The notes below the pieces were generated by a model, which saw only the letters and a program-made list of their open reading frames with translations, had not been told where the DNA came from and ran no database searches. This document shows positions 1 to 64,000 of a DNA stretch of 64,000 nucleotides, one piece after another; positions within the stretch are counted from its first letter, which is position 1, and each line of letters opens with the position of its first letter. The stretch covers positions 7,688,001 through 7,752,000 of the forward strand of contig NZ_CP070619.1 in the NCBI RefSeq assembly GCF_017068395.1, in the 5' to 3' direction. Source of the stretch: Rhodococcus pseudokoreensis (GTDB lineage Bacteria > Actinomycetota > Actinomycetes > Mycobacteriales > Mycobacteriaceae). The position numbers were made by a program, and so were the translations under genes.

Positions 1-830
1 GGGCACACCACGTCGTAGCGGCCCTGCACGATCACGCCCGGAATGCCGTCGAGCGCGGCGGCGTCCCGCAGCAACTGGCCTTCGTCCAGGAAGCCGCGGT
101 GGTGGAAGTAGTGGTTCTCGATGCGGGCGAAGGCCAGCGCGAACCGCGGCTGGGACGTCTCCACCACCCGTTCCGGTTTGGGGAGCAGCGAACTCGTCGC
201 GCCCTCCCACGTGGACCACGCGACCGCGGCCCGCGTCGCGACGTCGGCATCGTCGGAGTGCAGGAGCCGGTGATACGCCTCGACGAGATCGCCGCCGCGC
301 TCCGACTCCGGCACCGGCGCCAGGAATTCCTCCCACAATTCGGGGAACAGGTGCCCGGCACCGCCGTTGTAGTACCAGTCGATCTCGCTGCGGCGCAGCA
401 GGAAGATTCCGCGCAGCACCAGTTCGGTGACCCGGCGGGGATGCTTCTGGGCATAGGCGAGCGCCAGGGTGGAACCCCACGACCCGCCGAAGACCTGCCA
501 CCGGTCGATGCCGAGGTGCTCACGCAGCATCTCGATGTCGCCGAGGAGGCGGCCGGTGGTGTTGACCGACAGATCGGCCCCGTCGGCGACGTGGGGTGTG
601 GAACGCCCGCATCCGCGCTGGTCGAGCAGCACGATCCGGTACACCTGCGGGTCGAAGAACTGGCGTTGTGCGGGGTCGGTGCCACCGCCGGGCCCGCCGT
701 GCAGGAACACCACCGGCTTCCCGTCGGGGTTGCCGCTCTGCTCCCAGTACATCTGCTGACCGTCGCCGACGTCGAGGTGCCCGAACTGGTACGGATCGAG
801 CGGCGGGTAGGGGGTGCGCAACTGGCTCAC
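1..830 (-). CDS. pip: Proline iminopeptidase, 3' end cut by the window edge
   Basis: Alpha/beta-hydrolase that removes N-terminal proline from peptides in the cytosol (S33 family). Translation from GTG at 830 begins VSQLRTPYPPLDPYQFGHLD. It carries the oxyanion motif HGGPGGG near residue 47, the DQRGCGRS motif near residue 70 and the nucleophile elbow GGSWGS near residue 114, all typical of this family. About 276 codons are visible; the catalytic Asp/His region lies beyond position 1. The stop codon of the upstream lipoprotein gene (838-840) lies 7 bp before this start, so the two probably share a transcript. Family assignment is firm; substrate preference is inferred. Confidence 0.93.
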   Translation of the reverse strand, partial: MSQLRTPYPPLDPYQFGHLDVGDGQQMYWEQSGNPDGKPVVFLHGGPGGGTDPAQRQFFDPQVYRIVLLDQRGCGRSTPHVADGADLSVNTTGRLLGDIEMLREHLGIDRWQVFGGSWGSTLALAYAQKHPRRVTELVLRGIFLLRRSEIDWYYNGGAGHLFPELWEEFLAPVPESERGGDLVEAYHRLLHSDDADVATRAAVAWSTWEGATSSLLPKPERVVETSQPRFALAFARIENHYFHHRGFLDEGQLLRDAAALDGIPGVIVQGRYDVVC

Positions 831-837
831 GTCGGCC

Positions 838-1293
838 TCAGAATCCGATCAGACCGGATGCCAGATCGGGGATCTCCAGCGCGGTGATCGCCTGCTGCCG
901 GATGTCGGGGCAGGCGGCCGTCGTGATGACGTCGATCCGGGCCCGGTCCTGGAGAAAGTCGAGCGCATTGAGGTTGTTCTTCGCGATCCACGTGCCGACC
1001 AGGCCGTTCAACCCGGTCTTCCCGATCGTCGGGGTGTAGGTGCGCCAGCTCTGCAACTGACCCTCGAGGTCGGTGCACAACTGGGCGGCCTGGGCCTCGG
1101 TGACCCCGCCCGGCACCAGTGCGGTGCCGGGAACCACGGTGGTCGCCGGTGGCGGGGGTGCGGTGGTGCCGGGCGCGGGGGCCGGGCTCTGTCCGGCGCA
1201 TCCCGTGACCAGCGCCGCGGCCGCCACCGTCCCGGCCGCGGCGACGGCCAGGCGGTGACGACGTCCGAAGCCGTGCACGCGTCGCTGTCCCAT
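838..1293 (-). CDS. Small secreted lipoprotein of unknown function
   Basis: Predicted 151-residue lipoprotein. After MGQRRVHGFGRRHRL there is a hydrophobic segment ending in the lipobox LVTGC, then a Pro/Ala/Thr-rich linker and a domain of about 100 residues with the segment TWIAKNNLNALDFLQ. I do not recognise the family. The second of two adjacent ATGs (1293) is preferred because GAGGGGG lies 6 nt before it; the first (1299) directly abuts that motif. The stop lies 7 bp upstream of the iminopeptidase start, which suggests co-transcription. Confidence 0.8.
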   Translation of the reverse strand: MGQRRVHGFGRRHRLAVAAAGTVAAAALVTGCAGQSPAPAPGTTAPPPPATTVVPGTALVPGGVTEAQAAQLCTDLEGQLQSWRTYTPTIGKTGLNGLVGTWIAKNNLNALDFLQDRARIDVITTAACPDIRQQAITALEIPDLASGLIGF

Positions 1294-1339
1294 GAACATC
1301 CCCCTCGAGTGTGTGCCGGCCCGGTGAGTCGAGGACGAC

Positions 1340-2209
1340 CTAGAAGCTGTGCTCTTCCGCCGGAAACGCTCCGGTGCGCACTTCGGCCGCGTATGCGGCG
1401 GCCGCGTTGCGCAACTCGTCACCGACGTTACCGAAGCGCTTGACGAACTTCGCCGTCTTGCCGCTGGTGTAGCCGGCCATGTCCTGCCACACGAGGACCT
1501 GGGCGTCGCATTCGGCGCCCGCGCCGATGCCCACGGTGGGGATGGTGAGCTTGCGGGTGACCTGGCCCGCGATCTCGGCGGGCACCATCTCCATCACGAC
1601 GGAGAATGCGCCGGCCTCCTGCACGGCGATCGCGTCGGCGACCAGTTGCTCGGAGGCGTCGCCGCGGCCCTGCACGCGGAAACCGCCGAGCGAGTTGACG
1701 CTCTGCGGGGTGAACCCGACGTGGGCCATGACGGGGATGCCCGCCGCGGTGATGGCGGCGATCTGCGGAGCGACGCGCTCGCCGCCCTCGAGCTTGACCG
1801 CGTGGGCCAGCCCTTCCTTCATGAACCGGGTCGCGGACGCGAGGGCCTGCTCCGGGGAGCTTTCGTAGCTGCCGAACGGCAGGTCCGCGACGACGAGGGC
1901 GTGCGGCGCACCGCGGACGACGCCGCGAACGAGGGGGAGCAGTTCGTCGATCGTGACCGGGACGGTGGTCTCGTATCCGTAGACGACGTTGGCGGCCGAG
2001 TCACCGACGAGCAGGACCGGGATTCCGGCCTCTTCGAAGATGCGGGCGCTGGAGTAGTCGTATGCGGTGAGCATCGACCAGCGTTCGCCCTCGGCCTTCA
2101 TGGCCTGCAGGTGGTGGATCCGGGTCTTGCGCTTGGGAACGTCGTGCGATGGTGCTGATCCGTAGAGCCGATCTTCTGATGTGCTCGCGGACGACTTGCT
2201 ATCGGACAT
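1340..2209 (-). CDS. panB: 3-methyl-2-oxobutanoate hydroxymethyltransferase (ketopantoate synthesis)
   Basis: Cytosolic enzyme that transfers the methylene group of 5,10-methylene-THF to 2-oxoisovalerate, giving ketopantoate, the first committed step to pantothenate and CoA. The 289-residue product has the family segments [54 protein letters not shown] and [17 protein letters not shown], which include the Mg-binding Asp and the active-site Glu. ATG at 2209 follows an AAAGGGAC ribosome-binding site. It is divergent from the Hip1-like gene with a 183-bp gap, as Rv2225/Rv2224c are arranged in M. tuberculosis. A long upstream extension of this reading frame is antisense noise. Confidence 0.96.
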
Positions 2210-2392
2210 CGTTGTCCCTTTCTGGCCTCGAGGCCCTTGACGGGTCCCCGGGTGCGGGTGATGACGCCTACAGTCTGCCACCGGTGGGCGGGGGAGCGAA
2301 GGGGTCGCGCGGGTGCAATGGGTCACACCTGCTGTCCGGTCTCTGACCTGCGGGAAGACCCTTCGGCGCGGAAGCCCTGGCACGATCGTCCT

Positions 2393-3961
2393 ATGTCGAA
2401 GAGTGCTCGGGTACCGGCCGCGTTCGCGGGGTGCATCGCCGTCGTCCTTGTCGTCGCAGGCTGTGCGGGGGGCGTACAGGGCACCGGTGAGGCCGTCGCC
2501 GAACCGTCGGCGGCCGAGGCCGCTCCGGCCGGACCGATCCCAGCCGGGCTCGAGGAGTACTACACGCAGCAGGTGCAGTGGGGCTCGTGCGACGGGTTCA
2601 GCACGGACGGGTCCCCGCTCGGGGACACGCTCGACTGCGCCGAGGTGACGGTGCCGAACGACTACGCGAATCCGGGCGGAGCCACCGCGCAGATCGCGGT
2701 CTCCCGGTCGAAGGCGACCGGCGACAAGATCGGATCGCTGCTCGTGAACCCGGGCGGCCCCGGGGCGTCGGGTATCGGGCTGGCGTCCGTGGCCGACGGC
2801 ACTGCCATCGCCGAGCGGTTCGACGTCATCGGTTTCGATCCGCGCGGCATCGGCGCGTCCACCCCGCAGGTTACCTGCCTGACGCCGGCGGAAGTGGACG
2901 CGAGGCGCAAGGACGACGACGTCGACATGAGTCCCGCCGGAATCGCGCGGACCGAGGCCGAGAACCGCGACTACGCGGACAAGTGCGCGCAGCGGACCGG
3001 TGTCGACGTCCTCGCCCACGTCGGCACGAACGACGTGGTGCGTGACATGGACGTCATCCGGGCGGTGCTCGGCGACGAGAAGCTGAACTACCTCGGCTAC
3101 TCGTACGGCACCCGGCTCGGCTCCACGTACGCGGAGACTTTCCCCGGCAACGTGCGTGCGATGGTCCTCGACGGCGCCCTCGACCCGGAGCAGGACCCGA
3201 CGCAGGAAGTGATCCTGCAGGCCGCCGGATTCCAGTCCGCGTTCGACGCGTTCGCCGCGGAGTGCATGCAGCAGAAGGACTGCCCGCTCGGTACCGATCC
3301 CGCGCAGGCGAACGCGAGGTTCCGGGCGCTCGTCGACCCGCTGATCGGCAAGCCCGCCGCGACCACCGACCCGCGCGGACTCAGCTACACCGACGCGATC
3401 ACCGGCGTCCAGCAGGCGCTGTATTCGCCGAATCTCTGGGGCCCGCTCCGCGGCGGGCTGGAGAGCCTGCAGACGGGGACGGGTGATTCGCTGCTGATGC
3501 TGGCGGACCTGTACGAGGGGCGCGCCGACGACGGCACGTATTCCAACCTCAACGACGCGTTCAATTCCATCCGCTGCATGGACGATCCGCCCGTCACCGA
3601 CCGTGCGGTCGTCGGGGAGGCGGACGTGCGGTACCGCCAGGCTGCGCCGTTCCTCGACGACGGTCGGGGCACCGGCAACGCGCCGCTGGACGTGTGCGCG
3701 TTCTGGCCTGCGCCGAACACGGGCGCGCCGCACACCGTGTCCGCGCCGGGAATCCCGCCGGTCGTCGTCGTGTCGACGACCGAGGATCCGGCGACGCCGT
3801 ACCAGGCGGGCGTGGATCTGGCGAAGCAGATGAACGGCTCGCTCGTCACGTACCGGGGCACCCAGCACACCGTGGTCCTCGACGGCGAGGCGTGTGTCGA
3901 CGACGCCGTCACGGACTATCTCGTCGACCTCACGGCGCCGTCCGCGGACCTGACGTGCTGA
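2393..3961 (+). CDS. caeA: Hip1/CaeA-like lipoprotein serine hydrolase (TAP-type peptidase/esterase)
   Basis: Exported 522-residue alpha/beta hydrolase of the tripeptidyl-aminopeptidase type. A signal sequence ends in lipobox VVAGC (Cys24), so the protein should be anchored to the outer face of the membrane. The nucleophile elbow GYSYGT places Ser237; the TAP-like C-terminal domain supplies Asp465 (TTEDPATPY) and His492 (TQHTVV), matching the triad spacing of M. tuberculosis Hip1 (Rv2224c). NPGGPGASG at 119-127 forms the oxyanion region. M. tuberculosis has a tandem paralogue (Rv2223c); only one copy is present here. Function as a cell-envelope protease follows from family knowledge. Confidence 0.9.
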
Positions 3962-4038
3962 GCCGCGCCTGTGACGGGATCGCCCGAGGTGCCCGCACGC
4001 TGGCCCGATGCGGAATCCGGAACAGTCGAATCAACGAA

Positions 4039-4054
4039 GTAACACAGATTTAAC
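4039..4054 (+). promoter_or_regulatory. Weak GlnR-box-like sequence upstream of glnA2
   Basis: GTAAC-N6-TTAAC lies 24-39 bp before the glnA2 start. The first half matches the actinomycete GlnR consensus (GTnAC-N6-GAAAC) and the second half matches at three of five positions. It overlaps the expected -35 region of the leaderless promoter proposed below. It could be chance. Confidence 0.3.
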
Positions 4055-4064
4055 GAACTTTGCT

Positions 4065-4070
4065 TACTCT
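4065..4070 (+). promoter_or_regulatory. -10 box of a probable leaderless glnA2 promoter
   Basis: TACTCT ends 7 nt before ATG 4078, and there is no Shine-Dalgarno between them. This spacing would put the transcription start at the A of the start codon. An upstream in-frame TTG at 4060 is therefore unlikely to be the start. Confidence 0.5.
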
Positions 4071-4077
4071 CGCGGAC

Positions 4078-5418
4078 ATGGATCGCCAAAAGGAATTCGT
4101 GCTTCGCACCCTCGAAGAGCGCGACATTCGGTTCGTCCGATTGTGGTTCACGGACGTTCTCGGATACCTGAAATCGGTGGCGATCGCCCCCGCGGAATTG
4201 GAAGGTGCCTTCGAGGAAGGTATCGGCTTCGACGGATCGGCCATCGAGGGCTTCTCCCGGGTGTCCGAGGCGGACACGGTCGCGAAGCCGGACGCCTCCA
4301 CCTTCCAGGTGCTGCCGTGGAGTTCGAGCAAGGGGCATCAGCACTCCGCCCGCATGTTCTGCGACATCGCCATGCCGGACGGTTCGCCGTCCTGGGCGGA
4401 TTCGCGGCACGTGCTGCGTCGCCAGCTGAACAAGGCCAGCGATCTGGGCTTCAGCTGCTACGTGCACCCCGAGATCGAGTTCTTCCTGCTCGAGAACGGG
4501 CCGATCGACGGCACCCCGCCGAAGCCCGCCGACTCCGGCGGCTACTTCGACCAGGCCGTGCACGACTCCGCGCCGAACTTCCGCCGCCACGCGATCGACG
4601 CGCTCGAGTCGATGGGCATCTCCGTCGAATTCAGCCACCACGAGGCGGCTCCCGGTCAGCAGGAGATCGACCTGCGGTACGCGGACGCCCTGTCGATGGC
4701 CGACAACGTGATGACGTTCCGGTACGTCGTCAAGGAGGTCGCGATCGCCGAGGGCGTGCGCGCGACGTTCATGCCCAAGCCGTTCAGCGATCAGGCCGGT
4801 TCGGCGATGCACACCCACATGAGCCTGTTCGAGGGCGACACCAACGCCTTCCACAACCCGGACGATCCGATGCAGCTGTCGGAGACCGGTAAGGCGTTCA
4901 TCGCCGGCATCCTCGAGCACGCCAACGAGATCAGCGCCGTCACCAACCAGTGGGTGAACTCCTACAAGCGCCTGATCCACGGCGGCGAGGCCCCGACCGC
5001 GGCGTCCTGGGGCCCGTCCAACCGGTCGGCGCTGGTCCGCGTTCCGATGTACACGCCGAACAAGGCGTCGTCGCGTCGCGTCGAGATCCGCAGCCCAGAT
5101 TCGGCCTGCAACCCGTACCTGACGTTCGCCGTTCTTCTCGCCGCGGGTCTGCGCGGAATCGAGAAGGGCTACGAACTGCCTCCCGAGGCCGAGGACGACG
5201 TGTGGGCGCTGACATCGGCCGAGCGCCGCGCCATGGGCTACCGGGAGCTGCCCGGCAACCTCGACGGCGCACTGCGCGAGATGGAGAAGTCGGAGTTGGT
5301 GGCCGAAGCCCTCGGCGAGCACGTGTTCGACTTCTTCCTGCGCAACAAGCGGCGTGAGTGGGAGGAGTACCGGAGCCACGTGACGCCGTTCGAACTCAAG
5401 ACGTATCTGGGGTTGTGA
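4078..5418 (+). CDS. glnA2: Glutamine synthetase type I, GlnA2
   Basis: ATP-dependent ligation of ammonia to glutamate, or possibly a related amine ligation; some actinobacterial GlnA-like paralogues use other substrates. The 446-residue product begins [19 protein letters not shown] and tracks M. tuberculosis GlnA2 (Rv2222c) closely. Visible GS signatures are [12 protein letters not shown] near residue 51, the metal-site segment [23 protein letters not shown] and NRSALVRVP. It overlaps glnE by 4 bp (GTGA), so synthetase and adenylyltransferase should be co-translated. GYELPPEAE around Tyr365 resembles the adenylylation loop of GlnA1, which is unusual for this subtype. Confidence 0.94.
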
Positions 5419-8400
5419 GCAAGAGCATGGTGAAGCCTCCGGCAGCGCGTTCTGCCGTTCCCGGTCCGGGTCGTCTGGGTCTCGTCGAGCCGACCGCTCC
5501 GTCCGAACTCCGCGAGCTGGGCTGGGTCGGTGAGGACAGCATCGAACTGCTGTGGTCGCTGTCGCGGGCCGCGAACGCCGACCTCGCCCTCCGCACCCTG
5601 GTGCGCCTGAAGGAAGGGCTCGGCGAGGGCTGGGCCGAACTCGATACGGCACTGCGTACCGACAAGGGCCTGCGTGGCCGGCTGTTCGGGTTGTTCGGTG
5701 CGTCCAGCGCATTCGGCGACCACCTGGTCGCGGACCCCGTGTCCTGGAAGATCCTCGCCGGCGACGTCCGCCTGCCGTCGAAGGACGAGGCGACCGCCAC
5801 GATGATGGCCGCGGTCGGCGCCGAACCCGAGGAGGGCGCCCACCCGGACGCCCGCCTGCACCGGGCGAAGGTCACCGGACCCGATGCCATCGCGGCGCTG
5901 CGCAAGACGTACCGCGACGAACTGATGCTGCTCGCCGCCGTCGACCTCGCGGCGACCGTCGAGAACGAACCGGTACTGCCGTACCAGACTGTCGGGCATC
6001 AGCTGTCCGATCTGGCGGACGCGGCACTGGACGCCGCCCTCGCGGTGGCCGTCGCCGCCGTGTGCCCGGACGCCCCGTGCCCCGTGCGGCTGGCCGTCAT
6101 CGCCATGGGCAAGTGCGGTGCCCGCGAACTCAATTACGTCAGCGACGTCGACGTGGTCTTCGTCGCCGAACCCGCCGACTCGATCGCCAGCCGCATCGCC
6201 GGCGAGATGATGCGCATCGGGTCGTCGGCCTTCTTCGACGTGGACGCCGCGCTGCGGCCGGAGGGCAAGCGCGGGGAACTCGTCCGCACCCTCGAATCGC
6301 ACGTCGCGTACTACAAGCGCTGGGCCAAGACCTGGGAGTTCCAGGCCCTGCTCAAGGCCCGCCCGATGATCGGCGACGTCGCGCTCGGACAGCAGTACGC
6401 CGACGCCCTCAACCCGATGGTGTGGACCGCCTCGGAGCGTGAGGACTTCGTTCCCGAGGTACAGGCGATGCGCCGCCGGGTGGAGGAGATGGTTCCGCCG
6501 GAACTGCGCGAGCGGGAACTGAAACTGGGTCGCGGCAGCCTGCGTGACGTCGAGTTCGCCGTCCAGCTCCTGCAGCTCGTGCACGGGCGCGCCGACGAGG
6601 CGCTGCACGTCCAGAGCACCATCGACGCGCTGACCGCACTCGCCGCCCGCGGCTACGTGGGCCGCGACGACGCCGCGAACCTGGCGGCGTCCTACGAGTT
6701 CCTGCGGTTGCTCGAGCACCGGCTGCAGTTGCAGAAGCTGCGCCGCACGCACACCCTGCCGCCCGCCGACGACGAGGAAGCGCTGCGCTGGCTCGCCCGG
6801 GCCGCGCACATGCGACCCGACGGCAGCAAGGACGCGCTCGGCGTCCTCAACGCGGAGATCAAACGCAACGCGCACCGGGTGCGGCGCCTGCACGCCAAAC
6901 TGTTCTACCGGCCGCTGCTCGAATCGGTGGCGCGCATCGACAAGGAAGCGCTGCGGCTGAGCCCGGACGCAGCCATCCGTCAGCTGGCGGCGCTGGGCTA
7001 CACCGCCCCGGAGAACGCGCTCGGCCACCTCACCGCACTCACCAGCGGTGCGTCCCGCAAGGGCCGCATCCAGGCGCTGCTGCTGCCGACCCTGCTCGAA
7101 TCGCTCGCCGACACACCGGATCCCGATGCGGGCCTGCTCGCGTACCGGCGGCTGTCGGACGCGATGACCGATCAGACCTGGTTCCTCCGGTTGCTGCGCG
7201 ACGAGGCCTCGGTCGCCGAGCGGCTCATGACGGTGCTCGGATCCTCGGCCTACGTGCCCGATCTGCTGATCAAGGCACCGGACGTGGTGCGGCTGTTCGC
7301 CGATTCACCGGCCGGACCGCGACTGCTGGAGTCGAAGCCGGAGGACGTCGCCCGCGGCATCCTGACGGCGTCGGCACGCCACGAGGACCCGGCCCGCGCG
7401 ATCGCGGCGGCGCGCTCCCTGCGCCGCTACGAACTGGCCCGCATCGCGTCCGCGGACATCCTCGGCATGCTCGACGTGCCGGGCGTGTGCAAGGCACTGT
7501 CGTCCGTGTGGGCGGCCGTGCTCAACGCCGCCCTCGCCGCCGTGACCAAGGCGAGCGAGAAGGAACTCGGCACACCCGCTCCCGCGACGTTCACCGTGAT
7601 CGGCATGGGCCGGCTCGGCGGCGGTGAACTCGGCTACGGCTCGGACGCGGACGTCCTGTTCGTGTGCGAGCCGCGCGAGGGGATCGACGAGACCGTCGCC
7701 GTCAAGTGGGCCAACAGCATCGGCGACAAGGTGCGGACCCTGCTCGGAGCGCCGAGCACCGATCCGCCGCTCGAGGTCGACACCGGTCTGCGGCCGGAGG
7801 GTCGCAGCGGCCCGATGGTGCGCACGCTGGCGTCCTACGAGGCCTACTACGCGCAGTGGGCGCAGGCCTGGGAGATCCAGGCGCTGCTGCGCGCCCACCA
7901 CGTGGCCGGTGACGCCGACCTGGGTCTGCGCTTCCTGCACATGATCGACAAGACCCGCTACCCGGAGGGCGGTGTGTCGGACCAGGCGGTCCGCGAGATC
8001 CGGCGCATCAAGGCACGCGTCGACTCCGAGCGGCTGCCGCGCGGCGCCGACCCTGCGACCCACACCAAGCTCGGGCGCGGCGGTCTCGCCGACATCGAGT
8101 GGACCGTGCAGCTGATCCAGCTGCGGCACGCCCACGAGATCGAGTCGCTGCACAACACGTCGACCCTCGAGACACTCGACGCGATCGGTGCCGCCGAGTT
8201 GCTCAGCGAGTCCGACGTCGAACTGCTGCGCGACGCGTGGATCACGGCGACGAAGGCCCGCAACTGCCTCGTCCTCGTGCGCGGCAAGGCCACCGATCAG
8301 CTGCCCGGCTCGGGACGCGTCCTGTCCGCGGTCGCGCAGATCGCCGGCTGGGGCGGCGGCGACGCCGGCGAGTTCCTCGACAACTACCTGCGGGTGACCC

Positions 8401-8441
8401 GGCGGGCCAAGGCTGTGGTGGAGAGAGTCTTCGGGGAGTGA
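5415..8441 (+). CDS. glnE: Bifunctional glutamine synthetase adenylyltransferase/adenylyl-removing enzyme
   Basis: Modifies the regulatory tyrosine of GlnA1 (AMP addition and removal) according to nitrogen status. The 1008-residue product has two nucleotidyltransferase domains. The N-terminal deadenylylating one has [10 protein letters not shown] near residue 239; the C-terminal adenylylating one has [11 protein letters not shown] near residue 740. Each is followed by a helical GlnD/PII-uridylyltransferase-like domain ([17 protein letters not shown] and [17 protein letters not shown]). Start GTG 5415 overlaps the glnA2 stop; ATG 5427 is an alternative. It overlaps the next gene by 4 bp. In M. 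tuberculosis glnE lies between glnA2 and glnA1; here about 7 kb separates it from glnA1. Confidence 0.95.
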
Positions 8442-9400
8442 TCGCCACCTGGGGGGTGCGGGCACTGATCGCCCTCGGGTGGCTCGCGGTGCTCGTCGGC
8501 GTGTTCGGTGTGGTGCTGCGATTCCTCGACGTCCAGAATCAGCGTCTGCTCGTGCTGGCGTCGGCGGCGCCCTACCTGATGGCGGCCGCCGCGGTCGGGG
8601 TGCTGCTGTTGGGAATCACGCGGCACTGGACCGGGTTCGCGGTCGCACTGACGGTGGCCGCGGTGGCAACCCTGTCGCAGGGCCCGCTGTACGTGGCGAA
8701 TTCGGTGCCGGCGTCCGGGCCGGAACTGACCGTGATGCAGGCCAACATCTGGCTGGGCAACGCGGACGCCGACGCCCTCGTCCGGCAGGTCCGGGACCGC
8801 GACGTCGACGTGCTCACCGTCGACGAACTGACCCCGGAAGCCGTCGACCGGTTGGCGGCCGCGGGCATCGAATCGACCCTGCCGTACTCGTTTCTCATGC
8901 CCGGCGGCGGCGGTGAGGGAACCGGGATCTGGAGCCGGTACCCGCTGACCGACAAGGTCCACCACTCGGAGTTCGTGCTGTCCGCGCTGTCGGCCAGGGT
9001 GGAACTCCCGGACGGCGCGAGCACGGCCCTGTACGCGTTCCACCCGGTCCCGCCGTGGCCGTCGGATCCGTCGCTGTGGTCACGCGAAATGGACCGCATC
9101 AAGGCCATTCTCGACGCCGTCCCTGCCGACTCGGGACCCGTGATCGTCAGCGGCGACTTCAACTCCACCCGCGACCACGTCAAGTACCGCAACCTCGTGA
9201 CCGGACGCTACCGTGATGCCGCCGACCAAGTCGGTGCCGGAATTCAGAACACGTATCCCGCCGACCGGCAGCCGTTTCCGCCGATGATCGCGATCGATCA
9301 CATCGTCACGAGCGGGGCGCAGGCGCAGTCCGTGGAATCGGTGGTGCTGACGGGCTCGGATCACCGGGGCCTCGTCGCGAGGATCACCCTCGGCGGCTGA
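8438..9400 (+). CDS. Membrane-anchored endonuclease/exonuclease/phosphatase (EEP) family protein
   Basis: A 320-residue protein with three hydrophobic helices in the first ~90 residues (near 7-27, 37-57 and 64-82), then an EEP (DNase I-like) domain that should sit outside the membrane. Active-site motifs are [37 protein letters not shown] and [11 protein letters not shown]. The family includes sphingomyelinases, inositol phosphatases and nucleases, so the substrate is open. GTG 8438 overlaps the glnE stop by 4 bp (GTGA). It converges on the osmoprotectant transporter with a 3-bp gap. Confidence 0.85.
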
Positions 9401-9403
9401 CCG

Positions 9404-10387
9404 TCACGGCAGCGTGACGAATCCCTTCTGCACCAGCCAGTCCCGGGCCACGTCCGCCGGTTCCTCGCCCTCCACGTCGACCCGCCGGTTCAGTTCGGTG
9501 ATCTCCTCGTTGGTCAGCGCCGCGGAGATCGGGGCCATCACGTCCGCCACCTGTGGGTGCGCCTCGGCGAAATCCTTGCGCATCGTGATCGCCGGGTTGT
9601 ATTTCGGGAAGAACTGGCGATTGTCCTCCAGCAGCACCAGATCGAGCGCGATGATCCGGCCGTCCGTCGTGAACACCTCACCGAACTTGCACTGCGTTCC
9701 GTCCGCGGTGGCCTGATAGATGATGCCGGTCTGCAGGATCTGGCGGTTCGCGCGGGCCGGATCGAAACCGTACTTCGCGGCCATGCCCGGGAACCCGTCC
9801 TGGCGGACGTTGAACTCGGTCTCCACGCACGTCGTCGCCGCGGCGGGGTCGCGGTTGACCAGGTCCGCGTACTCCGACAGCGTGGTGATCCCGGTCTCCT
9901 CGGCGGTCTGCCTGCTCATCGCGAGCGCGTACGTGTTGTTCATCGGTGCCGGATCCACCCACACCATGCCGTTGCGTTCGAGGTCCTGGTCGCGGACGGC
10001 CTCGAACTGCGCGGTCGGGTCGGGGATCGGAATCTCGTTGCCGAGGTAGTTGATCCACCCCGTCCCGGTGTACTCGTAGGTGACGTCGATCTGACCGTCC
10101 AGCTGGGCGTCCCGCGTGCTGTTGGACCCCTGGATGTTGGTGAGGTCGCGCACATCGGCGCCTGCGGCGCTGAGCGCGAATTCGATGATGTATCCGAGGG
10201 TGACCTGCTCGGTGAAGTCCTTGGACCCGACGGTGATCGGGACGCCCTCGAGTTCGGGGACGGGCTGGATGCTGCCCGGTTCCACCGACAGCGGCAGGGC
10301 GCCTCCGGATTCGAGACCGCAGGACACTGCGAGGACCCCGCAGAACGTCACGGCCGTCGTGGCGATCGCCTTCCGCAGGAGGTTCAT
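9404..10387 (-). CDS. opuCC: Glycine betaine/choline-type ABC transporter substrate-binding lipoprotein
   Basis: Extracytoplasmic receptor of the osmoprotectant importer, 327 residues. The signal peptide ends in lipobox AVSC (Cys23), giving a lipid anchor. It is a type-F periplasmic binding fold of the OpuAC/ProX class; ITVGSKDFTEQVTLGYIIEF and TYEYTGTGWINYLG are the characteristic segments of the OpuC/ProX branch. It is the last gene of a four-gene operon, and its ATG overlaps the stop of the upstream permease gene by one base. The ligand (betaine, choline, ectoine or carnitine) cannot be read from sequence. Confidence 0.9.
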   Translation of the reverse strand: MNLLRKAIATTAVTFCGVLAVSCGLESGGALPLSVEPGSIQPVPELEGVPITVGSKDFTEQVTLGYIIEFALSAAGADVRDLTNIQGSNSTRDAQLDGQIDVTYEYTGTGWINYLGNEIPIPDPTAQFEAVRDQDLERNGMVWVDPAPMNNTYALAMSRQTAEETGITTLSEYADLVNRDPAAATTCVETEFNVRQDGFPGMAAKYGFDPARANRQILQTGIIYQATADGTQCKFGEVFTTDGRIIALDLVLLEDNRQFFPKYNPAITMRKDFAEAHPQVADVMAPISAALTNEEITELNRRVDVEGEEPADVARDWLVQKGFVTLP

Positions 10388-11160
10388 CAGCGCAGCCCCT
10401 TCGGGCCGAGGAACTCCTCGGCCAGGGCGCCGCACCAATCGACGAGCAGCGCCAGCGCGACCGCGAGCACGGCTCCCACGACCAGAGTCACGTTGTCGCG
10501 CAACTTGTATCCGGTGTCGATGAGGATGCCGAGACCGCCTGCGCTGACGAGGAAGCTGAGCGTCGCGGTGCCCACCGCGAGGACCAGCGACGTGCGCAGT
10601 CCCGCGAGGATGTACGGGACGGCGAGGGGGAACTCGACCTTGCGCAGCACGAGACCGGCCGTCATGCCCTGCCCCCTCCCGGCGTCGATGACCGCGGGGT
10701 TGACTTCCTGCAGACCGAGGATCGTGTTCCGCAGCACGGGCAGGAGGGAGTAGAACGCGATGGGCAGCACCCCGATCCAGAACCCGGTGGTCCCTGTCGC
10801 GAGGAACAGCAGCACGAGCAGTCCGATGGCAGGCGCGGCCTGCCCGATGTTGGCGATCCCGATGAAAACTGGTGCCAGCTTGGTGTACCCGGGCCGGGTG
10901 AGCAGGATCCCCAGCGGGACCGCGACGATGACGACGATCACCACCACGACCACGGTGATCAGCACGTGCTGCCACGTCAGGGTCGCGATGTTCGCGGCGT
11001 TGAGACTGCCCTTCTGCGTGGCGGTCAGGTCTCGGCTGAAGGCCCAGCCGAGGACACCCACCACCAGGAACAGGACGAGGATCGGCTGGACCAGCAAGCG
11101 GGCCCGCTCCGAACGCCGGGCGGCCGGAGCGGTGGGCTTCGTGGTGACGGCGGCCGTCAT
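10387..11160 (-). CDS. opuCB: Osmoprotectant ABC transporter permease
   Basis: Inner-membrane permease of 257 residues with about six hydrophobic segments and the binding-protein-dependent transport signature around VNPAVIDAGRGQGMTAG, which contacts the ATPase. A charged N-terminus (about 30 residues) precedes the first helix. Its start overlaps the ATPase gene stop by 4 bp (ATGA). It is longer than its partner permease (218 residues) because of this N-terminal extension and an additional segment before the permease core. Confidence 0.9.
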   Translation of the reverse strand: MTAAVTTKPTAPAARRSERARLLVQPILVLFLVVGVLGWAFSRDLTATQKGSLNAANIATLTWQHVLITVVVVVIVVIVAVPLGILLTRPGYTKLAPVFIGIANIGQAAPAIGLLVLLFLATGTTGFWIGVLPIAFYSLLPVLRNTILGLQEVNPAVIDAGRGQGMTAGLVLRKVEFPLAVPYILAGLRTSLVLAVGTATLSFLVSAGGLGILIDTGYKLRDNVTLVVGAVLAVALALLVDWCGALAEEFLGPKGLR

Positions 11161-12383
11161 GACGGTGTTCCGCCCTCACTCGCCCCGTTCTGCTCCGGCT
11201 CGCCGCCCTCGTCGTCGTGCGCGTGCTCCTCACGCATCGCGGACAGGTGCGCCACCAGCGTGTCGATCGTGATCAGGCCGCGGAACTCGCCCCGCCGTCC
11301 CGTGACGATCGTCGACGCGCTGCTCTCCGCCAGCAGTGCCTCGAGGGCGTCCTGCAGTGTCGACTGGGTGGACACCACCTCGTCGATCGGGTCGCCGACG
11401 TCGTGCAGCGAGGTGGCGGAGGCCAGATGGTGCAGTGACACCCAGCGGATCGGCCGGTCCCGCGCGTCCAGGACGATGCCCCACTTGATCTTGCGGGGGG
11501 AGATCGCCGTCCGCAGATCGTCCACGGAGCCGTCCTCGTATGCAGTCGGGCAATCGAGGAGGTCGACCTCCGCCACCCGGGTGAGCGTCAGCTGCTTCAG
11601 CGATGCGTCGGCGCCGATGAACCCGGCCACCGTGTCGTTGGCGGGATGGGCGAGGATCGCCTCCGGGGTGTCGTACTGCATGATGTGCGACTGGTTGCCC
11701 AGCACCGCGATGCGATCGCCCAGTTTCACCGCCTCGTTGAAATCGTGCGTCACGAACACGATCGTCTTGCCGAGATCGGACTGCAGCCGCATCAACTCGT
11801 CCTGCAGCAGCGCGCGCGTGATCGGGTCGACCGCGCCGAACGGCTCGTCCATCAGCAGCACCGGCGGATCGGCGGCCAGTGCCCGCGCCACCCCCACCCG
11901 CTGCTGCTGACCGCCCGACAACTGTCGGGGGTAGCGCTCCCGGTAGAGGTCCGGTTCGAGTCCGACGAGGTCGAGCATCTCGTCGGTGCGGTCGGCGATC
12001 TTCTTCTTGTCCCAGCCGATGAGTCCGGGGACGGTGCCGACGTTCTTGGCGATGGTCAGATGCGGGAACAGCCCGGCCTGCTGAATCGAGTAGCCGATGC
12101 CGCGCCGCAGCTTGTCGGGGTCGATGGACAGGGCGTCCTTGCCGCCGATCGTGATCTTCCCCGACGTCGGTTCGATGAGCCGGTTGATCATCCGCATCGT
12201 GGTGGTCTTCCCGCAGCCGGACGGGCCGACGAGGACCACGATCTCCCCGGCGGGGATGCGCATCGACACGTTGTCGACCGCCGCCTTGTCCTGGCCGGGA
12301 TAGCTCTTGACGACGTCTTCGAGGACGATGTCCACGCCCGAGACCGTGCTGCCGTTGGTGTGAGGTGTATCGAGATCAGTCAC
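11157..12383 (-). CDS. opuCA: Osmoprotectant ABC transporter ATP-binding protein with CBS domains
   Basis: Cytoplasmic ATPase of 408 residues. Walker A GPSGCGKT is at 53-60, the signature LSGGQQQRVGVARALA and Walker B VLLMDEPFGAVD follow, and the switch is FVTHDF. After about residue 280 the protein has a CBS-pair region (FRGLITIDTLVAHL), which in OpuA/OpuC systems senses ionic strength or cyclic dinucleotides. The acidic tail may contribute to osmotic gating. GTG 12383 overlaps the upstream permease by 8 bp. CBS regulation is family knowledge; its signal here is unknown. Confidence 0.93.
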   Translation of the reverse strand: MTDLDTPHTNGSTVSGVDIVLEDVVKSYPGQDKAAVDNVSMRIPAGEIVVLVGPSGCGKTTTMRMINRLIEPTSGKITIGGKDALSIDPDKLRRGIGYSIQQAGLFPHLTIAKNVGTVPGLIGWDKKKIADRTDEMLDLVGLEPDLYRERYPRQLSGGQQQRVGVARALAADPPVLLMDEPFGAVDPITRALLQDELMRLQSDLGKTIVFVTHDFNEAVKLGDRIAVLGNQSHIMQYDTPEAILAHPANDTVAGFIGADASLKQLTLTRVAEVDLLDCPTAYEDGSVDDLRTAISPRKIKWGIVLDARDRPIRWVSLHHLASATSLHDVGDPIDEVVSTQSTLQDALEALLAESSASTIVTGRRGEFRGLITIDTLVAHLSAMREEHAHDDEGGEPEQNGASEGGTPS

Positions 12384-13032
12384 GGATCCCCCTGGAGGTG
12401 GTGAGTCGGCCGACGACGGCGAGGACGCCGTCGAGTAGGAGGGCGAGGATCACGATGAGCACCGTCCCCGTGAGGGCCTGCGGTATCGCTGTCGGGCTGC
12501 CGACGCGAGACAGTCCCGAGAAGATGAGGTTGCCGAGCCCGGGGCCCTTGGCGTAGGCGGCGATCGCGAGGATGCCCATCAGCATCTGCGTGCTCACCCG
12601 CATGCCCGTCAGAATCGACGGCCACGCGAGGGGGAGTTCGATTCTGCTCAGCACCGTCGTGCGGCTCATCCCCACACCGCGGGCGGCGTCGGTGACGGCG
12701 GGGTCGACGGACGCGAGTCCGAGGATGGTGTTCCGGATGATCGGCAGCAGCGCGTACAGCACCAGGGCGGTCACGGTGGGGGCCACACCGAGCCCGAGGA
12801 TCGGGATGAGCAGGCCGAGCAGCGCGAACGACGGGATGGTGAGGATCGTGCCTGCCAGGGCGGTTGCGATCGCGGACCCGGCCGGGCTCCGGTACACCAG
12901 GATCCCGATCGCCACCGCGACGATCGTGGCGATGACCACCGACTGCACGACGGCACTGACGTGCAGGAGTGAGTCGGTGAGAAGCTGCTGTTTCCTGGCG
13001 GAGACGAAGTCCCACAGTTGCTGCATGTCCAA
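12376..13032 (-). CDS. opuCD: Osmoprotectant ABC transporter permease, first gene of the operon
   Basis: Permease of 218 residues with several hydrophobic helices and the coupling motif VDPAVTDAARGVGMSRT. Two starts are possible: TTG 13032 with GAGAAAGG about 9 nt upstream, or ATG 13026 six bases later. The 93 bp before it (13033-13125) hold the promoter and the start of the intergenic space to the ABM-domain gene; I found no palindromic operator there. Confidence 0.88.
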   Translation of the reverse strand: MDMQQLWDFVSARKQQLLTDSLLHVSAVVQSVVIATIVAVAIGILVYRSPAGSAIATALAGTILTIPSFALLGLLIPILGLGVAPTVTALVLYALLPIIRNTILGLASVDPAVTDAARGVGMSRTTVLSRIELPLAWPSILTGMRVSTQMLMGILAIAAYAKGPGLGNLIFSGLSRVGSPTAIPQALTGTVLIVILALLLDGVLAVVGRLTTSRGIRD

Positions 13033-13125
13033 CCGTGCACACCTTTCTCCAGATGTGAAAACAGACCTCGGTCCTTCACAGTGCTATGTACCCGGACATG
13101 GCGCAGGTGAATCGGGAAACTCGAC

Positions 13126-14106
13126 TCAGGTGGTGGGGATCATGAACAGCAGGGTGCACACGCCGATGGAGATCGCGAACAGCACGACCATGACGGCGTA
13201 GCCCAGGTTCCGCCGCCGGGTGGGTATCGCCGGGTCCATCCACCACCCGAACGCCTTGAACGCGGCGGGAACCGCCCACCACCCGAGGATCTGGGTCGTG
13301 ACCAGGTTCCCGATGAACAGGGCGACGGCGATCGGCACACCGTGCGCCTCGATGAACGGCGCACTGAAGAAATGACCCCAGATCACGACCAGCGGGTACA
13401 GCACCAGCAGCGCCAGAAGGTTGCTGCGGGCGACGGGCACCGGGGGCGGTTCGTCGCCGCCCGTACCGCGGAACCAGAAGTCGAAACCGTAGCTCGCTTT
13501 GCGGATCCGGAGATTCTTGTTGAACTTTTCACCCTCCTCCAGGAGGGCGGCGCGCTCCGGGGAATCCATCCACGACCCCAGGTTGTCCTCGGTGTCGAAG
13601 CTGAGCACGATCGTCCAGTCCTCGGTGATTCCCTGCACCGGCCTCTCGACCTTGTGTCCCCGGAAGCCCCGGAACCCTGCCTCGGTGGCGGAGATCTTCC
13701 GTTGCCAGTCCATGAATGCCGACTCGTCCGCGGGGTCGACGTGGCAGGAGATGACGACCGACGTCGCCGACTGCTCCCGGGTCTGCTCACCCGTGAGCAG
13801 GTGGACGTCCTCGTTGCCGATGAAGGCGTGCTTGATCTCCGCCACCAGTTCCGTTCGCAGGTCGCTGTCGAGCCAGGCCCGGGCGTCGTCGAGGGTGGTG
13901 AACCGCAGCACGTCCACCCAGTCGTCCTGCACGGGCGGCGACGGCGGCACGATGTCCTGGTCGATGAAACCGGGAACCGTCGCGAGGGCATCGGCCGCGC
14001 GTTTCTGCCACTGCGAGTACTCGGTGTAGCGGGCGTCGTCGATTCGGCGTTGAAAGATCACCGACACCGGGGATGCGGCGGGGCTGTGCTGGGTCGGGTG
14101 CGGCAC
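13126..14106 (-). CDS. Two-domain ABM (antibiotic biosynthesis monooxygenase-like) membrane protein
   Basis: A 326-residue protein. Two ferredoxin-like ABM repeats are visible, one near residues 13-100 (SVIFQRRIDDARYTEYSQW) and one near 113-205 (TSVVISCHVDPADESAFMDW). They are followed by about three membrane helices (230-250, 257-278 and 300-322). ABM domains occur in small cofactor-free monooxygenases and haem-degrading enzymes, but no activity can be assigned. GTG 14106 has GGAGG about 9 nt upstream, and the MFS stop lies 6 bp before it, so the two genes form a pair. Confidence 0.82.
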   Translation of the reverse strand: MPHPTQHSPAASPVSVIFQRRIDDARYTEYSQWQKRAADALATVPGFIDQDIVPPSPPVQDDWVDVLRFTTLDDARAWLDSDLRTELVAEIKHAFIGNEDVHLLTGEQTREQSATSVVISCHVDPADESAFMDWQRKISATEAGFRGFRGHKVERPVQGITEDWTIVLSFDTEDNLGSWMDSPERAALLEEGEKFNKNLRIRKASYGFDFWFRGTGGDEPPPVPVARSNLLALLVLYPLVVIWGHFFSAPFIEAHGVPIAVALFIGNLVTTQILGWWAVPAAFKAFGWWMDPAIPTRRRNLGYAVMVVLFAISIGVCTLLFMIPTT

Positions 14107-14112
14107 GTGAGA

Positions 14113-15366
14113 TCACCTCCGGTCGGTTCGTGGTGCGGGCGCCTCGGCGGGGGAACTGTCGGACTGCCGGGCGGATGTGGTGAGCAGGAGCAGAATTCCG
14201 GCGCCGGCGCCGAGAGCGAGGTAGAGCCAGCCGAGCGGTGCCTGGCTGTTCTCCGGCAGCACGCCCGCGACGGCCATCGCCGCGCTGACGACGAGATAGC
14301 AGGCGGCGGTGACGACGCCGCCGATCAGCCCGAGATTGCGGGTGAACAGCCCGAGTGCCAGCCCGTACATCTGCGGGCAGAGCACGCCGCATCCGGCGAG
14401 CGCGAGGCAGGCGCCGATCGTGATGGCCGGTGCGGTGACGACGGACATCCCGGCCGTGACGGCCAGGACCAGTGCGCCGAGCACGAACACCCACCAGGCG
14501 CCGAAGGCGAGACGGCGGGTGCCGACCCGGACGGCGAGTGCGCTGCAGGCGAGTTCGCCGAGAAGGTTGGCGCCGCCCACGACGAGCGCGACCGCGCCGT
14601 AGGCGGCGGGGGAGAAGCCGAGGATCTCCTGGTACAGGAAAGGTGCGACGACGCCGAACACCATCTGGGCGGACGCCATCAGCCCGAACACGAGGACGAA
14701 GCCCACGAAGATGCGGTGGCGCAGCGCGGCCCGCAGCACCCGCGCCGCGGCGGTGGCGTCGACCGGTGACCGCGATTCCTTCGGAAGCGTCTCCGGCAGG
14801 CCCACGACCACGAGGGGAACGGCGAGCGCCGCCAGCAGCGCGATCAGCCCGAACACCAGACGCCACGAGATGAACTGCACGAGCACACCGCCCACGGCGG
14901 GCGCGAGAACCGGGGCCAGCCCCCACGCGGCCCCGAGGAGACCGGACACGGACGTGAGCTTGGCGCCGCGGTAGCAGTCGGCGGCGATCGCATACGCGAG
15001 AACGAGGCACGCACACCCGCCGACACCCTGCACGAATCTCAACCCGAGCAGGACCGTGATGTTCTGCACGAGTGCGCATCCCACACTGGTGACGACGAGG
15101 ATCGCCAGGCAGGTCAGCAGAGTTCGTTTGCGGCCCACCGCATCCGCGATCAGGCCGACCGGGATGAACGCCAGACTCATGCCCAGCATGTACGCCGTCA
15201 CCGTGTTCTGGACGACGGCCGCGGAGGCGTCCAGATCGGTCACCATCTGCGGCAGCGCCGGGGTGTAGATGTCGAGCGGGATCTGGCTGAGCGGAATCAC
15301 CAGCAGCAGGATGACCACGACACGGCGCGGCACCGGGACGCCGGTCGGCGTCGTGGGCACTGACAT
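14113..15366 (-). CDS. Bcr/CflA-type MFS drug exporter
   Basis: Proton-coupled efflux permease of 417 residues with about 12 hydrophobic segments. The DHA1 Bcr/CflA branch is indicated by PLSQIPLDIYTPALPQM in helix 1 and by the loop 2-3 motif GLIADAVGRKRTLL. ATG 15366 follows AGGTGG; longer in-frame extensions to 15561 lack a ribosome-binding site and would place about 65 hydrophilic residues before helix 1. It is translated just ahead of the ABM membrane protein, so the pair may export and modify the same class of compound, which is inference only. Confidence 0.87.
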   Translation of the reverse strand: MSVPTTPTGVPVPRRVVVILLLVIPLSQIPLDIYTPALPQMVTDLDASAAVVQNTVTAYMLGMSLAFIPVGLIADAVGRKRTLLTCLAILVVTSVGCALVQNITVLLGLRFVQGVGGCACLVLAYAIAADCYRGAKLTSVSGLLGAAWGLAPVLAPAVGGVLVQFISWRLVFGLIALLAALAVPLVVVGLPETLPKESRSPVDATAAARVLRAALRHRIFVGFVLVFGLMASAQMVFGVVAPFLYQEILGFSPAAYGAVALVVGGANLLGELACSALAVRVGTRRLAFGAWWVFVLGALVLAVTAGMSVVTAPAITIGACLALAGCGVLCPQMYGLALGLFTRNLGLIGGVVTAACYLVVSAAMAVAGVLPENSQAPLGWLYLALGAGAGILLLLTTSARQSDSSPAEAPAPRTDRR

Positions 15367-15543
15367 CCCGCACCACCTGCTTCTCGACCCATGGGGGATG
15401 GAGAACGGAGCAAGTTTCCCGCAAGCCTTCACGCGAACGTTCCGCAACGGTCCGTGCGGTCGGTTCCCTGGATCATACGACTGCGGACTGCCGCGCCGTG
15501 CGGGTTCCGGGTCCGCCCGCAGCGGGGAGCCGGGGATGCACAA

Positions 15544-15595
15544 CGAGCCCACCCATGTCACCGGCTGGGATCAGCCGGCGCCACGGATGGGCTCG
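15544..15595. terminator. Terminator-like nested hairpin after glnA1
   Basis: An outer arm CGAGCCCA (15544-15551) pairs with the complementary arm ending at 15595, and an inner CCGGCTG/CAGCCGG stem has a 4-nt loop. It lies about 40 bp downstream of the glnA1 stop. There is no T-tract, as is usual in this group. The remaining space to the MFS gene shows no gene. Confidence 0.6.
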
Positions 15596-15634
15596 TCAGG
15601 AAGTACCGGCCCGCATGTCGGCGGGCATCACGAC

Positions 15635-17071
15635 TTACACGTCGTAGTACAGCTGGAACTCGTAGGGGTGCGGACGCAGGTTGACCGGAGCGATTTCCTG
15701 CTCACGCTTGAGCGAGATCCACGTCTCGATCAGGTCGGACGTGAACACGCCACCCTCGGTGAGGTAGTCGTGGTCCGCCTCGAGGCGGTCGATGACAGCC
15801 GACAGGCTGGTGGGAGCCTGCGGGATGTTGCGGGCCTCCTCCGGCGGGAGCTCGTAGAGGTCCTTGTCGACGGGAGCCTGCGGCTCGATCTTGTTCTTGA
15901 TGCCGTCCAGGCCGGCCATCATCTGCGCCGCGAAGTTCAGGTAGGGGTTACCCGAGGAGTCGGGGGCGCGGAACTCGAGGCGCTTGGCCTTCGGGTTGTT
16001 GCCGGTGATCGGGATACGCACGGCCGCCGAGCGGTTGCGCTGGCTGTACACCAGGTTGATGGGGGCTTCGTAGCCCGGCACCAGACGGTGGTACGAGTTG
16101 ATCGTCGGGTTGGTGAACGCCAGCAGCGACGGAGCGTGGTGCAGGATGCCGCCGATGTAGTGACGCGCCATGTCGGACAGACCCGCGTAGCCGGCCTCGT
16201 CGTGGAACAGCGGCTTGCCGTCCTTCCACAGCGACTGGTGGACGTGCATGCCCGAACCGTTGTCGCCGAACAGCGGCTTCGGCATGAAGGTGGCCGACTT
16301 GCCGTGCTGCCAGGCGGTGTTCTTCACGATGTACTTGAACAACTGCAGGTCGTCAGCGGCTGCGAGCAGCGTGTTGAACTTGTAGTTGATCTCCTGCTGG
16401 CCGCCGGTGCCCACCTCGTGGTGGCCGCGCTCGAGCTCGAAGCCCGCGTTCTGCAGGTTGGTGGAGATCTCGTCGCGCAGGTCGACGTAGTGGTCGTACG
16501 GAGCGACGGGGAAGTATCCACCCTTGGGGCGGACCTTGTAGCCCAGGTTGGGGCTGCCGTCGGCGTTCACGTCGTTGCCGGTGTTCCAGGAACCCGAGAT
16601 GGAATCGAGCTCGTAGAACGCGCCGTTGATGCCGGAGTCGTATCGGACCGAGTCGAAGATGTAGAACTCGGCCTCGGCGCCGAAGAAGGCGGTGTCGGCG
16701 ATGCCGGTCGACTTCAGGTATTCCTCGGCCTTGCGCGCGACGTTACGCGGGTCGCGGCTGTAGGACTCACGCGTGAACGGGTCGTGCACGAAGAAGTTGA
16801 TGTTCAGCGTCTTGGCGGCGCGGAAGGGGTCGATCTGGGCGGTGGCGACGTCGGGGAGGAGCATCATGTCGGACTCGTGGATCGACTGGAAGCCGCGGAC
16901 GGACGAACCGTCGAACGCGAGGCCGTCCTCGAACACGTCCTGGTTGAACGCGGACGCGGGGATCGAGAAGTGCTGCTGCACGCCCGGCAGGTCGCTGAAC
17001 CGGATGTCGACGTACTCGACGTTCTCGTCCTTGATGAACTTGATGACCTCTTCGGCCGTGGTGAACGCCAC
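15635..17071 (-). CDS. glnA1: Glutamine synthetase type I, GlnA1 (adenylylated form)
   Basis: Main ammonia-assimilating enzyme, a cytosolic dodecamer of 478 residues, the same length as M. tuberculosis GlnA1 (Rv2220). Signatures are [17 protein letters not shown], the metal-site segment [41 protein letters not shown] and the ATP-site NRSAAVRIP. The GlnE target is Tyr406 in [10 protein letters not shown]; its codon is at 15854-15856. ATG 17071 has an AAGGAGCAC ribosome-binding site. Upstream at 17167-17182 lies a close match to a GlnR operator, so nitrogen control should act on both transcription and activity. Confidence 0.97.
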
Positions 17072-17166
17072 GCTTGTGCTCCTTAAGTCGCTTCAGCCAA
17101 GTGGATATTGGCGAAATTCGTCGAGCCGACGGTATGGACTTGGTGTTGCCCGCCGGTCAACCTTTT

Positions 17167-17182
17167 GTTTCGCCCGTGTTAC
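17167..17182 (-). promoter_or_regulatory. GlnR box of glnA1
   Basis: On the minus strand the sequence reads GTAAC-ACGGGC-GAAAC, an exact match to the GTnAC-N6-GAAAC half-site pair of the actinomycete nitrogen regulator GlnR. It is followed 5 nt later by GTTGAC, a possible second imperfect half-site. It lies about 96 bp upstream of the glnA1 start. Binding is inferred from the motif. Confidence 0.65.
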
Positions 17183-17269
17183 ACGTCGAATCTTCCTGGG
17201 CTTTTGCACCGGTTGTGACTGCGCACACAGCCCCAAGCTCCGGTGTGAGGCCCTCGGAGAGACGACGCC

Positions 17270-17275
17270 TATCCT
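17270..17275 (+). promoter_or_regulatory. -10 box of a probable leaderless promoter for the RDD protein
   Basis: TATCCT ends 7 nt before ATG 17283, and no Shine-Dalgarno lies between them. Confidence 0.55.
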
Positions 17276-17282
17276 GGACAGC

Positions 17283-17759
17283 ATGGCACGTATCACCGGT
17301 TCTTGGCTCTCCGGACCTTCGGCGGCACTGCCGAACGGCGCCGACGAGACGACGCAGTCCTTCCGGGGCGAGCGCCTCGGGTTGCAGGCGGAAGGACCCG
17401 GTTCACTCGCGAGCACGGGACGCCGTCTCGCCGCACTGATGATCGACTGGGTGTCGTCGGCGGGCGTCGCGGCACTGATCATCGGCGACAACTTCTTCGA
17501 CGGTCCGTTCTCCACGATCACACTGCTGGTCTGGTTCGTCGTCGGTGTCACCACGGTGACGCTGTTCTCCTTCACTCCGGGGCAGTTGTTCCTCGGCATG
17601 CAGGTGGCGCGCGTGGACGGACCCGCCCGCGTCGGCTTCGTGCGGGCCCTGGTGCGTCAGGCGCTGCTCGTGTTCGTCGTGCCCGGCACCATCACGGACA
17701 TCGACGGTCGCGGCATGCAGGACCGCGCCACCGGCACCGCACTGATTCGCACGCGCTGA
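17283..17759 (+). CDS. RDD-family small membrane protein
   Basis: A 158-residue membrane protein. A polar N-terminus of about 45 residues precedes the RDD signature GRRLAALMIDWVSSAG, which gives the family its name. Hydrophobic helices lie near 50-68, 77-97 and 128-140, and the loop TPGQLFLGMQVARVDG is the second conserved RDD segment. It corresponds to Rv2219A beside glnA1 in M. tuberculosis. The molecular role is unknown; some RDD proteins act as Na+/H+ antiporters or envelope-linked factors. It is divergent from glnA1. Confidence 0.87.
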   Translation: MARITGSWLSGPSAALPNGADETTQSFRGERLGLQAEGPGSLASTGRRLAALMIDWVSSAGVAALIIGDNFFDGPFSTITLLVWFVVGVTTVTLFSFTPGQLFLGMQVARVDGPARVGFVRALVRQALLVFVVPGTITDIDGRGMQDRATGTALIRTR

Positions 17760-17772
17760 CCCCCGAACGTCT

Positions 17773-17804
17773 TCCGCCCGATGTCGGCTTCGACATCGGG
17801 CGGA
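17773..17804. terminator. Bidirectional terminator between convergent genes
   Basis: A perfect 13-bp stem (17773-17785 with 17792-17804) with loop GGCTTC. It lies between the stops of the RDD gene and the DUF4191 gene, so it can serve both strands. Confidence 0.8.
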
Positions 17805-17843
17805 GTAGGTGTGACGCGGACCAGGTGAAAAGGCGACCGGCTT

Positions 17844-18602
17844 CTAGCGGCGACGGATGGTGCGCTGCACGCCGCGCATCTTCGCGCCGCCGGGCATCGG
17901 ACCCTTGGGCAGTGCGGCGCCGCCGCCGCGGCCGCTGAGCGCGGCGAGCCGCGACTCGATGGCGTCCATCCGCTTGGTGTCGATGTTCTTGGGGAGCTTG
18001 TTCAGGTGCTTCTGCAGCTGCGACAGCGGGACCTGGCCCTCGTCGTTGCCGATGACGATGTCGTAGATCGGGGTGTCGCCGACGAGGCGCGCCGTCTTCT
18101 TCTTCTCCTGGGCCAGGAGCGACTTCACGCGCTGCGGTGATCCCTCGGCGACCAGGATGACGCCGGGGCGTCCGATCACGCGGTGAACGGCGTCGAGCTG
18201 GGTGGTGCCCGCGACCGCGCTGGTCACGCGCCAGGAGCCCTGCATGTTGTCGAGCGCCCACGCGGCCGCACCGGCCTGGCCCTCGGCCTTGCCGTACACC
18301 GTCTTCTGCACGCGCCGGCCGAAGATGATGAACGCACCGAGAACGCCGAGGAGGAGGCCGATCGGGAGGAGGAACCACTGCAGGCCCCAGATCAGACCGA
18401 CGAGGAAGAACACCACCGCGAGTCCGACGAGTGTGCCGAGCATGAGCGGCAACAGCAGCTTGTCTTCCTTGCGCTGCATCTGGAACGCCTGCCAGAGCTG
18501 GGTTCTGCGTTCCTTCGACGCCTGCCTGCGGGCTGCCTTGGCGGCTGCCTTTGCTTCTTTACTGGGTTTGCCCGCTTTACCGGATTTACTGCCGTTCGCC
18601 AT
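17844..18602 (-). CDS. DUF4191 membrane protein (Rv2219 homologue)
   Basis: A 252-residue protein. Its Lys/Ala-rich cytoplasmic N-terminus (KSGKAGKPSKEAKAAAKAAR) is followed by two adjacent helices (about 51-72 and 75-95) and a C-terminal soluble domain with GRPGVILVAEGSP and GDTPIYDIVIGNDEGQ. It ends in a basic Gly/Pro tail. Function unknown; it is conserved next to lipA across mycolic-acid bacteria. The ATG start is supported by TATCCT 7 nt upstream on the minus strand (18610-18615), which points to its own leaderless promoter 73 bp after lipA. Confidence 0.85.
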   Translation of the reverse strand: MANGSKSGKAGKPSKEAKAAAKAARRQASKERRTQLWQAFQMQRKEDKLLLPLMLGTLVGLAVVFFLVGLIWGLQWFLLPIGLLLGVLGAFIIFGRRVQKTVYGKAEGQAGAAAWALDNMQGSWRVTSAVAGTTQLDAVHRVIGRPGVILVAEGSPQRVKSLLAQEKKKTARLVGDTPIYDIVIGNDEGQVPLSQLQKHLNKLPKNIDTKRMDAIESRLAALSGRGGGAALPKGPMPGGAKMRGVQRTIRRR

Positions 18603-18675
18603 GCTTCTCAGGATACGTCCCTGGCCGTGCGCGGTGATGACCCGTCCGGTGTCGATCACCGCGCACGCGCCGCGG

Positions 18676-19686
18676 TCAGCGGGCGAGGCGCGCCATGAGG
18701 GAACTCGCCTCCTGCGAGGCGTCACCGCCTTCGGTGAGATGCGCCTGTCCAGCAGGCAATTCGCGGCCGTGGTGGGCCATCGCCTGCGCGTAGAGGCGGC
18801 CGGCGCGGTACGACGAGCGCACGAGCGGTCCGGCCATGACGCCGGCGAACCCGATCTCCTCGGCGGCCTGGGAGTGCTCGACGAACTCTTCGGGCTTGAC
18901 CCACCGCTCGACGGGGTGGTGCCGGGGGGAGGGGCGCAGGTACTGGGTGATGGTGAGGATGTCGCAGCCGGCGGCGTGCAGGTCGAGCATCGCCTGGTGG
19001 ACCTCGTCGGGGGTCTCGCCCATGCCGAGGATCAGGTTGGACTTGGTGACCAGTCCGAAGTCGCGGGCGGCGGTGATCACGCCGAGGGAGCGTTCGTAGC
19101 GGAACGCGGGGCGGATCCGCTTGAAGATGCGGGGCACGGTCTCGAGGTTGTGGGCGAGGACCTCGGGGCGGGAGTCGAAGACCTCGGCGAGCAGGTCCGG
19201 CTTGCCGTTGAAATCGGGGATGAGGTTCTCGACGCCGGTGCCGGGGTTGAGCTGGTGGATCTGGCGGACGGTCTCGGCGTAGAGCCAGGCGCCGCCGTCG
19301 GGGAGGTCGTCGCGGGCGACGCCGGTGATGGTGGAGTACCGCAGTCCCATCGCCTGGACGGATTCGGCGACGCGGCGGGGTTCGTCGCGGTCGAGGTCTG
19401 TGGGTTTGCCGGTGTCGATCTGGCAGAAGTCGCAGCGGCGGGTGCATTGTTCGCCGCCGATGAGGAATGTCGCCTCGCGGTCTTCCCAGCATTCGTAGAT
19501 GTTGGGGCAGCCGGCTTCTTCGCAGACGGTGTGCAAACCCTCGCGTTTGACGAGGCCCTTGAGCTCGGAGTATTCCGGGCCCATCTTCGCTCTCGTCTTG
19601 ATCCAGTTCGGTTTGCGTTCGATCGGAGTCTCCGCGTTTCGGATCTCGAGGCGGAGCAATTTGCGTCCTTCTGGGGCCACAGTCAC
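18676..19686 (-). CDS. lipA: Lipoyl synthase
   Basis: Radical-SAM enzyme that inserts two sulfurs into protein-bound octanoyl groups. The 336-residue product shows both clusters: the auxiliary Fe-S site C55-x4-C60-x5-C66 ([12 protein letters not shown]) and the SAM site C81-x3-C85-x2-C88 (CTRRCDFC). The C-terminal RSSYRAG is conserved in LipA. The GTG start at 19686 has TAGCAT 7 nt upstream on the minus strand, so the mRNA is probably leaderless. It follows lipB, which supplies its substrate; the acceptor protein DlaT is encoded 2 kb away. Confidence 0.97.
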
Positions 19687-19738
19687 GCGAACGATGCTAC
19701 GCCCGGCCCGACGCGCGCGGCGGGCCGGGGAGCGGTGG

Positions 19739-20515
19739 TCAACCGTACTGAACAGTAGTGAAGGTGGGGGCGGCGGACGTCTTCTCGGCCGTCGCGGAGT
19801 CGAACGTGACCCGTTCGATGTCGTGGTCGGTCACCGGGAGGGCGCCGTCCAGCGCGGCCACGACAGCGGCGGTGACGGCCGGCGTGACCTCCTCGACCGT
19901 GACGTCGCGGCCCAGTTCCCGCGACAGCGACGTCACGCCGGCGTCGCGGATGCCACACGGGATGATCGCGTCGAACCCCGTCAGGACGGAATTGCAGTTG
20001 AGCGAGAAGCCGTGCAGGGCGACGCCGCGCTGCACCCGCACCCCGATCGCCGCGACCTTCCGCTCGGGCAGCCACTGCCCGTTGTCGAGGGAGGCGGGCA
20101 GCCACACGCCGGAGCGGCCGTCCACCCGGCCGCAGACGATGCCGAGGTCGGTGCACACGGCGATCAGCGCCTGCTCGAGCCTGCGGACGTACCGCACGAC
20201 GTCGACCGGTTCGGCGAGCTTGACGATCGGGTACCCCACCAGCTGTCCCGGACCGTGCCAGGTGATCTTCCCGCCTCGGTCGACGTCGATGACGGGCGTG
20301 CCGTCGGTGGGACGGTCCTCCGGTTCGGTCCGGCGTCCCGCGGTGTAGACAGCGGGGTGTTCGAGCAGGAGCAGCGTGTCGGTACCCGCGTTCTCGGCGC
20401 GTTCGGCCGCCAGCTCGCGCTGTCGGTCCCAGGCGTCGACGTACCCGATCGTGCCGAGGTGTTCGACGGCGATCGGGGAGGGGCTGAAACGGGCGGATTG
20501 TGTCGCGCTGCTCAT
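19739..20515 (-). CDS. lipB: Octanoyl-[acyl-carrier-protein]:protein N-octanoyltransferase
   Basis: Transfers octanoate from ACP to the lipoyl-domain lysine. The 258-residue product has the thioester Cys187 ([11 protein letters not shown]) and the catalytic Lys153 ([13 protein letters not shown]), offset by 11 residues from M. tuberculosis LipB (Cys176/Lys142). [19 protein letters not shown] is the substrate loop. ATG 20515 has TAACCT 7 nt upstream on the minus strand and no Shine-Dalgarno, indicating a leaderless transcript. The 52 bp to lipA contain lipA's own -10 box. Confidence 0.96.
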
Positions 20516-20563
20516 GCGCTAGAGGTTACGCCGGGGTGGTGGCCGTACCGCCACGAGCCGGGT

Positions 20564-21454
20564 TCACCGCACGAGGGCGGCGTCGAGCGCTTCCCCGATG
20601 GTGTTGTGCCGGAACCGGAATCCCGCGTTCTCGAGCACCGTCGGGATCGCGCGCTGCCCGGCCAGGATGCCCTCCTGCGCGAACTCACCCACCAGCGCGC
20701 TGAGTGCGAACCCGGGGACGATCCACGGGGCGGGGCGGTGCATCGTCCGAGCGACCGCGCCGTTGAACTGCGCGTTCGTGACGGGCGCCGGACCGGTGAC
20801 GTTCACGGGACCGGCCACGTCGTCGCGGGAGAGCACGAATTTGATCGCATCGACCTCGTCCTCCAACGAGATCCACGACAGGTACTGGCGGCCGTTCCCG
20901 AGCCGGCCGCCGAGCCCGAACGAGTACAGCGTCTTCAGCCGGCCGAGCAGGCCGCCGTGGGGGGACAGGACGATGCCGCTGCGCAGCCGCACCGTCCGGA
21001 TCTTCGAGTCGTCGGCGGGGGCCGTCGCCGCCTCCCAGTCGCGGCAGGTGTCCGCGAGGAAACCCGTCCCGGACGGCGAGGTCTCGTCGACGACGCGGTC
21101 GCCGGTGTCGCCGTAGTAGCCGACCGCGCTCGCATTCACGAACACGGGCACCCCGGCCTCGGCGACGGCCTCGGCCAGGACGTCGGTGGCCGCGATCCGG
21201 CTGTCCCGGATCAGTTGTTTGTATGCGCCGGTCCAGCGTTTGTCACCGATCCCGACGCCGCACAGATTCACGACCGCGTCGGCGTCCACGAGGATCCCGG
21301 TGTCGAGCCGGTCCTTCTGCGGATCCCAGCGCGATTCGTCGGGACCCGCCGACGACCGGCGGACCAGGCGGACGACGTCGTGACCGTCGCCGCGGAGGGA
21401 CGAGACGAGAGCGGTGCCAATCAGCCCGGAGGATCCGGCGACGACCACGCGCAT
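20564..21454 (-). CDS. TIGR01777-type NAD(P)-binding epimerase family protein (YfcH/SDR39U1-like)
   Basis: Atypical short-chain dehydrogenase of 296 residues. The nucleotide-binding motif VAGSSGLIGTAL is at the N-terminus, and NASAVGYYGDTGD holds the YxxxD-type centre of this subfamily. PVNVTGPAPVTNAQF and the C-terminal FRHNTIGEALDAAL (DUF1731 region) are also typical. The substrate is unknown; homologues are linked to cell division or sugar metabolism without proof. ATG 21454 is preferred over TTG 21460 because AAGGAGG lies 9 nt before it. It corresponds to Rv2216 between dlaT and lipB. Confidence 0.88.
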   Translation of the reverse strand: MRVVVAGSSGLIGTALVSSLRGDGHDVVRLVRRSSAGPDESRWDPQKDRLDTGILVDADAVVNLCGVGIGDKRWTGAYKQLIRDSRIAATDVLAEAVAEAGVPVFVNASAVGYYGDTGDRVVDETSPSGTGFLADTCRDWEAATAPADDSKIRTVRLRSGIVLSPHGGLLGRLKTLYSFGLGGRLGNGRQYLSWISLEDEVDAIKFVLSRDDVAGPVNVTGPAPVTNAQFNGAVARTMHRPAPWIVPGFALSALVGEFAQEGILAGQRAIPTVLENAGFRFRHNTIGEALDAALVR

Positions 21455-21475
21455 GTGCAACAGCCTCCTTCACAG

Positions 21476-21514
21476 CGCAGGGGCACCATTCCTGCTGGAA
21501 ATGGTGCCCCTGCG
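21476..21514. terminator. Terminator after dlaT
   Basis: A perfect 15-bp inverted repeat (21476-21490 with 21500-21514) with a 9-nt loop, about 30 bp downstream of the dlaT stop and just before the epimerase ribosome-binding site. It should separate dlaT from the epimerase gene. Confidence 0.85.
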
Positions 21515-21546
21515 AAACTACGTTCGGCTCGAAGTCCGGTGACGGG

Positions 21547-23277
21547 TCAGAGGCCGAGATCGGCCTCGAACGCGCCCTGCTCCAGACGCTGCTTGATCGT
21601 CGTCAGGAAGCGGCCGGCGTCGGCACCGTCGACGAGGCGGTGATCGTACGTGAGCGGCAGGTAGCACATCGAGCGGACGCCGATGCTCTCACTGCCGGAC
21701 TCGTCGGTCACGACCACGGGACGCTTGACGATCGCACCGGTTCCGAGCATCGCGGCCTGCGGCGGCACGAGGATCGGGGTGTCGAACAGGGCGCCCTGGC
21801 TGCCGATGTTCGTGATCGTGAACGTGCCACCGGACAGCTCGTCCGGCTTCAGCCCACCGGAGCGGGCGCGCTTGGCGATGTCCGCGATGGCGCGGGCCAG
21901 TCCGGCCAGCGACAGGTCGCCGGCGTTGTGGATCACGGGGGACAGCAGGCCCTGGTCGGTGTCGACCGCGATGCCCAGGTGCTCGGCGTCGTAGTAGGTG
22001 ATCTGCTTGTTCGCCTCGTCGTAGCTGGCGTTGATGTTCGGGTGAGACTTCAGCGCCTCGACGACGGCCTTCGCGAAGAACGGGAGGAACGTGAGCTTGA
22101 CGCCCTCGCGCTCGAGGAAGGTGTTCTTGGCCTGCGCGCGCAGGGCCGCGATCCTGGTGACGTCGATCTCGAAGGTCTGGGTGAGCTGCGCCGTGCTCTG
22201 CAGCGACTCCCGGGTCTTCGTGGCCGTGATCTGGCGAATCCGGTTGGCCTTCTGCGTTGTTCCGCGCAGGTGCGCCAGCTCGGGGCGGACCCCGGCGGAG
22301 GCGGCTGCGGGAGCAGCGGCGGCGGCCGGTGCGGCAGCAGGCGCGGCAGCGGCGGCCGGTGCCTTCTTGGCCTCGGCGGCAGCGAGAACATCCTGCTTAC
22401 GGATGCGGCCACCGACTCCGGTGCCCGTCACCGAGGACAGGTCGACGCCGTTGTCCGCGGCGAGCTTGCGCACCAGCGGGGTGACGTACGGCGTGCTGTC
22501 TCCGGACGTGGCCGCGGCAGCAGGTGCAGCGGCGGCGGGAGCCGGCGCGGATGCTGCCGGTGCGGCGGCCGGAGCCGGAGCGCTCTGGGCGGGTGCGGGC
22601 TTCGCCGGTTCCGGGGCCGGAGCGGGCTTCGCGGGCTCGGGGGTGGGCTCGGGCTTCGGCGCCGGCTTGGCGGCGGGCGCACCCGAACCGATGACGGCGA
22701 GCTGACCGCCGACGGCGACGGTGTCGTCTTCCTCCGCGCTGATCTCGAGGAGCGTGCCTGCGACGGGCGACGGGATCTCCGTGTCGACCTTGTCGGTGGA
22801 CACCTCGACGAGCGGCTCGTCCACGGCGACCTCGTCGCCGACGGCCTTGAGCCAGCGGGTGACGGTGCCCTCGGTGACGGACTCGCCCAGTTCGGGCATG
22901 TTCACCGCGGTGCCCTCGGCGGAACCGCCGGACGCTGCGGGCGCGGGCTCTGCGGCCGGTGCCTCCGCGGCGGGAGCCGGCTCTGCGGCGGGCTCTTCGG
23001 CGGCGGGTGCGGGAGCGGAGTCGGAGGCGGGAGCCTCACCGGCGTCGCCGATCACGGCAAGTTCGCCACCGATTTCGACGGTGTCGTCTTCCTGAGCAAC
23101 GATCTTGCTGAGAACGCCGGCCACGGGAGACGGGATTTCCGTGTCCACCTTGTCCGTGGAGACTTCGAGCAAGGGTTCGTCAACTTCGACCGCGTCTCCT
23201 TCCTGCTTGAGCCACCGCGTGACAGTTCCCTCGGTGACACTCTCACCAAGCGCTGGCATCTGGACGGAGAAGGCCAT
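21547..23277 (-). CDS. dlaT: Dihydrolipoamide acyltransferase E2 with two lipoyl domains
   Basis: E2 core of the pyruvate/branched-chain 2-oxo acid dehydrogenase complex, 576 residues. In mycobacteria it also feeds a peroxiredoxin-linked antioxidant chain. Two lipoyl domains carry [13 protein letters not shown] (Lys43 and Lys163), separated by Ala/Pro-rich linkers. A peripheral-subunit-binding domain follows ([20 protein letters not shown] near 300), then the acyltransferase domain ending in [11 protein letters not shown] (His546, Asp550). ATG 23277 has AGGAG 9 nt upstream. Longer than M. tuberculosis DlaT (553) because of the linkers. Confidence 0.95.
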
Positions 23278-23604
23278 GTCTTTTGACTCCTCGACAGTTG
23301 TGTTCGGGTTGTTGAATTTTGTCGACTTGTGGTCGTGAACCATTGTGCTCGAGATGCACGTGTCTTGCGTCTACTTGCAGGTAATTCCGATTCGTCGTCA
23401 CCCACTCGCTGTGTCGGCGCTCCACATCTTTCCATTGATCCGACGGGCGCGTCCGCCGAGGGGGACCCCCCGGTCACTCCGGTGTGTCGCGACGAAATCC
23501 CTACTGGCCGGTAGTTTGCGTTCGCGGCGGAAACCGGATGTTCGCTGGCAAACTTGGAGGACATCGCGGGCACCGCGCCGCGCACGTACTCGAGGAGGCT
23601 CGAC
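23278..23604. other. 327-bp divergent intergenic region
   Basis: Lies between the starts of dlaT (minus) and the small unknown gene at 23605 (plus), so it must hold both promoters. It is more AT-rich than its flanks near 23290-23400. A short inverted repeat (AGTTTGC/GCAAACT, around 23512-23548) is visible; no known operator, RNA or convincing ORF was recognised. Confidence 0.5.
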
Positions 23605-23943
23605 GTGGGGTTGTTCGACCGTTTCTCGCGGCCTCGGTCCGGCCGATCCCAGGCGTCCCCGGAGGACGCCGCCCATCTCGCGAACTGGACTCGCACGCAC
23701 CTCGGTGTGGAGGCGTATGTGGAACCGCGCACGACAGTGACCGAAGTCACCGTCGTGCTCGTCGCGGCGGACGGTGAGTGGACCCGGCGCCGGGTGGGCG
23801 GCGAACGCGGCGCCCGCAAACTCGGGGAGGATCTCCGCATCCCGGTGTACGACGTCCGCAAGACCGGCTACCCGCAGCGGATGCGTGACCACGACGCACG
23901 GCGCCGCATCGAGCGGAAGCGGGAGCGCGAACGCGACCTGTAG
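23605..23943 (+). CDS. Small conserved actinobacterial protein of unknown function
   Basis: A 112-residue soluble protein starting VGLFDRFSRPRSG. The middle has VTEVTVVLVAADGEWTRRRV and KLGEDLRIPVYDVRKTGYP, suggesting a compact alpha/beta fold, and the C-terminus is a strongly basic helix of Arg, Glu and Lys repeats that could bind nucleic acid. GTG 23605 has a near-ideal GAGGAGG ribosome-binding site 6 nt upstream, so an upstream in-frame start is unlikely. The family is not recognised. It converges on the aminopeptidase gene through a shared terminator cassette. Confidence 0.75.
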   Translation: MGLFDRFSRPRSGRSQASPEDAAHLANWTRTHLGVEAYVEPRTTVTEVTVVLVAADGEWTRRRVGGERGARKLGEDLRIPVYDVRKTGYPQRMRDHDARRRIERKRERERDL

Positions 23944-24014
23944 GCGGCTCCGCCGCCCGTGCGCCTTTCTGGTAGCCGGCACAACCGGAAAGGCGCACGA
24001 GCGCGAAGCGCCTA
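23941..24014. terminator. Three-hairpin terminator cassette, copy A
   Basis: The element runs from the TAG of the upstream gene to the antisense stop of the aminopeptidase gene. Left hairpin GGCGGCTCCGCC, central stem GTGCGCCTTTC/GAAAGGCGCAC with a long loop, right hairpin GGCGC-GAA-GCGCC. Edges match copies B (34260) and C (53078). Confidence 0.85.
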
Positions 24015-25529
24015 CCCGTTGGCGGCGATGTCCTCGATCACCGAGATCATGGTGCGCACCGGAACACCGGTACCGCCGCGGCCGGTGTAGCCCCACGGTC
24101 CGGACGAGTTGTAGGCCGGTCCGGCGACGTCGATGTGCGCCCACTGGACGCCGTCGGCGACGAACTCCTTCAGGTACAGGGCCGCCGCGAGCATGCCGCC
24201 CCAGCGGTGATTCGTGACGTTGGCGAGGTCGGCGATCTTCGAATCGAGGTCCGAGCGCAGTTCGGCGGGCATCGGCATGGCCCACGCGTTCTCGCCGATC
24301 TTCTGGGAGATGGCGGCGACGCGGTCGCGGAACTCGTCGGTGCCCATGACACCGGGGGTTCGGTTGCCCAGTGCCACCATCTGCGCGCCGGTGAGCGTCG
24401 CCGTGTCGATCAGGTAATCGGGATCGTCCTCGCAGGCGCGGACGATGGCGTCGGCGAGGACGAGGCGTCCCTCCGCGTCGGTGTTGATGACCTCGACGGT
24501 GGTTCCGCCGTACTGGGTGAGGACGTCGCCGGGGCGCTGCGCGGTGGACGACGGCATGTTCTCGGCCATCGGGACGGTGGCGGTGACGTCGACGGGCAGT
24601 CCGAGTTTCGCGGCGAGGACCACGGTCGCGACAACGGCTGCGGCGCCGCCCATGTCGGACGTCATGTTTTCCATGCCCGCGGCGGGCTTGATGGAGATGC
24701 CGCCGGTGTCGAAGGTGATGCCCTTGCCGACGAGCGCGACCTTGGGGGCGTTCCGCTTCTTGGCGGCGTAGCTCAGGCGGACCAGTCGCGGCAGCCGGGA
24801 CGAGCCCTTGCCCACGCCGAGGATGCCGCCGTACCCGTTCTTTTCGAGTGCCTTCTCGTCCAGGACCTCGACCTTCAGCCCGGCGTCGGTGCCGAGTGCC
24901 TTTGCGCGGTCGGCGAATTCGGCGGGGAAGAGGTGGCTCGGGGGAGTGTTGACGAATTCGCGTGCGGTGGCGACGGCTTCGGCGATCGCCGACGAGCGCG
25001 CGAGGGTGTCCTTCGACTCCTTCGCGCGAGGGGACGACACCAGCAACTCGACGCGCGACACGGGCTGTGCGTCCGGACCGGGAGCGGACTTCGCGGACTT
25101 GAATTCGGTGAACCGGTACGCGCCGAGCGCGAAACCTTCCGCTGCCGCACCGAGATCGAGCGCGGACAGCGTGGTCGCGACGGTGCCGACACCGCTGAGT
25201 GCCCGCGCCGCGGCACCCGCGGACTTCCGGATCTGCTCGGCGCCCAGCTTCTCGGCCGAACCGAGTCCGACGGCGAGCACACTGTCGACCGGCAGCGCGC
25301 CGGGTGCCGGGATGCGGGTGGTCTCCTCGGCCTTGCCGGAGGCGCCCACAGTGACGAGCGTGTCGAGCAGATCGGTCAGCACCGATTCGTCGACGATGCC
25401 GTCTCCGAGCGCGATTTCGGGGCCGTCCGGGCTCGACGTCAGACCGATCACCAACACGTCCACGCGCTTGCCGACGGTGCCGGCCAGTGCGAGTTGTGGT
25501 CCGAGGGGTCGGGCTGTGCGAGTGCTCAC
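24012..25529 (-). CDS. pepA: Leucyl (cytosol) aminopeptidase, M17 family
   Basis: Two-metal aminopeptidase of 505 residues, acting as a cytosolic hexamer. The M17 signature [14 protein letters not shown] is present, along with [14 protein letters not shown] (metal-binding Lys and Asp) and the C-terminal segment [20 protein letters not shown]. The N-terminal 170 residues form the non-catalytic macrodomain-like part. GTG 25529 has GGAGAGAC upstream. It matches Rv2213 (pepB) in the conserved gene order and is divergent from gcvT. Confidence 0.95.
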
Positions 25530-25642
25530 GGTGTCTCTCCTGCAGCGGTGGGGGGCGGGTGGTGCCGGGTGGCCGACGTCCGTCCCGATGGTAGTGCTCC
25601 GTCGCCGCCCGCTACCCAGTGCGCGGCTACCCGGAGGTCCGA

Positions 25643-25648
25643 TAGGTT
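25643..25648 (+). promoter_or_regulatory. -10 box of a probable leaderless gcvT promoter
   Basis: TAGGTT ends 7 nt before ATG 25656. Confidence 0.5.
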
Positions 25649-25655
25649 GAGGCGC

Positions 25656-26756
25656 ATGACCGAGGAGCAGTTGTCGCAGGGGCCCGTCCACGCCGTCCAC
25701 GTCGAACTCGGGGCCACGTTCGCTCCGTTCGGCGGCTGGGAGATGCCCGTGTCGTATGCCGGCACCGTCGCCGAGCACACCGCGGTCCGCGAATCGGTGG
25801 GAGTCTTCGACGTCAGTCACCTCGGCAAGGCTCTCGTGCGGGGCAGCGGCGCCGCTGCCTTCGTGAACTCGGCGCTGACCAACGACCTCGACAAGATCGG
25901 CCCCGGCAAGGCGCAGTACACGCTGTGTTGCACGCCGTCGGGTGGAGTGATCGACGATCTGATCGCCTATTACGTGAGCCCGGACGAGGTGTTCCTCGTC
26001 CCGAATGCCGCCAACACCGCGGACGTGGTCGCGGCGCTGACCGCCGCGGCGCCCGACGGGATCACGGTGAAGGACCAGCACCGGGACTTCGGCGTGATCG
26101 CCGTGCAGGGCCCGAAGTCGGTGGAGGTGCTCACCGCGCTCGGCCTGCCCACCGACATCGACTACATGGCCTTCGCGGACGCCACCTGGGACGGCGTTCC
26201 CGTCCGTGTCTGCCGCAGCGGGTACACCGGCGAGATCGGGTTCGAACTGCTGCCACGCTGGGACGACAGCGAGAAGTTGTTCCGGGCGGCGGTCGAGCAG
26301 GTCCGCGCCCACGGCGGCCAGGTCGCCGGTCTCGGTGCCCGGGACACGTTGCGCACCGAGATGGGGTACCCGCTGCACGGGCACGAGCTGTCGCTGGAGA
26401 TCTCCCCGCTCGAGGCGCGATGCGGCTGGGCGATCGGCTGGAAGAAGCCGAAGTTCTGGGGCAAGGAGACCCTCGCCGACGAGAAGGCGTCCGGCCCGGC
26501 CCGCAAGCTGTGGGGCATCAAGGCGCTGGACCGCGGGGTCCTGCGCGCCGGTCAGACCGTGCTCCGCGGCGGCGAGTCGATCGGCGAGACCACGTCGGGC
26601 ACGTTCTCGCCCACGCTCAAGGTCGGGATCGCGCTGGCGCTGCTCGATTCCGGGTCCGGGGTGTCGGCCGGAGACGAGATCTCCGTGGACGTCCGGGGGC
26701 GCTCGCTGCGCGCCGAGGTGGTGTCTCCGCCGTTCGTGGAGATCAACACCAAGTAA
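25656..26756 (+). CDS. gcvT: Glycine cleavage system T protein (aminomethyltransferase)
   Basis: Transfers the methylene of the aminomethyl-lipoyl H protein to THF and releases ammonia; 366 residues. Family segments are [47 protein letters not shown] (with the catalytic Asp), [13 protein letters not shown] and the C-terminal [13 protein letters not shown]. It stands apart from other gcv genes, as in M. tuberculosis (Rv2211c), and depends on lipoylation by the lipA/lipB products encoded 5 kb upstream. The next gene, ilvE, follows after 63 bp with its own -10 box. Confidence 0.96.
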
Positions 26757-26806
26757 GCACCGGTCGCGGACGACCTGTCGGCGGCAGGGCGGCGGAAGGC
26801 GTTCGA

Positions 26807-26812
26807 TAAGAT
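26807..26812 (+). promoter_or_regulatory. -10 box of a probable leaderless ilvE promoter
   Basis: TAAGAT ends 7 nt before ATG 26820, and no Shine-Dalgarno is present. Confidence 0.55.
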
Positions 26813-26819
26813 CACGGTC

Positions 26820-27923
26820 ATGACAGGTGTCACCGAGTTCGTTCGCGTCCCGCATCCCGCCCCCACCTCCGACGAGGTACGGCGAGAGATACTGGCGGCG
26901 CCCGGATTCGGCCGGTACTTCACGGACCACATGGCGTCGATCACCTACTCCACCGAGCTCGGCTGGCACGACGCGAAGGTGGAGCCGTACGGGCCGCTCC
27001 AGCTCGACCCCGCCGCGATGGTCCTGCACTACGGACAGGCCATCTTCGAGGGTCTGAAGGCGTACCGGCAGCCGGACGGCGGCATCTCGACGTTCCGTAT
27101 CGAGGCGAACGCCGAGCGGCTCGCGACGTCGGCTCGCCGGCTCGCGATGCCGGAGCTGCCGGAGGAGTTGTTCGTCAAGTCGATCACCGAACTGCTCGAG
27201 CTGGATCACGAGTGGGTGCCCGCGGCCGGTGGTGAGGACGCGCTGTACCTGCGCCCGTTCATGTTCTCCACCGAGGCCGGTCTCGGGGTGCGTCCGGCCG
27301 ACGAGTACCGCTACCTGCTGATCGCCTCGCCCGCGGGTGCGTACTTCCCGCGGGGAGTGAAGCCGGTCAGCGTGTGGCTGTCGACGGAGTACGTCCGGGC
27401 CGCACCCGGCGGCACCGGTGCCGCCAAGTTCGCGGGCAACTACGCGGCGTCGCTCCTCGCGCAGGCGCAGGCCGCCGACGAGGGTTGCGACCAGGTGGTG
27501 TGGCTCGACGCCATCGAGCGGTCGTACGTGGAGGAGATGGGCGGCATGAACCTCTTCTTCGTGTTCGGCTCCGGATCCGACGCCCGCCTCGTGACGCCGT
27601 CCCTGTCCGGTTCGCTGCTGCCGGGCATCACCCGCAATTCGCTGCTGACCCTCGCGATCGACGCCGGTTTCGCGGTGGAGGAGCGGCGGATCAGCACCGA
27701 TGAATGGCGCACCAAGACGAAGTCCGGCGAGATCACCGAGGTGTTCGCGTGCGGCACGGCGGCCGTCATCACGCCCGTCGGCCGGGTCAAGTCCGCCGAA
27801 GGTGAATTCACGATCGCCGACGGCGAGCCCGGCGAGGTCACCATGGCCCTGCGCGACACGCTGACCGGAATTCAGCGGGGAACGTTCGCCGACACCCACG
27901 GCTGGATGACCAAACTACGCTGA
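26820..27923 (+). CDS. ilvE: Branched-chain amino acid aminotransferase
   Basis: PLP-dependent fold-IV transaminase for the last step of Leu, Ile and Val synthesis; 367 residues, cytosolic. The Schiff-base lysine is Lys203 in [15 protein letters not shown]. Other conserved parts are [15 protein letters not shown], the phosphate-binding [10 protein letters not shown] and [19 protein letters not shown]. It converges with cobS (18-bp gap). Identical placement to Rv2210c. Confidence 0.97.
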
Positions 27924-27940
27924 GCCGTTTCGGCGGTCGG

Positions 27941-28681
27941 TCAGAACGCGAGACCGATCGCCGAGACGGTGACGGTGATCTCGAGCGCGGCTCCGAGCAC
28001 GTCACCGTTCAAACCGGCGAATCGCCGGACGCAGTGGGCCACCAGCAGTGTGGTGAGTGTCAGTGCGACCGCAACGACGACCGGTCCCTGCCACCACGGC
28101 GCCGTGCACCACGCCGCCGCCGCGACGAGCGGGACGGTCCAGGCGAGACCGGTCCACGGCGACTGGGTCTCGGCGACCAGGGCGCCGAACCCTTCCGTGG
28201 AGGACGCAGGGATTCCGCGGCGGCAGGCGTACACGACCGCCACCCGCCCGGCTGCCACCGCCACGGCCACACACGCGAATTGTCCTGCGGCGGCGAGAGA
28301 TCCGAATGCCAGCCCCTGCGCGCCCAGGCAGATCACGAGGGCGCACACCCCGAACGGTCCCGCGCCGCCGCTGTGCATCACGGCCCGCGCCCGCTCCGGC
28401 GGCCCGTAGCAGCCGAGCCCGTCGACGGTGTCGGACAGTCCGTCGACGTGCATGCCGCGGGTGGCGAGGGCATGCGCACCGACCGTCACCAGGCCGGCGA
28501 GGGCGGGATCGAGACCGGCGGACACGAGCACCCACAGCAGCCCCCCGGCCAAGGCGCCGAGCGCGATCCCGGTCACCGGCGCCGCCCGGATCGCGCGGCG
28601 GCCCGCCGCACGGTCGACGGTATCCGGCCCGCGCAGGGGGAGGACGGTCAGCCAGGAGAAGGCGAGCAGCACGCCCGTCAC
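27941..28681 (-). CDS. cobS: Adenosylcobinamide-GDP ribazoletransferase (cobalamin synthase)
   Basis: Polytopic membrane enzyme (246 residues, about six helices) that joins alpha-ribazole to adenosylcobinamide-GDP. The metal-binding segment GMHVDGLSDTVDGLGCYG is characteristic, followed by MHSGGAGPFGVCAL. GTG 28681 starts two bases after the cobT stop, so translation is coupled. It is the last gene of the cobUTS operon. Confidence 0.93.
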   Translation of the reverse strand: MTGVLLAFSWLTVLPLRGPDTVDRAAGRRAIRAAPVTGIALGALAGGLLWVLVSAGLDPALAGLVTVGAHALATRGMHVDGLSDTVDGLGCYGPPERARAVMHSGGAGPFGVCALVICLGAQGLAFGSLAAAGQFACVAVAVAAGRVAVVYACRRGIPASSTEGFGALVAETQSPWTGLAWTVPLVAAAAWCTAPWWQGPVVVAVALTLTTLLVAHCVRRFAGLNGDVLGAALEITVTVSAIGLAF

Positions 28682-28683
28682 GG

Positions 28684-29838
28684 TCAGCCCGCGGTGTCGG
28701 CGGCGGAGTCGGTCCCGGTGCCGGAGTCGGTCCCGGTGCCGGAGTCGGTTCCGGTGTCGGAGCCGTCTTCGGCGTCGCGGGTGCTGACCCCGGCCTCCGC
28801 GAACGTCGCCATCTCCGCGAGAGTTGCGACGGCACCCTGCAGGATCGGCAGCGCGCTGACGGCGCCGGACCCCTCGCCGAGCCGCATGTCGAGTTCGAGG
28901 AGCGGGTCGAGTTGCAAATGCTTCAGCGCGATCGTGTGGGCCGGTTCCGTGGAACGGTGGCCGGCCAGCCACCACGCGCGGGCGCCGGGCGCCAATTCCT
29001 CCGCCACCATCGCGGCCGCCGTCACGACGACGCCGTCGAGGATCACCGGGGTCTTGCGCGCGGAGGCCTGCGCGAGGAACCCGGCCATCGCGGCGAGGTC
29101 GGCGCCCGACACCGTGCGCAGCAGCGCAACCGTGTCCCGGACCACCGGCCGGGCGCGGCGCATCGCGTCGCGGATCGCCGCAGTCTTCCGGATCCAGCCG
29201 GCGTCGTCGACCCCGGTACCCCGGCCGACCGCGGCGACCGGTTCGGTGTCCGTCAGCGCGGCGATGAGAACGGTGGCCGGTGTGGTGTTGCCGATTCCCA
29301 TGTCGCCGGCGATCAACAGGTCTGCGCCGGAATCGATTTCGGAGTCGGCGATCGACCGTCCCGCCTCGATGGCCTGCAGGGTCTCTTCGTGTGTGAGCGC
29401 GTCCTCGCGGTCGATCGCACCCGACGAGCGCCGAATCTTGAACGCGGACACCGACGGATCCGTGTCGCCGTCCACCGACAGGTCGACGACGCGCACGCTC
29501 GCGCCCGCCCGGTTCGCGAGTGCGTTGACGGCCGCCCCGCCGCCGACGAAGTTGGCGACCATCTGCGCTGTCACCTCGGGCGGATATGCGGAGACACCGG
29601 TTCGTGCCACGCCGTGGTCGCCGGCGAACACCACCACCCGTGCCCGTGCGAACGGGGCGGGCGGGCAGACGCCCTGGCAGGCCGCGGCCCAGCACGCCAG
29701 CGTCTCCAGACGGCCGAGCGATCCGGCCGGTTTGGTGAGCTGGAGCTGACGGGCCTCGGCCTGCGCGCGAACCCCTTCGTCGGGTGGGGTGACGGGTTCG
29801 AACCGACCGGGGTCGGTGCTCACGGACTCGCTGGTCAC
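28684..29838 (-). CDS. cobT: Nicotinate-nucleotide:dimethylbenzimidazole phosphoribosyltransferase
   Basis: Activates the lower-ligand base of cobalamin; 384 residues from GTG 29838. Recognised by [43 protein letters not shown] and the catalytic-Glu region [18 protein letters not shown]. The C-terminus carries an extra Asp/Thr/Ser/Gly-rich tail encoded by an 18-bp tandem repeat (28705-28758), outside the folded enzyme. The start overlaps the cobU stop by 4 bp, and GAGAGG lies 6 nt upstream. An extension to 29874 would add twelve residues without support. Confidence 0.94.
28705..28758. repeat. Three 18-bp tandem repeats in the 3' end of cobT
   Basis: Unit GGAGTCGGTCCCGGTGCC is present at 28705-28722 and 28723-28740, with a third copy at 28741-28758 differing at two bases. 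On the coding strand each adds a Gly/Thr/Asp/Ser hexapeptide, so the number can vary in frame. Confidence 0.9.
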
Positions 29839-30479
29839 GCTTGGCCTCTCGCTCGAGTGGAGTCGGCCCCGCACGACGCACGTGCGGGATCGTCTTTCAG
29901 GGTCATGGTCAGGCCGGCCACGACGAGGATCACGCGATCGCAGACCTGCGCGAGCCGCGCGTTGAGGGCGCCGATCTCGTCGCGGAACAGGCGACCGGAC
30001 CGGGTCTCGGGGATGACGCCGAGTCCCACCTCGGGAGTCACCAGCACGAGTGCCCCGCGGTAGTCGCGGACGCTCGCGACGAGGTCGTCCGCGCGGGGGG
30101 TGATGGTGCCCCGCGGCGAATCCCAGGCTGCGGTGCCGTCGAGTTCGACGGTGAGCCAGGTGCCGAGATCGTCGACGAGGGTGGCTGCCGCGTCGGTGGG
30201 GGAACGCAGTTGATCGGCGAGGTCGCGGCGGTACGCGGTTTCCACGGTGACCCAGCTGTCGGGGCGCCGATCGCGGTGCTCGGCGACCCGGTGCTCCCAG
30301 TCGTGGTCGTCGGGGTCGCGGTGGCTGGTGGCGACGTAACGCACCAGTCCTGCCCCGGCCAGGGCCTGCGTCAGTTCCTCGGCGTGCGCGGATTTACCGG
30401 ACCGTGCACCACCGAGTACCAGCGTTCGCGAGGGCTGGTGCGGGTGACCCGGGTGGTCCGGGGGAACGGCGGTGGGCAC
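29835..30479 (-). CDS. cobU: Adenosylcobinamide kinase/GTP:adenosylcobinamide-phosphate guanylyltransferase
   Basis: Bifunctional enzyme of the nucleotide-loop pathway, about 214 residues. The P-loop GGARSGKS near residue 25 is the kinase site, [20 protein letters not shown] contains the guanylylated His, and [21 protein letters not shown] is typical. Start choice: GTG 30479, with TAGCGT 8 nt upstream on the minus strand, or TTG 30497. The first residues ([17 protein letters not shown]) are an unusual extension. It heads the coupled cobU-cobT-cobS operon; in M. tuberculosis cobU is not part of this cluster. Confidence 0.9.
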
Positions 30480-30498
30480 GGAGGGAAACGCTACCAAC

Positions 30499-30552
30499 CC
30501 GCCAACGTGGCAGTATTTTGACGAAGAACGTCAATCCCGCCACTGTTGGCGG
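30499..30552. promoter_or_regulatory. 54-bp nested inverted repeat between cobU and a divergent gene
   Basis: Outer arms CCGCCAACGTGGC (30499-30511) and GCCACTGTTGGCGG (30539-30552) pair apart from one bulged base. An inner TTGACG/CGTCAA pair (30518-30523, 30529-30534) has a 5-nt loop. It lies directly upstream of the cobU -10 region and 28 bp before the start of the divergent small gene. It may be an operator for both genes or an RNA hairpin. Confidence 0.6.
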
Positions 30553-30579
30553 GAAGTGGGCGGGCGGAGAATTTCAGCC

Positions 30580-30795
30580 ATGACCGAATTCCTCGTCCTC
30601 GTCGCACTACTCCTCGTGCTGCAAGCGGCCGTGACATACGCCGGTCGGCACCTGGGTCCACTCCACCCGCGGCTGCGAAACAGCTACCGCGACAACTTCT
30701 TCCGGCCTGCCGATCCCTTGACGGACCTGTCGCACGACCGCGACGCCGAATTGGGGCGACTGCTCGCCGAGACGCACCGCGCGCCCCACAACTGA
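30580..30795 (+). CDS. Small single-span membrane protein
   Basis: A 71-residue protein. [20 protein letters not shown] is an N-terminal membrane helix; the rest is polar, with [20 protein letters not shown] and a charged tail. No family is recognised and no catalytic motif is visible. ATG 30580 has GGCGGAG about 8-14 nt upstream. It converges with the DUF3043 gene with a 3-bp gap and is divergent from cobU across a large inverted repeat, so a shared regulator is possible. Confidence 0.65.
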
Positions 30796-30798
30796 GCG

Positions 30799-31455
30799 TC
30801 AGATGGCGTCGCCGGGCCGCACCCGCGGCTTGGGGGCCCGCAACTTGCGGATCTGCGACGCCCGCACGAACGCGTACCAGCCGAGCTTGAAACCGCCGTC
30901 GGGGGTGTCCGGGAAGCGTTCCCGCACCTGGTTGTTGATCTTGCGGCCGAGCCAGACGCCCTCGATGGCCATGAACATCATCATGATGAGCATGGCGAGC
31001 GTCACGATCGCCTGCAGTGCCGGGCTGACGAACATCGCCATGATGAGAACCAGCGCCAGCGGCATGAACAGACCGACCAGGTTGCGCCGGGCGTCGACGA
31101 TGTCCCGGACGTACGCGCGCACGGGGCCCTTGTCGCGCGGGAGGAGGTACTTGTCCTCGCCTGCGAGCATGCGGGTACGCCGCTCGGCGGCGGTTGCGCG
31201 TCGCTCCGCCGCGGCAACCTTGCGCTCTTCCTTGCTGCCGCGGGTGGCCTTCTTGCGGGCCCGGGCCTCTTTCGCGGTCAGGGGTGCGGGCGCGACCGGT
31301 CCGCGGCGCTTCGACTCTGCGTCACGTCGCTTGGGGGTCGGGCGGCCCTTGCCCGCCTGCTCGACGGAATCCGCCTCCTGGGCCGTCGACGACTCGGCGA
31401 CCTCGGCGTCCCGCTTGTCTGAATTGTCCGAATCACCGCGGCGTAGCAATTTCAC
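30799..31455 (-). CDS. DUF3043 membrane protein (Rv2206 homologue)
   Basis: A 218-residue protein. A long charged N-terminal region (Lys/Arg/Glu/Ala-rich, probably disordered or coiled, residues 1-95) precedes [20 protein letters not shown], the DUF3043 signature. Two helices follow (about 127-146 and 149-166), with a basic C-terminus. Function unknown; it is conserved in mycolic-acid bacteria. GTG 31455 has TAGTCT 6 nt upstream on the minus strand (31462-31467), so a leaderless transcript is likely. Confidence 0.85.
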
Positions 31456-31531
31456 CCTTCCAGACTATGGGAAGACGCCGCCGTGTGGAAAACCGCCCTC
31501 ACATCGAAATGCCGGGTCGGGCCCGTGGCCA

Positions 31532-31537
31532 TACACT
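31532..31537 (+). promoter_or_regulatory. -10 box of a probable leaderless glycerate kinase promoter
   Basis: TACACT ends 6 nt before ATG 31544. It is divergent from the DUF3043 promoter, whose -10 lies at 31462-31467. Confidence 0.55.
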
Positions 31538-31543
31538 TCGCCG

Positions 31544-32620
31544 ATGCGAGTGTTGATCGCACCGGACTCCTTCGGTGAGACGCTGACCGCCGTCGAGGCG
31601 ACTGCCGCCATCGCGGCGGGATGGTCGGCGGTGCGCCCGGACGACCAGCTGATCGAGGCCCCGCAGTCCGACGGCGGCCCGGGCTTCGTGGATGTGGTCG
31701 CGGCCGCGGGCGGCACCATCCGGACCACTGTGGTCGAAGGACCCCTCGGTGTCGACGTCCCCGCCCGCTGGCTCCTCGACGGCACCGACGCCTACCTCGA
31801 ATCCGCCCAGGCCTGCGGACTCGGACTGCTCGGCGGACCGCCGACGCCCCGCACCGCCCGCGACGCGCACAGTCGAGGCGTCGGGCAACTCGTGGTGGCG
31901 GCCCTCGACGCCGGGGCCCGCAGAATCGTCGTCGGTCTCGGCGGCAGCAGCTGCACCGACGGCGGGCGCGGCCTCGTCGAAACCCTCGCGCAGGGATTCG
32001 GCAGCGCGGATGCAGCTGTCGCCCGGCTGCGTGCGGTGGAACTGGTGGCCGCGACCGACGTCGAACACCCGCTGCTCGGCGAACACGGTGCCGCCCGCGT
32101 GTTCGGACCGCAGAAGGGTGCCGACCCCGAGACCGTCGAGTTCCTCGAGGAGCGGAACACCGCGTGGGCCGGGCAACTGCACCGCGTGACCGCCCGGGAC
32201 GTCGCGGCGGAGGCCGGTGCCGGAGCCGCGGGTGGCATCGGCGCCGCGCTGCTCGCGCTCGGCGGCACTCGCGAATCCGGCGCCCACGTGGTCGCCCAGC
32301 GCACCCGGCAGGACCGGCAACTCGCCTCCGCGCAGCTCGTCATCACCGGGGAAGGTCGCCTCGACCAGCAGTCGCTGCGCGGCAAACTCGTGATCGCGCT
32401 CGCCGCCGCCGCCCGCAGGCGGGCCATCGCGACACTCGTCCTGGCCGGGCAGGTGCTCCTCGACACGGCCGATCTGGACAGCGCGGGCATCGACGACGCG
32501 CTGTCCCTGGTGGACCACGCCGGCTCGGTCGAACTCGCGATGTCGGACGCATACGCGCAGCTGAGAGACCTCGCCGCCGCCGCGGCCCGCGGATGGGACG
32601 GCGGAGCCGCACGCCAGTAA
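31544..32620 (+). CDS. glxK: Glycerate kinase (GlxK/GarK type)
   Basis: Phosphorylates D-glycerate to 2- or 3-phosphoglycerate; 358 residues. The N-terminal [20 protein letters not shown] and the motif [15 protein letters not shown] identify glycerate kinase type 1, and [17 protein letters not shown] is the C-terminal nucleotide-site motif. The usual family sequence APDSFKGSL reads APDSFGETL here, so the conserved lysine is replaced. That change could alter activity; it matches the position of Rv2205c in M. tuberculosis. The next gene starts 138 bp later with its own signals. Confidence 0.88.
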
Positions 32621-32758
32621 CCCGAAACCCAGACGTCGGATACCATGGACGTGGATCGATCTGCGGACGCTGCCGCAGTGAATGGAACCCGGGAATAAGT
32701 CGGGCGCGGAGTACCGTTGAAGCGTTCACGGGTTTGTTACGAACTACAGGGAGAGCCC

Positions 32759-33109
32759 ATGACTGTGCAGAACGAGACCGCCGTCCACGGCGTCAAGATG
32801 ACCGAAGCCGCGTCCGCCAAGGCGAAGGCGCTGCTCGATCAGGAAGGTCGTGACGACCTCGCACTGCGTATCGCCGTGCAACCCGGCGGCTGCGCAGGAC
32901 TGCGTTACCAGCTGTTCTTCGACGACCGCAACCTGGACGGCGACCTGATCGTGGACTTCGGTGGCGTCGCCCTCGCGGTGGACCGGATGAGCGCGCCGTA
33001 CGTCGAGGGTGCCTCGATCGACTTCGTCGACACCATCGAGAAGCAGGGTTTCACGATCGACAACCCCAACGCGACCGGTTCGTGCGCCTGCGGCGACTCC
33101 TTCAACTGA
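32759..33109 (+). CDS. erpA: HesB/IscA-type iron-sulfur cluster carrier (ErpA-like)
   Basis: A-type carrier delivering Fe-S clusters to apoenzymes such as LipA; 116 residues. The three cluster cysteines are visible in PGGCAGLRYQL and GSCACGDSFN. ATG 32759 has AGGGAGAG about 6 nt upstream; an extension to 32717 lacks support. It matches Rv2204c. It is followed by a strong intrinsic terminator, so it is transcribed alone. Confidence 0.92.
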   Translation: MTVQNETAVHGVKMTEAASAKAKALLDQEGRDDLALRIAVQPGGCAGLRYQLFFDDRNLDGDLIVDFGGVALAVDRMSAPYVEGASIDFVDTIEKQGFTIDNPNATGSCACGDSFN

Positions 33110-33138
33110 GTCCCGGGCCGAAGTACAACTGAATCGAC

Positions 33139-33181
33139 AAGTCTGACGCGGCGCCGACCGGCTGCCGCGTCAGACTTTTTT
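33139..33181 (+). terminator. Canonical intrinsic terminator after the Fe-S carrier gene
   Basis: A perfect 14-bp stem (33139-33152 with 33164-33177), an 11-nt loop and a run of T from 33176 to 33181. It is the clearest T-tract terminator in the window, 30 bp after the stop. Confidence 0.93.
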
Positions 33182-33251
33182 CGTGCCCGACCTCGCCGTC
33201 CCGCGACCTCGTGCTGCCGACCGAACATGGCGGTACGCCGGGGTACGGTGA

Positions 33252-34259
<1,008 letters not shown>

Positions 34260-34262
<3 letters not shown>

Positions 34263-34334
34263 GGCGGCTCCGCCGCCCGTGAGTGGTTGACGAGTCCCTG
34301 GACTCGTCAACCACTCACGGGCGCGAAGCGCCTA
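34260..34334. terminator. Three-hairpin terminator cassette, copy B
   Basis: It begins with the adoK TAA and ends with the antisense asnB stop. The central stem (34276-34321) is a perfect 22-bp inverted repeat with a 2-nt loop. Flanks are the hairpins GGCGGCTCCGCC and GGCGC-GAA-GCGCC, as in copy A. Confidence 0.92.
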
Positions 34335-36257
34335 GATCGAGACCGGGTACGCCGGCTCGGCGATTTCCGGCACGATGCGGTTCTCCACGAAGATGCCGTG
34401 CCAGACCATGAAGATCAGCACGGTCCACAGGCGACGGCTGTGGTCGGACACGCCGTCCCGGTGGTCGTTCAGCATCTTCGTGATCGCGGCCTTGTCGAGC
34501 AGGTGATCGGTGCCCGAGGCCGCGATCTGCTCGTGCGCCCAGTCGAACAGTTCGGTGCCGCGCAGCCAGTGCCGCAACGGCACCGGGAAACCCAGCTTCG
34601 CCCGGTGGAGCACGTGCCCGGGGACGATGCCCTCCAGCGCCTGACGCAGCGCGTACTTGGTGGTGCTCTTGGTGATCTTCTGGTCCAGCGGCACCCGCGA
34701 CGCCACCTCGAAGACCTCCGGATCGAGGAACGGCACCCGCAGTTCGAGCGAATTGGCCATCGTCATCTTGTCGGCCTTGACCAGGATGTCGCCGCGCAAC
34801 CACGTGAACAGGTCCAGGTGCTGCATCCGGGCCACCGGATCCCACCCCTGCGACTGCGCGTAGATCGGGTCGGTGACGTCACGGTGCGTCCACTCGGGGC
34901 GGAAGTCGCGCAGGACGGCGCGCAACTGCGCATCGTTGAAGCTGCGCGCGTTGCCGTAGTACCGCTCCTCGAGAGTCAGCGAACCGCGATTGAGCAGGCT
35001 CTTGCCGCGGGTGCCGTCGGGGATGCGCTCGGACAGCTTGCCGGCGGCCCTGCGCAGCCCCTTGGGCAGGTACTCGAACGGCTTCAGCGAAATCGGCTCG
35101 CGGTAGATGGTGTAACCGCCGAACAGTTCGTCGGCGCCCTCACCGGACAGCACGACCTTGACGTGCTTGCGTGCCTCCTTCGCGACGAACCACAGCGGAA
35201 CCAGCGCGGGGTCGGCGACCGGGTCGTCGAGGTACCACACGATTTCGGGGATGGCGGCAGCGAACTCGGCGGGGCTCACCACCTTCACCACGTGCCGCGC
35301 GCCGATCGCCTCGGCGGATTCGGCCGCGACGTCGACCTCGGAGTAGCCCTCACGCTCGAAACCGGTGGTGAACGTGATCAGGTTCGGGTTGTGGCGCATC
35401 GCGAGCGCCGCGATGGCCGTCGAGTCGATGCCGCCGGACAGGAACGAGCCGACGGTCACGTCGGCGCGCATGTGCTTGGCGACCGAATCCTCGAGGGCCT
35501 CCGCGATCTCGCGGTACCGGGCCTGCTCGGTACCCGCGGCGAACGGACGCACCGGGAACGTGGGTGCGAAATAGCGGGTGATCACGGGTTCTTCACCCGG
35601 GCGCACCCGCGCGAAGCACCCGGATTCGAGCCGGCGGATCTGCTTGTGGAGCGTTTCCGGTTCCGGCACGTACTGGAGGACGGTGTAGTGCTCGACCGCA
35701 CGCGGATCGAGTTCGGTGCCGATGCCGATCAGGCTCGCCAGTTCCAGCAGGCTCTTCTTCTCGCTGCCGAACGCGGTGCCGCCGGTGCCCGTCGCCAGGA
35801 ACAGCGGTTTGATGCCGAACGGATCGCGGGCGATGAACAACTCCCGCGTCTCGGTGTCCCAGATCGCGAACGCGAACATGCCGCGCAGGCGACGGACGGC
35901 GTCCTCACCCCAGTAGTGGAACGCGGCGACGATGGCCTCGCTGTCGCCCTCGGTGACGAACTGCGCACCGAATTGCTCGGCGAGCTCGGCCCGCACCTCG
36001 AGGTAGTTGTAGATCTCGCCGTTGAACGTCAGCGCGTAGCGTTCCGGATTCTCCGCCGGACCCCACCGCAGCGGCTGGTGGGAGTGTTCGATGTCGATGA
36101 TCGACAGCCGATTGAACCCGAAGACCAGGTGGTCGTCGTGCCAGGTCCCGTGCTCGTCCGGCCCACGGTGCCGCAGGCAGTGCATCGCCTGGTCGACCTG
36201 TGAGACGGCGTTGTCGCTGGTTTCTCCAGAGGTCAGTAGCCCGAGCAGTCCGCACAC
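34332..36257 (-). CDS. asnB: Glutamine-dependent asparagine synthetase
   Basis: Makes asparagine from aspartate, ATP and glutamine; 641 residues, cytosolic. The class-II amidotransferase domain starts with the nucleophile Cys2 (VCGLLGLL after GTG 36257) and includes RHRGPDEHG and TFNGEIYNY. The synthetase P-loop SGGIDS is at 274-279, and [13 protein letters not shown] follows. Processed Cys2 implies removal of the initiator Met. It may also amidate envelope components, as reported for mycobacterial AsnB homologues. It is divergent from ctaC over 278 bp with no recognised operator. Confidence 0.95.
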
Positions 36258-36535
36258 AGCGTCCGGTACCTCAATTCAGAATCTTGGAAGGCTCCACGAG
36301 GTGGAGGGGTCAGGGATCTCTGCCGGAAAGTATGCCGCAGATTGCCGACGCGTCCGGTTCGGGCCGTCGCCGGCACCGCCGTGACCCGAACACCGGCACC
36401 GCCGCGACAACGACAGCGACACATCGCCCGACCCGAGGATGGAGAGCCGCCGCCTTTGGTCTACGCTGCGTAGTAATTGGGCCTTCCCATCGGGTGTGCC
36501 CTAGTGGAATTTGCGGCGATCAGGAAGGCGTGAAC

Positions 36536-37597
36536 GTGGCGCAAGGTCGGATCCTTCGGCGGGCAGGGTTGGCAGTATCTTTGGGCATTGCTGCCTTGCT
36601 GCTGTCGGGTTGTTCAATCGACAACGAGGTGCTTCGTTTCGGGTGGCCTTCGGGCGTAACCCCGCAGGCGCACCGCATGCGTGAACTGTGGACCTGGTCG
36701 GTCATCGCCGCCCTCGTCATGGGTGTGCTGGTGTGGGGACTCACCTTCTGGGCGGTGATCTTCCACCGCAAGAAGAAGGACTCACCCGAGTTCCCGCGTC
36801 AGACGGCATACAACGTGCCGCTGGAGCTGGCGTACACCGCGGTTCCGTTCGTCATCATCGCCGTGCTGTTCTACTTCACGGTGGTCGTGCAGAACCATGT
36901 CCTCGAGAAGAAGGACAACCCCAACGTGGTGGTGGATGTCACTGCGTACCAGTGGAACTGGAAGTTCGGTTACCGCTCCATCGACCTCGGTGAGGGTGGC
37001 GGACTGTACGACGGTGTCGACCAGGAGGCGCAGGCCGCCGTCGAGGCTGCATCGGCGCCCGAAGCGGAGGGTGAGGGTGAGCACGCCCTGCCCGGGCCGA
37101 TCCACGGCAAGGTCCCCCAGGACCTGTCCTACCTGCACTACGACACGATCGAGACGGTCGGCTCGAGCAACGAGATCCCGATCCTCGTCCTGCCGACCGG
37201 CAAGCGGATCCAGTTCGAACTGGCCTCGGCCGATGTCATCCACGCGTTCTGGGTGCCGGAGTTCCTGTTCAAGCGCGACGTGAACCCGAACCCCAAGGAG
37301 AACCACTCCGACAACGTCTTCCAGATCAGTGAGATCGAGAAGGAAGGTGCCTTCGTCGGGCGCTGCGCCGAGATGTGCGGCACGTTCCACGCGATGATGA
37401 ACTTCGAGGTTCGCGCCGTGAGCCCGGACAAGTTCGCGCAGTACATCGAGTTGCGCAAGCCGGCGAGCGAGGGCGGCCGGGATCTGACCACGGCGGAGGC
37501 TCTGCAGGCCATCGGCGAGTCCCCTGTCGCGACGTCGACGTCTCCCTTCACCACCGATCGCGGCTACAAGCAGGCGAGCGGTGTCGAAGGTAACTGA
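36536..37597 (+). CDS. ctaC: Cytochrome c oxidase subunit II (aa3 type), lipoprotein
   Basis: Electron entry subunit of the aa3 oxidase, 353 residues. The N-terminal signal has lipobox LLSGC (Cys26), two membrane helices follow (about 52-74 and 98-119), then the cupredoxin domain. CuA ligands are visible as His236 and Cys277-x3-Cys281-x3-His285-x2-Met288. An inserted acidic loop (about 155-190) is actinobacterial and may contact the diheme cytochrome QcrC. GTG 36536 is preferred over GTG 36530 because AGGAAGG lies 7 nt before it. ctaF follows after 41 bp. Confidence 0.95.
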
Positions 37598-37638
37598 ACC
37601 TGCTGCTGATACCTCACTGACCAAGGACAAGTGCTGAT

Positions 37639-38055
37639 ATGAAGATCGAAGCCAAGCTCTTCGAGATCCTGACGGTATTCTTCATTCTCGTCGCGATCGT
37701 CTACGGCGTCTTCACCGCCGTTTCACGAACCGGTATCGAGTGGGCGGGTCTGACGGGCATCTGCCTGTCGGCGGGACTGACGCTGATCATCGGAACGTAC
37801 TTCCGGTTCGTCGCCCGTCGCCTCGACACCCGTCCCGAGGACTACGAGGACGCAGAGATCGCCGACGGCGCAGGCGACCTGGGGTTCTTCAGCCCCGGTA
37901 GTTACTGGCCGATCCTGCTCGCCGCCGCGGCCGCGTTCGTCGCAGTCTCGATGGCGTTCTTCCAGCCGTGGATGCTGGTGGTCGCCGTGGTTGCCGTGCT
38001 GGCCGCCGCTGCGGGTCTCGTCTTCGAGTACTACGTCGGACCCGAGAAGCACTAG
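37639..38055 (+). CDS. ctaF: Cytochrome c oxidase subunit IV, actinobacterial type
   Basis: Small subunit of the aa3 oxidase, 138 residues with four hydrophobic helices (about 7-28, 35-55, 91-107 and 111-131). The segment [21 protein letters not shown] is conserved between helices 2 and 3. It matches Rv2199c. ATG 37639 lies 41 bp after ctaC in the same transcription unit, which ends at the strong hairpin at 38072-38116. Confidence 0.92.
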
Positions 38056-38071
38056 TCCACACACTGTTGTG

Positions 38072-38116
38072 ACGGCGGAGGCGCCGAATCCCTCTGGGGT
38101 TCGGCGCCTCCGCCGT
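38072..38116. terminator. Bidirectional terminator between ctaF and the TetR gene
   Basis: A perfect 17-bp stem (38072-38088 with 38100-38116) with an 11-nt loop, between two convergent genes whose stops are at 38055 and 38123. Confidence 0.88.
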
Positions 38117-38122
38117 TCGTCG

Positions 38123-38731
38123 TCAGGCTTCGTGGTTCCGGACCGCCGCCGCGGCGAGGAGCGCGGTGGCCTGTTCGGACGCGAGTCGCACCGCATCGGG
38201 GAACACCTGCAACCCGTGCGCGACCAGGGCGCCCTCGTGGAGCAGCATGACGGTGCGCGCGAGTGTCTCCGGATCGCGCACCGGCGCGTCCCGGCACACG
38301 CCGGTGAACAGGTCGAGCATCCACCGCTTCTGGCCGATGATGATCGCGTACGCCGGATGTGACGGGTCGCTGATCTCCGCGTGCGCGTTGACCATGCTGC
38401 ACCCTTTCGCGCTGTTCTCCGCGGTCCAATCCCGGGATGCGTCGAAGATCGCCGTCAGGCGCCGTTCGGGCGAGTCGCCGACGGCGTCGAGACGGCCGGC
38501 GAGAAACGCTCGCCACCGTTCGTCCCGGTCGGCGAGGTACTCGACCACGATCTGTTCCTTCGAACCGAAACGGTCGTAAAGCGTCTTCTTCGTGACGCCG
38601 GCCTCGGCGGCGATGAGATCGACGCCGACCGCGTGGATTCCCCGCTCGTAGAACAGCCGACCCGCCGCGGCCAGCGCCCGTCGCGCGCCCGGTGTCAGCG
38701 TGACGCGCAGCGGTGACGGCACAGAATCCAT
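38123..38731 (-). CDS. TetR-family transcriptional regulator
   Basis: A 202-residue repressor. The helix-turn-helix region covers residues 13-60 (RLFYERGIHAVGVDLIAAEA, then VTKKTLYDRFGSKEQIV). The C-terminal domain should bind a small ligand, perhaps the substrate of the adjacent EamA exporter. ATG 38731 has the minus-strand -10 box TATACT 6 nt upstream, inside operator 1, so it probably represses itself with a leaderless mRNA. The TetR/EamA pair occupies the place between ctaF and qcrB where M. tuberculosis has mmpS3 and Rv2197c. Confidence 0.9.
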   Translation of the reverse strand: MDSVPSPLRVTLTPGARRALAAAGRLFYERGIHAVGVDLIAAEAGVTKKTLYDRFGSKEQIVVEYLADRDERWRAFLAGRLDAVGDSPERRLTAIFDASRDWTAENSAKGCSMVNAHAEISDPSHPAYAIIIGQKRWMLDLFTGVCRDAPVRDPETLARTVMLLHEGALVAHGLQVFPDAVRLASEQATALLAAAAVRNHEA

Positions 38732-38738
38732 GACAGAA

Positions 38739-38756
38739 GTATACAGATCGGTGTAC
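38739..38756. promoter_or_regulatory. TetR operator 1
   Basis: GTATACAGATCGGTGTAC, an 18-bp imperfect palindrome that overlaps the -10 box (38738-38743) of the TetR gene. Confidence 0.7.
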
Positions 38757-38765
38757 CTTTGGGAA

Positions 38766-38783
38766 GTAAACCGATCTGTTTAC
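38766..38783. promoter_or_regulatory. TetR operator 2
   Basis: GTAAACCGATCTGTTTAC, an 18-bp near-perfect palindrome that is the inverted relative of operator 1, centred 27 bp from it. It lies 17 bp before the GTG of the EamA gene and so covers its promoter. Confidence 0.7.
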
Positions 38784-38800
38784 TTGGGTGGTGGTCATTA

Positions 38801-39751
38801 GTGAACGCGTTGTTCGCCGTGATGTTCGTCCTGTGCTGGAGTTCCGGTTTCATCGGGGCCAAACTCGGCGCCGGGAACGCGGACCCGCTCACGGTGCTCA
38901 CCTGGCGGTTCCTTCCATTGGCTGTCGCGCTGGCCGTGGGCGCGGTCCTGTTCCACCGCGCCCGCTGGCGGGAAGTCGGATTCCGTGCGCTCCGCCGTGG
39001 TGTGGTGGTGGGCGCGCTGTCGCAGACCGGGTATCTGCTGACCGTCTACCAGGCGATCGGACTCGGCGTCTCGACCGGCACCACCGCACTGATCGACGGC
39101 ACCCAGCCCTTGGTCGTCGCCGTGCTGGCAGGCCCACTGCTCGGTCAGTACGTCGCGGCCAGGCAGTGGTGGGGTCTGCTGCTCGGACTGACGGGTGTCG
39201 TGATCGTCACTGCCGGCGACGCCACCGCGGCCTCCGGCGTGCCGTGGTGGGCATACCTCGTGCCGTTCGCCGGAATGCTGTCGCTGGTGGCCGCGACATT
39301 TGTGGAGAGCCGTTCGCCGGACGACACCGATCCCGTCGTGGCCCTCACGGTGCACTGCGCGACCAGCGCCGTGCTGTTCACCGCCCTCGCCGCGTGCGCC
39401 GGACAGCTGTCGCCGCCGGCGACGGCACCGTTCTGGTGGTCGGTGGCGTGGCTGATCGTCTTGTCCACCGTCGGCGGCTACGGCCTGTACTGGCTCGTGC
39501 TGCGCCGGAGCGGAATCACCCGGGTCAATGCTCTGATGTTCCTGATGGCACCCGTGACGGCGATCTGGGGGGCCGTGATGTTCGGCGAACCGTTCGGGGG
39601 CCTTACCGCCCTCGGACTTCTCCTCGGCCTCGGGGCGGTCGTGCTCGTGTTCCGTGCGCCGCCGCGGGGGAGGGGAGCGCGCACGGTCCGGACAGACGAA
39701 CAGAGCCCCGAACCGGAAGTGGTTCGGGGCTCTGCTCGGTTGCGGAGGTGA
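38801..39751 (+). CDS. EamA/DMT-family exporter
   Basis: A 316-residue membrane protein with about ten hydrophobic segments in two EamA repeats. The first repeat begins VNALFAVMFVLCWSSGFIGA, and the second centres on YGLYWLVLRRSGITRVNALM. Related proteins export amino acids or metabolites. GTG 38801 has GGTGGTGG upstream; a TTG at 38759 lies upstream of operator 2 and would run through it. It is divergent from its likely TetR regulator. The last codons form a 14-bp terminator stem (39701-39734). Confidence 0.85.
   Translation: MNALFAVMFVLCWSSGFIGAKLGAGNADPLTVLTWRFLPLAVALAVGAVLFHRARWREVGFRALRRGVVVGALSQTGYLLTVYQAIGLGVSTGTTALIDGTQPLVVAVLAGPLLGQYVAARQWWGLLLGLTGVVIVTAGDATAASGVPWWAYLVPFAGMLSLVAATFVESRSPDDTDPVVALTVHCATSAVLFTALAACAGQLSPPATAPFWWSVAWLIVLSTVGGYGLYWLVLRRSGITRVNALMFLMAPVTAIWGAVMFGEPFGGLTALGLLLGLGAVVLVFRAPPRGRGARTVRTDEQSPEPEVVRGSARLRR
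39701..39734. terminator. Bidirectional terminator embedded in the EamA coding end
   Basis: A perfect 14-bp stem CAGAGCCCCGAACC/GGTTCGGGGCTCTG with a 6-nt loop, wholly inside the last codons of the EamA gene and 20 bp beyond the qcrB stop on the other strand. Confidence 0.85.
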
Positions 39752-39753
39752 GG

Positions 39754-41436
39754 CTAGTGCGCCTCGCCGTTGCCGGACGATCCGTTGCCGGAGGCCGGCG
39801 AACCGTTGCCGTGGGCACGGTCCTGGTACTCCCGCAGCATCGTGAGCTGCTCGTGCTCGCCGTGGTGCAGGGCGTGCTCGAGGGCCAGGCTCTCCTCGAC
39901 CGGGTCGGCCGTGACGAGGCTGCCGGAACCGGGCTTGCCGGCGGAACCGAGCTTGTTCATCTTCTTCGGGACCGTCGCACCCTGGTACTCGAGCGGGATC
40001 GGGTGACCGTGGTCGTCGACCGGGCCGAGCGGCTGGTGGATCTCGATGTACTGACCGTTCGGCATCCGCTTGATGATGCCGGTCTCGATGCCGTGCTCGA
40101 GGACCTCACGGTCGCTGCGCTGAAGACCCAGGCAGAACCGGTAGGCGACGAAGAAGGCGATCGGAGGCAGCAGCACCATGCCGATACGGCCGATCCAGGT
40201 CATCGCGTTCAGCGAGATGCTCAGGTGGTACGCGATGATGTCGTTGATGCAGGAGATCGTCAGGACGGCGTAGAACGCGATCGCCATCGCACCGATCGCG
40301 GTACGCACCGGAACGTCGCGCGGACGCTGCAGCAGGTTGTGGTGAGCATCGTCCTTGGTCAGACGCTTCTCGATCCACGGGTAGGCGATCAGGACCGTGA
40401 ACACCAGACCCATGATCAACGCGACGGCGAACACCGACGGGATGGTGTAGCGGTCGAACAGGTAGATGTCCCATGCCGGCCACAGACGGGCCAGGCCGTC
40501 CGTCCACATCATGTAGATGTCGGGCTGCGAACCTGCCGACACCTGCGACGGGTTGTAGGGGCCGATGGTCCAGACCGGGTTGATCTGCAGCACGCCACCC
40601 ATGACGGCGAGGACACCGAACGTGATCGCGAAGAACGCACCCGACTTGACGGCGAACACCGGGAGGATCCGGACGCCGACGACGTTGGTCTCCGTGCGGC
40701 CGGGGCCGGGGAACTGCGTGTGCTTCTGGTACCAGACGAGCGCGAGGTGACCGGCGATCAGGGCGAGGATGATGCCCGGGAACAGCAGGACGTGCGCGAC
40801 GTACAGGCGGGGGATGATCAGGTCGCCGGGGAAGTCGCCGCCGAAGATCAGCCAGTGCATCCAGGTGCCTGCGATCGGGATGCTCAACGTGATGCCGGAG
40901 AACGCGGCGCGCAGGCCGGTGCCGGACAGCAGGTCGTCGGGGATGGTGTAGCCGAAGAATCCCTCGAACATCGCCAGGATCAGCAGCAGGCAGCCGATGA
41001 CCCAGTTGGCCTCACGCGGACGCCGGAAGGCGCCGGTGAAGAAGATGCGCAGCAGGTGCACGACGATCGACGCCGCGAACATCAGCGCAGCCCAGTGGTG
41101 GATCTGACGGACGAACAGGCCGCCGCGGACCTCGAACGAAATGTTCAGCGTGGTCTCGTACGCGCGGGACATCGTGACGCCGCGCAGGGGCTCGTACGCA
41201 CCGTTGTAGACGACGTGCGCCATCGACGGGTCGAAGAACAGGGTCAGGTAGACACCGGAGATCAGCAGGATGATGAAGCTGTACAGCGCGATCTCGCCGA
41301 GCAGGAACGACCAGTGGGTGGGGAAGACCTTGTTGATCTGCCGCCGCATTCCCGCTGCGAGGTGGTAGCGCGAGTCCATCGCTTCCGCCTGGCCTGTGGC
41401 CATCGCGCTCAGTTTGGACGGTTTGTTGTCGGTCAC
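39754..41436 (-). CDS. qcrB: Cytochrome bc1 complex cytochrome b subunit
   Basis: Quinol-oxidising subunit of the actinobacterial bcc complex; 560 residues, about eight helices, and a long hydrophilic C-terminal extension (after ~430) typical of this group. Haem-binding His pairs lie in [21 protein letters not shown] and in [23 protein letters not shown]. The Qo-type motif occurs as [14 protein letters not shown] 41436 overlaps the qcrA stop by 4 bp, and GGGAGCG precedes it. It is the last gene of ctaE-qcrC-qcrA-qcrB. QcrB is the target of imidazopyridine-type inhibitors in mycobacteria. Confidence 0.95.
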
Positions 41437-42575
41437 GGTCGACGCTCCCAAAATGCCGGGCCGAGAGCTTCGATGTAGTCACCCGTTGTGACTAGGAAAC
41501 CCTCTTCGTTCACTGTAATAGGCAACTGCGGAAGTGCACGAGCGGCCGGACCGAAAATCGGCTTTCCGTAGGTCAGCGCATCGAACTGCGACTGGTGGCA
41601 GGGGCAGAGGATTCGGTTGGTCTGCTGCTCGTACAGGGAGGTGGGGCAGCCGAGGTGGGTGCAGATCTTCGAGAAGGCGAAGTAGTCGCCGTAGTTGAAG
41701 CTCTCCTGGCCCTTGCGCTTGGTGACGTTTGCCGCGTCCTCCGTGCGGAGGCGGATGAGCATGGTCGCGTTACGGATGCCGCGCAGCGCCTCGAGCAGCG
41801 CGTCGTGGTCGCCGCGATCGGACTCGCGGAAGGGGAACACCGTTTCCATGGCGCCGGCGTCCAGGTCTTCCGGGCGAACCAGGACGACGTCCTCGGGACG
41901 ACCGGTGTCGCGGCGCAGGTAGATGGTCTCGCCCTCGTAGCGGGGGGTCCATCCCGACACCCACAGCGGGGAGTCGTCGCGCTTGGCCCACGGGTTCTTG
42001 ATCAGACCACCGAGGGGCATGACGGACATGATGCCGAGGGCACCGCCGCCGAAGATCAGGGTGCGCTTGAGGAGCTTGCGGCGTCCCAGCGTCGACGTGT
42101 CGAACGAGTCGCCGAGTTCCGCGACGATCGTCTTGCGATCGACCTCGGACGATCCACCGTCGTGGCGGTCCTGGATGGACACCTCTTCGGGGATGAACTT
42201 CTTGGTGAACTGCACCGCGCCGACACCGAGGCCGAGGATGGCCAGACCCATGGTGAGGCCGATCAGCGGCGTGTACAGGCTGTACGCCGAGTAGTGCTCC
42301 TCGCCGGAGCCCGCGTACTCCCAGGGCCAGAAGAGGTAGATCGCGATGAACGCGATCGCGGAGATGCCGGAGAGTGCGAACCAGAACGCGACCGACCGCT
42401 CGGCGCGCTTCTCGGCCTTCGTTCCCGGAACCGCCCAGCGGTTGCGGCGGAACGCGACATCGACGTGGTCGAGGTTCGTGCCGAGCTCGACCAGTTCGTC
42501 GCGGCTCAGGTTCTCGAGTTCTGCATCCGTGTACTTCTTTGGCGTGGCGCCGCCCGGCTGGCCAGCGTCGCTCAT
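41433..42575 (-). CDS. qcrA: Rieske iron-sulfur subunit of cytochrome bc1
   Basis: A 380-residue protein with three predicted helices before the Rieske domain, as in other actinobacteria (near 80-101, 117-137 and 183-205), rather than the usual single anchor. The 2Fe-2S ligands are in CTHLGC and CPCHQSQFD near residues 320-340. [20 protein letters not shown] resembles a twin-arginine-type region before the last helix. ATG 42575 overlaps the qcrC stop (ATGA). Confidence 0.95.
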
Positions 42576-43423
42576 GACCTTGCTCCGATCCACAGTGCTG
42601 CACCGACGACAGCGATGATTCCGACGACCCACATGGCCAAGCCCTCGGAGGCGGGACCGATGCCGCCGAGTCCGTAGCCACCGGGCTGCTTCGTCTCGCC
42701 CGACGACTTGATGTAGGCGATGATGTCTTTCTTCTCCTCGAGGGTCAGCTGACGATCCGAGAACTTGGGCATGTTCTGCGGACCGGTGACCATCGCGGTG
42801 TAGATCTGTTGCTCGTTGGCCGGGTCGAGGACCGGCGCGTACTTACCGGACGACAGCGCACCGCCGCGCCCGGTGAAGTTGTGGCAGGACGCGCAGTTGA
42901 GACGGAACAGCTCGCTGCCGCGTCCGATGTCGCCGCCGCGCAGCGAAGACTGGGCGACTTCGCCGTTCTCGTCGCGAATGACCGTGGGGCCGCCGCCGTT
43001 GGCCTGGACGTACGCGCCGATGGCGTCCGTCTGCTCGGCGTCGAACTTGACGGGCTTGCGCTCGACCTGGGCCTCGTTGCGCGATGCGGGCATACGTCCC
43101 GACGACACCTGGAAGTACACGGCGGCCTCGCCGACACCGATCAGGCTGGGGCCGCGGTCCTGCACACCCTGCAGGTTCGCGCCGTGGCACGTGATGCACG
43201 AGGTGTCGTACAACTGCTTGCCCTCGCGGATCAGTGCTGCCTGATCATCGGTGGCGGTGGCCACCTGCGGGGTTGGCGTCAACGCGGACGCGAGGAAACC
43301 GGCGCTGACCAGTCCCATCATCAGGACCAGGGCGCCCATGGCGCGCCTGCGGAGCTTCCGCTGGCGGCGTGCCTTGGCGGCAGACGCTGTGGTGTCGGAT
43401 GCGGGAGGGGGGGATGAACTCAT
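42572..43423 (-). CDS. qcrC: Diheme cytochrome c subunit of the bcc complex
   Basis: A 283-residue protein that carries electrons directly to CtaC, replacing a soluble cytochrome c. An N-terminal membrane helix (about 30-48) precedes two class-I cytochrome domains with CITCH (Cys76, Cys79, His80) and CASCH (Cys177, Cys180, His181). A C-terminal helix (about 257-276) anchors it. ATG 43423 follows AAAGGG by 6 nt; in-frame upstream codons have no signal. ctaE lies 64 bp upstream. Confidence 0.95.
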
Positions 43424-43487
43424 CTGTATCCCTTTGGTATGTCGGGACGGACTGGACGTCAGGGGGCTGCCTGGGGCGTTCAGCTGA

Positions 43488-44099
43488 TCAACGGATGAAA
43501 TAGATCGTGGCAAACAGGGCGATCCACACGATGTCGACGAAGTGCCAGTAGTACGAGACGACGATGGCGGCGGTGGCCTGGGCGGGCGTGAACTTGCTGA
43601 CCTTGGTGCGGGCGATCAGGAACACGAACGCGATGAGGCCGCCGATCACGTGCATGCCGTGGAAGCCAGTGGTCATGTAGAAGACCGAGCCGTACACGCT
43701 GCTCGAGATGGAGGTGCCCTCTTCGATGAGGTGGATGTACTCGTATCCCTGTCCGAGGACGAAGAAGGTGCCCATCGCCAACGTGAGGAGGTACCACCGG
43801 CGGAGGCCGAAGACGTCGCCGCGCTCCGCTGCGAAGACACCCATCTGGCAGGTGAACGACGAGGCGATCAGCACCAGCGTCACCGGCACGGCCAGGAACA
43901 GGTTCAGCTCGGTCGGCTCCGGCGGCCAGTTTCCATTCGCCTGCGATCGCGCCACGAAATACATGGCGAAGAGCCCTGCGAAGAACATGAGCTCACTTGA
44001 CAACCACACGATGGTGCCAACGCTGACCATGTTAGGTCGGTTCAGCGAGTGCACGCGTTGGGTGATTGCTGATCCTGAAGTCCCTACTGCGCTCGTCAC
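43488..44099 (-). CDS. ctaE: Cytochrome c oxidase subunit III
   Basis: A 203-residue subunit with five helices, the same length as M. tuberculosis CtaE (Rv2193). Signatures are [30 protein letters not shown] and [22 protein letters not shown] 44099 is the likely start. It is the first gene of the ctaE-qcrCAB operon; the promoter lies in the 126 bp shared with the divergent RraB-like gene. Confidence 0.95.
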
Positions 44100-44225
44100 A
44101 GACAGAAGTATGACGCTTCGTCGTAAGAGACGACTACCCGGGTCCACCCTCGGCGCGCCGAGGCGCCCCGCTTGTCCGATTCTCCCTGCTGACAGCCTGG
44201 TCGCGGACCGTGAAAGGGTGGAGTC

Positions 44226-44696
44226 ATGCGCTCTGGAGACAACAGTACGGGGTGGCTGCGGCGACTGTTCGGAAGTCGGAAGCAGACCCCTCTCGATCAG
44301 GATCGGCCCGACCTCGTGGTCGTCGCCTCGAGCTTCGACGACGTGGAGGCGTGCTCGACCGCGCTCGACCGTGCCGCCGCCGAGGATCCGCGCTGGGACG
44401 CCGACGCGGAAGCAGTACTGCGGCACCACTTGCGGCTGCCTGTGTCCTCGGTGGCCGACGCCGTGTCGATCGCCGCCCAGGACGGGTACCGGCCGCAGCA
44501 TCCGGGCGGGCAGGCGTCCCCGGCCGAGGACGGTGCGACCGTCGAACTCGTGCTGCAGCGGGTTCAGGTCCTCGATGCCCTGCACTGCTCCCAGGAACGG
44601 TCGAGGATGGCCGGGCTGGCCCAGCGGCTCGGGGGCTCGGTCGACGGATGGGACGCGACGCAACCGGCGCGCGAGTCCGATCTGCCCGGTGACTAG
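44226..44696 (+). CDS. RraB-like small protein (ribonuclease E regulator fold)
   Basis: A 156-residue soluble protein. The core [20 protein letters not shown], then [22 protein letters not shown] and [12 protein letters not shown], parallel the HHL...GY...DGW pattern of E. coli RraB, which binds RNase E. I infer the fold from these short matches; the N-terminus is basic ([11 protein letters not shown]). ATG 44226 has a GGGTGGAG site upstream. It is divergent from ctaE and followed 45 bp later by trpD. Confidence 0.6.
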
Positions 44697-44740
44697 GCTG
44701 CCAGGGATCGGATCCGCCACTAGTACAAGGGGACACGACG

Positions 44741-45829
44741 ATGCAGAGCCCGACTGCTCAGGGGACCAACGACGGTGTGCTACCTGCGCGCACCTGGCCG
44801 TCGGTCCTCGGTGCGCTCACCGACGGACGTGACCTCGCCGTGGACGACGCGAAATGGGCGATGGACGAGATCATGTCGGACAACGCCACGTCCGCGCAGA
44901 TCGCGGCATTCGGCGTCGCCCTCAAGATGAAAGGCGAGACGCCGGAGGAGTTGCGCGGCCTGGCGGACTCGATGCTCGGGCACGCACGCAAGGTCCCCGT
45001 CGACGACGACGTCGTCGACATCGTCGGCACCGGTGGTGACCGATCCAACACGGTGAACATCTCGACGATGGCGTCACTCGTGGTCGCGGCGTCCGGCATC
45101 CGCGTCGTCAAGCACGGAAACCGGGCGGCGTCCTCCAAGAGTGGTGGGGCGGACGTTCTCGAGGCGCTCGGCGTCAAGATCAATCTCGGCCCCGACGAGG
45201 TGGCCCGCTGCGTGCGGGAGGTCGGCATCGGCTTCTGCTTCGCGCCGGTGTTCCACCCCGCGCTGCGGTTCGCGGGCGCGCCCCGCAAGGAGATCGGCAT
45301 CCCGACCGTCTTCAACGTGCTCGGACCGCTCACCAACCCGGCTCGTCCGCGGGCCGGCCTCATCGGCTGCGCCTTCCCCGGCCTGATCTCGGTGGTGGCC
45401 GGTGTGCTCGCGCAGCGCGGCAATTCGGCGCTGGTGGTGCGCGGCGACGACGGCCTGGACGAATTGACGACGTCGACCACGTCGACCGTCCACATCGTCG
45501 CCGACGGGTCGGTGACCACCCGTCAGTTCGACCCCCGCGACATCGGCATCGCGCGGGTGTCGCTCGACGCACTGCGCGGCGGCGACGCCGACGTGAACGC
45601 GGCGGTGGCGCGGCGACTCCTCGCGGGTGAGACCGGCCCCGTCCGCGACGCGGTCCTGCTCAACGCCGCGGCGGCGATCGCGGCGTTCCGGGGTCTCGGC
45701 GGCCGCACCCTCGAGGAGGGACTGTCGGACGGGCTCTCGACGGCGGCCCAGTCCATCGACAGCGGAGCGGCCGCGACGCTGCTCGGCCGGTGGGCCGAAC
45801 TCACGTCGGGCCTGGCGACCAGCAAATAG
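44741..45829 (+). CDS. trpD: Anthranilate phosphoribosyltransferase
   Basis: Second committed step of tryptophan synthesis, joining anthranilate and PRPP; 362 residues. The PRPP site [14 protein letters not shown] and [21 protein letters not shown] are diagnostic, and the glycine-rich DE motif occurs in [13 protein letters not shown] 44741 has GGGGACACG upstream. It stands alone from other trp genes, as in M. tuberculosis (Rv2192c). It converges with the RAM-domain gene. Confidence 0.96.
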
Positions 45830-45838
45830 CCGGCGGAC

Positions 45839-46114
45839 CTATTCGCCGATGGAGAAGCCCGCTTCCACGTCGGCGCTGGAGTAGGACTGGAACGCGATGT
45901 GCGTCGCCGTCCGCGAGACGCCGTCCACCTTGTTGATTCCCTCGGTGACGACCTCCGCGATCTTCGCGTGGTCCCGGACCCGCACGATCGCAATGAGGTC
46001 GACGTCGCCTGCGCAGGAGTAGACCTTGTCGACGCCCTCGATGTCGGCGACGGCCTGAGCGGTCTCCGGGATGCGGTGGGCTTCGGCGTGGATCAGGACG
46101 ATGGCGTTGATCAT
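45839..46114 (-). CDS. Stand-alone RAM (Lrp/AsnC ligand-binding) domain protein
   Basis: A 91-residue protein consisting only of the effector-binding/oligomerisation domain of Lrp/AsnC regulators, with no helix-turn-helix. It begins [20 protein letters not shown] and contains [16 protein letters not shown], the region that binds amino acids in full regulators. Such single domains form decamers and may sense amino acids for partner proteins. Its ATG overlaps the nuclease stop by 4 bp (ATGA), so the two are translationally coupled. Confidence 0.88.
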
Positions 46115-47877
46115 GATCGCCAGCCTAAGCGGTGGTCGGCGGAACCCGGTGCGGGTGGTCGGGTCTCGGCGTCCCGTGTCGACGCGCTGCCGGCGCGGGC
46201 GAGCGCGCACCACTCGGACCAGGATCCGGCACCCCGTGCGGGCTCACACCACCCCGAGGATGCGCTGACGATCCGGGTGTCGTCCTGGTCGAGCCAGCGC
46301 GCGAGCAGTCCGGCCTCCTCGGGGGATGCGCCGCGAAGCGGAGTCGCGTCCGGAACGACGGTTTCGGCGGTGAGGACGAGCGCGTCGACCACCGGCATCG
46401 GGTGGATTCCCCGCCGGGCGCAGCCCGCGGACGCGAGACGCCCGGAACGGATCACTGCGAACTCCCAGCCGCCGGTCGCGGCGGGGCGAGCGGCCACGAG
46501 CTGATCGAGGGCGGTCAAGGCGGCCAGGCGCTGCATTCTGCGCAATGCGAGGACGACCTCCGCAGTGCGATCCCGCAGCCGCGCGGCGTTCTCGAACAAC
46601 TCGCCCGCGGCCAGTTCCTCCACCCGTGCGCGCATCCGGTGCAGCGGCGCGTCGTCGGCGCCGCGCAGGAAGAGCCGGAAGAGTTCCGGACCGGGACGGT
46701 AGGCGTCCTCCGTGTCGCGGCCGTGGACGGACGCGGGGCAGCGCCCGAGCTCGCGGGGCGGACACTGCGCACCGTGCGCCCGTCCCTTCGGAATCCGGCT
46801 CGTGCACGTGCGGAGAACGCAGTACTCGGCGAGGACGTCGGCGACGTCGACGGCGGTCGAGCGGGACCGGAACGGTCCGAGTGAATCGGCGGACGGGGTC
46901 CGCACGACCGACAGCCGGGGGAAGGCCTCCGCGGTGAGAGTGATCCACCAGCCGCGCTTCGGGTACTTGGACCGCCGGTTGTACGGCGGCGTGTGGGCGG
47001 CGAGCAGCCGGAGCTCGCGCACGCCCGCCTCGAGAGCGTGCGCGCATTCGACGTGGTCGATCCGGGTGGTCAGCGCGACCATCTCCTTCATCCGGCCGCG
47101 CGTCTCGGAGCCGGTGAAGTAGTTGCGCACCCGGCGGCGCAGATCCGTCGTCGTGCCGACGTAGAGGACCTCGTCGGACGGCCCGCGGAACAGGTAGACG
47201 CCGGGCGAACGGGGGAGATGACTGGCGAGCGTGCGTTTGGCCCGCTGGTGCGAGGAGACGTCGGGTAGGTAGTCGACGAGCTCGGTGAGGCTGTGCACTC
47301 CCTGGTTGCCGACCCGGGCGATGAGGGCGTGCAGCACGTCGACGGTGGCGCGGGCGTCGTCGAGGGCCCGGTGGGTCGGGGTGGTCCCGGCGTCGAACAG
47401 CCGGGCCAGCGACGACAGTTTCACGGACGGCGCCTCGTCGCGGGTGAGGACCCGCCGGGCCAGTTTGACCGTGCAGAGCACGGTGAACTTGGGCCAGGGG
47501 GTGTCGGTGGCCGATGCGGCGGCCTTGAGGAAGCCGGTGTCGAAGGGGGCGTTGTGGGCGACGAGCACCGCCCCGCGTGCGAACTCCAGGAACGCGGGCA
47601 GCACGCGCTCGATGCGGGGTGCATCGATCACCATCGCAGTGGTGATGCCCGTGATCTCGACGATGTGCGGCGGGATGGACCGTCCCGGGTCGACCAGGGT
47701 GGCCATCTCGGCGATCACCTCGCCGCCGCGGATCTTCACCGCCCCGATCTCGGTGATGGCGTCCTCGCCCGGTCGCGCTCCGGTGGTCTCGAGGTCGACC
47801 ACCACGAACGTGGTGTCCCGCAGCGGGGTGTCGAGCTCGTCGAATCTCAGCTGTTCGGGTACGCCGGGGACACTCAC
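46111..47877 (-). CDS. DEDDh exonuclease fused to a UvrC-like GIY-YIG endonuclease
   Basis: A 588-residue two-nuclease protein. The DnaQ-type 3'-5' exonuclease domain (about 20-185) shows [31 protein letters not shown] and [12 protein letters not shown], a full DEDDh set. The GIY-YIG domain (about 215-310) shows PGVYLF and [15 protein letters not shown] UvrC-type cysteine cluster follows, then a UVR-like helical hairpin. It resembles Rv2191 and enterobacterial Cho. GTG 47877 has TACGCT 7 nt upstream on the minus strand. A role in DNA repair or proofreading is inferred. Confidence 0.88.
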
Positions 47878-48340
47878 GGCTCAGAGCGTATGGACGGGCA
47901 CCGACAGACCCGCCCGGGGAGCCCGGAGAGACGAGGATCACACTGCCCGTTTGCGGGCTGCGGCGGCGGGTGGAGGGGCGGCCGGGCGAGCGACTCGGAA
48001 CGTGGGTTTCAGGGGCGGGGGGACTGCGGGCTGCGGGTCCGGCGCGCCTGTCGAACAGGGTCCGCGCCACCCCCGTTGAACAGCGGGAATGTGGCGCGAG
48101 TCCAGGAAGGGGAGTCGCGGGGCTACGCGAAATCCCCACTCCCGCTGTCGAAAAGCGAACGGAAACATACCGCTTGTTATCCAGTCGTTACCGAATGTGG
48201 GTATCGCGCGCCCGCAAACCCCGAAACGGTGCAAACGGACACTTTCCGCGTGTTCCGGTCGACATCGGGGTATTCCATTTCGTAACCTTCCTGAGACCTA
48301 GCGGAGTCTCGCAGCCCCAACACCGGGGCAGCATCGCTAG
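47878..48340. other. Intergenic region upstream of the riboswitch
   Basis: About 460 bp without a convincing gene. It holds the leaderless promoter of the nuclease gene (-10 at 47885-47890 on the minus strand) and, toward 48170-48300, a lower-GC stretch expected to contain the promoter for the riboswitch transcript. The piece 48277-48348 is related to 49266-49337 in front of the second NlpC gene. A 98-codon minus ORF here lacks any support. Confidence 0.6.
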
Positions 48341-48487
48341 TCACCGCCTAATCGGCCACTCGCGAGAGCGGTCGTACCGGGAACCCAAGTTTCTACTGGG
48401 GTGAATCCCGCCGGGACGTCCTCACGCACCGGTGGGTAGGGCTGATCTTCCCAGCCCGAACCCGTCAGCTAACTCGGTCGGCGGATG
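48341..48487 (+). ncRNA. c-di-AMP riboswitch (ydaO/yuaA class)
   Basis: Conserved elements appear in order: CCGCCTAATCGG, GGTCGTACCGGGAACCC, GGGGTGAATCCC, GTAGGG and CCCGAACCCGTCAGCTAACT, ending GGTCGGCGG. P1 pairs 48344-48348 with 48480-48484. The GGGAACC, GGTGAAT and GACAGCTAAC-type segments are the hallmark of the ydaO class. It lies 30 bp before an NlpC/P60 gene, a known actinobacterial target. Binding of c-di-AMP normally turns expression off. Confidence 0.93.
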
Positions 48488-48513
48488 AATGGAAGAAACG
48501 GAGTACCCCTTTC

Positions 48514-49059
48514 GTGGCGTCACAAGTTTCCAAGCGGAATGTGCGACGGGCAGTCGTCGCCGGCGCGCTCGCAGTCGGAGCGCTCACCGCTACCGCGGCC
48601 CCCGCGGCCGCAGACCCCATCACCATCCCCGGTGTCGGAACCTTCGAGATCCCGGGTGTCGTCATCCCGCAGATCCCCGGTGTCCCGAACCTGCCCGTGC
48701 CCCCCGCGCCGGGCAGCACCGCAGGCGACAAGGCCGTTCAGGCCGCTCAGACCAAGCTCGGCTCGCCGTACGTCTACGGCGCCGCAGGTCCCAACTCGTT
48801 CGACTGCTCCGGCCTGGTGCAGTGGGCGTTCAAGCAGGCCGGACTGAACCTGCCGCGCACCAGCTACGCGCAGGCGGCCGCCGGTACTCCGGTGTCGCAG
48901 TCCGATCTCCGCCCCGGCGACGTGATCTCCTTCTACGGCGGCTCGCACTCGGGCATCTACGCCGGCAACGGCAACGTGATCCACGCCTCCACCGAGGGTC
49001 AGCCCGTCAAGTTGGCGCCCATCGCGTCCATGCCTTTCGACGGCGCACGCCGCTACTGA
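48514..49059 (+). CDS. Secreted NlpC/P60 cell-wall endopeptidase under riboswitch control
   Basis: Peptidoglycan D,L-endopeptidase of 181 residues. A signal peptide (RAVVAGALAVGALTATAAPA, cleavage near AAAD) is followed by a Pro/Ile/Gly-rich linker and the catalytic domain, with Cys in NSFDCSGLVQWAF, His in GSHSGIYAGNG and a third polar residue in VIHAST. The domain is of the RipB/RipD type. GTG 48514 has GGAG about 10 nt upstream. Expression is probably tied to osmotic or cell-wall state through c-di-AMP. Confidence 0.92.
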   Translation: MASQVSKRNVRRAVVAGALAVGALTATAAPAAADPITIPGVGTFEIPGVVIPQIPGVPNLPVPPAPGSTAGDKAVQAAQTKLGSPYVYGAAGPNSFDCSGLVQWAFKQAGLNLPRTSYAQAAAGTPVSQSDLRPGDVISFYGGSHSGIYAGNGNVIHASTEGQPVKLAPIASMPFDGARRY

Positions 49060-49439
49060 TCCGACACGAGGCGAGGCATCCACCGAGTCGAGGGCGGGGA
49101 TGCACGGGGTAGCTTCGCAGGATCTCGCACGACCACCGAGGGTGGGTTCGAATTACAATTCGAACCCACCCTCGATGTCGTTGCGCCCCAGGCAGACAGC
49201 GTGTCGTTCGCCCGCCGGGTGGTCCCCGCCACCCCCGTCGTGACATGGGTGGACACAAACGTATGCCATTCCGTAACCTATCCGAGACCTTGCGAAGTCT
49301 TGTCGCGCCAACCGGGCGGCAACGCCGGGTCACCACCTCTTCGGCACTCCGCGGTCGCATCGGCCGGGGAAATTCCTGAGCCGCGCATCGGACACCCGAC
49401 CCGGCTGGTGGAGATCGACGATCGGAGAACCGCATTTCC
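49060..49439 (+). other. Leader of the second NlpC gene, with a possible degenerate riboswitch
   Basis: A 380-bp region. After a strong palindrome (49137-49174), the part 49266-49337 aligns with 48277-48348 upstream of the riboswitch (shared CGTAACCT, GAGACCT, GTCACC and similar blocks). The following 75 bp keep a P1-like CCACC (49333-49337)/GGTGG (49407-49411) pair, CGGTCG and CCCGACCCG but lack GGTGAAT and CAGCTAAC. It may be a decayed or shortened c-di-AMP leader. Confidence 0.5.
49137..49174. terminator. Perfect 18-bp palindromic hairpin after the first NlpC gene
   Basis: 18-bp arms with a 2-nt loop (AC), 77 bp after the stop codon. There is no T-tract. Its perfection suggests recent origin or strong selection; it probably ends the riboswitch transcript. 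Confidence 0.85.
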
Positions 49440-50492
49440 GTGGCCTCACACAAGATGAAGCGCTCCCTGGGCAGCGTGCTGACAGCCGGAGTGCTGTCGG
49501 TGGCGCTCGTGTCGCTGCCCTCGATCCAGGCGGGTGCGGACCCGGTCACCACCAACCCGACCGAGGCGCTGACGAAGCTCGGTGACCTGTCCCGGCAGTC
49601 AGAGCAGACGTCGGAGGCCCTCCACAACGCGCAGATCGATCTCGAGGCCAAGCAGTCGGCGCAGCGCGACGCGGACGCCCGGCTCGCGGCGGACCAGGGC
49701 GTGCTCGACGAGGCCAACGCGCGAGTCGCCGTCTTCCAGCCCGTGGTGAACAAACTCGCCACCGCCAACTACCAGGGCGCCCGGACCAATCGCCTGTTCG
49801 CCGTGATGGTCAGCGACTCACCGCAGCAACTCCTCGATCAGATGTCCGCGCTGGACGCCATCTCCAACGACACCCGCAACCAGGTCGCGCAATTCCAATC
49901 GGCCACATCGGACGCCACCAAGGCGGCCGAGGCGTCGAAGCAGTCGGCGGATTCCGCGCGGGCGGCAACCGAACAGGCCAAGGTGGTCAGCGACGACCTG
50001 CAGCGCAAGCAGAGCGACCTGCAAGCGCAGATCGCCGACGTGATCAAAGCGTTCGGCGATCTCACCGGCGCCGAACGCGACCAGCTGGCGGGGACGCCCT
50101 TCCCGCCCGGCTTCGATCCCAACACGATCCTCGCGCACCTCACTCCCGGCTCGGGCACGAGCGCGCTGCAGGCGGGCATGACCCGCATCGGCGACCCGTA
50201 CGTGTGGGGCGCCACCGGCCCCGACCAGTTCGACTGCTCCGGGCTCGTCGTCTGGGCGTACAAGCAGATCGGCAAGACGCTCCCGCGGTCCAGTCAGGCT
50301 CAGGCCAGCGGCGGCACCCCTGTGTCCCGCGACGAACTCCAGCCCGGCGACGTCGTCCTCTTCTACAACGACGCGTCCCACGTCGGCCTCTACGCAGGAA
50401 ACGGCAACATTCTCCACGCCTCGACGTTCGGTGTGCCGGTGAAGATCGAGTCGATGGCGAAGTTCCCCTTCTACGGGGCGCGCCGCTACTGA
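49440..50492 (+). CDS. Secreted NlpC/P60 endopeptidase with coiled-coil domain (RipA/Rv2190c type)
   Basis: A 350-residue exported hydrolase. The signal peptide (SVLTAGVLSVALVSLPSIQA) is followed by a long helical coiled coil (about 45-205) that typically masks the active site or binds activators. The NlpC/P60 domain (about 240-350) has the catalytic Cys in QFDCSGLVVWAYK and His in ASHVGLYAGNG. GTG 49440 has CGGAGAA about 9 nt upstream. It shares its start region (VAS) and leader with the preceding gene, so the two are tandem paralogues. Likely substrate: the stem peptide of septal peptidoglycan. Confidence 0.92.
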   Translation: MASHKMKRSLGSVLTAGVLSVALVSLPSIQAGADPVTTNPTEALTKLGDLSRQSEQTSEALHNAQIDLEAKQSAQRDADARLAADQGVLDEANARVAVFQPVVNKLATANYQGARTNRLFAVMVSDSPQQLLDQMSALDAISNDTRNQVAQFQSATSDATKAAEASKQSADSARAATEQAKVVSDDLQRKQSDLQAQIADVIKAFGDLTGAERDQLAGTPFPPGFDPNTILAHLTPGSGTSALQAGMTRIGDPYVWGATGPDQFDCSGLVVWAYKQIGKTLPRSSQAQASGGTPVSRDELQPGDVVLFYNDASHVGLYAGNGNILHASTFGVPVKIESMAKFPFYGARRY

Positions 50493-50528
50493 CGGCGACC
50501 GTCCGGCGACGGCACGCGGGCGTGCTCA

Positions 50529-50534
50529 TACACT
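50529..50534 (+). promoter_or_regulatory. -10 box of a probable leaderless promoter
   Basis: TACACT ends 7 nt before GTG 50542 of the membrane gluzincin gene. Confidence 0.5.
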
Positions 50535-50541
50535 CACCGGC

Positions 50542-51909
50542 GTGCCCGCATCAGACCCGTCTCCCGCAGCGGAGCCGACCTCACGCCGTCAGGCGCGCCC
50601 GTGGGAGCTCGCCGCGCTGGCCGGACTCGTCCTCGCCGTCGTCGTCGTACTCGCGCTGACCGGGTTCTCTCACGACGAGCGGGGCGCCGACGGGGCGGTC
50701 GGCACCGCGCAGGCCGGCTCGGACTCGCGTGCAGCGGCCGTCCAGGCGCTCCTCGACACGTGGGCGTCGGCCGTGCGGACGAACGACACGGCCCGGCTGT
50801 CGGGTCTGATGGATCGGGCGGCGTCGCCGGGCTTCCTGGCCGCGGAGACGCGCCGCGCGAGCAACGTTGCCGGGGTGGAATTCTCGGACTGGGGTTACGA
50901 GATCACCGAGAGTCCCGAGACGGTGGTGCCGTCGAGCCTCGTCGACGCGCTCGGGGCGGACGAGGTGTGGGCGCCTGCCGTGCAACTGCGCTACGCGATC
51001 GCGGGGGCGGACGAGAACCCCACCCGCAAACCCGTCGCACTCGTCGTCGCCCGGCGCGGCGACAGCTGGGCACTCGTCAGCGACAGTGCCACCGTGGACG
51101 GCGAGCGGCGGACCTGGCGCGGACCGTGGGACTTCGGAACCGTCGTGTCGCGACGCGTCGACACCGGCGACGGCCGGACGTCGGTGGTGCTCGGGCATCC
51201 CGAGAACGTCGCGATGGTGGACCGGCTGGCGGAGGAACTCCCCGCCGCCGTCGTCAACGCCACCCAGCTGTGGGGTTCGGACTGGGCGGGCCGCGCGCTC
51301 GTGTGGGTCGCCGGATCGCAGGACGAGTTCACTGCCCTCGTCGGTCCCGATCACGACGGTTTCGGCATCGCCGCGGTCGCCATCTCGGACGCCGTCGACC
51401 CCGACGCCGGCGCGGTCACCGGGCAGCGGATCGTGTTCAGCCCCTCGTCGGCGGAACGGCTCACCGACGTCACCCGGCGGGCGATACTGCGACACGAACT
51501 CATCCACGTGGCGGCGCGCGCCGAGACGGTGGACCGCTCACCGATGTGGGTGCTGGAGGGCTACGCCGAGTACGCCGCTTACCGGGGAACCGGTGAGGCC
51601 GCACGGCAGATCGCGCCGGCCCTGACCGCGCAGGTGGGCGCGGAGGGTCCGCCGACCGGGTTCCCCGAGAACACCGACTTCTCCGAGTCCGGCGAACGCG
51701 GCTCCGTGGCCTACGAGACCGCGTGGTCGATCAACGCGTTCGTCGCGGAGCAGTACGGCGAATCGAAGCTGACGGAGCTGTACCGGACACTGGCCGTGGG
51801 GGAGTCCGATCCGGACACGGTCGACGCACGACTGTCCGACGTCCTCGGCGTCGACGCCGAGCAGTTGCGGGACCGCTGGACCGACTGGGTGGGCGCTCAC
51901 CTGGGGTGA
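50542..51909 (+). CDS. Membrane-anchored zinc metalloprotease (gluzincin type) of unknown substrate
   Basis: A 455-residue protein with one N-terminal helix (about 22-41) and an extracytoplasmic domain. The zinc site is HELIH (His318, Glu319, His322), with the third ligand probably Glu339 in WVLEGYAEY, the HEXXH-plus-Glu arrangement of gluzincins. A preceding domain (60-185) resembles an NTF2/SnoaL-like fold. It lies between NlpC hydrolases and PimB, so an envelope role is likely. I do not know a characterised member. Confidence 0.82.
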   Translation: MPASDPSPAAEPTSRRQARPWELAALAGLVLAVVVVLALTGFSHDERGADGAVGTAQAGSDSRAAAVQALLDTWASAVRTNDTARLSGLMDRAASPGFLAAETRRASNVAGVEFSDWGYEITESPETVVPSSLVDALGADEVWAPAVQLRYAIAGADENPTRKPVALVVARRGDSWALVSDSATVDGERRTWRGPWDFGTVVSRRVDTGDGRTSVVLGHPENVAMVDRLAEELPAAVVNATQLWGSDWAGRALVWVAGSQDEFTALVGPDHDGFGIAAVAISDAVDPDAGAVTGQRIVFSPSSAERLTDVTRRAILRHELIHVAARAETVDRSPMWVLEGYAEYAAYRGTGEAARQIAPALTAQVGAEGPPTGFPENTDFSESGERGSVAYETAWSINAFVAEQYGESKLTELYRTLAVGESDPDTVDARLSDVLGVDAEQLRDRWTDWVGAHLG

Positions 51910-51940
51910 CCCTGCGTCGGTGACCGCGCGGCCGACCCCC

Positions 51941-51946
51941 TACGGT
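51941..51946 (+). promoter_or_regulatory. -10 box of a probable leaderless pimB promoter
   Basis: TACGGT ends 6 nt before ATG 51953. Supports 51953 as the start instead of an in-frame GTG at 51920. Confidence 0.5.
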
Positions 51947-51952
51947 GATCAC

Positions 51953-53080
51953 ATGCGCCGAACCCTGTTGGTGACGAACGATTTTCCGCCACGACCCGGC
52001 GGAATTCAGTCGTACCTGCACACCTTCGCCAAGCACCTGCCCGCCGACGACCTGGTCGTCTACGCCCCGCGCTGGCGCGGCGACTCGCACATCAAGTTCG
52101 ATGCGCGGCAACCGTTTCAGGTCGTCCGGCACCCCACCACCCTGATGGTGCCGACACCGTTCGTCGCCCGCCGCGCCACCAGGCTGCTCGCCGAACACGA
52201 CTGCAACGGCGTCTGGTTCGGCGCAGCGGCCCCGCTCGCCCTGCTCAGTTCGACGCTGCGCCGCGCCGGAGCGGAACGGGTGGTCGCGAGCACCCACGGG
52301 CACGAGGTCGGCTGGTCGATGCTCCCCGCCGCCCGCCAGGCCCTCGGCCGGATCGGCGACGACACCGACGTCGTCACGTACGTCAGCCGCTACACCCGCG
52401 GCCGATTCGCGTCCGCATTCGGCGCCGGTGCGGCACTCGAGCACCTCCCGCCCGGAGTCGACACCGACCTGTTCACCCCGGACAGCGGGGCGAGGTCCGA
52501 ACTGCGCGCCCGGTACGGGCTGGGGGACCGCCCGACGATCCTGTGCCTGTCCCGGCTCGTGCCGCGCAAGGGCCAGGACATCCTCATCAGGGCGCTCCCG
52601 AACATCCGCGAACACGTCGACGGCGCCGTCCTCGTGATCGTCGGCGGCGGACCCTACGAGGACCGCCTGCGCTCCCTCGCCCGCTCGGCCGGCGTCGAGG
52701 ACCACGTCGTGTTCACGGGAACGGTGCCGTCCGCGGAGCTGGCGGCGCACCACACGATCGCCGACGTGTTCGCGATGCCCTGCCGCACGCGGGGCGCGGG
52801 ACTCGACGTGGAAGGCCTCGGCATCGTGTTCCTCGAGGCGTCGGCCTCCGGTGTCCCGGTCATCGCCGGACAGTCCGGCGGCGCCCCGGAAACGGTGCGG
52901 CAGAACGAAACCGGGATGGTCGTGGACGGCACGTCGGTGGCCGAGGTCGCGCGATCGGTGATCGCGGTGCTGTCCGATCGCGACCGGGCGGCGGCGATGG
53001 GCGCGGCCGGCCGGGACTGGGTCAAGGCGCAGTGGCGTTGGGACGTGCTCGCCGCGAAGCTGCAGTCCCTCCTGGCGTGA
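51953..53080 (+). CDS. pimB: Phosphatidylinositol monomannoside mannosyltransferase
   Basis: GT4-family (GT-B fold) enzyme adding the second mannose (alpha-1,6) to phosphatidylinositol mannoside at the cytoplasmic membrane face; 375 residues. N-terminal LLVTNDFPPRPGGIQSYLH and C-terminal GLDVEGLGIVFLEASASGVP (the EX7E donor site) match PimB' (Rv2188c); CLSRLVPRKGQD binds the nucleotide sugar. It is the entry to PIM, lipomannan and LAM synthesis. It ends in terminator cassette C. Confidence 0.93.
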   Translation: MRRTLLVTNDFPPRPGGIQSYLHTFAKHLPADDLVVYAPRWRGDSHIKFDARQPFQVVRHPTTLMVPTPFVARRATRLLAEHDCNGVWFGAAAPLALLSSTLRRAGAERVVASTHGHEVGWSMLPAARQALGRIGDDTDVVTYVSRYTRGRFASAFGAGAALEHLPPGVDTDLFTPDSGARSELRARYGLGDRPTILCLSRLVPRKGQDILIRALPNIREHVDGAVLVIVGGGPYEDRLRSLARSAGVEDHVVFTGTVPSAELAAHHTIADVFAMPCRTRGAGLDVEGLGIVFLEASASGVPVIAGQSGGAPETVRQNETGMVVDGTSVAEVARSVIAVLSDRDRAAAMGAAGRDWVKAQWRWDVLAAKLQSLLA

Positions 53081-53146
53081 CCGCCCCGTGAGTACTTCTC
53101 AACCGCGGGCGGTTAACAAGTACTTACGAGCGCCGGAGGCGCACTA
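53078..53146. terminator. Three-hairpin terminator cassette, copy C
   Basis: It runs from the pimB TGA to the antisense fadD15 stop. The central stem GTGAGTACTT/AAGTACTTAC has one mismatch and nests AACCGC/GCGGTT. The right hairpin is GCGCC-GGA-GGCGC, a sequence variant of the other copies; the left edge CCGCCCCGTGAGT matches copy B. Confidence 0.8.
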
Positions 53147-54955
53147 CTTGGCGTAGAGGGCGGCGATGTCGTCGGCGAAGCTGTCGTGCACCACGCTGCG
53201 CTTGAGCTTCATCGTCGGCGTGAGCTCCCCGGTTTCCTCCGTGAAGTCGACGGGCAGGACCCGGAACTTCTTGATGGCCTCCGCGTGCGACACGAGCTTG
53301 TTGGCCTCGGCGACGGCCTCGTCGATCTCGGCCGTGAGGTCGGCGTCGGCGAGCAGATCCGCGACCGTCGTACCCGCGGGCTTGCCGTTGCGCTCGTTCC
53401 ACGCGGGCAGTGCGTCGGCGTCGATGGTGATGAGCGCGCCGATGAACGGCTGCTGGTCGCCGACGAGGATGGCCTGGCTGATCAGCGGGTGGGCGCGCAG
53501 GTGATCCTCGAGCTGGGCGGGGGAGACGTTCTTGCCGCCCGCTGTGACGATGATCTCCTTCTTGCGGCCGGTGATGGTGATGTAGCCGTCCGCGTCGACC
53601 GACCCGAGGTCGCCGGTGTGGAACCAGCCGTTCTCGATCGCATCGGCGGTCGCGTTCTCGTTGCGCCAGTAGCCGCCGAAGACGACCGGCCCCGACAACA
53701 GGATCTCGCCGTCCTCGGCGATGCGAACGGAATTGCCGGCAAGGGGTTTGCCGACCGACCCGACCTTCTGCTCGCCGATCGTGTTGACGGCGAACGCCGC
53801 GGACGTCTCGGTGAGGCCGTAGCCCTCGTAGATGGTGATGCCGATGCCGCGGAAGAAGTGGCCGAGGCGCGCACCGAGCGGAGCGCCGCCGGAGATCGCC
53901 AGCTGGCACTTGCCGCCGAGCGCGGCCCGCAGCTTCGAGAACACCAGCTTGTCGAACAGTGCGTGCTTGGCTTTGAGGACCAGTCCCGGGCCGCCGTTGT
54001 CCTGCGCCTCGCTCCACGCGATGGCCGTCTCGGCGGCGGCGTCGAAGATCTTGCCCTTGCCCTCGCCGTGGGCCTTGGCGCGGGCGCTGTTGTATACCTT
54101 CTCGAACACCCGCGGCACCGACAGGATGAAGTCGGGACGGAACTCACCGAACGTGGGCACGAGGTTCGGGATGTCGCTGGTGTGTCCGAGTGCGGCGCCG
54201 GCGTCGAACGAGGCGATGCTGACGGCACGCGCCAGGACGTGCGCCATCGGCAGGAACATCAGGGTGCTGACGCCGGGCGTCTTCAGGAGGGTGCCGAGAC
54301 TGGAATCGAGGATGCCCTTCGACTCGGCGATGAGGTTGGCGTGGGTGAGTTGGCAGCCCTTGGGTCTGCCGGTGGTGCCGGACGTGTAGATGAGGGTGGC
54401 CGGATCACTGGACTTCAGCGCGGCGACGCGGGTCCGGACCTCGGAGTCGGGAACGTCGGTGCCCCGTTCGGTCAGTTCCGCGACGACGCCGCGATCATTT
54501 TCCGACGCCTCGATCCGGTAGACGCCGCGGAGCGTGGTGGCCTCGGCGGCCACGGACTTGACCGTGGCGGCGTGCGCCGCGTTCTCGACGACGAGGTCGA
54601 TCGCGGCGGAGTCCTCGAGAATCCAGCGGACCTGCTCGGCGGAGGACGTCTCGTAGATCGGGACGGTGACGCCGCCTGCCGCCCAGATGGCGAAGTCGAG
54701 CAGCGGCCACTCGTACCGGGTGGCCGACATCAGGGCCACCCGGTCGCCCTGCTGGACGCCGATGGCGATGAGTCCCTTGGCCACCGCGGTGACCTGCGCG
54801 GCGAACTCGGCGGCCGTGACGTCGGTCCACCGTCCGTCGATCTTGCGCTTGTACACGACCAGCGTCGGGTGGGCCGCGGCATGGGCGAACACCGAGTCGA
54901 CCGCGGACGCGTCCTCCGCGATCGTGAACGACTGTGGCGCGCTGAACTCGGGCAC
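53144..54955 (-). CDS. fadD15: Long-chain fatty-acid-CoA ligase
   Basis: Adenylate-forming enzyme of 603 residues that activates long-chain fatty acids. The AMP-binding motif YTSGTTGRPKG lies near residue 185, and later signatures are GYGLTETSAAFAVN, NGWFHTGDLG and GRKKEIIVTAGGKNVSP. The C-terminal Lys is in TPTMKLKRSVV. GTG 54955 has GGAGG 5 nt upstream; extensions to 55045 are unsupported. It matches Rv2187 beside PimB and is divergent from the SRPBCC gene. Confidence 0.95.
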   Translation of the reverse strand: MPEFSAPQSFTIAEDASAVDSVFAHAAAHPTLVVYKRKIDGRWTDVTAAEFAAQVTAVAKGLIAIGVQQGDRVALMSATRYEWPLLDFAIWAAGGVTVPIYETSSAEQVRWILEDSAAIDLVVENAAHAATVKSVAAEATTLRGVYRIEASENDRGVVAELTERGTDVPDSEVRTRVAALKSSDPATLIYTSGTTGRPKGCQLTHANLIAESKGILDSSLGTLLKTPGVSTLMFLPMAHVLARAVSIASFDAGAALGHTSDIPNLVPTFGEFRPDFILSVPRVFEKVYNSARAKAHGEGKGKIFDAAAETAIAWSEAQDNGGPGLVLKAKHALFDKLVFSKLRAALGGKCQLAISGGAPLGARLGHFFRGIGITIYEGYGLTETSAAFAVNTIGEQKVGSVGKPLAGNSVRIAEDGEILLSGPVVFGGYWRNENATADAIENGWFHTGDLGSVDADGYITITGRKKEIIVTAGGKNVSPAQLEDHLRAHPLISQAILVGDQQPFIGALITIDADALPAWNERNGKPAGTTVADLLADADLTAEIDEAVAEANKLVSHAEAIKKFRVLPVDFTEETGELTPTMKLKRSVVHDSFADDIAALYAK

Positions 54956-55099
54956 GAAAACCTCCGACACTGAAAATACTGACGAGTAGGATTGCGTTCC
55001 CAACTTTAGACCTTCTCCCGAAGGCTCCGCCTCCTGGCCGAACACGGGTGGTCAGAGGCCTGCTCGCGGGGCACCGCGGAACCCATCCGATGGCCATAT

Positions 55100-55489
55100 G
55101 TGAAGCTTGTCGCCGTGAGCAGCATTCAGGTCGCAGACCAGACGTTCATCGCGGCCCCACCGCAGCAGGTCGCGGCGGCGATCGCGCAGCCTGCCCGCTG
55201 GCGCCGGTGGTGGCCCGACCTCACCCTCGCCGTCCGCGAGGACCGCGCCGAGAAGGGCATCCGCTGGACCGTGGCCGGACCCCTCACCGGAACGATGGAA
55301 GTATGGCTCGAGCCGGTGCTGGACGGAGCGATCGTGCACTACTTCCTCCACGCCGAACCGGCGCGCAGCGAGGCCGCCCCGGATCTGGCCGCCCTCAACC
55401 GTCGCAGGCGCGTCGAGGGCAAGGTGATGTCTTTCGAGGTGAAGAAGGAACTCGAGGCCGGTCGCGCAGCGGGAGAACCGCCGTCCTGA
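55100..55489 (+). CDS. SRPBCC-fold protein (Rv2186c-like)
   Basis: A 129-residue START/polyketide-cyclase-like protein. ADQTFIAAPPQQVAAAIAQP, ARWRRWWPDLTLAVREDRA and TVAGPLTGTMEVWLEPVLDG outline the helix-grip fold. Such proteins bind hydrophobic ligands or catalyse cyclisation; no ligand is known. GTG 55100 is used, but GTG 55115 (before SSIQVADQ) is equally possible because neither has a ribosome-binding site. It opens a plus-strand run with a second SRPBCC protein and an ArsA-like ATPase. Confidence 0.75.
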   Translation: MKLVAVSSIQVADQTFIAAPPQQVAAAIAQPARWRRWWPDLTLAVREDRAEKGIRWTVAGPLTGTMEVWLEPVLDGAIVHYFLHAEPARSEAAPDLAALNRRRRVEGKVMSFEVKKELEAGRAAGEPPS

Positions 55490-55640
55490 ACCCGTTCCGG
55501 CCGTCGCGGCGGGGTCGGCATTGTGTCCGGGCGCCGGAATCGTGTGTGATAGTCGGGCACCACACAGACATACGGAACCGGTAACGGCGTGGCCCCGCGA
55601 TCGAGAGCGGGTCGGCCAGGCGAAAGGAAGCGTTCACTCC

Positions 55641-56078
55641 ATGCCCGAGAGGACCAAGAGGTCGATCAGTATCGAGGCGCCGCCCGCCCGGGTGATGGAT
55701 GTGATCGCCGACTTCGACGCATACCCCGCGTGGGTGGCGGCCGCGAAATCCGTCGAGGTCATGGAACCCGGGACGAACGGCCGCGCCGACCGGGTGCGTT
55801 TCGTGCTCGACGCGGGCATGGTCAAGGACACGTACGTCCTCCGTTACGACTGGGCGCCCGACGGCAAGTCGGTCAGCTGGGAACTCGAGTCCGGTGAGAT
55901 CCAGAAGTCGCAGTTCGGTTCGTACGTCCTCGAGGACGAGCCGGACGGCGGCACCACCGTCACGTACGAGCTCACCGTCGACCTCACCATTCCGATGATC
56001 GGCCTGTTCAAGCGCAAGGCGGAGAAGGCGATCACCGACACCGCGCTCAAGGAACTCAAGAAGCGGGTGGAAGGCTGA
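55641..56078 (+). CDS. SRPBCC-fold lipid-binding-type protein (Rv2185c-like)
   Basis: A 145-residue protein. It starts MPERTKRSISIEAPPARVMD and carries VIADFDAYPAWVAAAKSVEV and TYELTVDLTIPMIGLFKRKA, a typical START-like ligand pocket with a C-terminal helix. Lipid binding is inferred from fold only. GAAAGGAAG precedes ATG 55641. Its stop (56076-56078) overlaps the probable CTG start of the ATPase gene, so the two proteins should be made together. Confidence 0.85.
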   Translation: MPERTKRSISIEAPPARVMDVIADFDAYPAWVAAAKSVEVMEPGTNGRADRVRFVLDAGMVKDTYVLRYDWAPDGKSVSWELESGEIQKSQFGSYVLEDEPDGGTTVTYELTVDLTIPMIGLFKRKAEKAITDTALKELKKRVEG

Positions 56079-57316
56079 GCAGCGAGGGCCGTGCCGGACC
56101 TGCGCGGGTCCAGTTCTTCGTGGGGAAGGGGGGCGTCGGCAAGACGACGCTCGCGGCCGCGACGGCACAGGCGGCGGCCGAGTCCGGCAACCGGACGCTC
56201 CTCGTCTCGCTCGACCAGGCGCACTCCCTCGCCGATGTGGTCGGCATCGCCGCCGCCCGCGACGTCGTGTCCGTGACCGACACCCTCGACGTCCTCGAAC
56301 TCGACACCCTCACGTTGCTCGAGAACAGATTCCGCAGCCTGGCAGCGGTTCTCGCGGCCGCAGGCACGCACGACCACGGTGCCCAGTTGTCGGCGCTCGA
56401 ACCGGAGGAACTGACCGGGCTTCCCGGCGTGCAAGACGTGCTCGGGCTGGGCGAGATCGTCCGGTTCGCCACCGAGGGCGACTACGACGCCGTCGTGGTC
56501 GACTGCCCGCCCACCGCGGATTGCCTCCGGACATTGGCCGCGCCCGCGATGACACTGGAGTACCTCGAACGGGTGTGGCCGCAGCACCGCCGCATCGCCG
56601 CGCTGCTGGGTTCCGACCCCCGGCTCGTCATGCTGGTGACGCTGATCGAACAGGTCGTCTCCGCGGTCGGCGAGGTCCGGGAGCTGCTCGCGAACCGCGC
56701 GAAAACCACTGTGCGACTGGTGACGACACCGGAGCGGGTGGTTCTGACGGAGACCCGGCGCACCGTCGCGGTGGCCGCACTGTCCGGGCTGCGCATCGAC
56801 GCCATCCTCGTGAACAACCTTCTGCCGCACTTCGATTCGCCGGCAGGACACGATGATCCCGGTGTGGCATGGTTGATCAGGCGACGAGCGCTGCAGCAGC
56901 GGGTGCTCGCCGAGCTGACCGCCTCTGCGGGCACCACGGTGATCCTCTCGGTCACCCGGTCGGTGACGGAGCCGGTAGGGTGGGCCGATCTCGGCGGTAT
57001 CGCCCGGGAGTTGTATGCCGACGACACGGACGCGGTTGCGGTGTTGGGGAAGAACCCGCCTGCGGTGCGGGTGGGGCTGGAATCGGGGGCCGGTGTGGAT
57101 TCTGTGTACACGATGCGGATGTATCTGCCGCTCGTGAACCCGTCGACCCTCACGTTGGGTCGAGTGGAGGACGACCTGGTCGTGGGAGCGGAAGGGGTGC
57201 GCCGCCGGGTGCGCCTCGCCTCGGTCCTGCGCCGGTGCGTCGTCGCGGGCGCAGAACTCGACGGAAGCGATCTGGTCGTCCGCTTCACGCCCGACCCTCA
57301 GGTGTGGCCGGTATGA
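56075..57316 (+). CDS. ArsA/GET3-like ATPase, probable CTG start
   Basis: P-loop ATPase of about 413 residues of the ArsA/MinD class. The deviant Walker A is GKGGVGKTTLA, preceded by strand VQFFV. Switch-like residues follow in SLDQAHSLADVV, and VVVDCPPTADCLR is the Walker B region. The frame has no ATG, GTG or TTG upstream of GTG 56120, which would cut the first strand of the nucleotide site. CTG 56075, overlapping the previous stop as CTGA, restores it. It matches Rv2184c. It overlaps the next gene by 4 bp (ATGA). Substrate unknown; family members move membrane proteins or metalloids. Confidence 0.8.
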   Translation: MSSEGRAGPARVQFFVGKGGVGKTTLAAATAQAAAESGNRTLLVSLDQAHSLADVVGIAAARDVVSVTDTLDVLELDTLTLLENRFRSLAAVLAAAGTHDHGAQLSALEPEELTGLPGVQDVLGLGEIVRFATEGDYDAVVVDCPPTADCLRTLAAPAMTLEYLERVWPQHRRIAALLGSDPRLVMLVTLIEQVVSAVGEVRELLANRAKTTVRLVTTPERVVLTETRRTVAVAALSGLRIDAILVNNLLPHFDSPAGHDDPGVAWLIRRRALQQRVLAELTASAGTTVILSVTRSVTEPVGWADLGGIARELYADDTDAVAVLGKNPPAVRVGLESGAGVDSVYTMRMYLPLVNPSTLTLGRVEDDLVVGAEGVRRRVRLASVLRRCVVAGAELDGSDLVVRFTPDPQVWPV

Positions 57317-57711
57317 ACGACGACCACGCGCAGTTGCTGGCGGAACTGCGGACGTTGGCCGAGACCGCCCTGGACCGTCTCGAGCCGATCCTCCAGCGCG
57401 CGGCGGCGCCGCACCCCCCGGCGGACGCTGCGGGGGAGCCTGCCGGCGCCGGCCAGTGGTCGGGATGCACGTGGTGCCCGGTGTGCGCGCTCGCGGCCCT
57501 GATCCGCGGCGAACAGCACGACCTCGTGACCCTGCTCGCCGGCCAGGCGTCCGTGCTCATCGCCGTGCTGCGGCAGATCCTCGACGAGCACACCGATCAC
57601 GACCCTTCGGGCCCCGGTGCTCCGGAACCGGGTCCGGGCGACGGCGGTTCGAACACCGAACCCGACGGCGGTCCGGCGTTCGAACCGATCACCATCACGT
57701 TCAAGCGCTGA
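57313..57711 (+). CDS. Small CxWCPVC-motif protein coupled to the ArsA-like ATPase
   Basis: A 132-residue protein (Rv2183c-like). A helical N-terminus (HAQLLAELRTLAETALDRLE) leads to GCTWCPVCALAALIRGEQHD, with three cysteines that could bind zinc or a cluster. A second helix and an acidic Gly/Pro tail follow. ATG 57313 overlaps the ATPase stop as ATGA, so the partner ATPase is its likely interaction target. Function is unknown. Confidence 0.8.
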   Translation: MNDDHAQLLAELRTLAETALDRLEPILQRAAAPHPPADAAGEPAGAGQWSGCTWCPVCALAALIRGEQHDLVTLLAGQASVLIAVLRQILDEHTDHDPSGPGAPEPGPGDGGSNTEPDGGPAFEPITITFKR

Positions 57712-57781
57712 CGGCGCCTGCCGCAGGCGGGATCGGCGGACTCCTGCACGTCGGCGATCCGGCATGGGCACAATCATCTTC

Positions 57782-58777
57782 ATGAGCACAGGCACGGGCA
57801 GCGATCGCACCCCCGGCTCGGCGCTGACCATCGGCATCGACGTGGGTGGAACGAGCATCCGTGCGTCGGTGGTCGACTCGGACGGCGAGGTGCTCGACTC
57901 GCTCCAGTCGCCGACCCCGGCGTCGGCGACGGCCCTGGAGAACGGCCTGGACCGGGCGGTGCGGGAACTGTCGGCGCGGCACGACGTCGCCGCGGTGGGG
58001 CTGGCGGTCGCCGGGTTCATCACCCCCGACCGCACGACGGTGCGGTTCGCGCCGCATCTGCCGTGGGTCGGGGCGCCCGTCGGCCGGGATCTGGGGGAGC
58101 GCCTCGGTCTGCCCGTGATCCTCGAGCACGACGTGAACGCCGCGGCGTGGGCCGAGCACCGGTTCGGTGCGGCCGCCGGCGGCCGGAACGTGGTGATGCT
58201 CGCGATCGGCACGGGCATCGGGGCGGCGCTCCTCGCGGACGGCCGGCTGTACCGCGGCAGCCACGGCGTCGCACCCGAACTCGGGCACATCCAGGTCGTG
58301 CCCGACGGTCGCGCCTGCGCGTGCGGCAAGCACGGCTGCTGGGAGCGGTACTGCAGCGGGACGGCGCTCGTCGACACCGCGATCGAACGTCTCGCCGCGG
58401 ACCCGGCGACGTCGACCGTCCTCGCGCGGGAGGTGGCCGTCGATCCCGGGGTGCTGACGGGCAGGCGGATCGCAGGCGCCGCACAGGACGGCGACCCGCT
58501 CGCCCTGGAGACGATGCGGGACTTCGCCCGGTGGCTCGGGGTCGGCCTGGCTCTCATCGGTGACGTGTACGACCCGGATCTCGTCGTGATCGCCGGCGGA
58601 GTCGCCAGTTCCTCCGCACTGTTCATCGACGAGGCCCGCGAGCACTACGCGGCGCTGACGACGGGCGCCGGGCACCGGCCGCTGGCCCGGATCCGACCGA
58701 CCCAGCTGGGGGAGGCGGCGGGCATGATCGGGGCGGCCGAACTCGCGCGGGCGGTCCTGCCCGATCGGGTGGGTTGA
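57782..58777 (+). CDS. ROK-family sugar kinase (glucokinase type)
   Basis: A 331-residue cytosolic kinase. The ATP phosphate-1 motif TIGIDVGGTSIRASVV, the catalytic DVNAAAWAE, and the ROK zinc motif CACGKHGCWE are all present; the second phosphate site is in LAIGTGIGAAL. Sugar preference (glucose or N-acetylmannosamine) is not determined. ATG 57782 is used; ATG 57764 would add six residues. M. tuberculosis has no ROK gene at this place, so this may be an insertion. Confidence 0.88.
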   Translation: MSTGTGSDRTPGSALTIGIDVGGTSIRASVVDSDGEVLDSLQSPTPASATALENGLDRAVRELSARHDVAAVGLAVAGFITPDRTTVRFAPHLPWVGAPVGRDLGERLGLPVILEHDVNAAAWAEHRFGAAAGGRNVVMLAIGTGIGAALLADGRLYRGSHGVAPELGHIQVVPDGRACACGKHGCWERYCSGTALVDTAIERLAADPATSTVLAREVAVDPGVLTGRRIAGAAQDGDPLALETMRDFARWLGVGLALIGDVYDPDLVVIAGGVASSSALFIDEAREHYAALTTGAGHRPLARIRPTQLGEAAGMIGAAELARAVLPDRVG

Positions 58778-58907
58778 CGCCCGGCCTACCTCTGTAAACC
58801 CGCAGAGTGTGATGTTGTGCGGGCCTCCCCGCCGTGTGTAGCGACCCTCACCCACCCGAAGTAGAGTCGAGCCGAACGAAGCTTGGGTTGTGAACGGGAG
58901 GGACGCC

Positions 58908-59672
58908 ATGTGGTACTGGCTCTTCAAGTACGTGTTTTTGGGGCCGGTTCTCTGGGGGTTGGGCAGACCGACCGTGGAGGGTACGGAGAACATTCCGGCG
59001 GAGGGCGGCGCCATTCTGGCGAGTAACCATCAGGCCGTGCTGGATTCGTTCTTCCTGCCGCTGCGTGTGCCGCGGAGGATCACTTTTCTCGCCAAGAGCG
59101 AGTATTTCACCGGGACGGGACTCAAGGGCGCGTTCCAGCGCTGGTTCTTCTCGGTGGTCGGCCAGGTGCCGATCGACCGGACCGGCGCAGACGCCGCGCA
59201 GGACGCACTGAACGCCGGACTGCGCGTCCTCTCGCAGGGCAAGCTGCTCGGCATCTACCCGGAGGGCACCCGGTCGCCCGACGGTCGCCTGTACAAGGGC
59301 AAGACGGGTCTGGCGCGCATGGCGCTCGAGTCCGGTGTGAAGGTCATCCCGGTCGCGATGATCGGAACGGAGAAGGTCAACCCGATCGGCTCCCGCGTGT
59401 GGCGTCCCGCGAAGGTCACCATCCGTGTCGGCGAGCCCATCGACTTCTCGCGCTTCGAGGGGATGGGTGGCAACCGGTTCGTCGAGCGCGCTGTCACCGA
59501 CGAGGTCATGTACAAGCTGATGAAGCTGTCGGGTCAGGAATACGTCGACATCTACGCGGCCTCGTTGAAGAAGAAGGCCCTCGCCGCGGACGGCTCCGCG
59601 CCGGTGGCCGGCGTGGCACCGGCGAGCGATGCGAGCACCGTCACGCGACTGCCGGACACCCGGGCGAGCTGA
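58908..59672 (+). CDS. 1-acylglycerol-3-phosphate acyltransferase family protein
   Basis: PlsC-family acyltransferase, 254 residues, with an N-terminal hydrophobic anchor (WYWLFKYVFLGPVLWGLG). The catalytic HX4D is in NHQAVLDSFF (His41, Asp46) and the acyl-acceptor site EGTR is at 119-122. PVAMIGTEKVNP is also typical. It matches Rv2182c next to PIM-pathway genes, so acylation of phospholipid or a PIM is plausible. ATG 58908 has GGGAGG 6 nt upstream. The 130-bp gap from the ROK gene holds its promoter and a weak hairpin near 58800-58824. Confidence 0.92.
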   Translation: MWYWLFKYVFLGPVLWGLGRPTVEGTENIPAEGGAILASNHQAVLDSFFLPLRVPRRITFLAKSEYFTGTGLKGAFQRWFFSVVGQVPIDRTGADAAQDALNAGLRVLSQGKLLGIYPEGTRSPDGRLYKGKTGLARMALESGVKVIPVAMIGTEKVNPIGSRVWRPAKVTIRVGEPIDFSRFEGMGGNRFVERAVTDEVMYKLMKLSGQEYVDIYAASLKKKALAADGSAPVAGVAPASDASTVTRLPDTRAS

Positions 59673-59685
59673 CCGCCGCGACCTC

Positions 59686-61008
59686 TCAGCCGACGGGGAC
59701 GGTCAGATCGTCGGAGTTCTCCGACCGATCGTCCTCGTCGGGCTGCGTGGTGCGGGTGCGGAACGCGAAGATCGCGACCAGCACCACGGCGAGCCCCCAC
59801 CACACGTACGACGACGCCAGGAACTGATCCCACAGATTCCAGTGGGTTCCGCTCCAGCGTCCCACCCCGAGCTTCCAGTGCGCGGCGAGTTTGACGACGA
59901 CGACGCCGACGACGGCCGTGACCGCGAGGGCGGCACTCCGGCGCCGGTAGGCGAGGATGCCGAGTACGAGGACTACCGGCACCGACCACACCCAGTGATG
60001 CGACCAGGACACGGGGGAGACGAGCAGTCCGAGGACGGCGTTGAGTCCCAGCGCGAGAGCCGTCTCGCCGGCCCGCAGTGCCCGCACCATCGCGACGATC
60101 ACCAGTGCGAGAACCACGACGCTGAGCAGCAGCCAGATCGGGGTCCGCATCCCGTCGCTCAGGCCGAGCCGGGCGAGCACACCGGTGATGCTCTGATTCG
60201 CGGGATACGCCGGGGTGCCGATCCGATCGGAATCGAACAGCGTCTGCGTCCAATAGGTGACGGAATCGTTCCACGTCGCGATCGCGCCCACCGCGCTGAA
60301 CGCGAGGAAGCTGACCGCGGTGACGACGGCAGAGCGAAAGTCCTTGCGCACCAGGAAGTACAGGATGAACACGGCCGGAGTCAGCTTCACCGCCGCCGCG
60401 AGACCGATCAGCAGTCCGCGGGGCCACGGCGTCTTCTTCGGCAGGCAGTCCGCCGCGACCAGCAGCATCAGCAGGATGTTGATCTGCCCGTAGTCCAGGG
60501 TCGACGAGACGGGTTCGAGGGCCATCGCCACCGCGAGCGCACCGAGCGCCGTCCACACCAGCGTGCGGCGGGGTGCGATGCCCAGCGAGTCGAGCGTGAC
60601 GACGAGCACGCCGAACAGGGCGATCAGCGACAACACCGTCACGACGGTCCCGGCCGTCGCCAGCGACACCGTCGACAGCGGACTGAACACGACCGCGGCC
60701 AGCGGCGGGTACGTGAACGGCAGGAAGTTGCCCATCTGGGTGGCTGGCATCGACCCGTACAGCGTCGGGCCGTGCAGGAACACCGAACCGCCGAGCCGGT
60801 AGACGTCGAGATCGAGCCGGTAGTAGAAGCCGAAGTCCCGTAGACCGGGCAGTCCGAGCAGGTTGTAGGCGAATCCGACAGCGAGCCCGGCGAGCACGAG
60901 GACGCGGATCACGAGACCGCCGACGCGGAGATGCACGGGCACCCGCGGCCGGTCGAGCGGGTCCGCGACAGGGGCGGCGGACTGTCGACCGTCGGAGCGT
61001 GCGCTCAC
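59686..61008 (-). CDS. Membrane mannosyltransferase of the GT87 (DUF2029) family
   Basis: Polyprenyl-phosphomannose-dependent GT-C enzyme, 440 residues with about 10-11 membrane helices. The acidic catalytic region RLDLDVYRLGG lies in the first outer loop, and FTYPPLAAVVFSPL and NQSITGVLARL are family signatures. Rv2181 in the same position adds alpha-1,2-mannose branches to lipomannan/LAM, so the same role is expected. GTG 61008 has AAGGAGG 5 nt upstream; GTG 61023 lacks it. It is divergent from the RNase AS gene. Confidence 0.9.
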   Translation of the reverse strand: MSARSDGRQSAAPVADPLDRPRVPVHLRVGGLVIRVLVLAGLAVGFAYNLLGLPGLRDFGFYYRLDLDVYRLGGSVFLHGPTLYGSMPATQMGNFLPFTYPPLAAVVFSPLSTVSLATAGTVVTVLSLIALFGVLVVTLDSLGIAPRRTLVWTALGALAVAMALEPVSSTLDYGQINILLMLLVAADCLPKKTPWPRGLLIGLAAAVKLTPAVFILYFLVRKDFRSAVVTAVSFLAFSAVGAIATWNDSVTYWTQTLFDSDRIGTPAYPANQSITGVLARLGLSDGMRTPIWLLLSVVVLALVIVAMVRALRAGETALALGLNAVLGLLVSPVSWSHHWVWSVPVVLVLGILAYRRRSAALAVTAVVGVVVVKLAAHWKLGVGRWSGTHWNLWDQFLASSYVWWGLAVVLVAIFAFRTRTTQPDEDDRSENSDDLTVPVG

Positions 61009-61063
61009 CGAGGCCTCCTTCACGAGGTAGGGGTGGATCCGGATGACGCCGACGGGTGAGGCA

Positions 61064-61069
61064 TAGTTT
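61064..61069 (+). promoter_or_regulatory. -10 box of a probable leaderless promoter
   Basis: TAGTTT ends 6 nt before GTG 61076 of the RNase AS gene. Confidence 0.5.
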
Positions 61070-61075
61070 GCGGGC

Positions 61076-61567
61076 GTGCGTTACTTCTACGACTGCGAGT
61101 TCATCGAGGATGGTCGCACGATCGACCTGGTGTCGATCGGGGTGGTCGCGGAGGACGGACGTGAATTCTACGCGGTGTCCACCGAGTTCGATCCCGACCG
61201 CGCGGGCAAGTGGGTCCGCAGGAACGTGCTGCCGAAGCTGCCGCAGCCGTCGTCGCCCCTCTGGAAGAGTCGCGCCCGCATTCGCGACGACCTCTACGCG
61301 TTCCTGATTCCGCGGCCCGGCATCGTCCCCGAACTGTGGGCGTGGGTGGCCGCCTACGACCACGTCGCCCTCTGCCAGCTGTGGGGCGACATGACGGAGC
61401 TGCCGCAGACGCTGCCCCGGTACACGCGCGAACTCCGCCAGTACTGGGAGGAGCACGGCAGCCCGGCGCTCCCACCTGCACCGGGCGACGCTCACGACGC
61501 GCTCGCCGACGCCCGGCACAACTTGGCGAAGTTCGAGGCAGTTCGGGTGGCGCGGTCACTCCGGTGA
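61076..61567 (+). CDS. RNase AS-type 3'-5' exoribonuclease
   Basis: DEDDh-fold nuclease of 163 residues. VRYFYDCEFIEDGRTIDLVS holds the first Asp/Glu pair, and HDALADARHN holds the last His and Asp. It corresponds to Rv2179c, which trims adenylated RNA and uses short RNA substrates. The GTG start is supported by a -10 box 6 nt upstream. It is followed 42 bp later by aroG. Confidence 0.9.
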   Translation: MRYFYDCEFIEDGRTIDLVSIGVVAEDGREFYAVSTEFDPDRAGKWVRRNVLPKLPQPSSPLWKSRARIRDDLYAFLIPRPGIVPELWAWVAAYDHVALCQLWGDMTELPQTLPRYTRELRQYWEEHGSPALPPAPGDAHDALADARHNLAKFEAVRVARSLR

Positions 61568-62995
<1,428 letters not shown>

Positions 62996-63012
62996 TCGCC
63001 CGCACAGAGACC

Positions 63013-63048
63013 CTCACTGCCCTGCTCCCGCGGGGTCAGGGCAGTGAG
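63013..63048. terminator. Bidirectional terminator between aroG and pknL
   Basis: 12-bp arms CTCACTGCCCTG (63013-63024) and CAGGGCAGTGAG (63037-63048) with a 12-nt loop. The right arm covers the last codons of pknL, whose stop is at 63036. Confidence 0.8.
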
Positions 63049-64000
63049 ACCAGGGTGACCGTGCTCCCGGGTTTCACCAGATCGCCGTTGCCCGGGTTCT
63101 GGCCGATGACCAGAGACCTGTCGGTGTCGGTCACCTGACGCACCTTCACGTCGAGTCCGAGACGGCTCAGTTCGTCACGCGCGGATCCGACGGTCCGCCC
63201 CAGCATGGACGGCACCCGCACCGCGTTCGACACACTCAACGTCACGCTGGTGCCCGCATTGACAGTGGTGCCCGCCTTCGGGCTGGTGGCGATCGCGTCC
63301 CCGGCGGCGACGTTCCGGTCGAAGTCTGTCGTGGTGTCCTGCACGACGATGCCGACCGCCTCGAGTGACGCGCGTGCCTCGGCCTCCGACATGCCCTTCA
63401 CGTCGGGAACGTCCACCGGTGGTGCGCCTTTGCTGACGATCAGTTTGACCGTGGAACCGGTCGCGAGTTCCGTGCCCGGTGCCGGGTCGAGTGCGGCCAC
63501 CGCACCGATCGGTACCTTCGCGCTGAAAGCCTGACCGCCGTCCACCGGGGTGAACGTGCGGTTCCGCAGTTCCTGCTCTATCCCCGCGCGTTCGCCGCCC
63601 GCGGGCAGCGGCGGGACCGTCGGCCTGCCCAGGGAGACGAGCAGGGCCACCGTGCCGTCCCGGGAGATCCGCGAACCGCCCGTCGGATCGGTGCCCAGCA
63701 CCGTGTCGAGCGCCGCGGTGTCCGAATACTGCCCTCGGATCTCCGTCGACAGACCGGCCGCTTCGATCGCCGTCACCGCCGCACCCCGATCGAGACCGTC
63801 GGTGGTCGGGACGGCGGTGAACCGGCCCGAACCCATCCACCAGCCACCGAAACCCACCGCGAGGGCGAGCATCAGGATCACGAGCAGCCACACGATCGTG
63901 GTCCGGCGCGACCGCTGCCGTTCGGCGGCGAAGTCGGGGTAGTGGTAGCCGTCGTCTGGTTCGTCGTCCACCGCGAACGTCGGTTCGTCCAGAGGTGGCC
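63036..64000 (-). CDS. pknL: PknL-like serine/threonine kinase, C-terminal PASTA region (cut by window edge)
   Basis: Only the 3' part is present. A basic juxtamembrane stretch (FAAERQRSRRTT) leads into one helix (IVWLLVILMLALAVGFGGW) and about four PASTA repeats (starting near FTAVPTTDGLD, RPTVPPLPAG, PVDVPDVKGM and VRVPSMLGRT), ending STVTLVSLP. PASTA repeats bind muropeptides in kinases such as PknB. Position beside aroG matches pknL (Rv2176). The kinase domain lies beyond position 64000, so kinase identity is inferred from context. Confidence 0.88.
   Translation of the reverse strand, partial: PPLDEPTFAVDDEPDDGYHYPDFAAERQRSRRTTIVWLLVILMLALAVGFGGWWMGSGRFTAVPTTDGLDRGAAVTAIEAAGLSTEIRGQYSDTAALDTVLGTDPTGGSRISRDGTVALLVSLGRPTVPPLPAGGERAGIEQELRNRTFTPVDGGQAFSAKVPIGAVAALDPAPGTELATGSTVKLIVSKGAPPVDVPDVKGMSEAEARASLEAVGIVVQDTTTDFDRNVAAGDAIATSPKAGTTVNAGTSVTLSVSNAVRVPSMLGRTVGSARDELSRLGLDVKVRQVTDTDRSLVIGQNPGNGDLVKPGSTVTLVSLP

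Follow-up and report, generated by a model that had tools for sequence, protein, structure and literature searches.

Dispersed palindromes set on the stop codons of convergent Rhodococcus genes as candidate two-way terminators

Three convergent gene pairs in the window, by which we mean the whole 64,000-nucleotide stretch of Rhodococcus pseudokoreensis DNA analysed here, end in related elements at positions 23941-24014, 34260-34334 and 53078-53146, as the original prediction had held. What kind of sequence closes two genes at once? A mobile or conversion-spread miniature element and a selected bidirectional terminator module had both been proposed, together with the idea that insertion of the element would redefine protein C-termini.

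Anatomy of the three elements

The features of the three sites are given below. For the first element, both stop codons and the right small hairpin were read from the sequence; the right hairpin of the third element was read from sequence and fold.

34260-34334, unstranded: whole element with A core, between the PfkB-family kinase and asparagine synthase genes; 95.6 bits with the covariance model R1
33288-34262, plus: PfkB-family kinase gene, enzyme class supported by Pfam
34332-36257, minus: asparagine synthase gene, enzyme class supported by Pfam
34260-34262, plus: TAA, stop codon of the plus gene
34263-34277, plus: left small hairpin GGCGGC-TCC-GCCGCC, which competes with the long stem
34274-34323, unstranded: central palindrome of core family A, two 24-nt arms, 100% complementary
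34320-34332, unstranded: right small hairpin GGCGC-GAA-GCGCC
34332-34334, minus: stop of the minus gene, reading CTA on the plus strand
23941-24014, unstranded: C-core element; R1 76.5 bits
23941-23943, plus: TAG, stop of the plus gene at the C-core element
24012-24014, minus: CTA, stop of the M17 aminopeptidase gene at the C-core element
53078-53146, unstranded: B-core element with reduced left hairpin; R1 39.6 and 40.2 bits on its two strands
53078-53080, plus: TGA, stop of the GT4 glycosyltransferase gene at the B-core element
53086-53129, unstranded: B-core palindrome of the third element, arms of two different variants, pairing imperfect
53130-53142, unstranded: right small hairpin GCGCC-GGA-GGCGC of the third element
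53144-53146, minus: CTA, stop of the AMP-binding enzyme gene at the B-core element

The element at 34260-34334 has the order TAA, GGCGGCTCCGCC ... GCGCGAAGCGC, CTA, with 69 bases after the TAA preceding the CTA. At 23941-24014 the order is TAG (its G common to GGCGG) ... GCGCGAAGCGC, CTA, and at 53078-53146 it is TGA, a CCGCC remnant ... GCGCCGGAGGCGC, CTA. On each side of all three copies the element edge is the stop of one gene, as predicted. We take the genes to be adoK, asnB, pepA, pimB and fadD15, names assigned from mycobacterial synteny. Among the best 80 of 428 relatives, R. jostii has the closest named adoK locus (95% protein identity). A Pfam search of the small ORF before 23941 gives nothing, and in the gene caller's 1295-aa minus ORF (24012-27899) Pfam support covers residues 836-1285 only, so some calls are wrong.

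The central stem had been described as free between fixed edges. The window copies do differ inside, but the stem is not free; the copies look unrelated because each holds a different dispersed core family (A at 34260, C at 23940 and B at 53078) between similar edges. The proposed right hairpin is GCGCGAAGCGC in 12 of 30 copies (counted by eye) and a compensated variant in others; a few copies have none. The three hairpins themselves are one of two competing folds. The minimum-energy fold of the copies at 34260 and 23941 is instead a long single stem on both strands, with which the flank hairpins merge, while on the plus strand of the third copy (53078) a different fold wins. RNA folding z-scores of the three window copies are -11.1, -5.9 and -3.6 on the plus strand and -10.9, -6.8 and -2.9 on the minus strand.

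The folds of the window elements contain a GC-rich hairpin, as in a canonical intrinsic terminator; a U tract after the hairpin was not found in the three sequences. Neither the 23941 nor the 34260 site is among the predictions of a consensus terminator scan of 23000-35000, and an Rfam scan of the 64-kb window gave no match at or above the gathering score at the elements. The sole Rfam match in the window is a c-di-AMP (ydaO/yuaA) riboswitch on the plus strand at 48335-48499 (74 bits, cut-off 38), directly upstream of the ORF at 48514-49059.

A dispersed family at gene 3' ends

The 19-mer GGCGGCTCCGCCGCCCGTG occurs in 31 exact copies in the 9.87-Mb genome, 17 and 14 per strand, while its reversed control occurs 0 times. 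A 26-row alignment gives a consensus of ~74 nt, TAGGCGGCTCCGCC-GCCCGTG[C/A]GTGGTTAACGAGTC-loop-ACTCGTTAACCAC[G/T]CACGGGC-GCGAAGCGCC-T, in which the left hairpin GGCGGC-TCC-GCCGCC is kept in 25 of the 26 rows, 25 of these having been selected for that arm. The model R1 was built from 25 of the 30 fetched exact copies (the 31st was not among the fetched loci) and the 53078 copy, leaving out L009, L019, L023, L026 and L028, whose right ends are degenerate. It finds 37 matches of at least 33 bits in 80 stretches of 20 kb spaced evenly along the 8.73-Mb contig, which extrapolates to ~200 elements per chromosome; the three window copies that bring the tally to 40 belong to the training set of the model. 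Another search pattern, TAGGCGSNNNNSCGCC, was dropped for its wrong hairpin spacing (5 matches against 65 in its control).

Five core families with similar outer arms were distinguished, namely A (GTGGTTAACGAGTC), B (GTGAGTACTTGTTAACCGC), C (GTGCGCCTTTCTGG), D (GTGAGTGGCAAAGCGTGC) and E (GAACGTACC). A scan of 1.664 Mb, made independently of R1, yielded 122 strong hairpins. The five core patterns account for 40 of them (B 20, D 8, A 6, C 4, E 2). Of the 82 that match none of these patterns, some group with D or E, or make up a further small family. No strong hairpin appears in 20 mono-shuffled stretches, compared with 27 in the same real stretches. The window also holds a strong palindrome of no named family at 38072-38116 (21-nt arms, 95% complementary), between convergent genes whose ends are 38055 and 38123.

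The strong hairpins are concentrated between convergent genes: 63 are convergent, 39 tandem, 6 divergent and 14 coding, set against 264 convergent, 801 tandem and 261 divergent gene pairs (1326 in total) in the same sample. The odds ratio for convergent junctions versus the rest is 7.1, treating hairpins as one per junction. Among 234 convergent junctions whose gaps range from -60 to 400, 83 surpass the 99th percentile of coding controls of the same size, and 23 of these 83 hold an R1 match of at least 23 bits. For R1 itself, the check on convergent excess that came with the original prediction gives 20 of 40 matches of at least 33 bits at convergent junctions against 264 of 1326 gene pairs. 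This outcome does not refute the prediction. The family also occurs at tandem 3' ends (16 of 40); the remaining four matches are called divergent by the home-made gene caller, at least one of them (L128) apparently in error, and 36 of the 40 lie at 3' ends.

By region, R1 has 0 matches in 12 end stretches (240 kb) and 37 in 68 central ones, with boundaries drawn after the matches were known, while strong hairpins of any kind do occur toward the contig ends (12 in 240 kb versus 102 in 1360 kb). In 160 kb sampled from the other five contigs the best R1 match reaches only 14.1 bits, and no match outside contig C6 was obtained genome-wide among the 150 scored of 12750 candidates. The R1 elements are concentrated in the central part of this chromosome contig, with none found in its sampled ends or in what was sampled of C1-C5, as if tied to the older part of the genome.

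The sense frame is the best upstream coding frame in 25 of the 30 fetched exact copies, with small margins between frames, and the antisense frame scores best in the remaining five. Of the 25 sense-frame genes 23 end in a TAG flush with the element, one in a flush TAA and one in neither; in the background, TAG makes up 24% of stops (TGA 909, TAG 324, TAA 115). TAG at the start of a palindrome implies CTA at its end, and a single symmetric element can therefore close both genes of a convergent pair. A copies typically carry a stop at each edge, whereas in B copies the stops lie mostly inside the palindrome (median offset -6.5), and at the pimB locus of genome G027 reading continues to a TGA inside the B core. 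Flush stops do not show that insertion created them, and the proposed redefinition of C-termini finds no support at adoK. In 16 listed Rhodococcus and Prescottella orthologues the AdoK end shifts by at most one residue, whether the next hairpin is A, C-like, unrelated or absent; Hoyosella AdoK, followed by no hairpin, is five residues longer.

An excess of stop codons over all six frames is not a general feature, as families C and D are without it. The B consensus (e.g. 53086-53129) carries stops in all three frames of both strands, and all six are present in 15 of 19 copies scanned. B copies average stops in 5.74 of 6 frames and shuffled palindromes in 2.95; because the B copies are related to each other, however, they count as one observation.

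Orthologous junctions and short-term change

At the adoK/asnB junction a strong hairpin is present in 51 of the 68 species scored with both genes, while control windows of the same length inside adoK reach that score in 4 of 68. The survey scored 68 of 81 loci, the relatives kept being the best 80 of 428; a name table covers 52 of the 80, and unnamed loci were counted as "other". The sequence of the hairpin changes completely between species. An A core is found in the window and in R. jostii, tibetensis, erythropolis, qingshengii and oryzae, a C core with similar flanks in Prescottella agglutinans, the C-like GTGTGCCTTTTGGG in ruber, an unrelated hairpin in marinonascens and plain hairpins in many Nocardia; several others have no hairpin. 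As 17 of the 68 junctions are without a strong one, the hairpin is dispensable at this place.

Fixed edges around a variable core, as originally described, can be seen between species at the pepA junction. Among the matches listed, the window and jostii have the C core, tibetensis an A core with a closely similar right flank, P. agglutinans a C-like core, and qingshengii a palindrome whose outer arms are of C type and whose inner arms are B-like. In marinonascens the core is absent (TAGGCGCCCGGGCCGCCTA); the presence of a core in P. agglutinans leads us to read this absence as a deletion. Several other relatives are without the frame. At the pimB slot, 10 of 28 genus genomes have a B core and G024 has a degenerate one; the rest show other hairpins or none. 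The slot, and often some hairpin, persists while its sequence is replaced.

R1 at an E-value of 1e-5 gives matches in 23 of the 28 genus genomes and 0 in five, and 12 rich genomes have 89-144 matches each (both strands counted, among 150 scored). An order-wide search returned 1 of 150 genomes, our own, under stricter filters with 32 candidates scored per genome, which miss weak relatives; P. agglutinans carries C-core relatives though this search did not return it.

For change over shorter times we compared the 30 best R1 loci of G005 (29 distinct, as L245 duplicates L237) with G000. In 22 cases there is an element in G000 with both flanks aligned. L232, L239 and L241 align on one side only, L249 matches elsewhere, and L225, L248 and L250 find no match in the G000 DNA examined. 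For base-by-base comparison, 21 orthologue pairs were picked as R1 matches in both members and are by themselves no measure of occupancy; their median flank identity is 0.923. Divergence per site is 0.107 in cores versus 0.074 in flanks. Seven base pairs in the 21 pairs changed on both sides and kept Watson-Crick pairing, three more changed on both sides without pairing in both species, and 42 one-sided changes keep Watson-Crick pairing in one species only, six of them being G-U in the other. The loops look inverted in 3 of the 21 pairs. In the pimB B core, three pairs changed on both sides among ten orthologues (8 distinct), and the covariation score is 0.088, where shuffles give 0.050 and sliding gives no more than 0.045; two of five measures lie within the shuffle range (two-sided pairs matched by 73 of 500 shuffles, pair types by 389 of 500). 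A transition/transversion shift as a sign of conversion between loci was not shown (core 48/42 versus flank 916/1152, p = 0.10), and the finding that 56 of 90 core differences lie between states common in the family is suggestive only.

An alignment of 349 kb contains 40 indel pieces of 25-250 nt, and none of them is a precise gain or loss of a palindrome. Two imprecise differences in the same alignment hold a family palindrome. At about 10946 of L256, compared with L276, G005 carries a stretch of 141 nt, E palindrome included, that G000 lacks, and the boundaries of this stretch lie off the palindrome; at about 2358-2383, in a complex region, G005 is longer by several hundred bases next to the element, and these contain a second A-type palindrome. 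Of 58 convergent junctions 47 were mapped, 11 of them anchors. At 26 of the 36 non-anchor junctions neither genome has a hairpin with a score of at least 29; presence differs at two, and the hairpins concerned lie outside the families.

Alternative explanations and a probable role

The proposed mobile miniature element is unsupported on the time scale tested, as most element positions of G005 are also occupied in G000 and no precise gain or loss was found in 349 kb; moreover, matches cluster toward the middle of the chromosome, and a search of the genome for a Y1 transposase found none. The selected bidirectional terminator module is the better-supported half of the proposal, given the odds ratio at convergent junctions and the 51 versus 4 of 68 at adoK/asnB. 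The three sites would belong to a set of dispersed GC-rich palindromes that occurs across the clade and closes genes at the 3' end, mostly between convergent genes, and we consider it probable from their sequence that these are old, mainly vertically inherited two-way terminators or 3'-end protectors without a U tract, with a REP-like uniformity of sequence. Against this reading stand the missing U tract, the faster divergence of cores, the few compensatory changes, the tandem and divergent matches and the 17 hairpin-less adoK junctions.

A gene entering an A-type element would first reach its stop codon, next a small hairpin with a UCC or UUC loop, and finally the long hairpin. Since the element is an inverted repeat, the opposite gene would encounter these parts in the same succession on the other strand. 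The ribosome would halt at the element edge while the long stem may fold on leaving RNA polymerase and, on both strands, either stop the polymerase or fix and protect the 3' end. In view of the missing U tract, this might be U-less termination, or Rho-assisted release with the stem acting as an exonuclease stop. In Streptomyces clavuligerus, mapping has defined a class of structured 3' ends without a U tract, 353 of 535 structured ends according to the accessible text of PMC8269248. These are likewise GC-rich hairpins used from both strands; they were mapped as RNA ends, whereas the Rhodococcus element is known from sequence, and the part of that paper available to us makes no mention of repeated sequence families. 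The paired DNA-uptake-sequence terminators of Haemophilus and Neisseria (PMC5217627 and PMC2267715, as far as available) resemble the element in having a dispersed repeat in both arms and uniform gene-end hairpins, but in Rhodococcus the repeat is the whole palindrome.

The likeness of unlinked loci would go back to a REP-like spread of a few core families long ago, followed by mainly vertical inheritance; because unlinked copies are near-identical, an ancient dispersal is still needed. Copies may then have diversified by arm correction and loop inversion, as expected of template switching in replication, for which arm homogenisation and spacer inversion are reported signatures in the accessible portions of PMC8604942 and PMC8794818, and by occasional loss or replacement of the core within a kept frame. 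Alternatively, convergent junctions of this Rhodococcus clade may keep the frame (a stop and a small UYC-loop hairpin per side) while the long palindrome is exchanged between unlinked loci by conversion-like copying. We regard this as possible though improbable; if true, the genome would maintain a limited common stock of terminator cores with no transposase devoted to it.

An unlikely alternative, by our estimate, is a mobile palindrome of the REP/BIME type, in which two GTAG-tagged hairpins stand head to head around a self-complementary spacer, are spread by a transposase without host function and are tolerated at 3' ends since insertion elsewhere harms genes. Its appeal lies in the layout. 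The GTAG-tagged REP dimers and BIME-like elements of other bacteria (Di Nocera et al. 2013, PMC3733652, available text) are short head-to-head hairpins, many with outward GTAG, around structured spacers with complementary ends; they adjoin convergent and tandem 3' ends, and often their ends supply the TAG stop, a property for which published precedent thus exists. The strings rhodococc, actinobact and mycobacter do not occur in the main text of that paper. The small hairpins of our element (6-bp stem, 3-nt loop) fall within the REP definition of a 6-13 bp stem and a small loop, 22 of 30 copies start with GTAG, and a G precedes TAG at 22 of 26 elements versus 159 of 324 stops in the background. 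The tag is, however, not specific: in 1.66 Mb, GTAG plus a hairpin shows hardly any enrichment (30 of 6267 cases against a median of 0.0039 for NNNG), and TTAG and CTAG are higher. Our genome gives no match to Y1 (PF01797) and no Y1/RAYT transposase was found in it; Y1 is present in 12 of 28 genus genomes, yet it is absent from the element-rich G000, G010, G016, G024 and G027, and eight fetched Y1 loci have no R1 match. The mostly shared positions in G005 and G000, the lack of any precise insertion in the 349 kb aligned and the unrelated hairpins that fill the same slots in relatives also speak against this explanation; a further difference from GTAG REPs is that the spacer itself belongs to one of several families of dispersed palindromes. 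The layout of the element is REP-like, but the genome search found no transposase and GTAG is not a specific tag, so we do not file it as a REP family.

Perfect dyads at convergent junctions would also suit a site acting at the DNA level (protein binding, gyrase or a cruciform) that relieves supercoiling between convergent genes, and E. coli REPs are described as gyrase targets in the available text of PMC3733652. A sequence-specific site would not permit at least five unrelated cores to fill the same role, and 16 of 40 R1 matches lie at tandem junctions, which makes this very unlikely. The least probable account, to our minds barely credible, is that ordinary terminators without common origin were made alike by independent selection for the best stem. 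Hairpins are indeed general at convergent junctions here, with 82 of the 122 outside the five core patterns (some of them clustering with D or E), but 31 exact 19-mers against 0 in the control, extending into the ~74-nt consensus, and inner-arm and loop sequence common beyond pairing needs contradict it.

No description of this element in Rhodococcus was found in open-licence PMC text, read mostly as titles and starts of abstracts, and searching that text for the core strings returned no paper. Read as probable two-way terminators, the elements show a bacterium closing many convergent pairs with few repeated symmetric elements set on stop codons. The orthologous series, with its A/C swap, C-plus-B hybrid, core loss and loop inversion, is a usable natural data set on how long RNA stems stay paired while mutating and on how REP-like families disperse where no transposase is found. 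The elements are also candidate compact two-way terminators for Rhodococcus, a biotechnology host.

A collapsed element lies at 6466-6556 of locus L113. In minus-strand reading it is GTAGGCGCTTCGCGCC-CGTGCGTGCC-GCCTAC, with one flank and one core arm only, and it resembles a deletion derivative.
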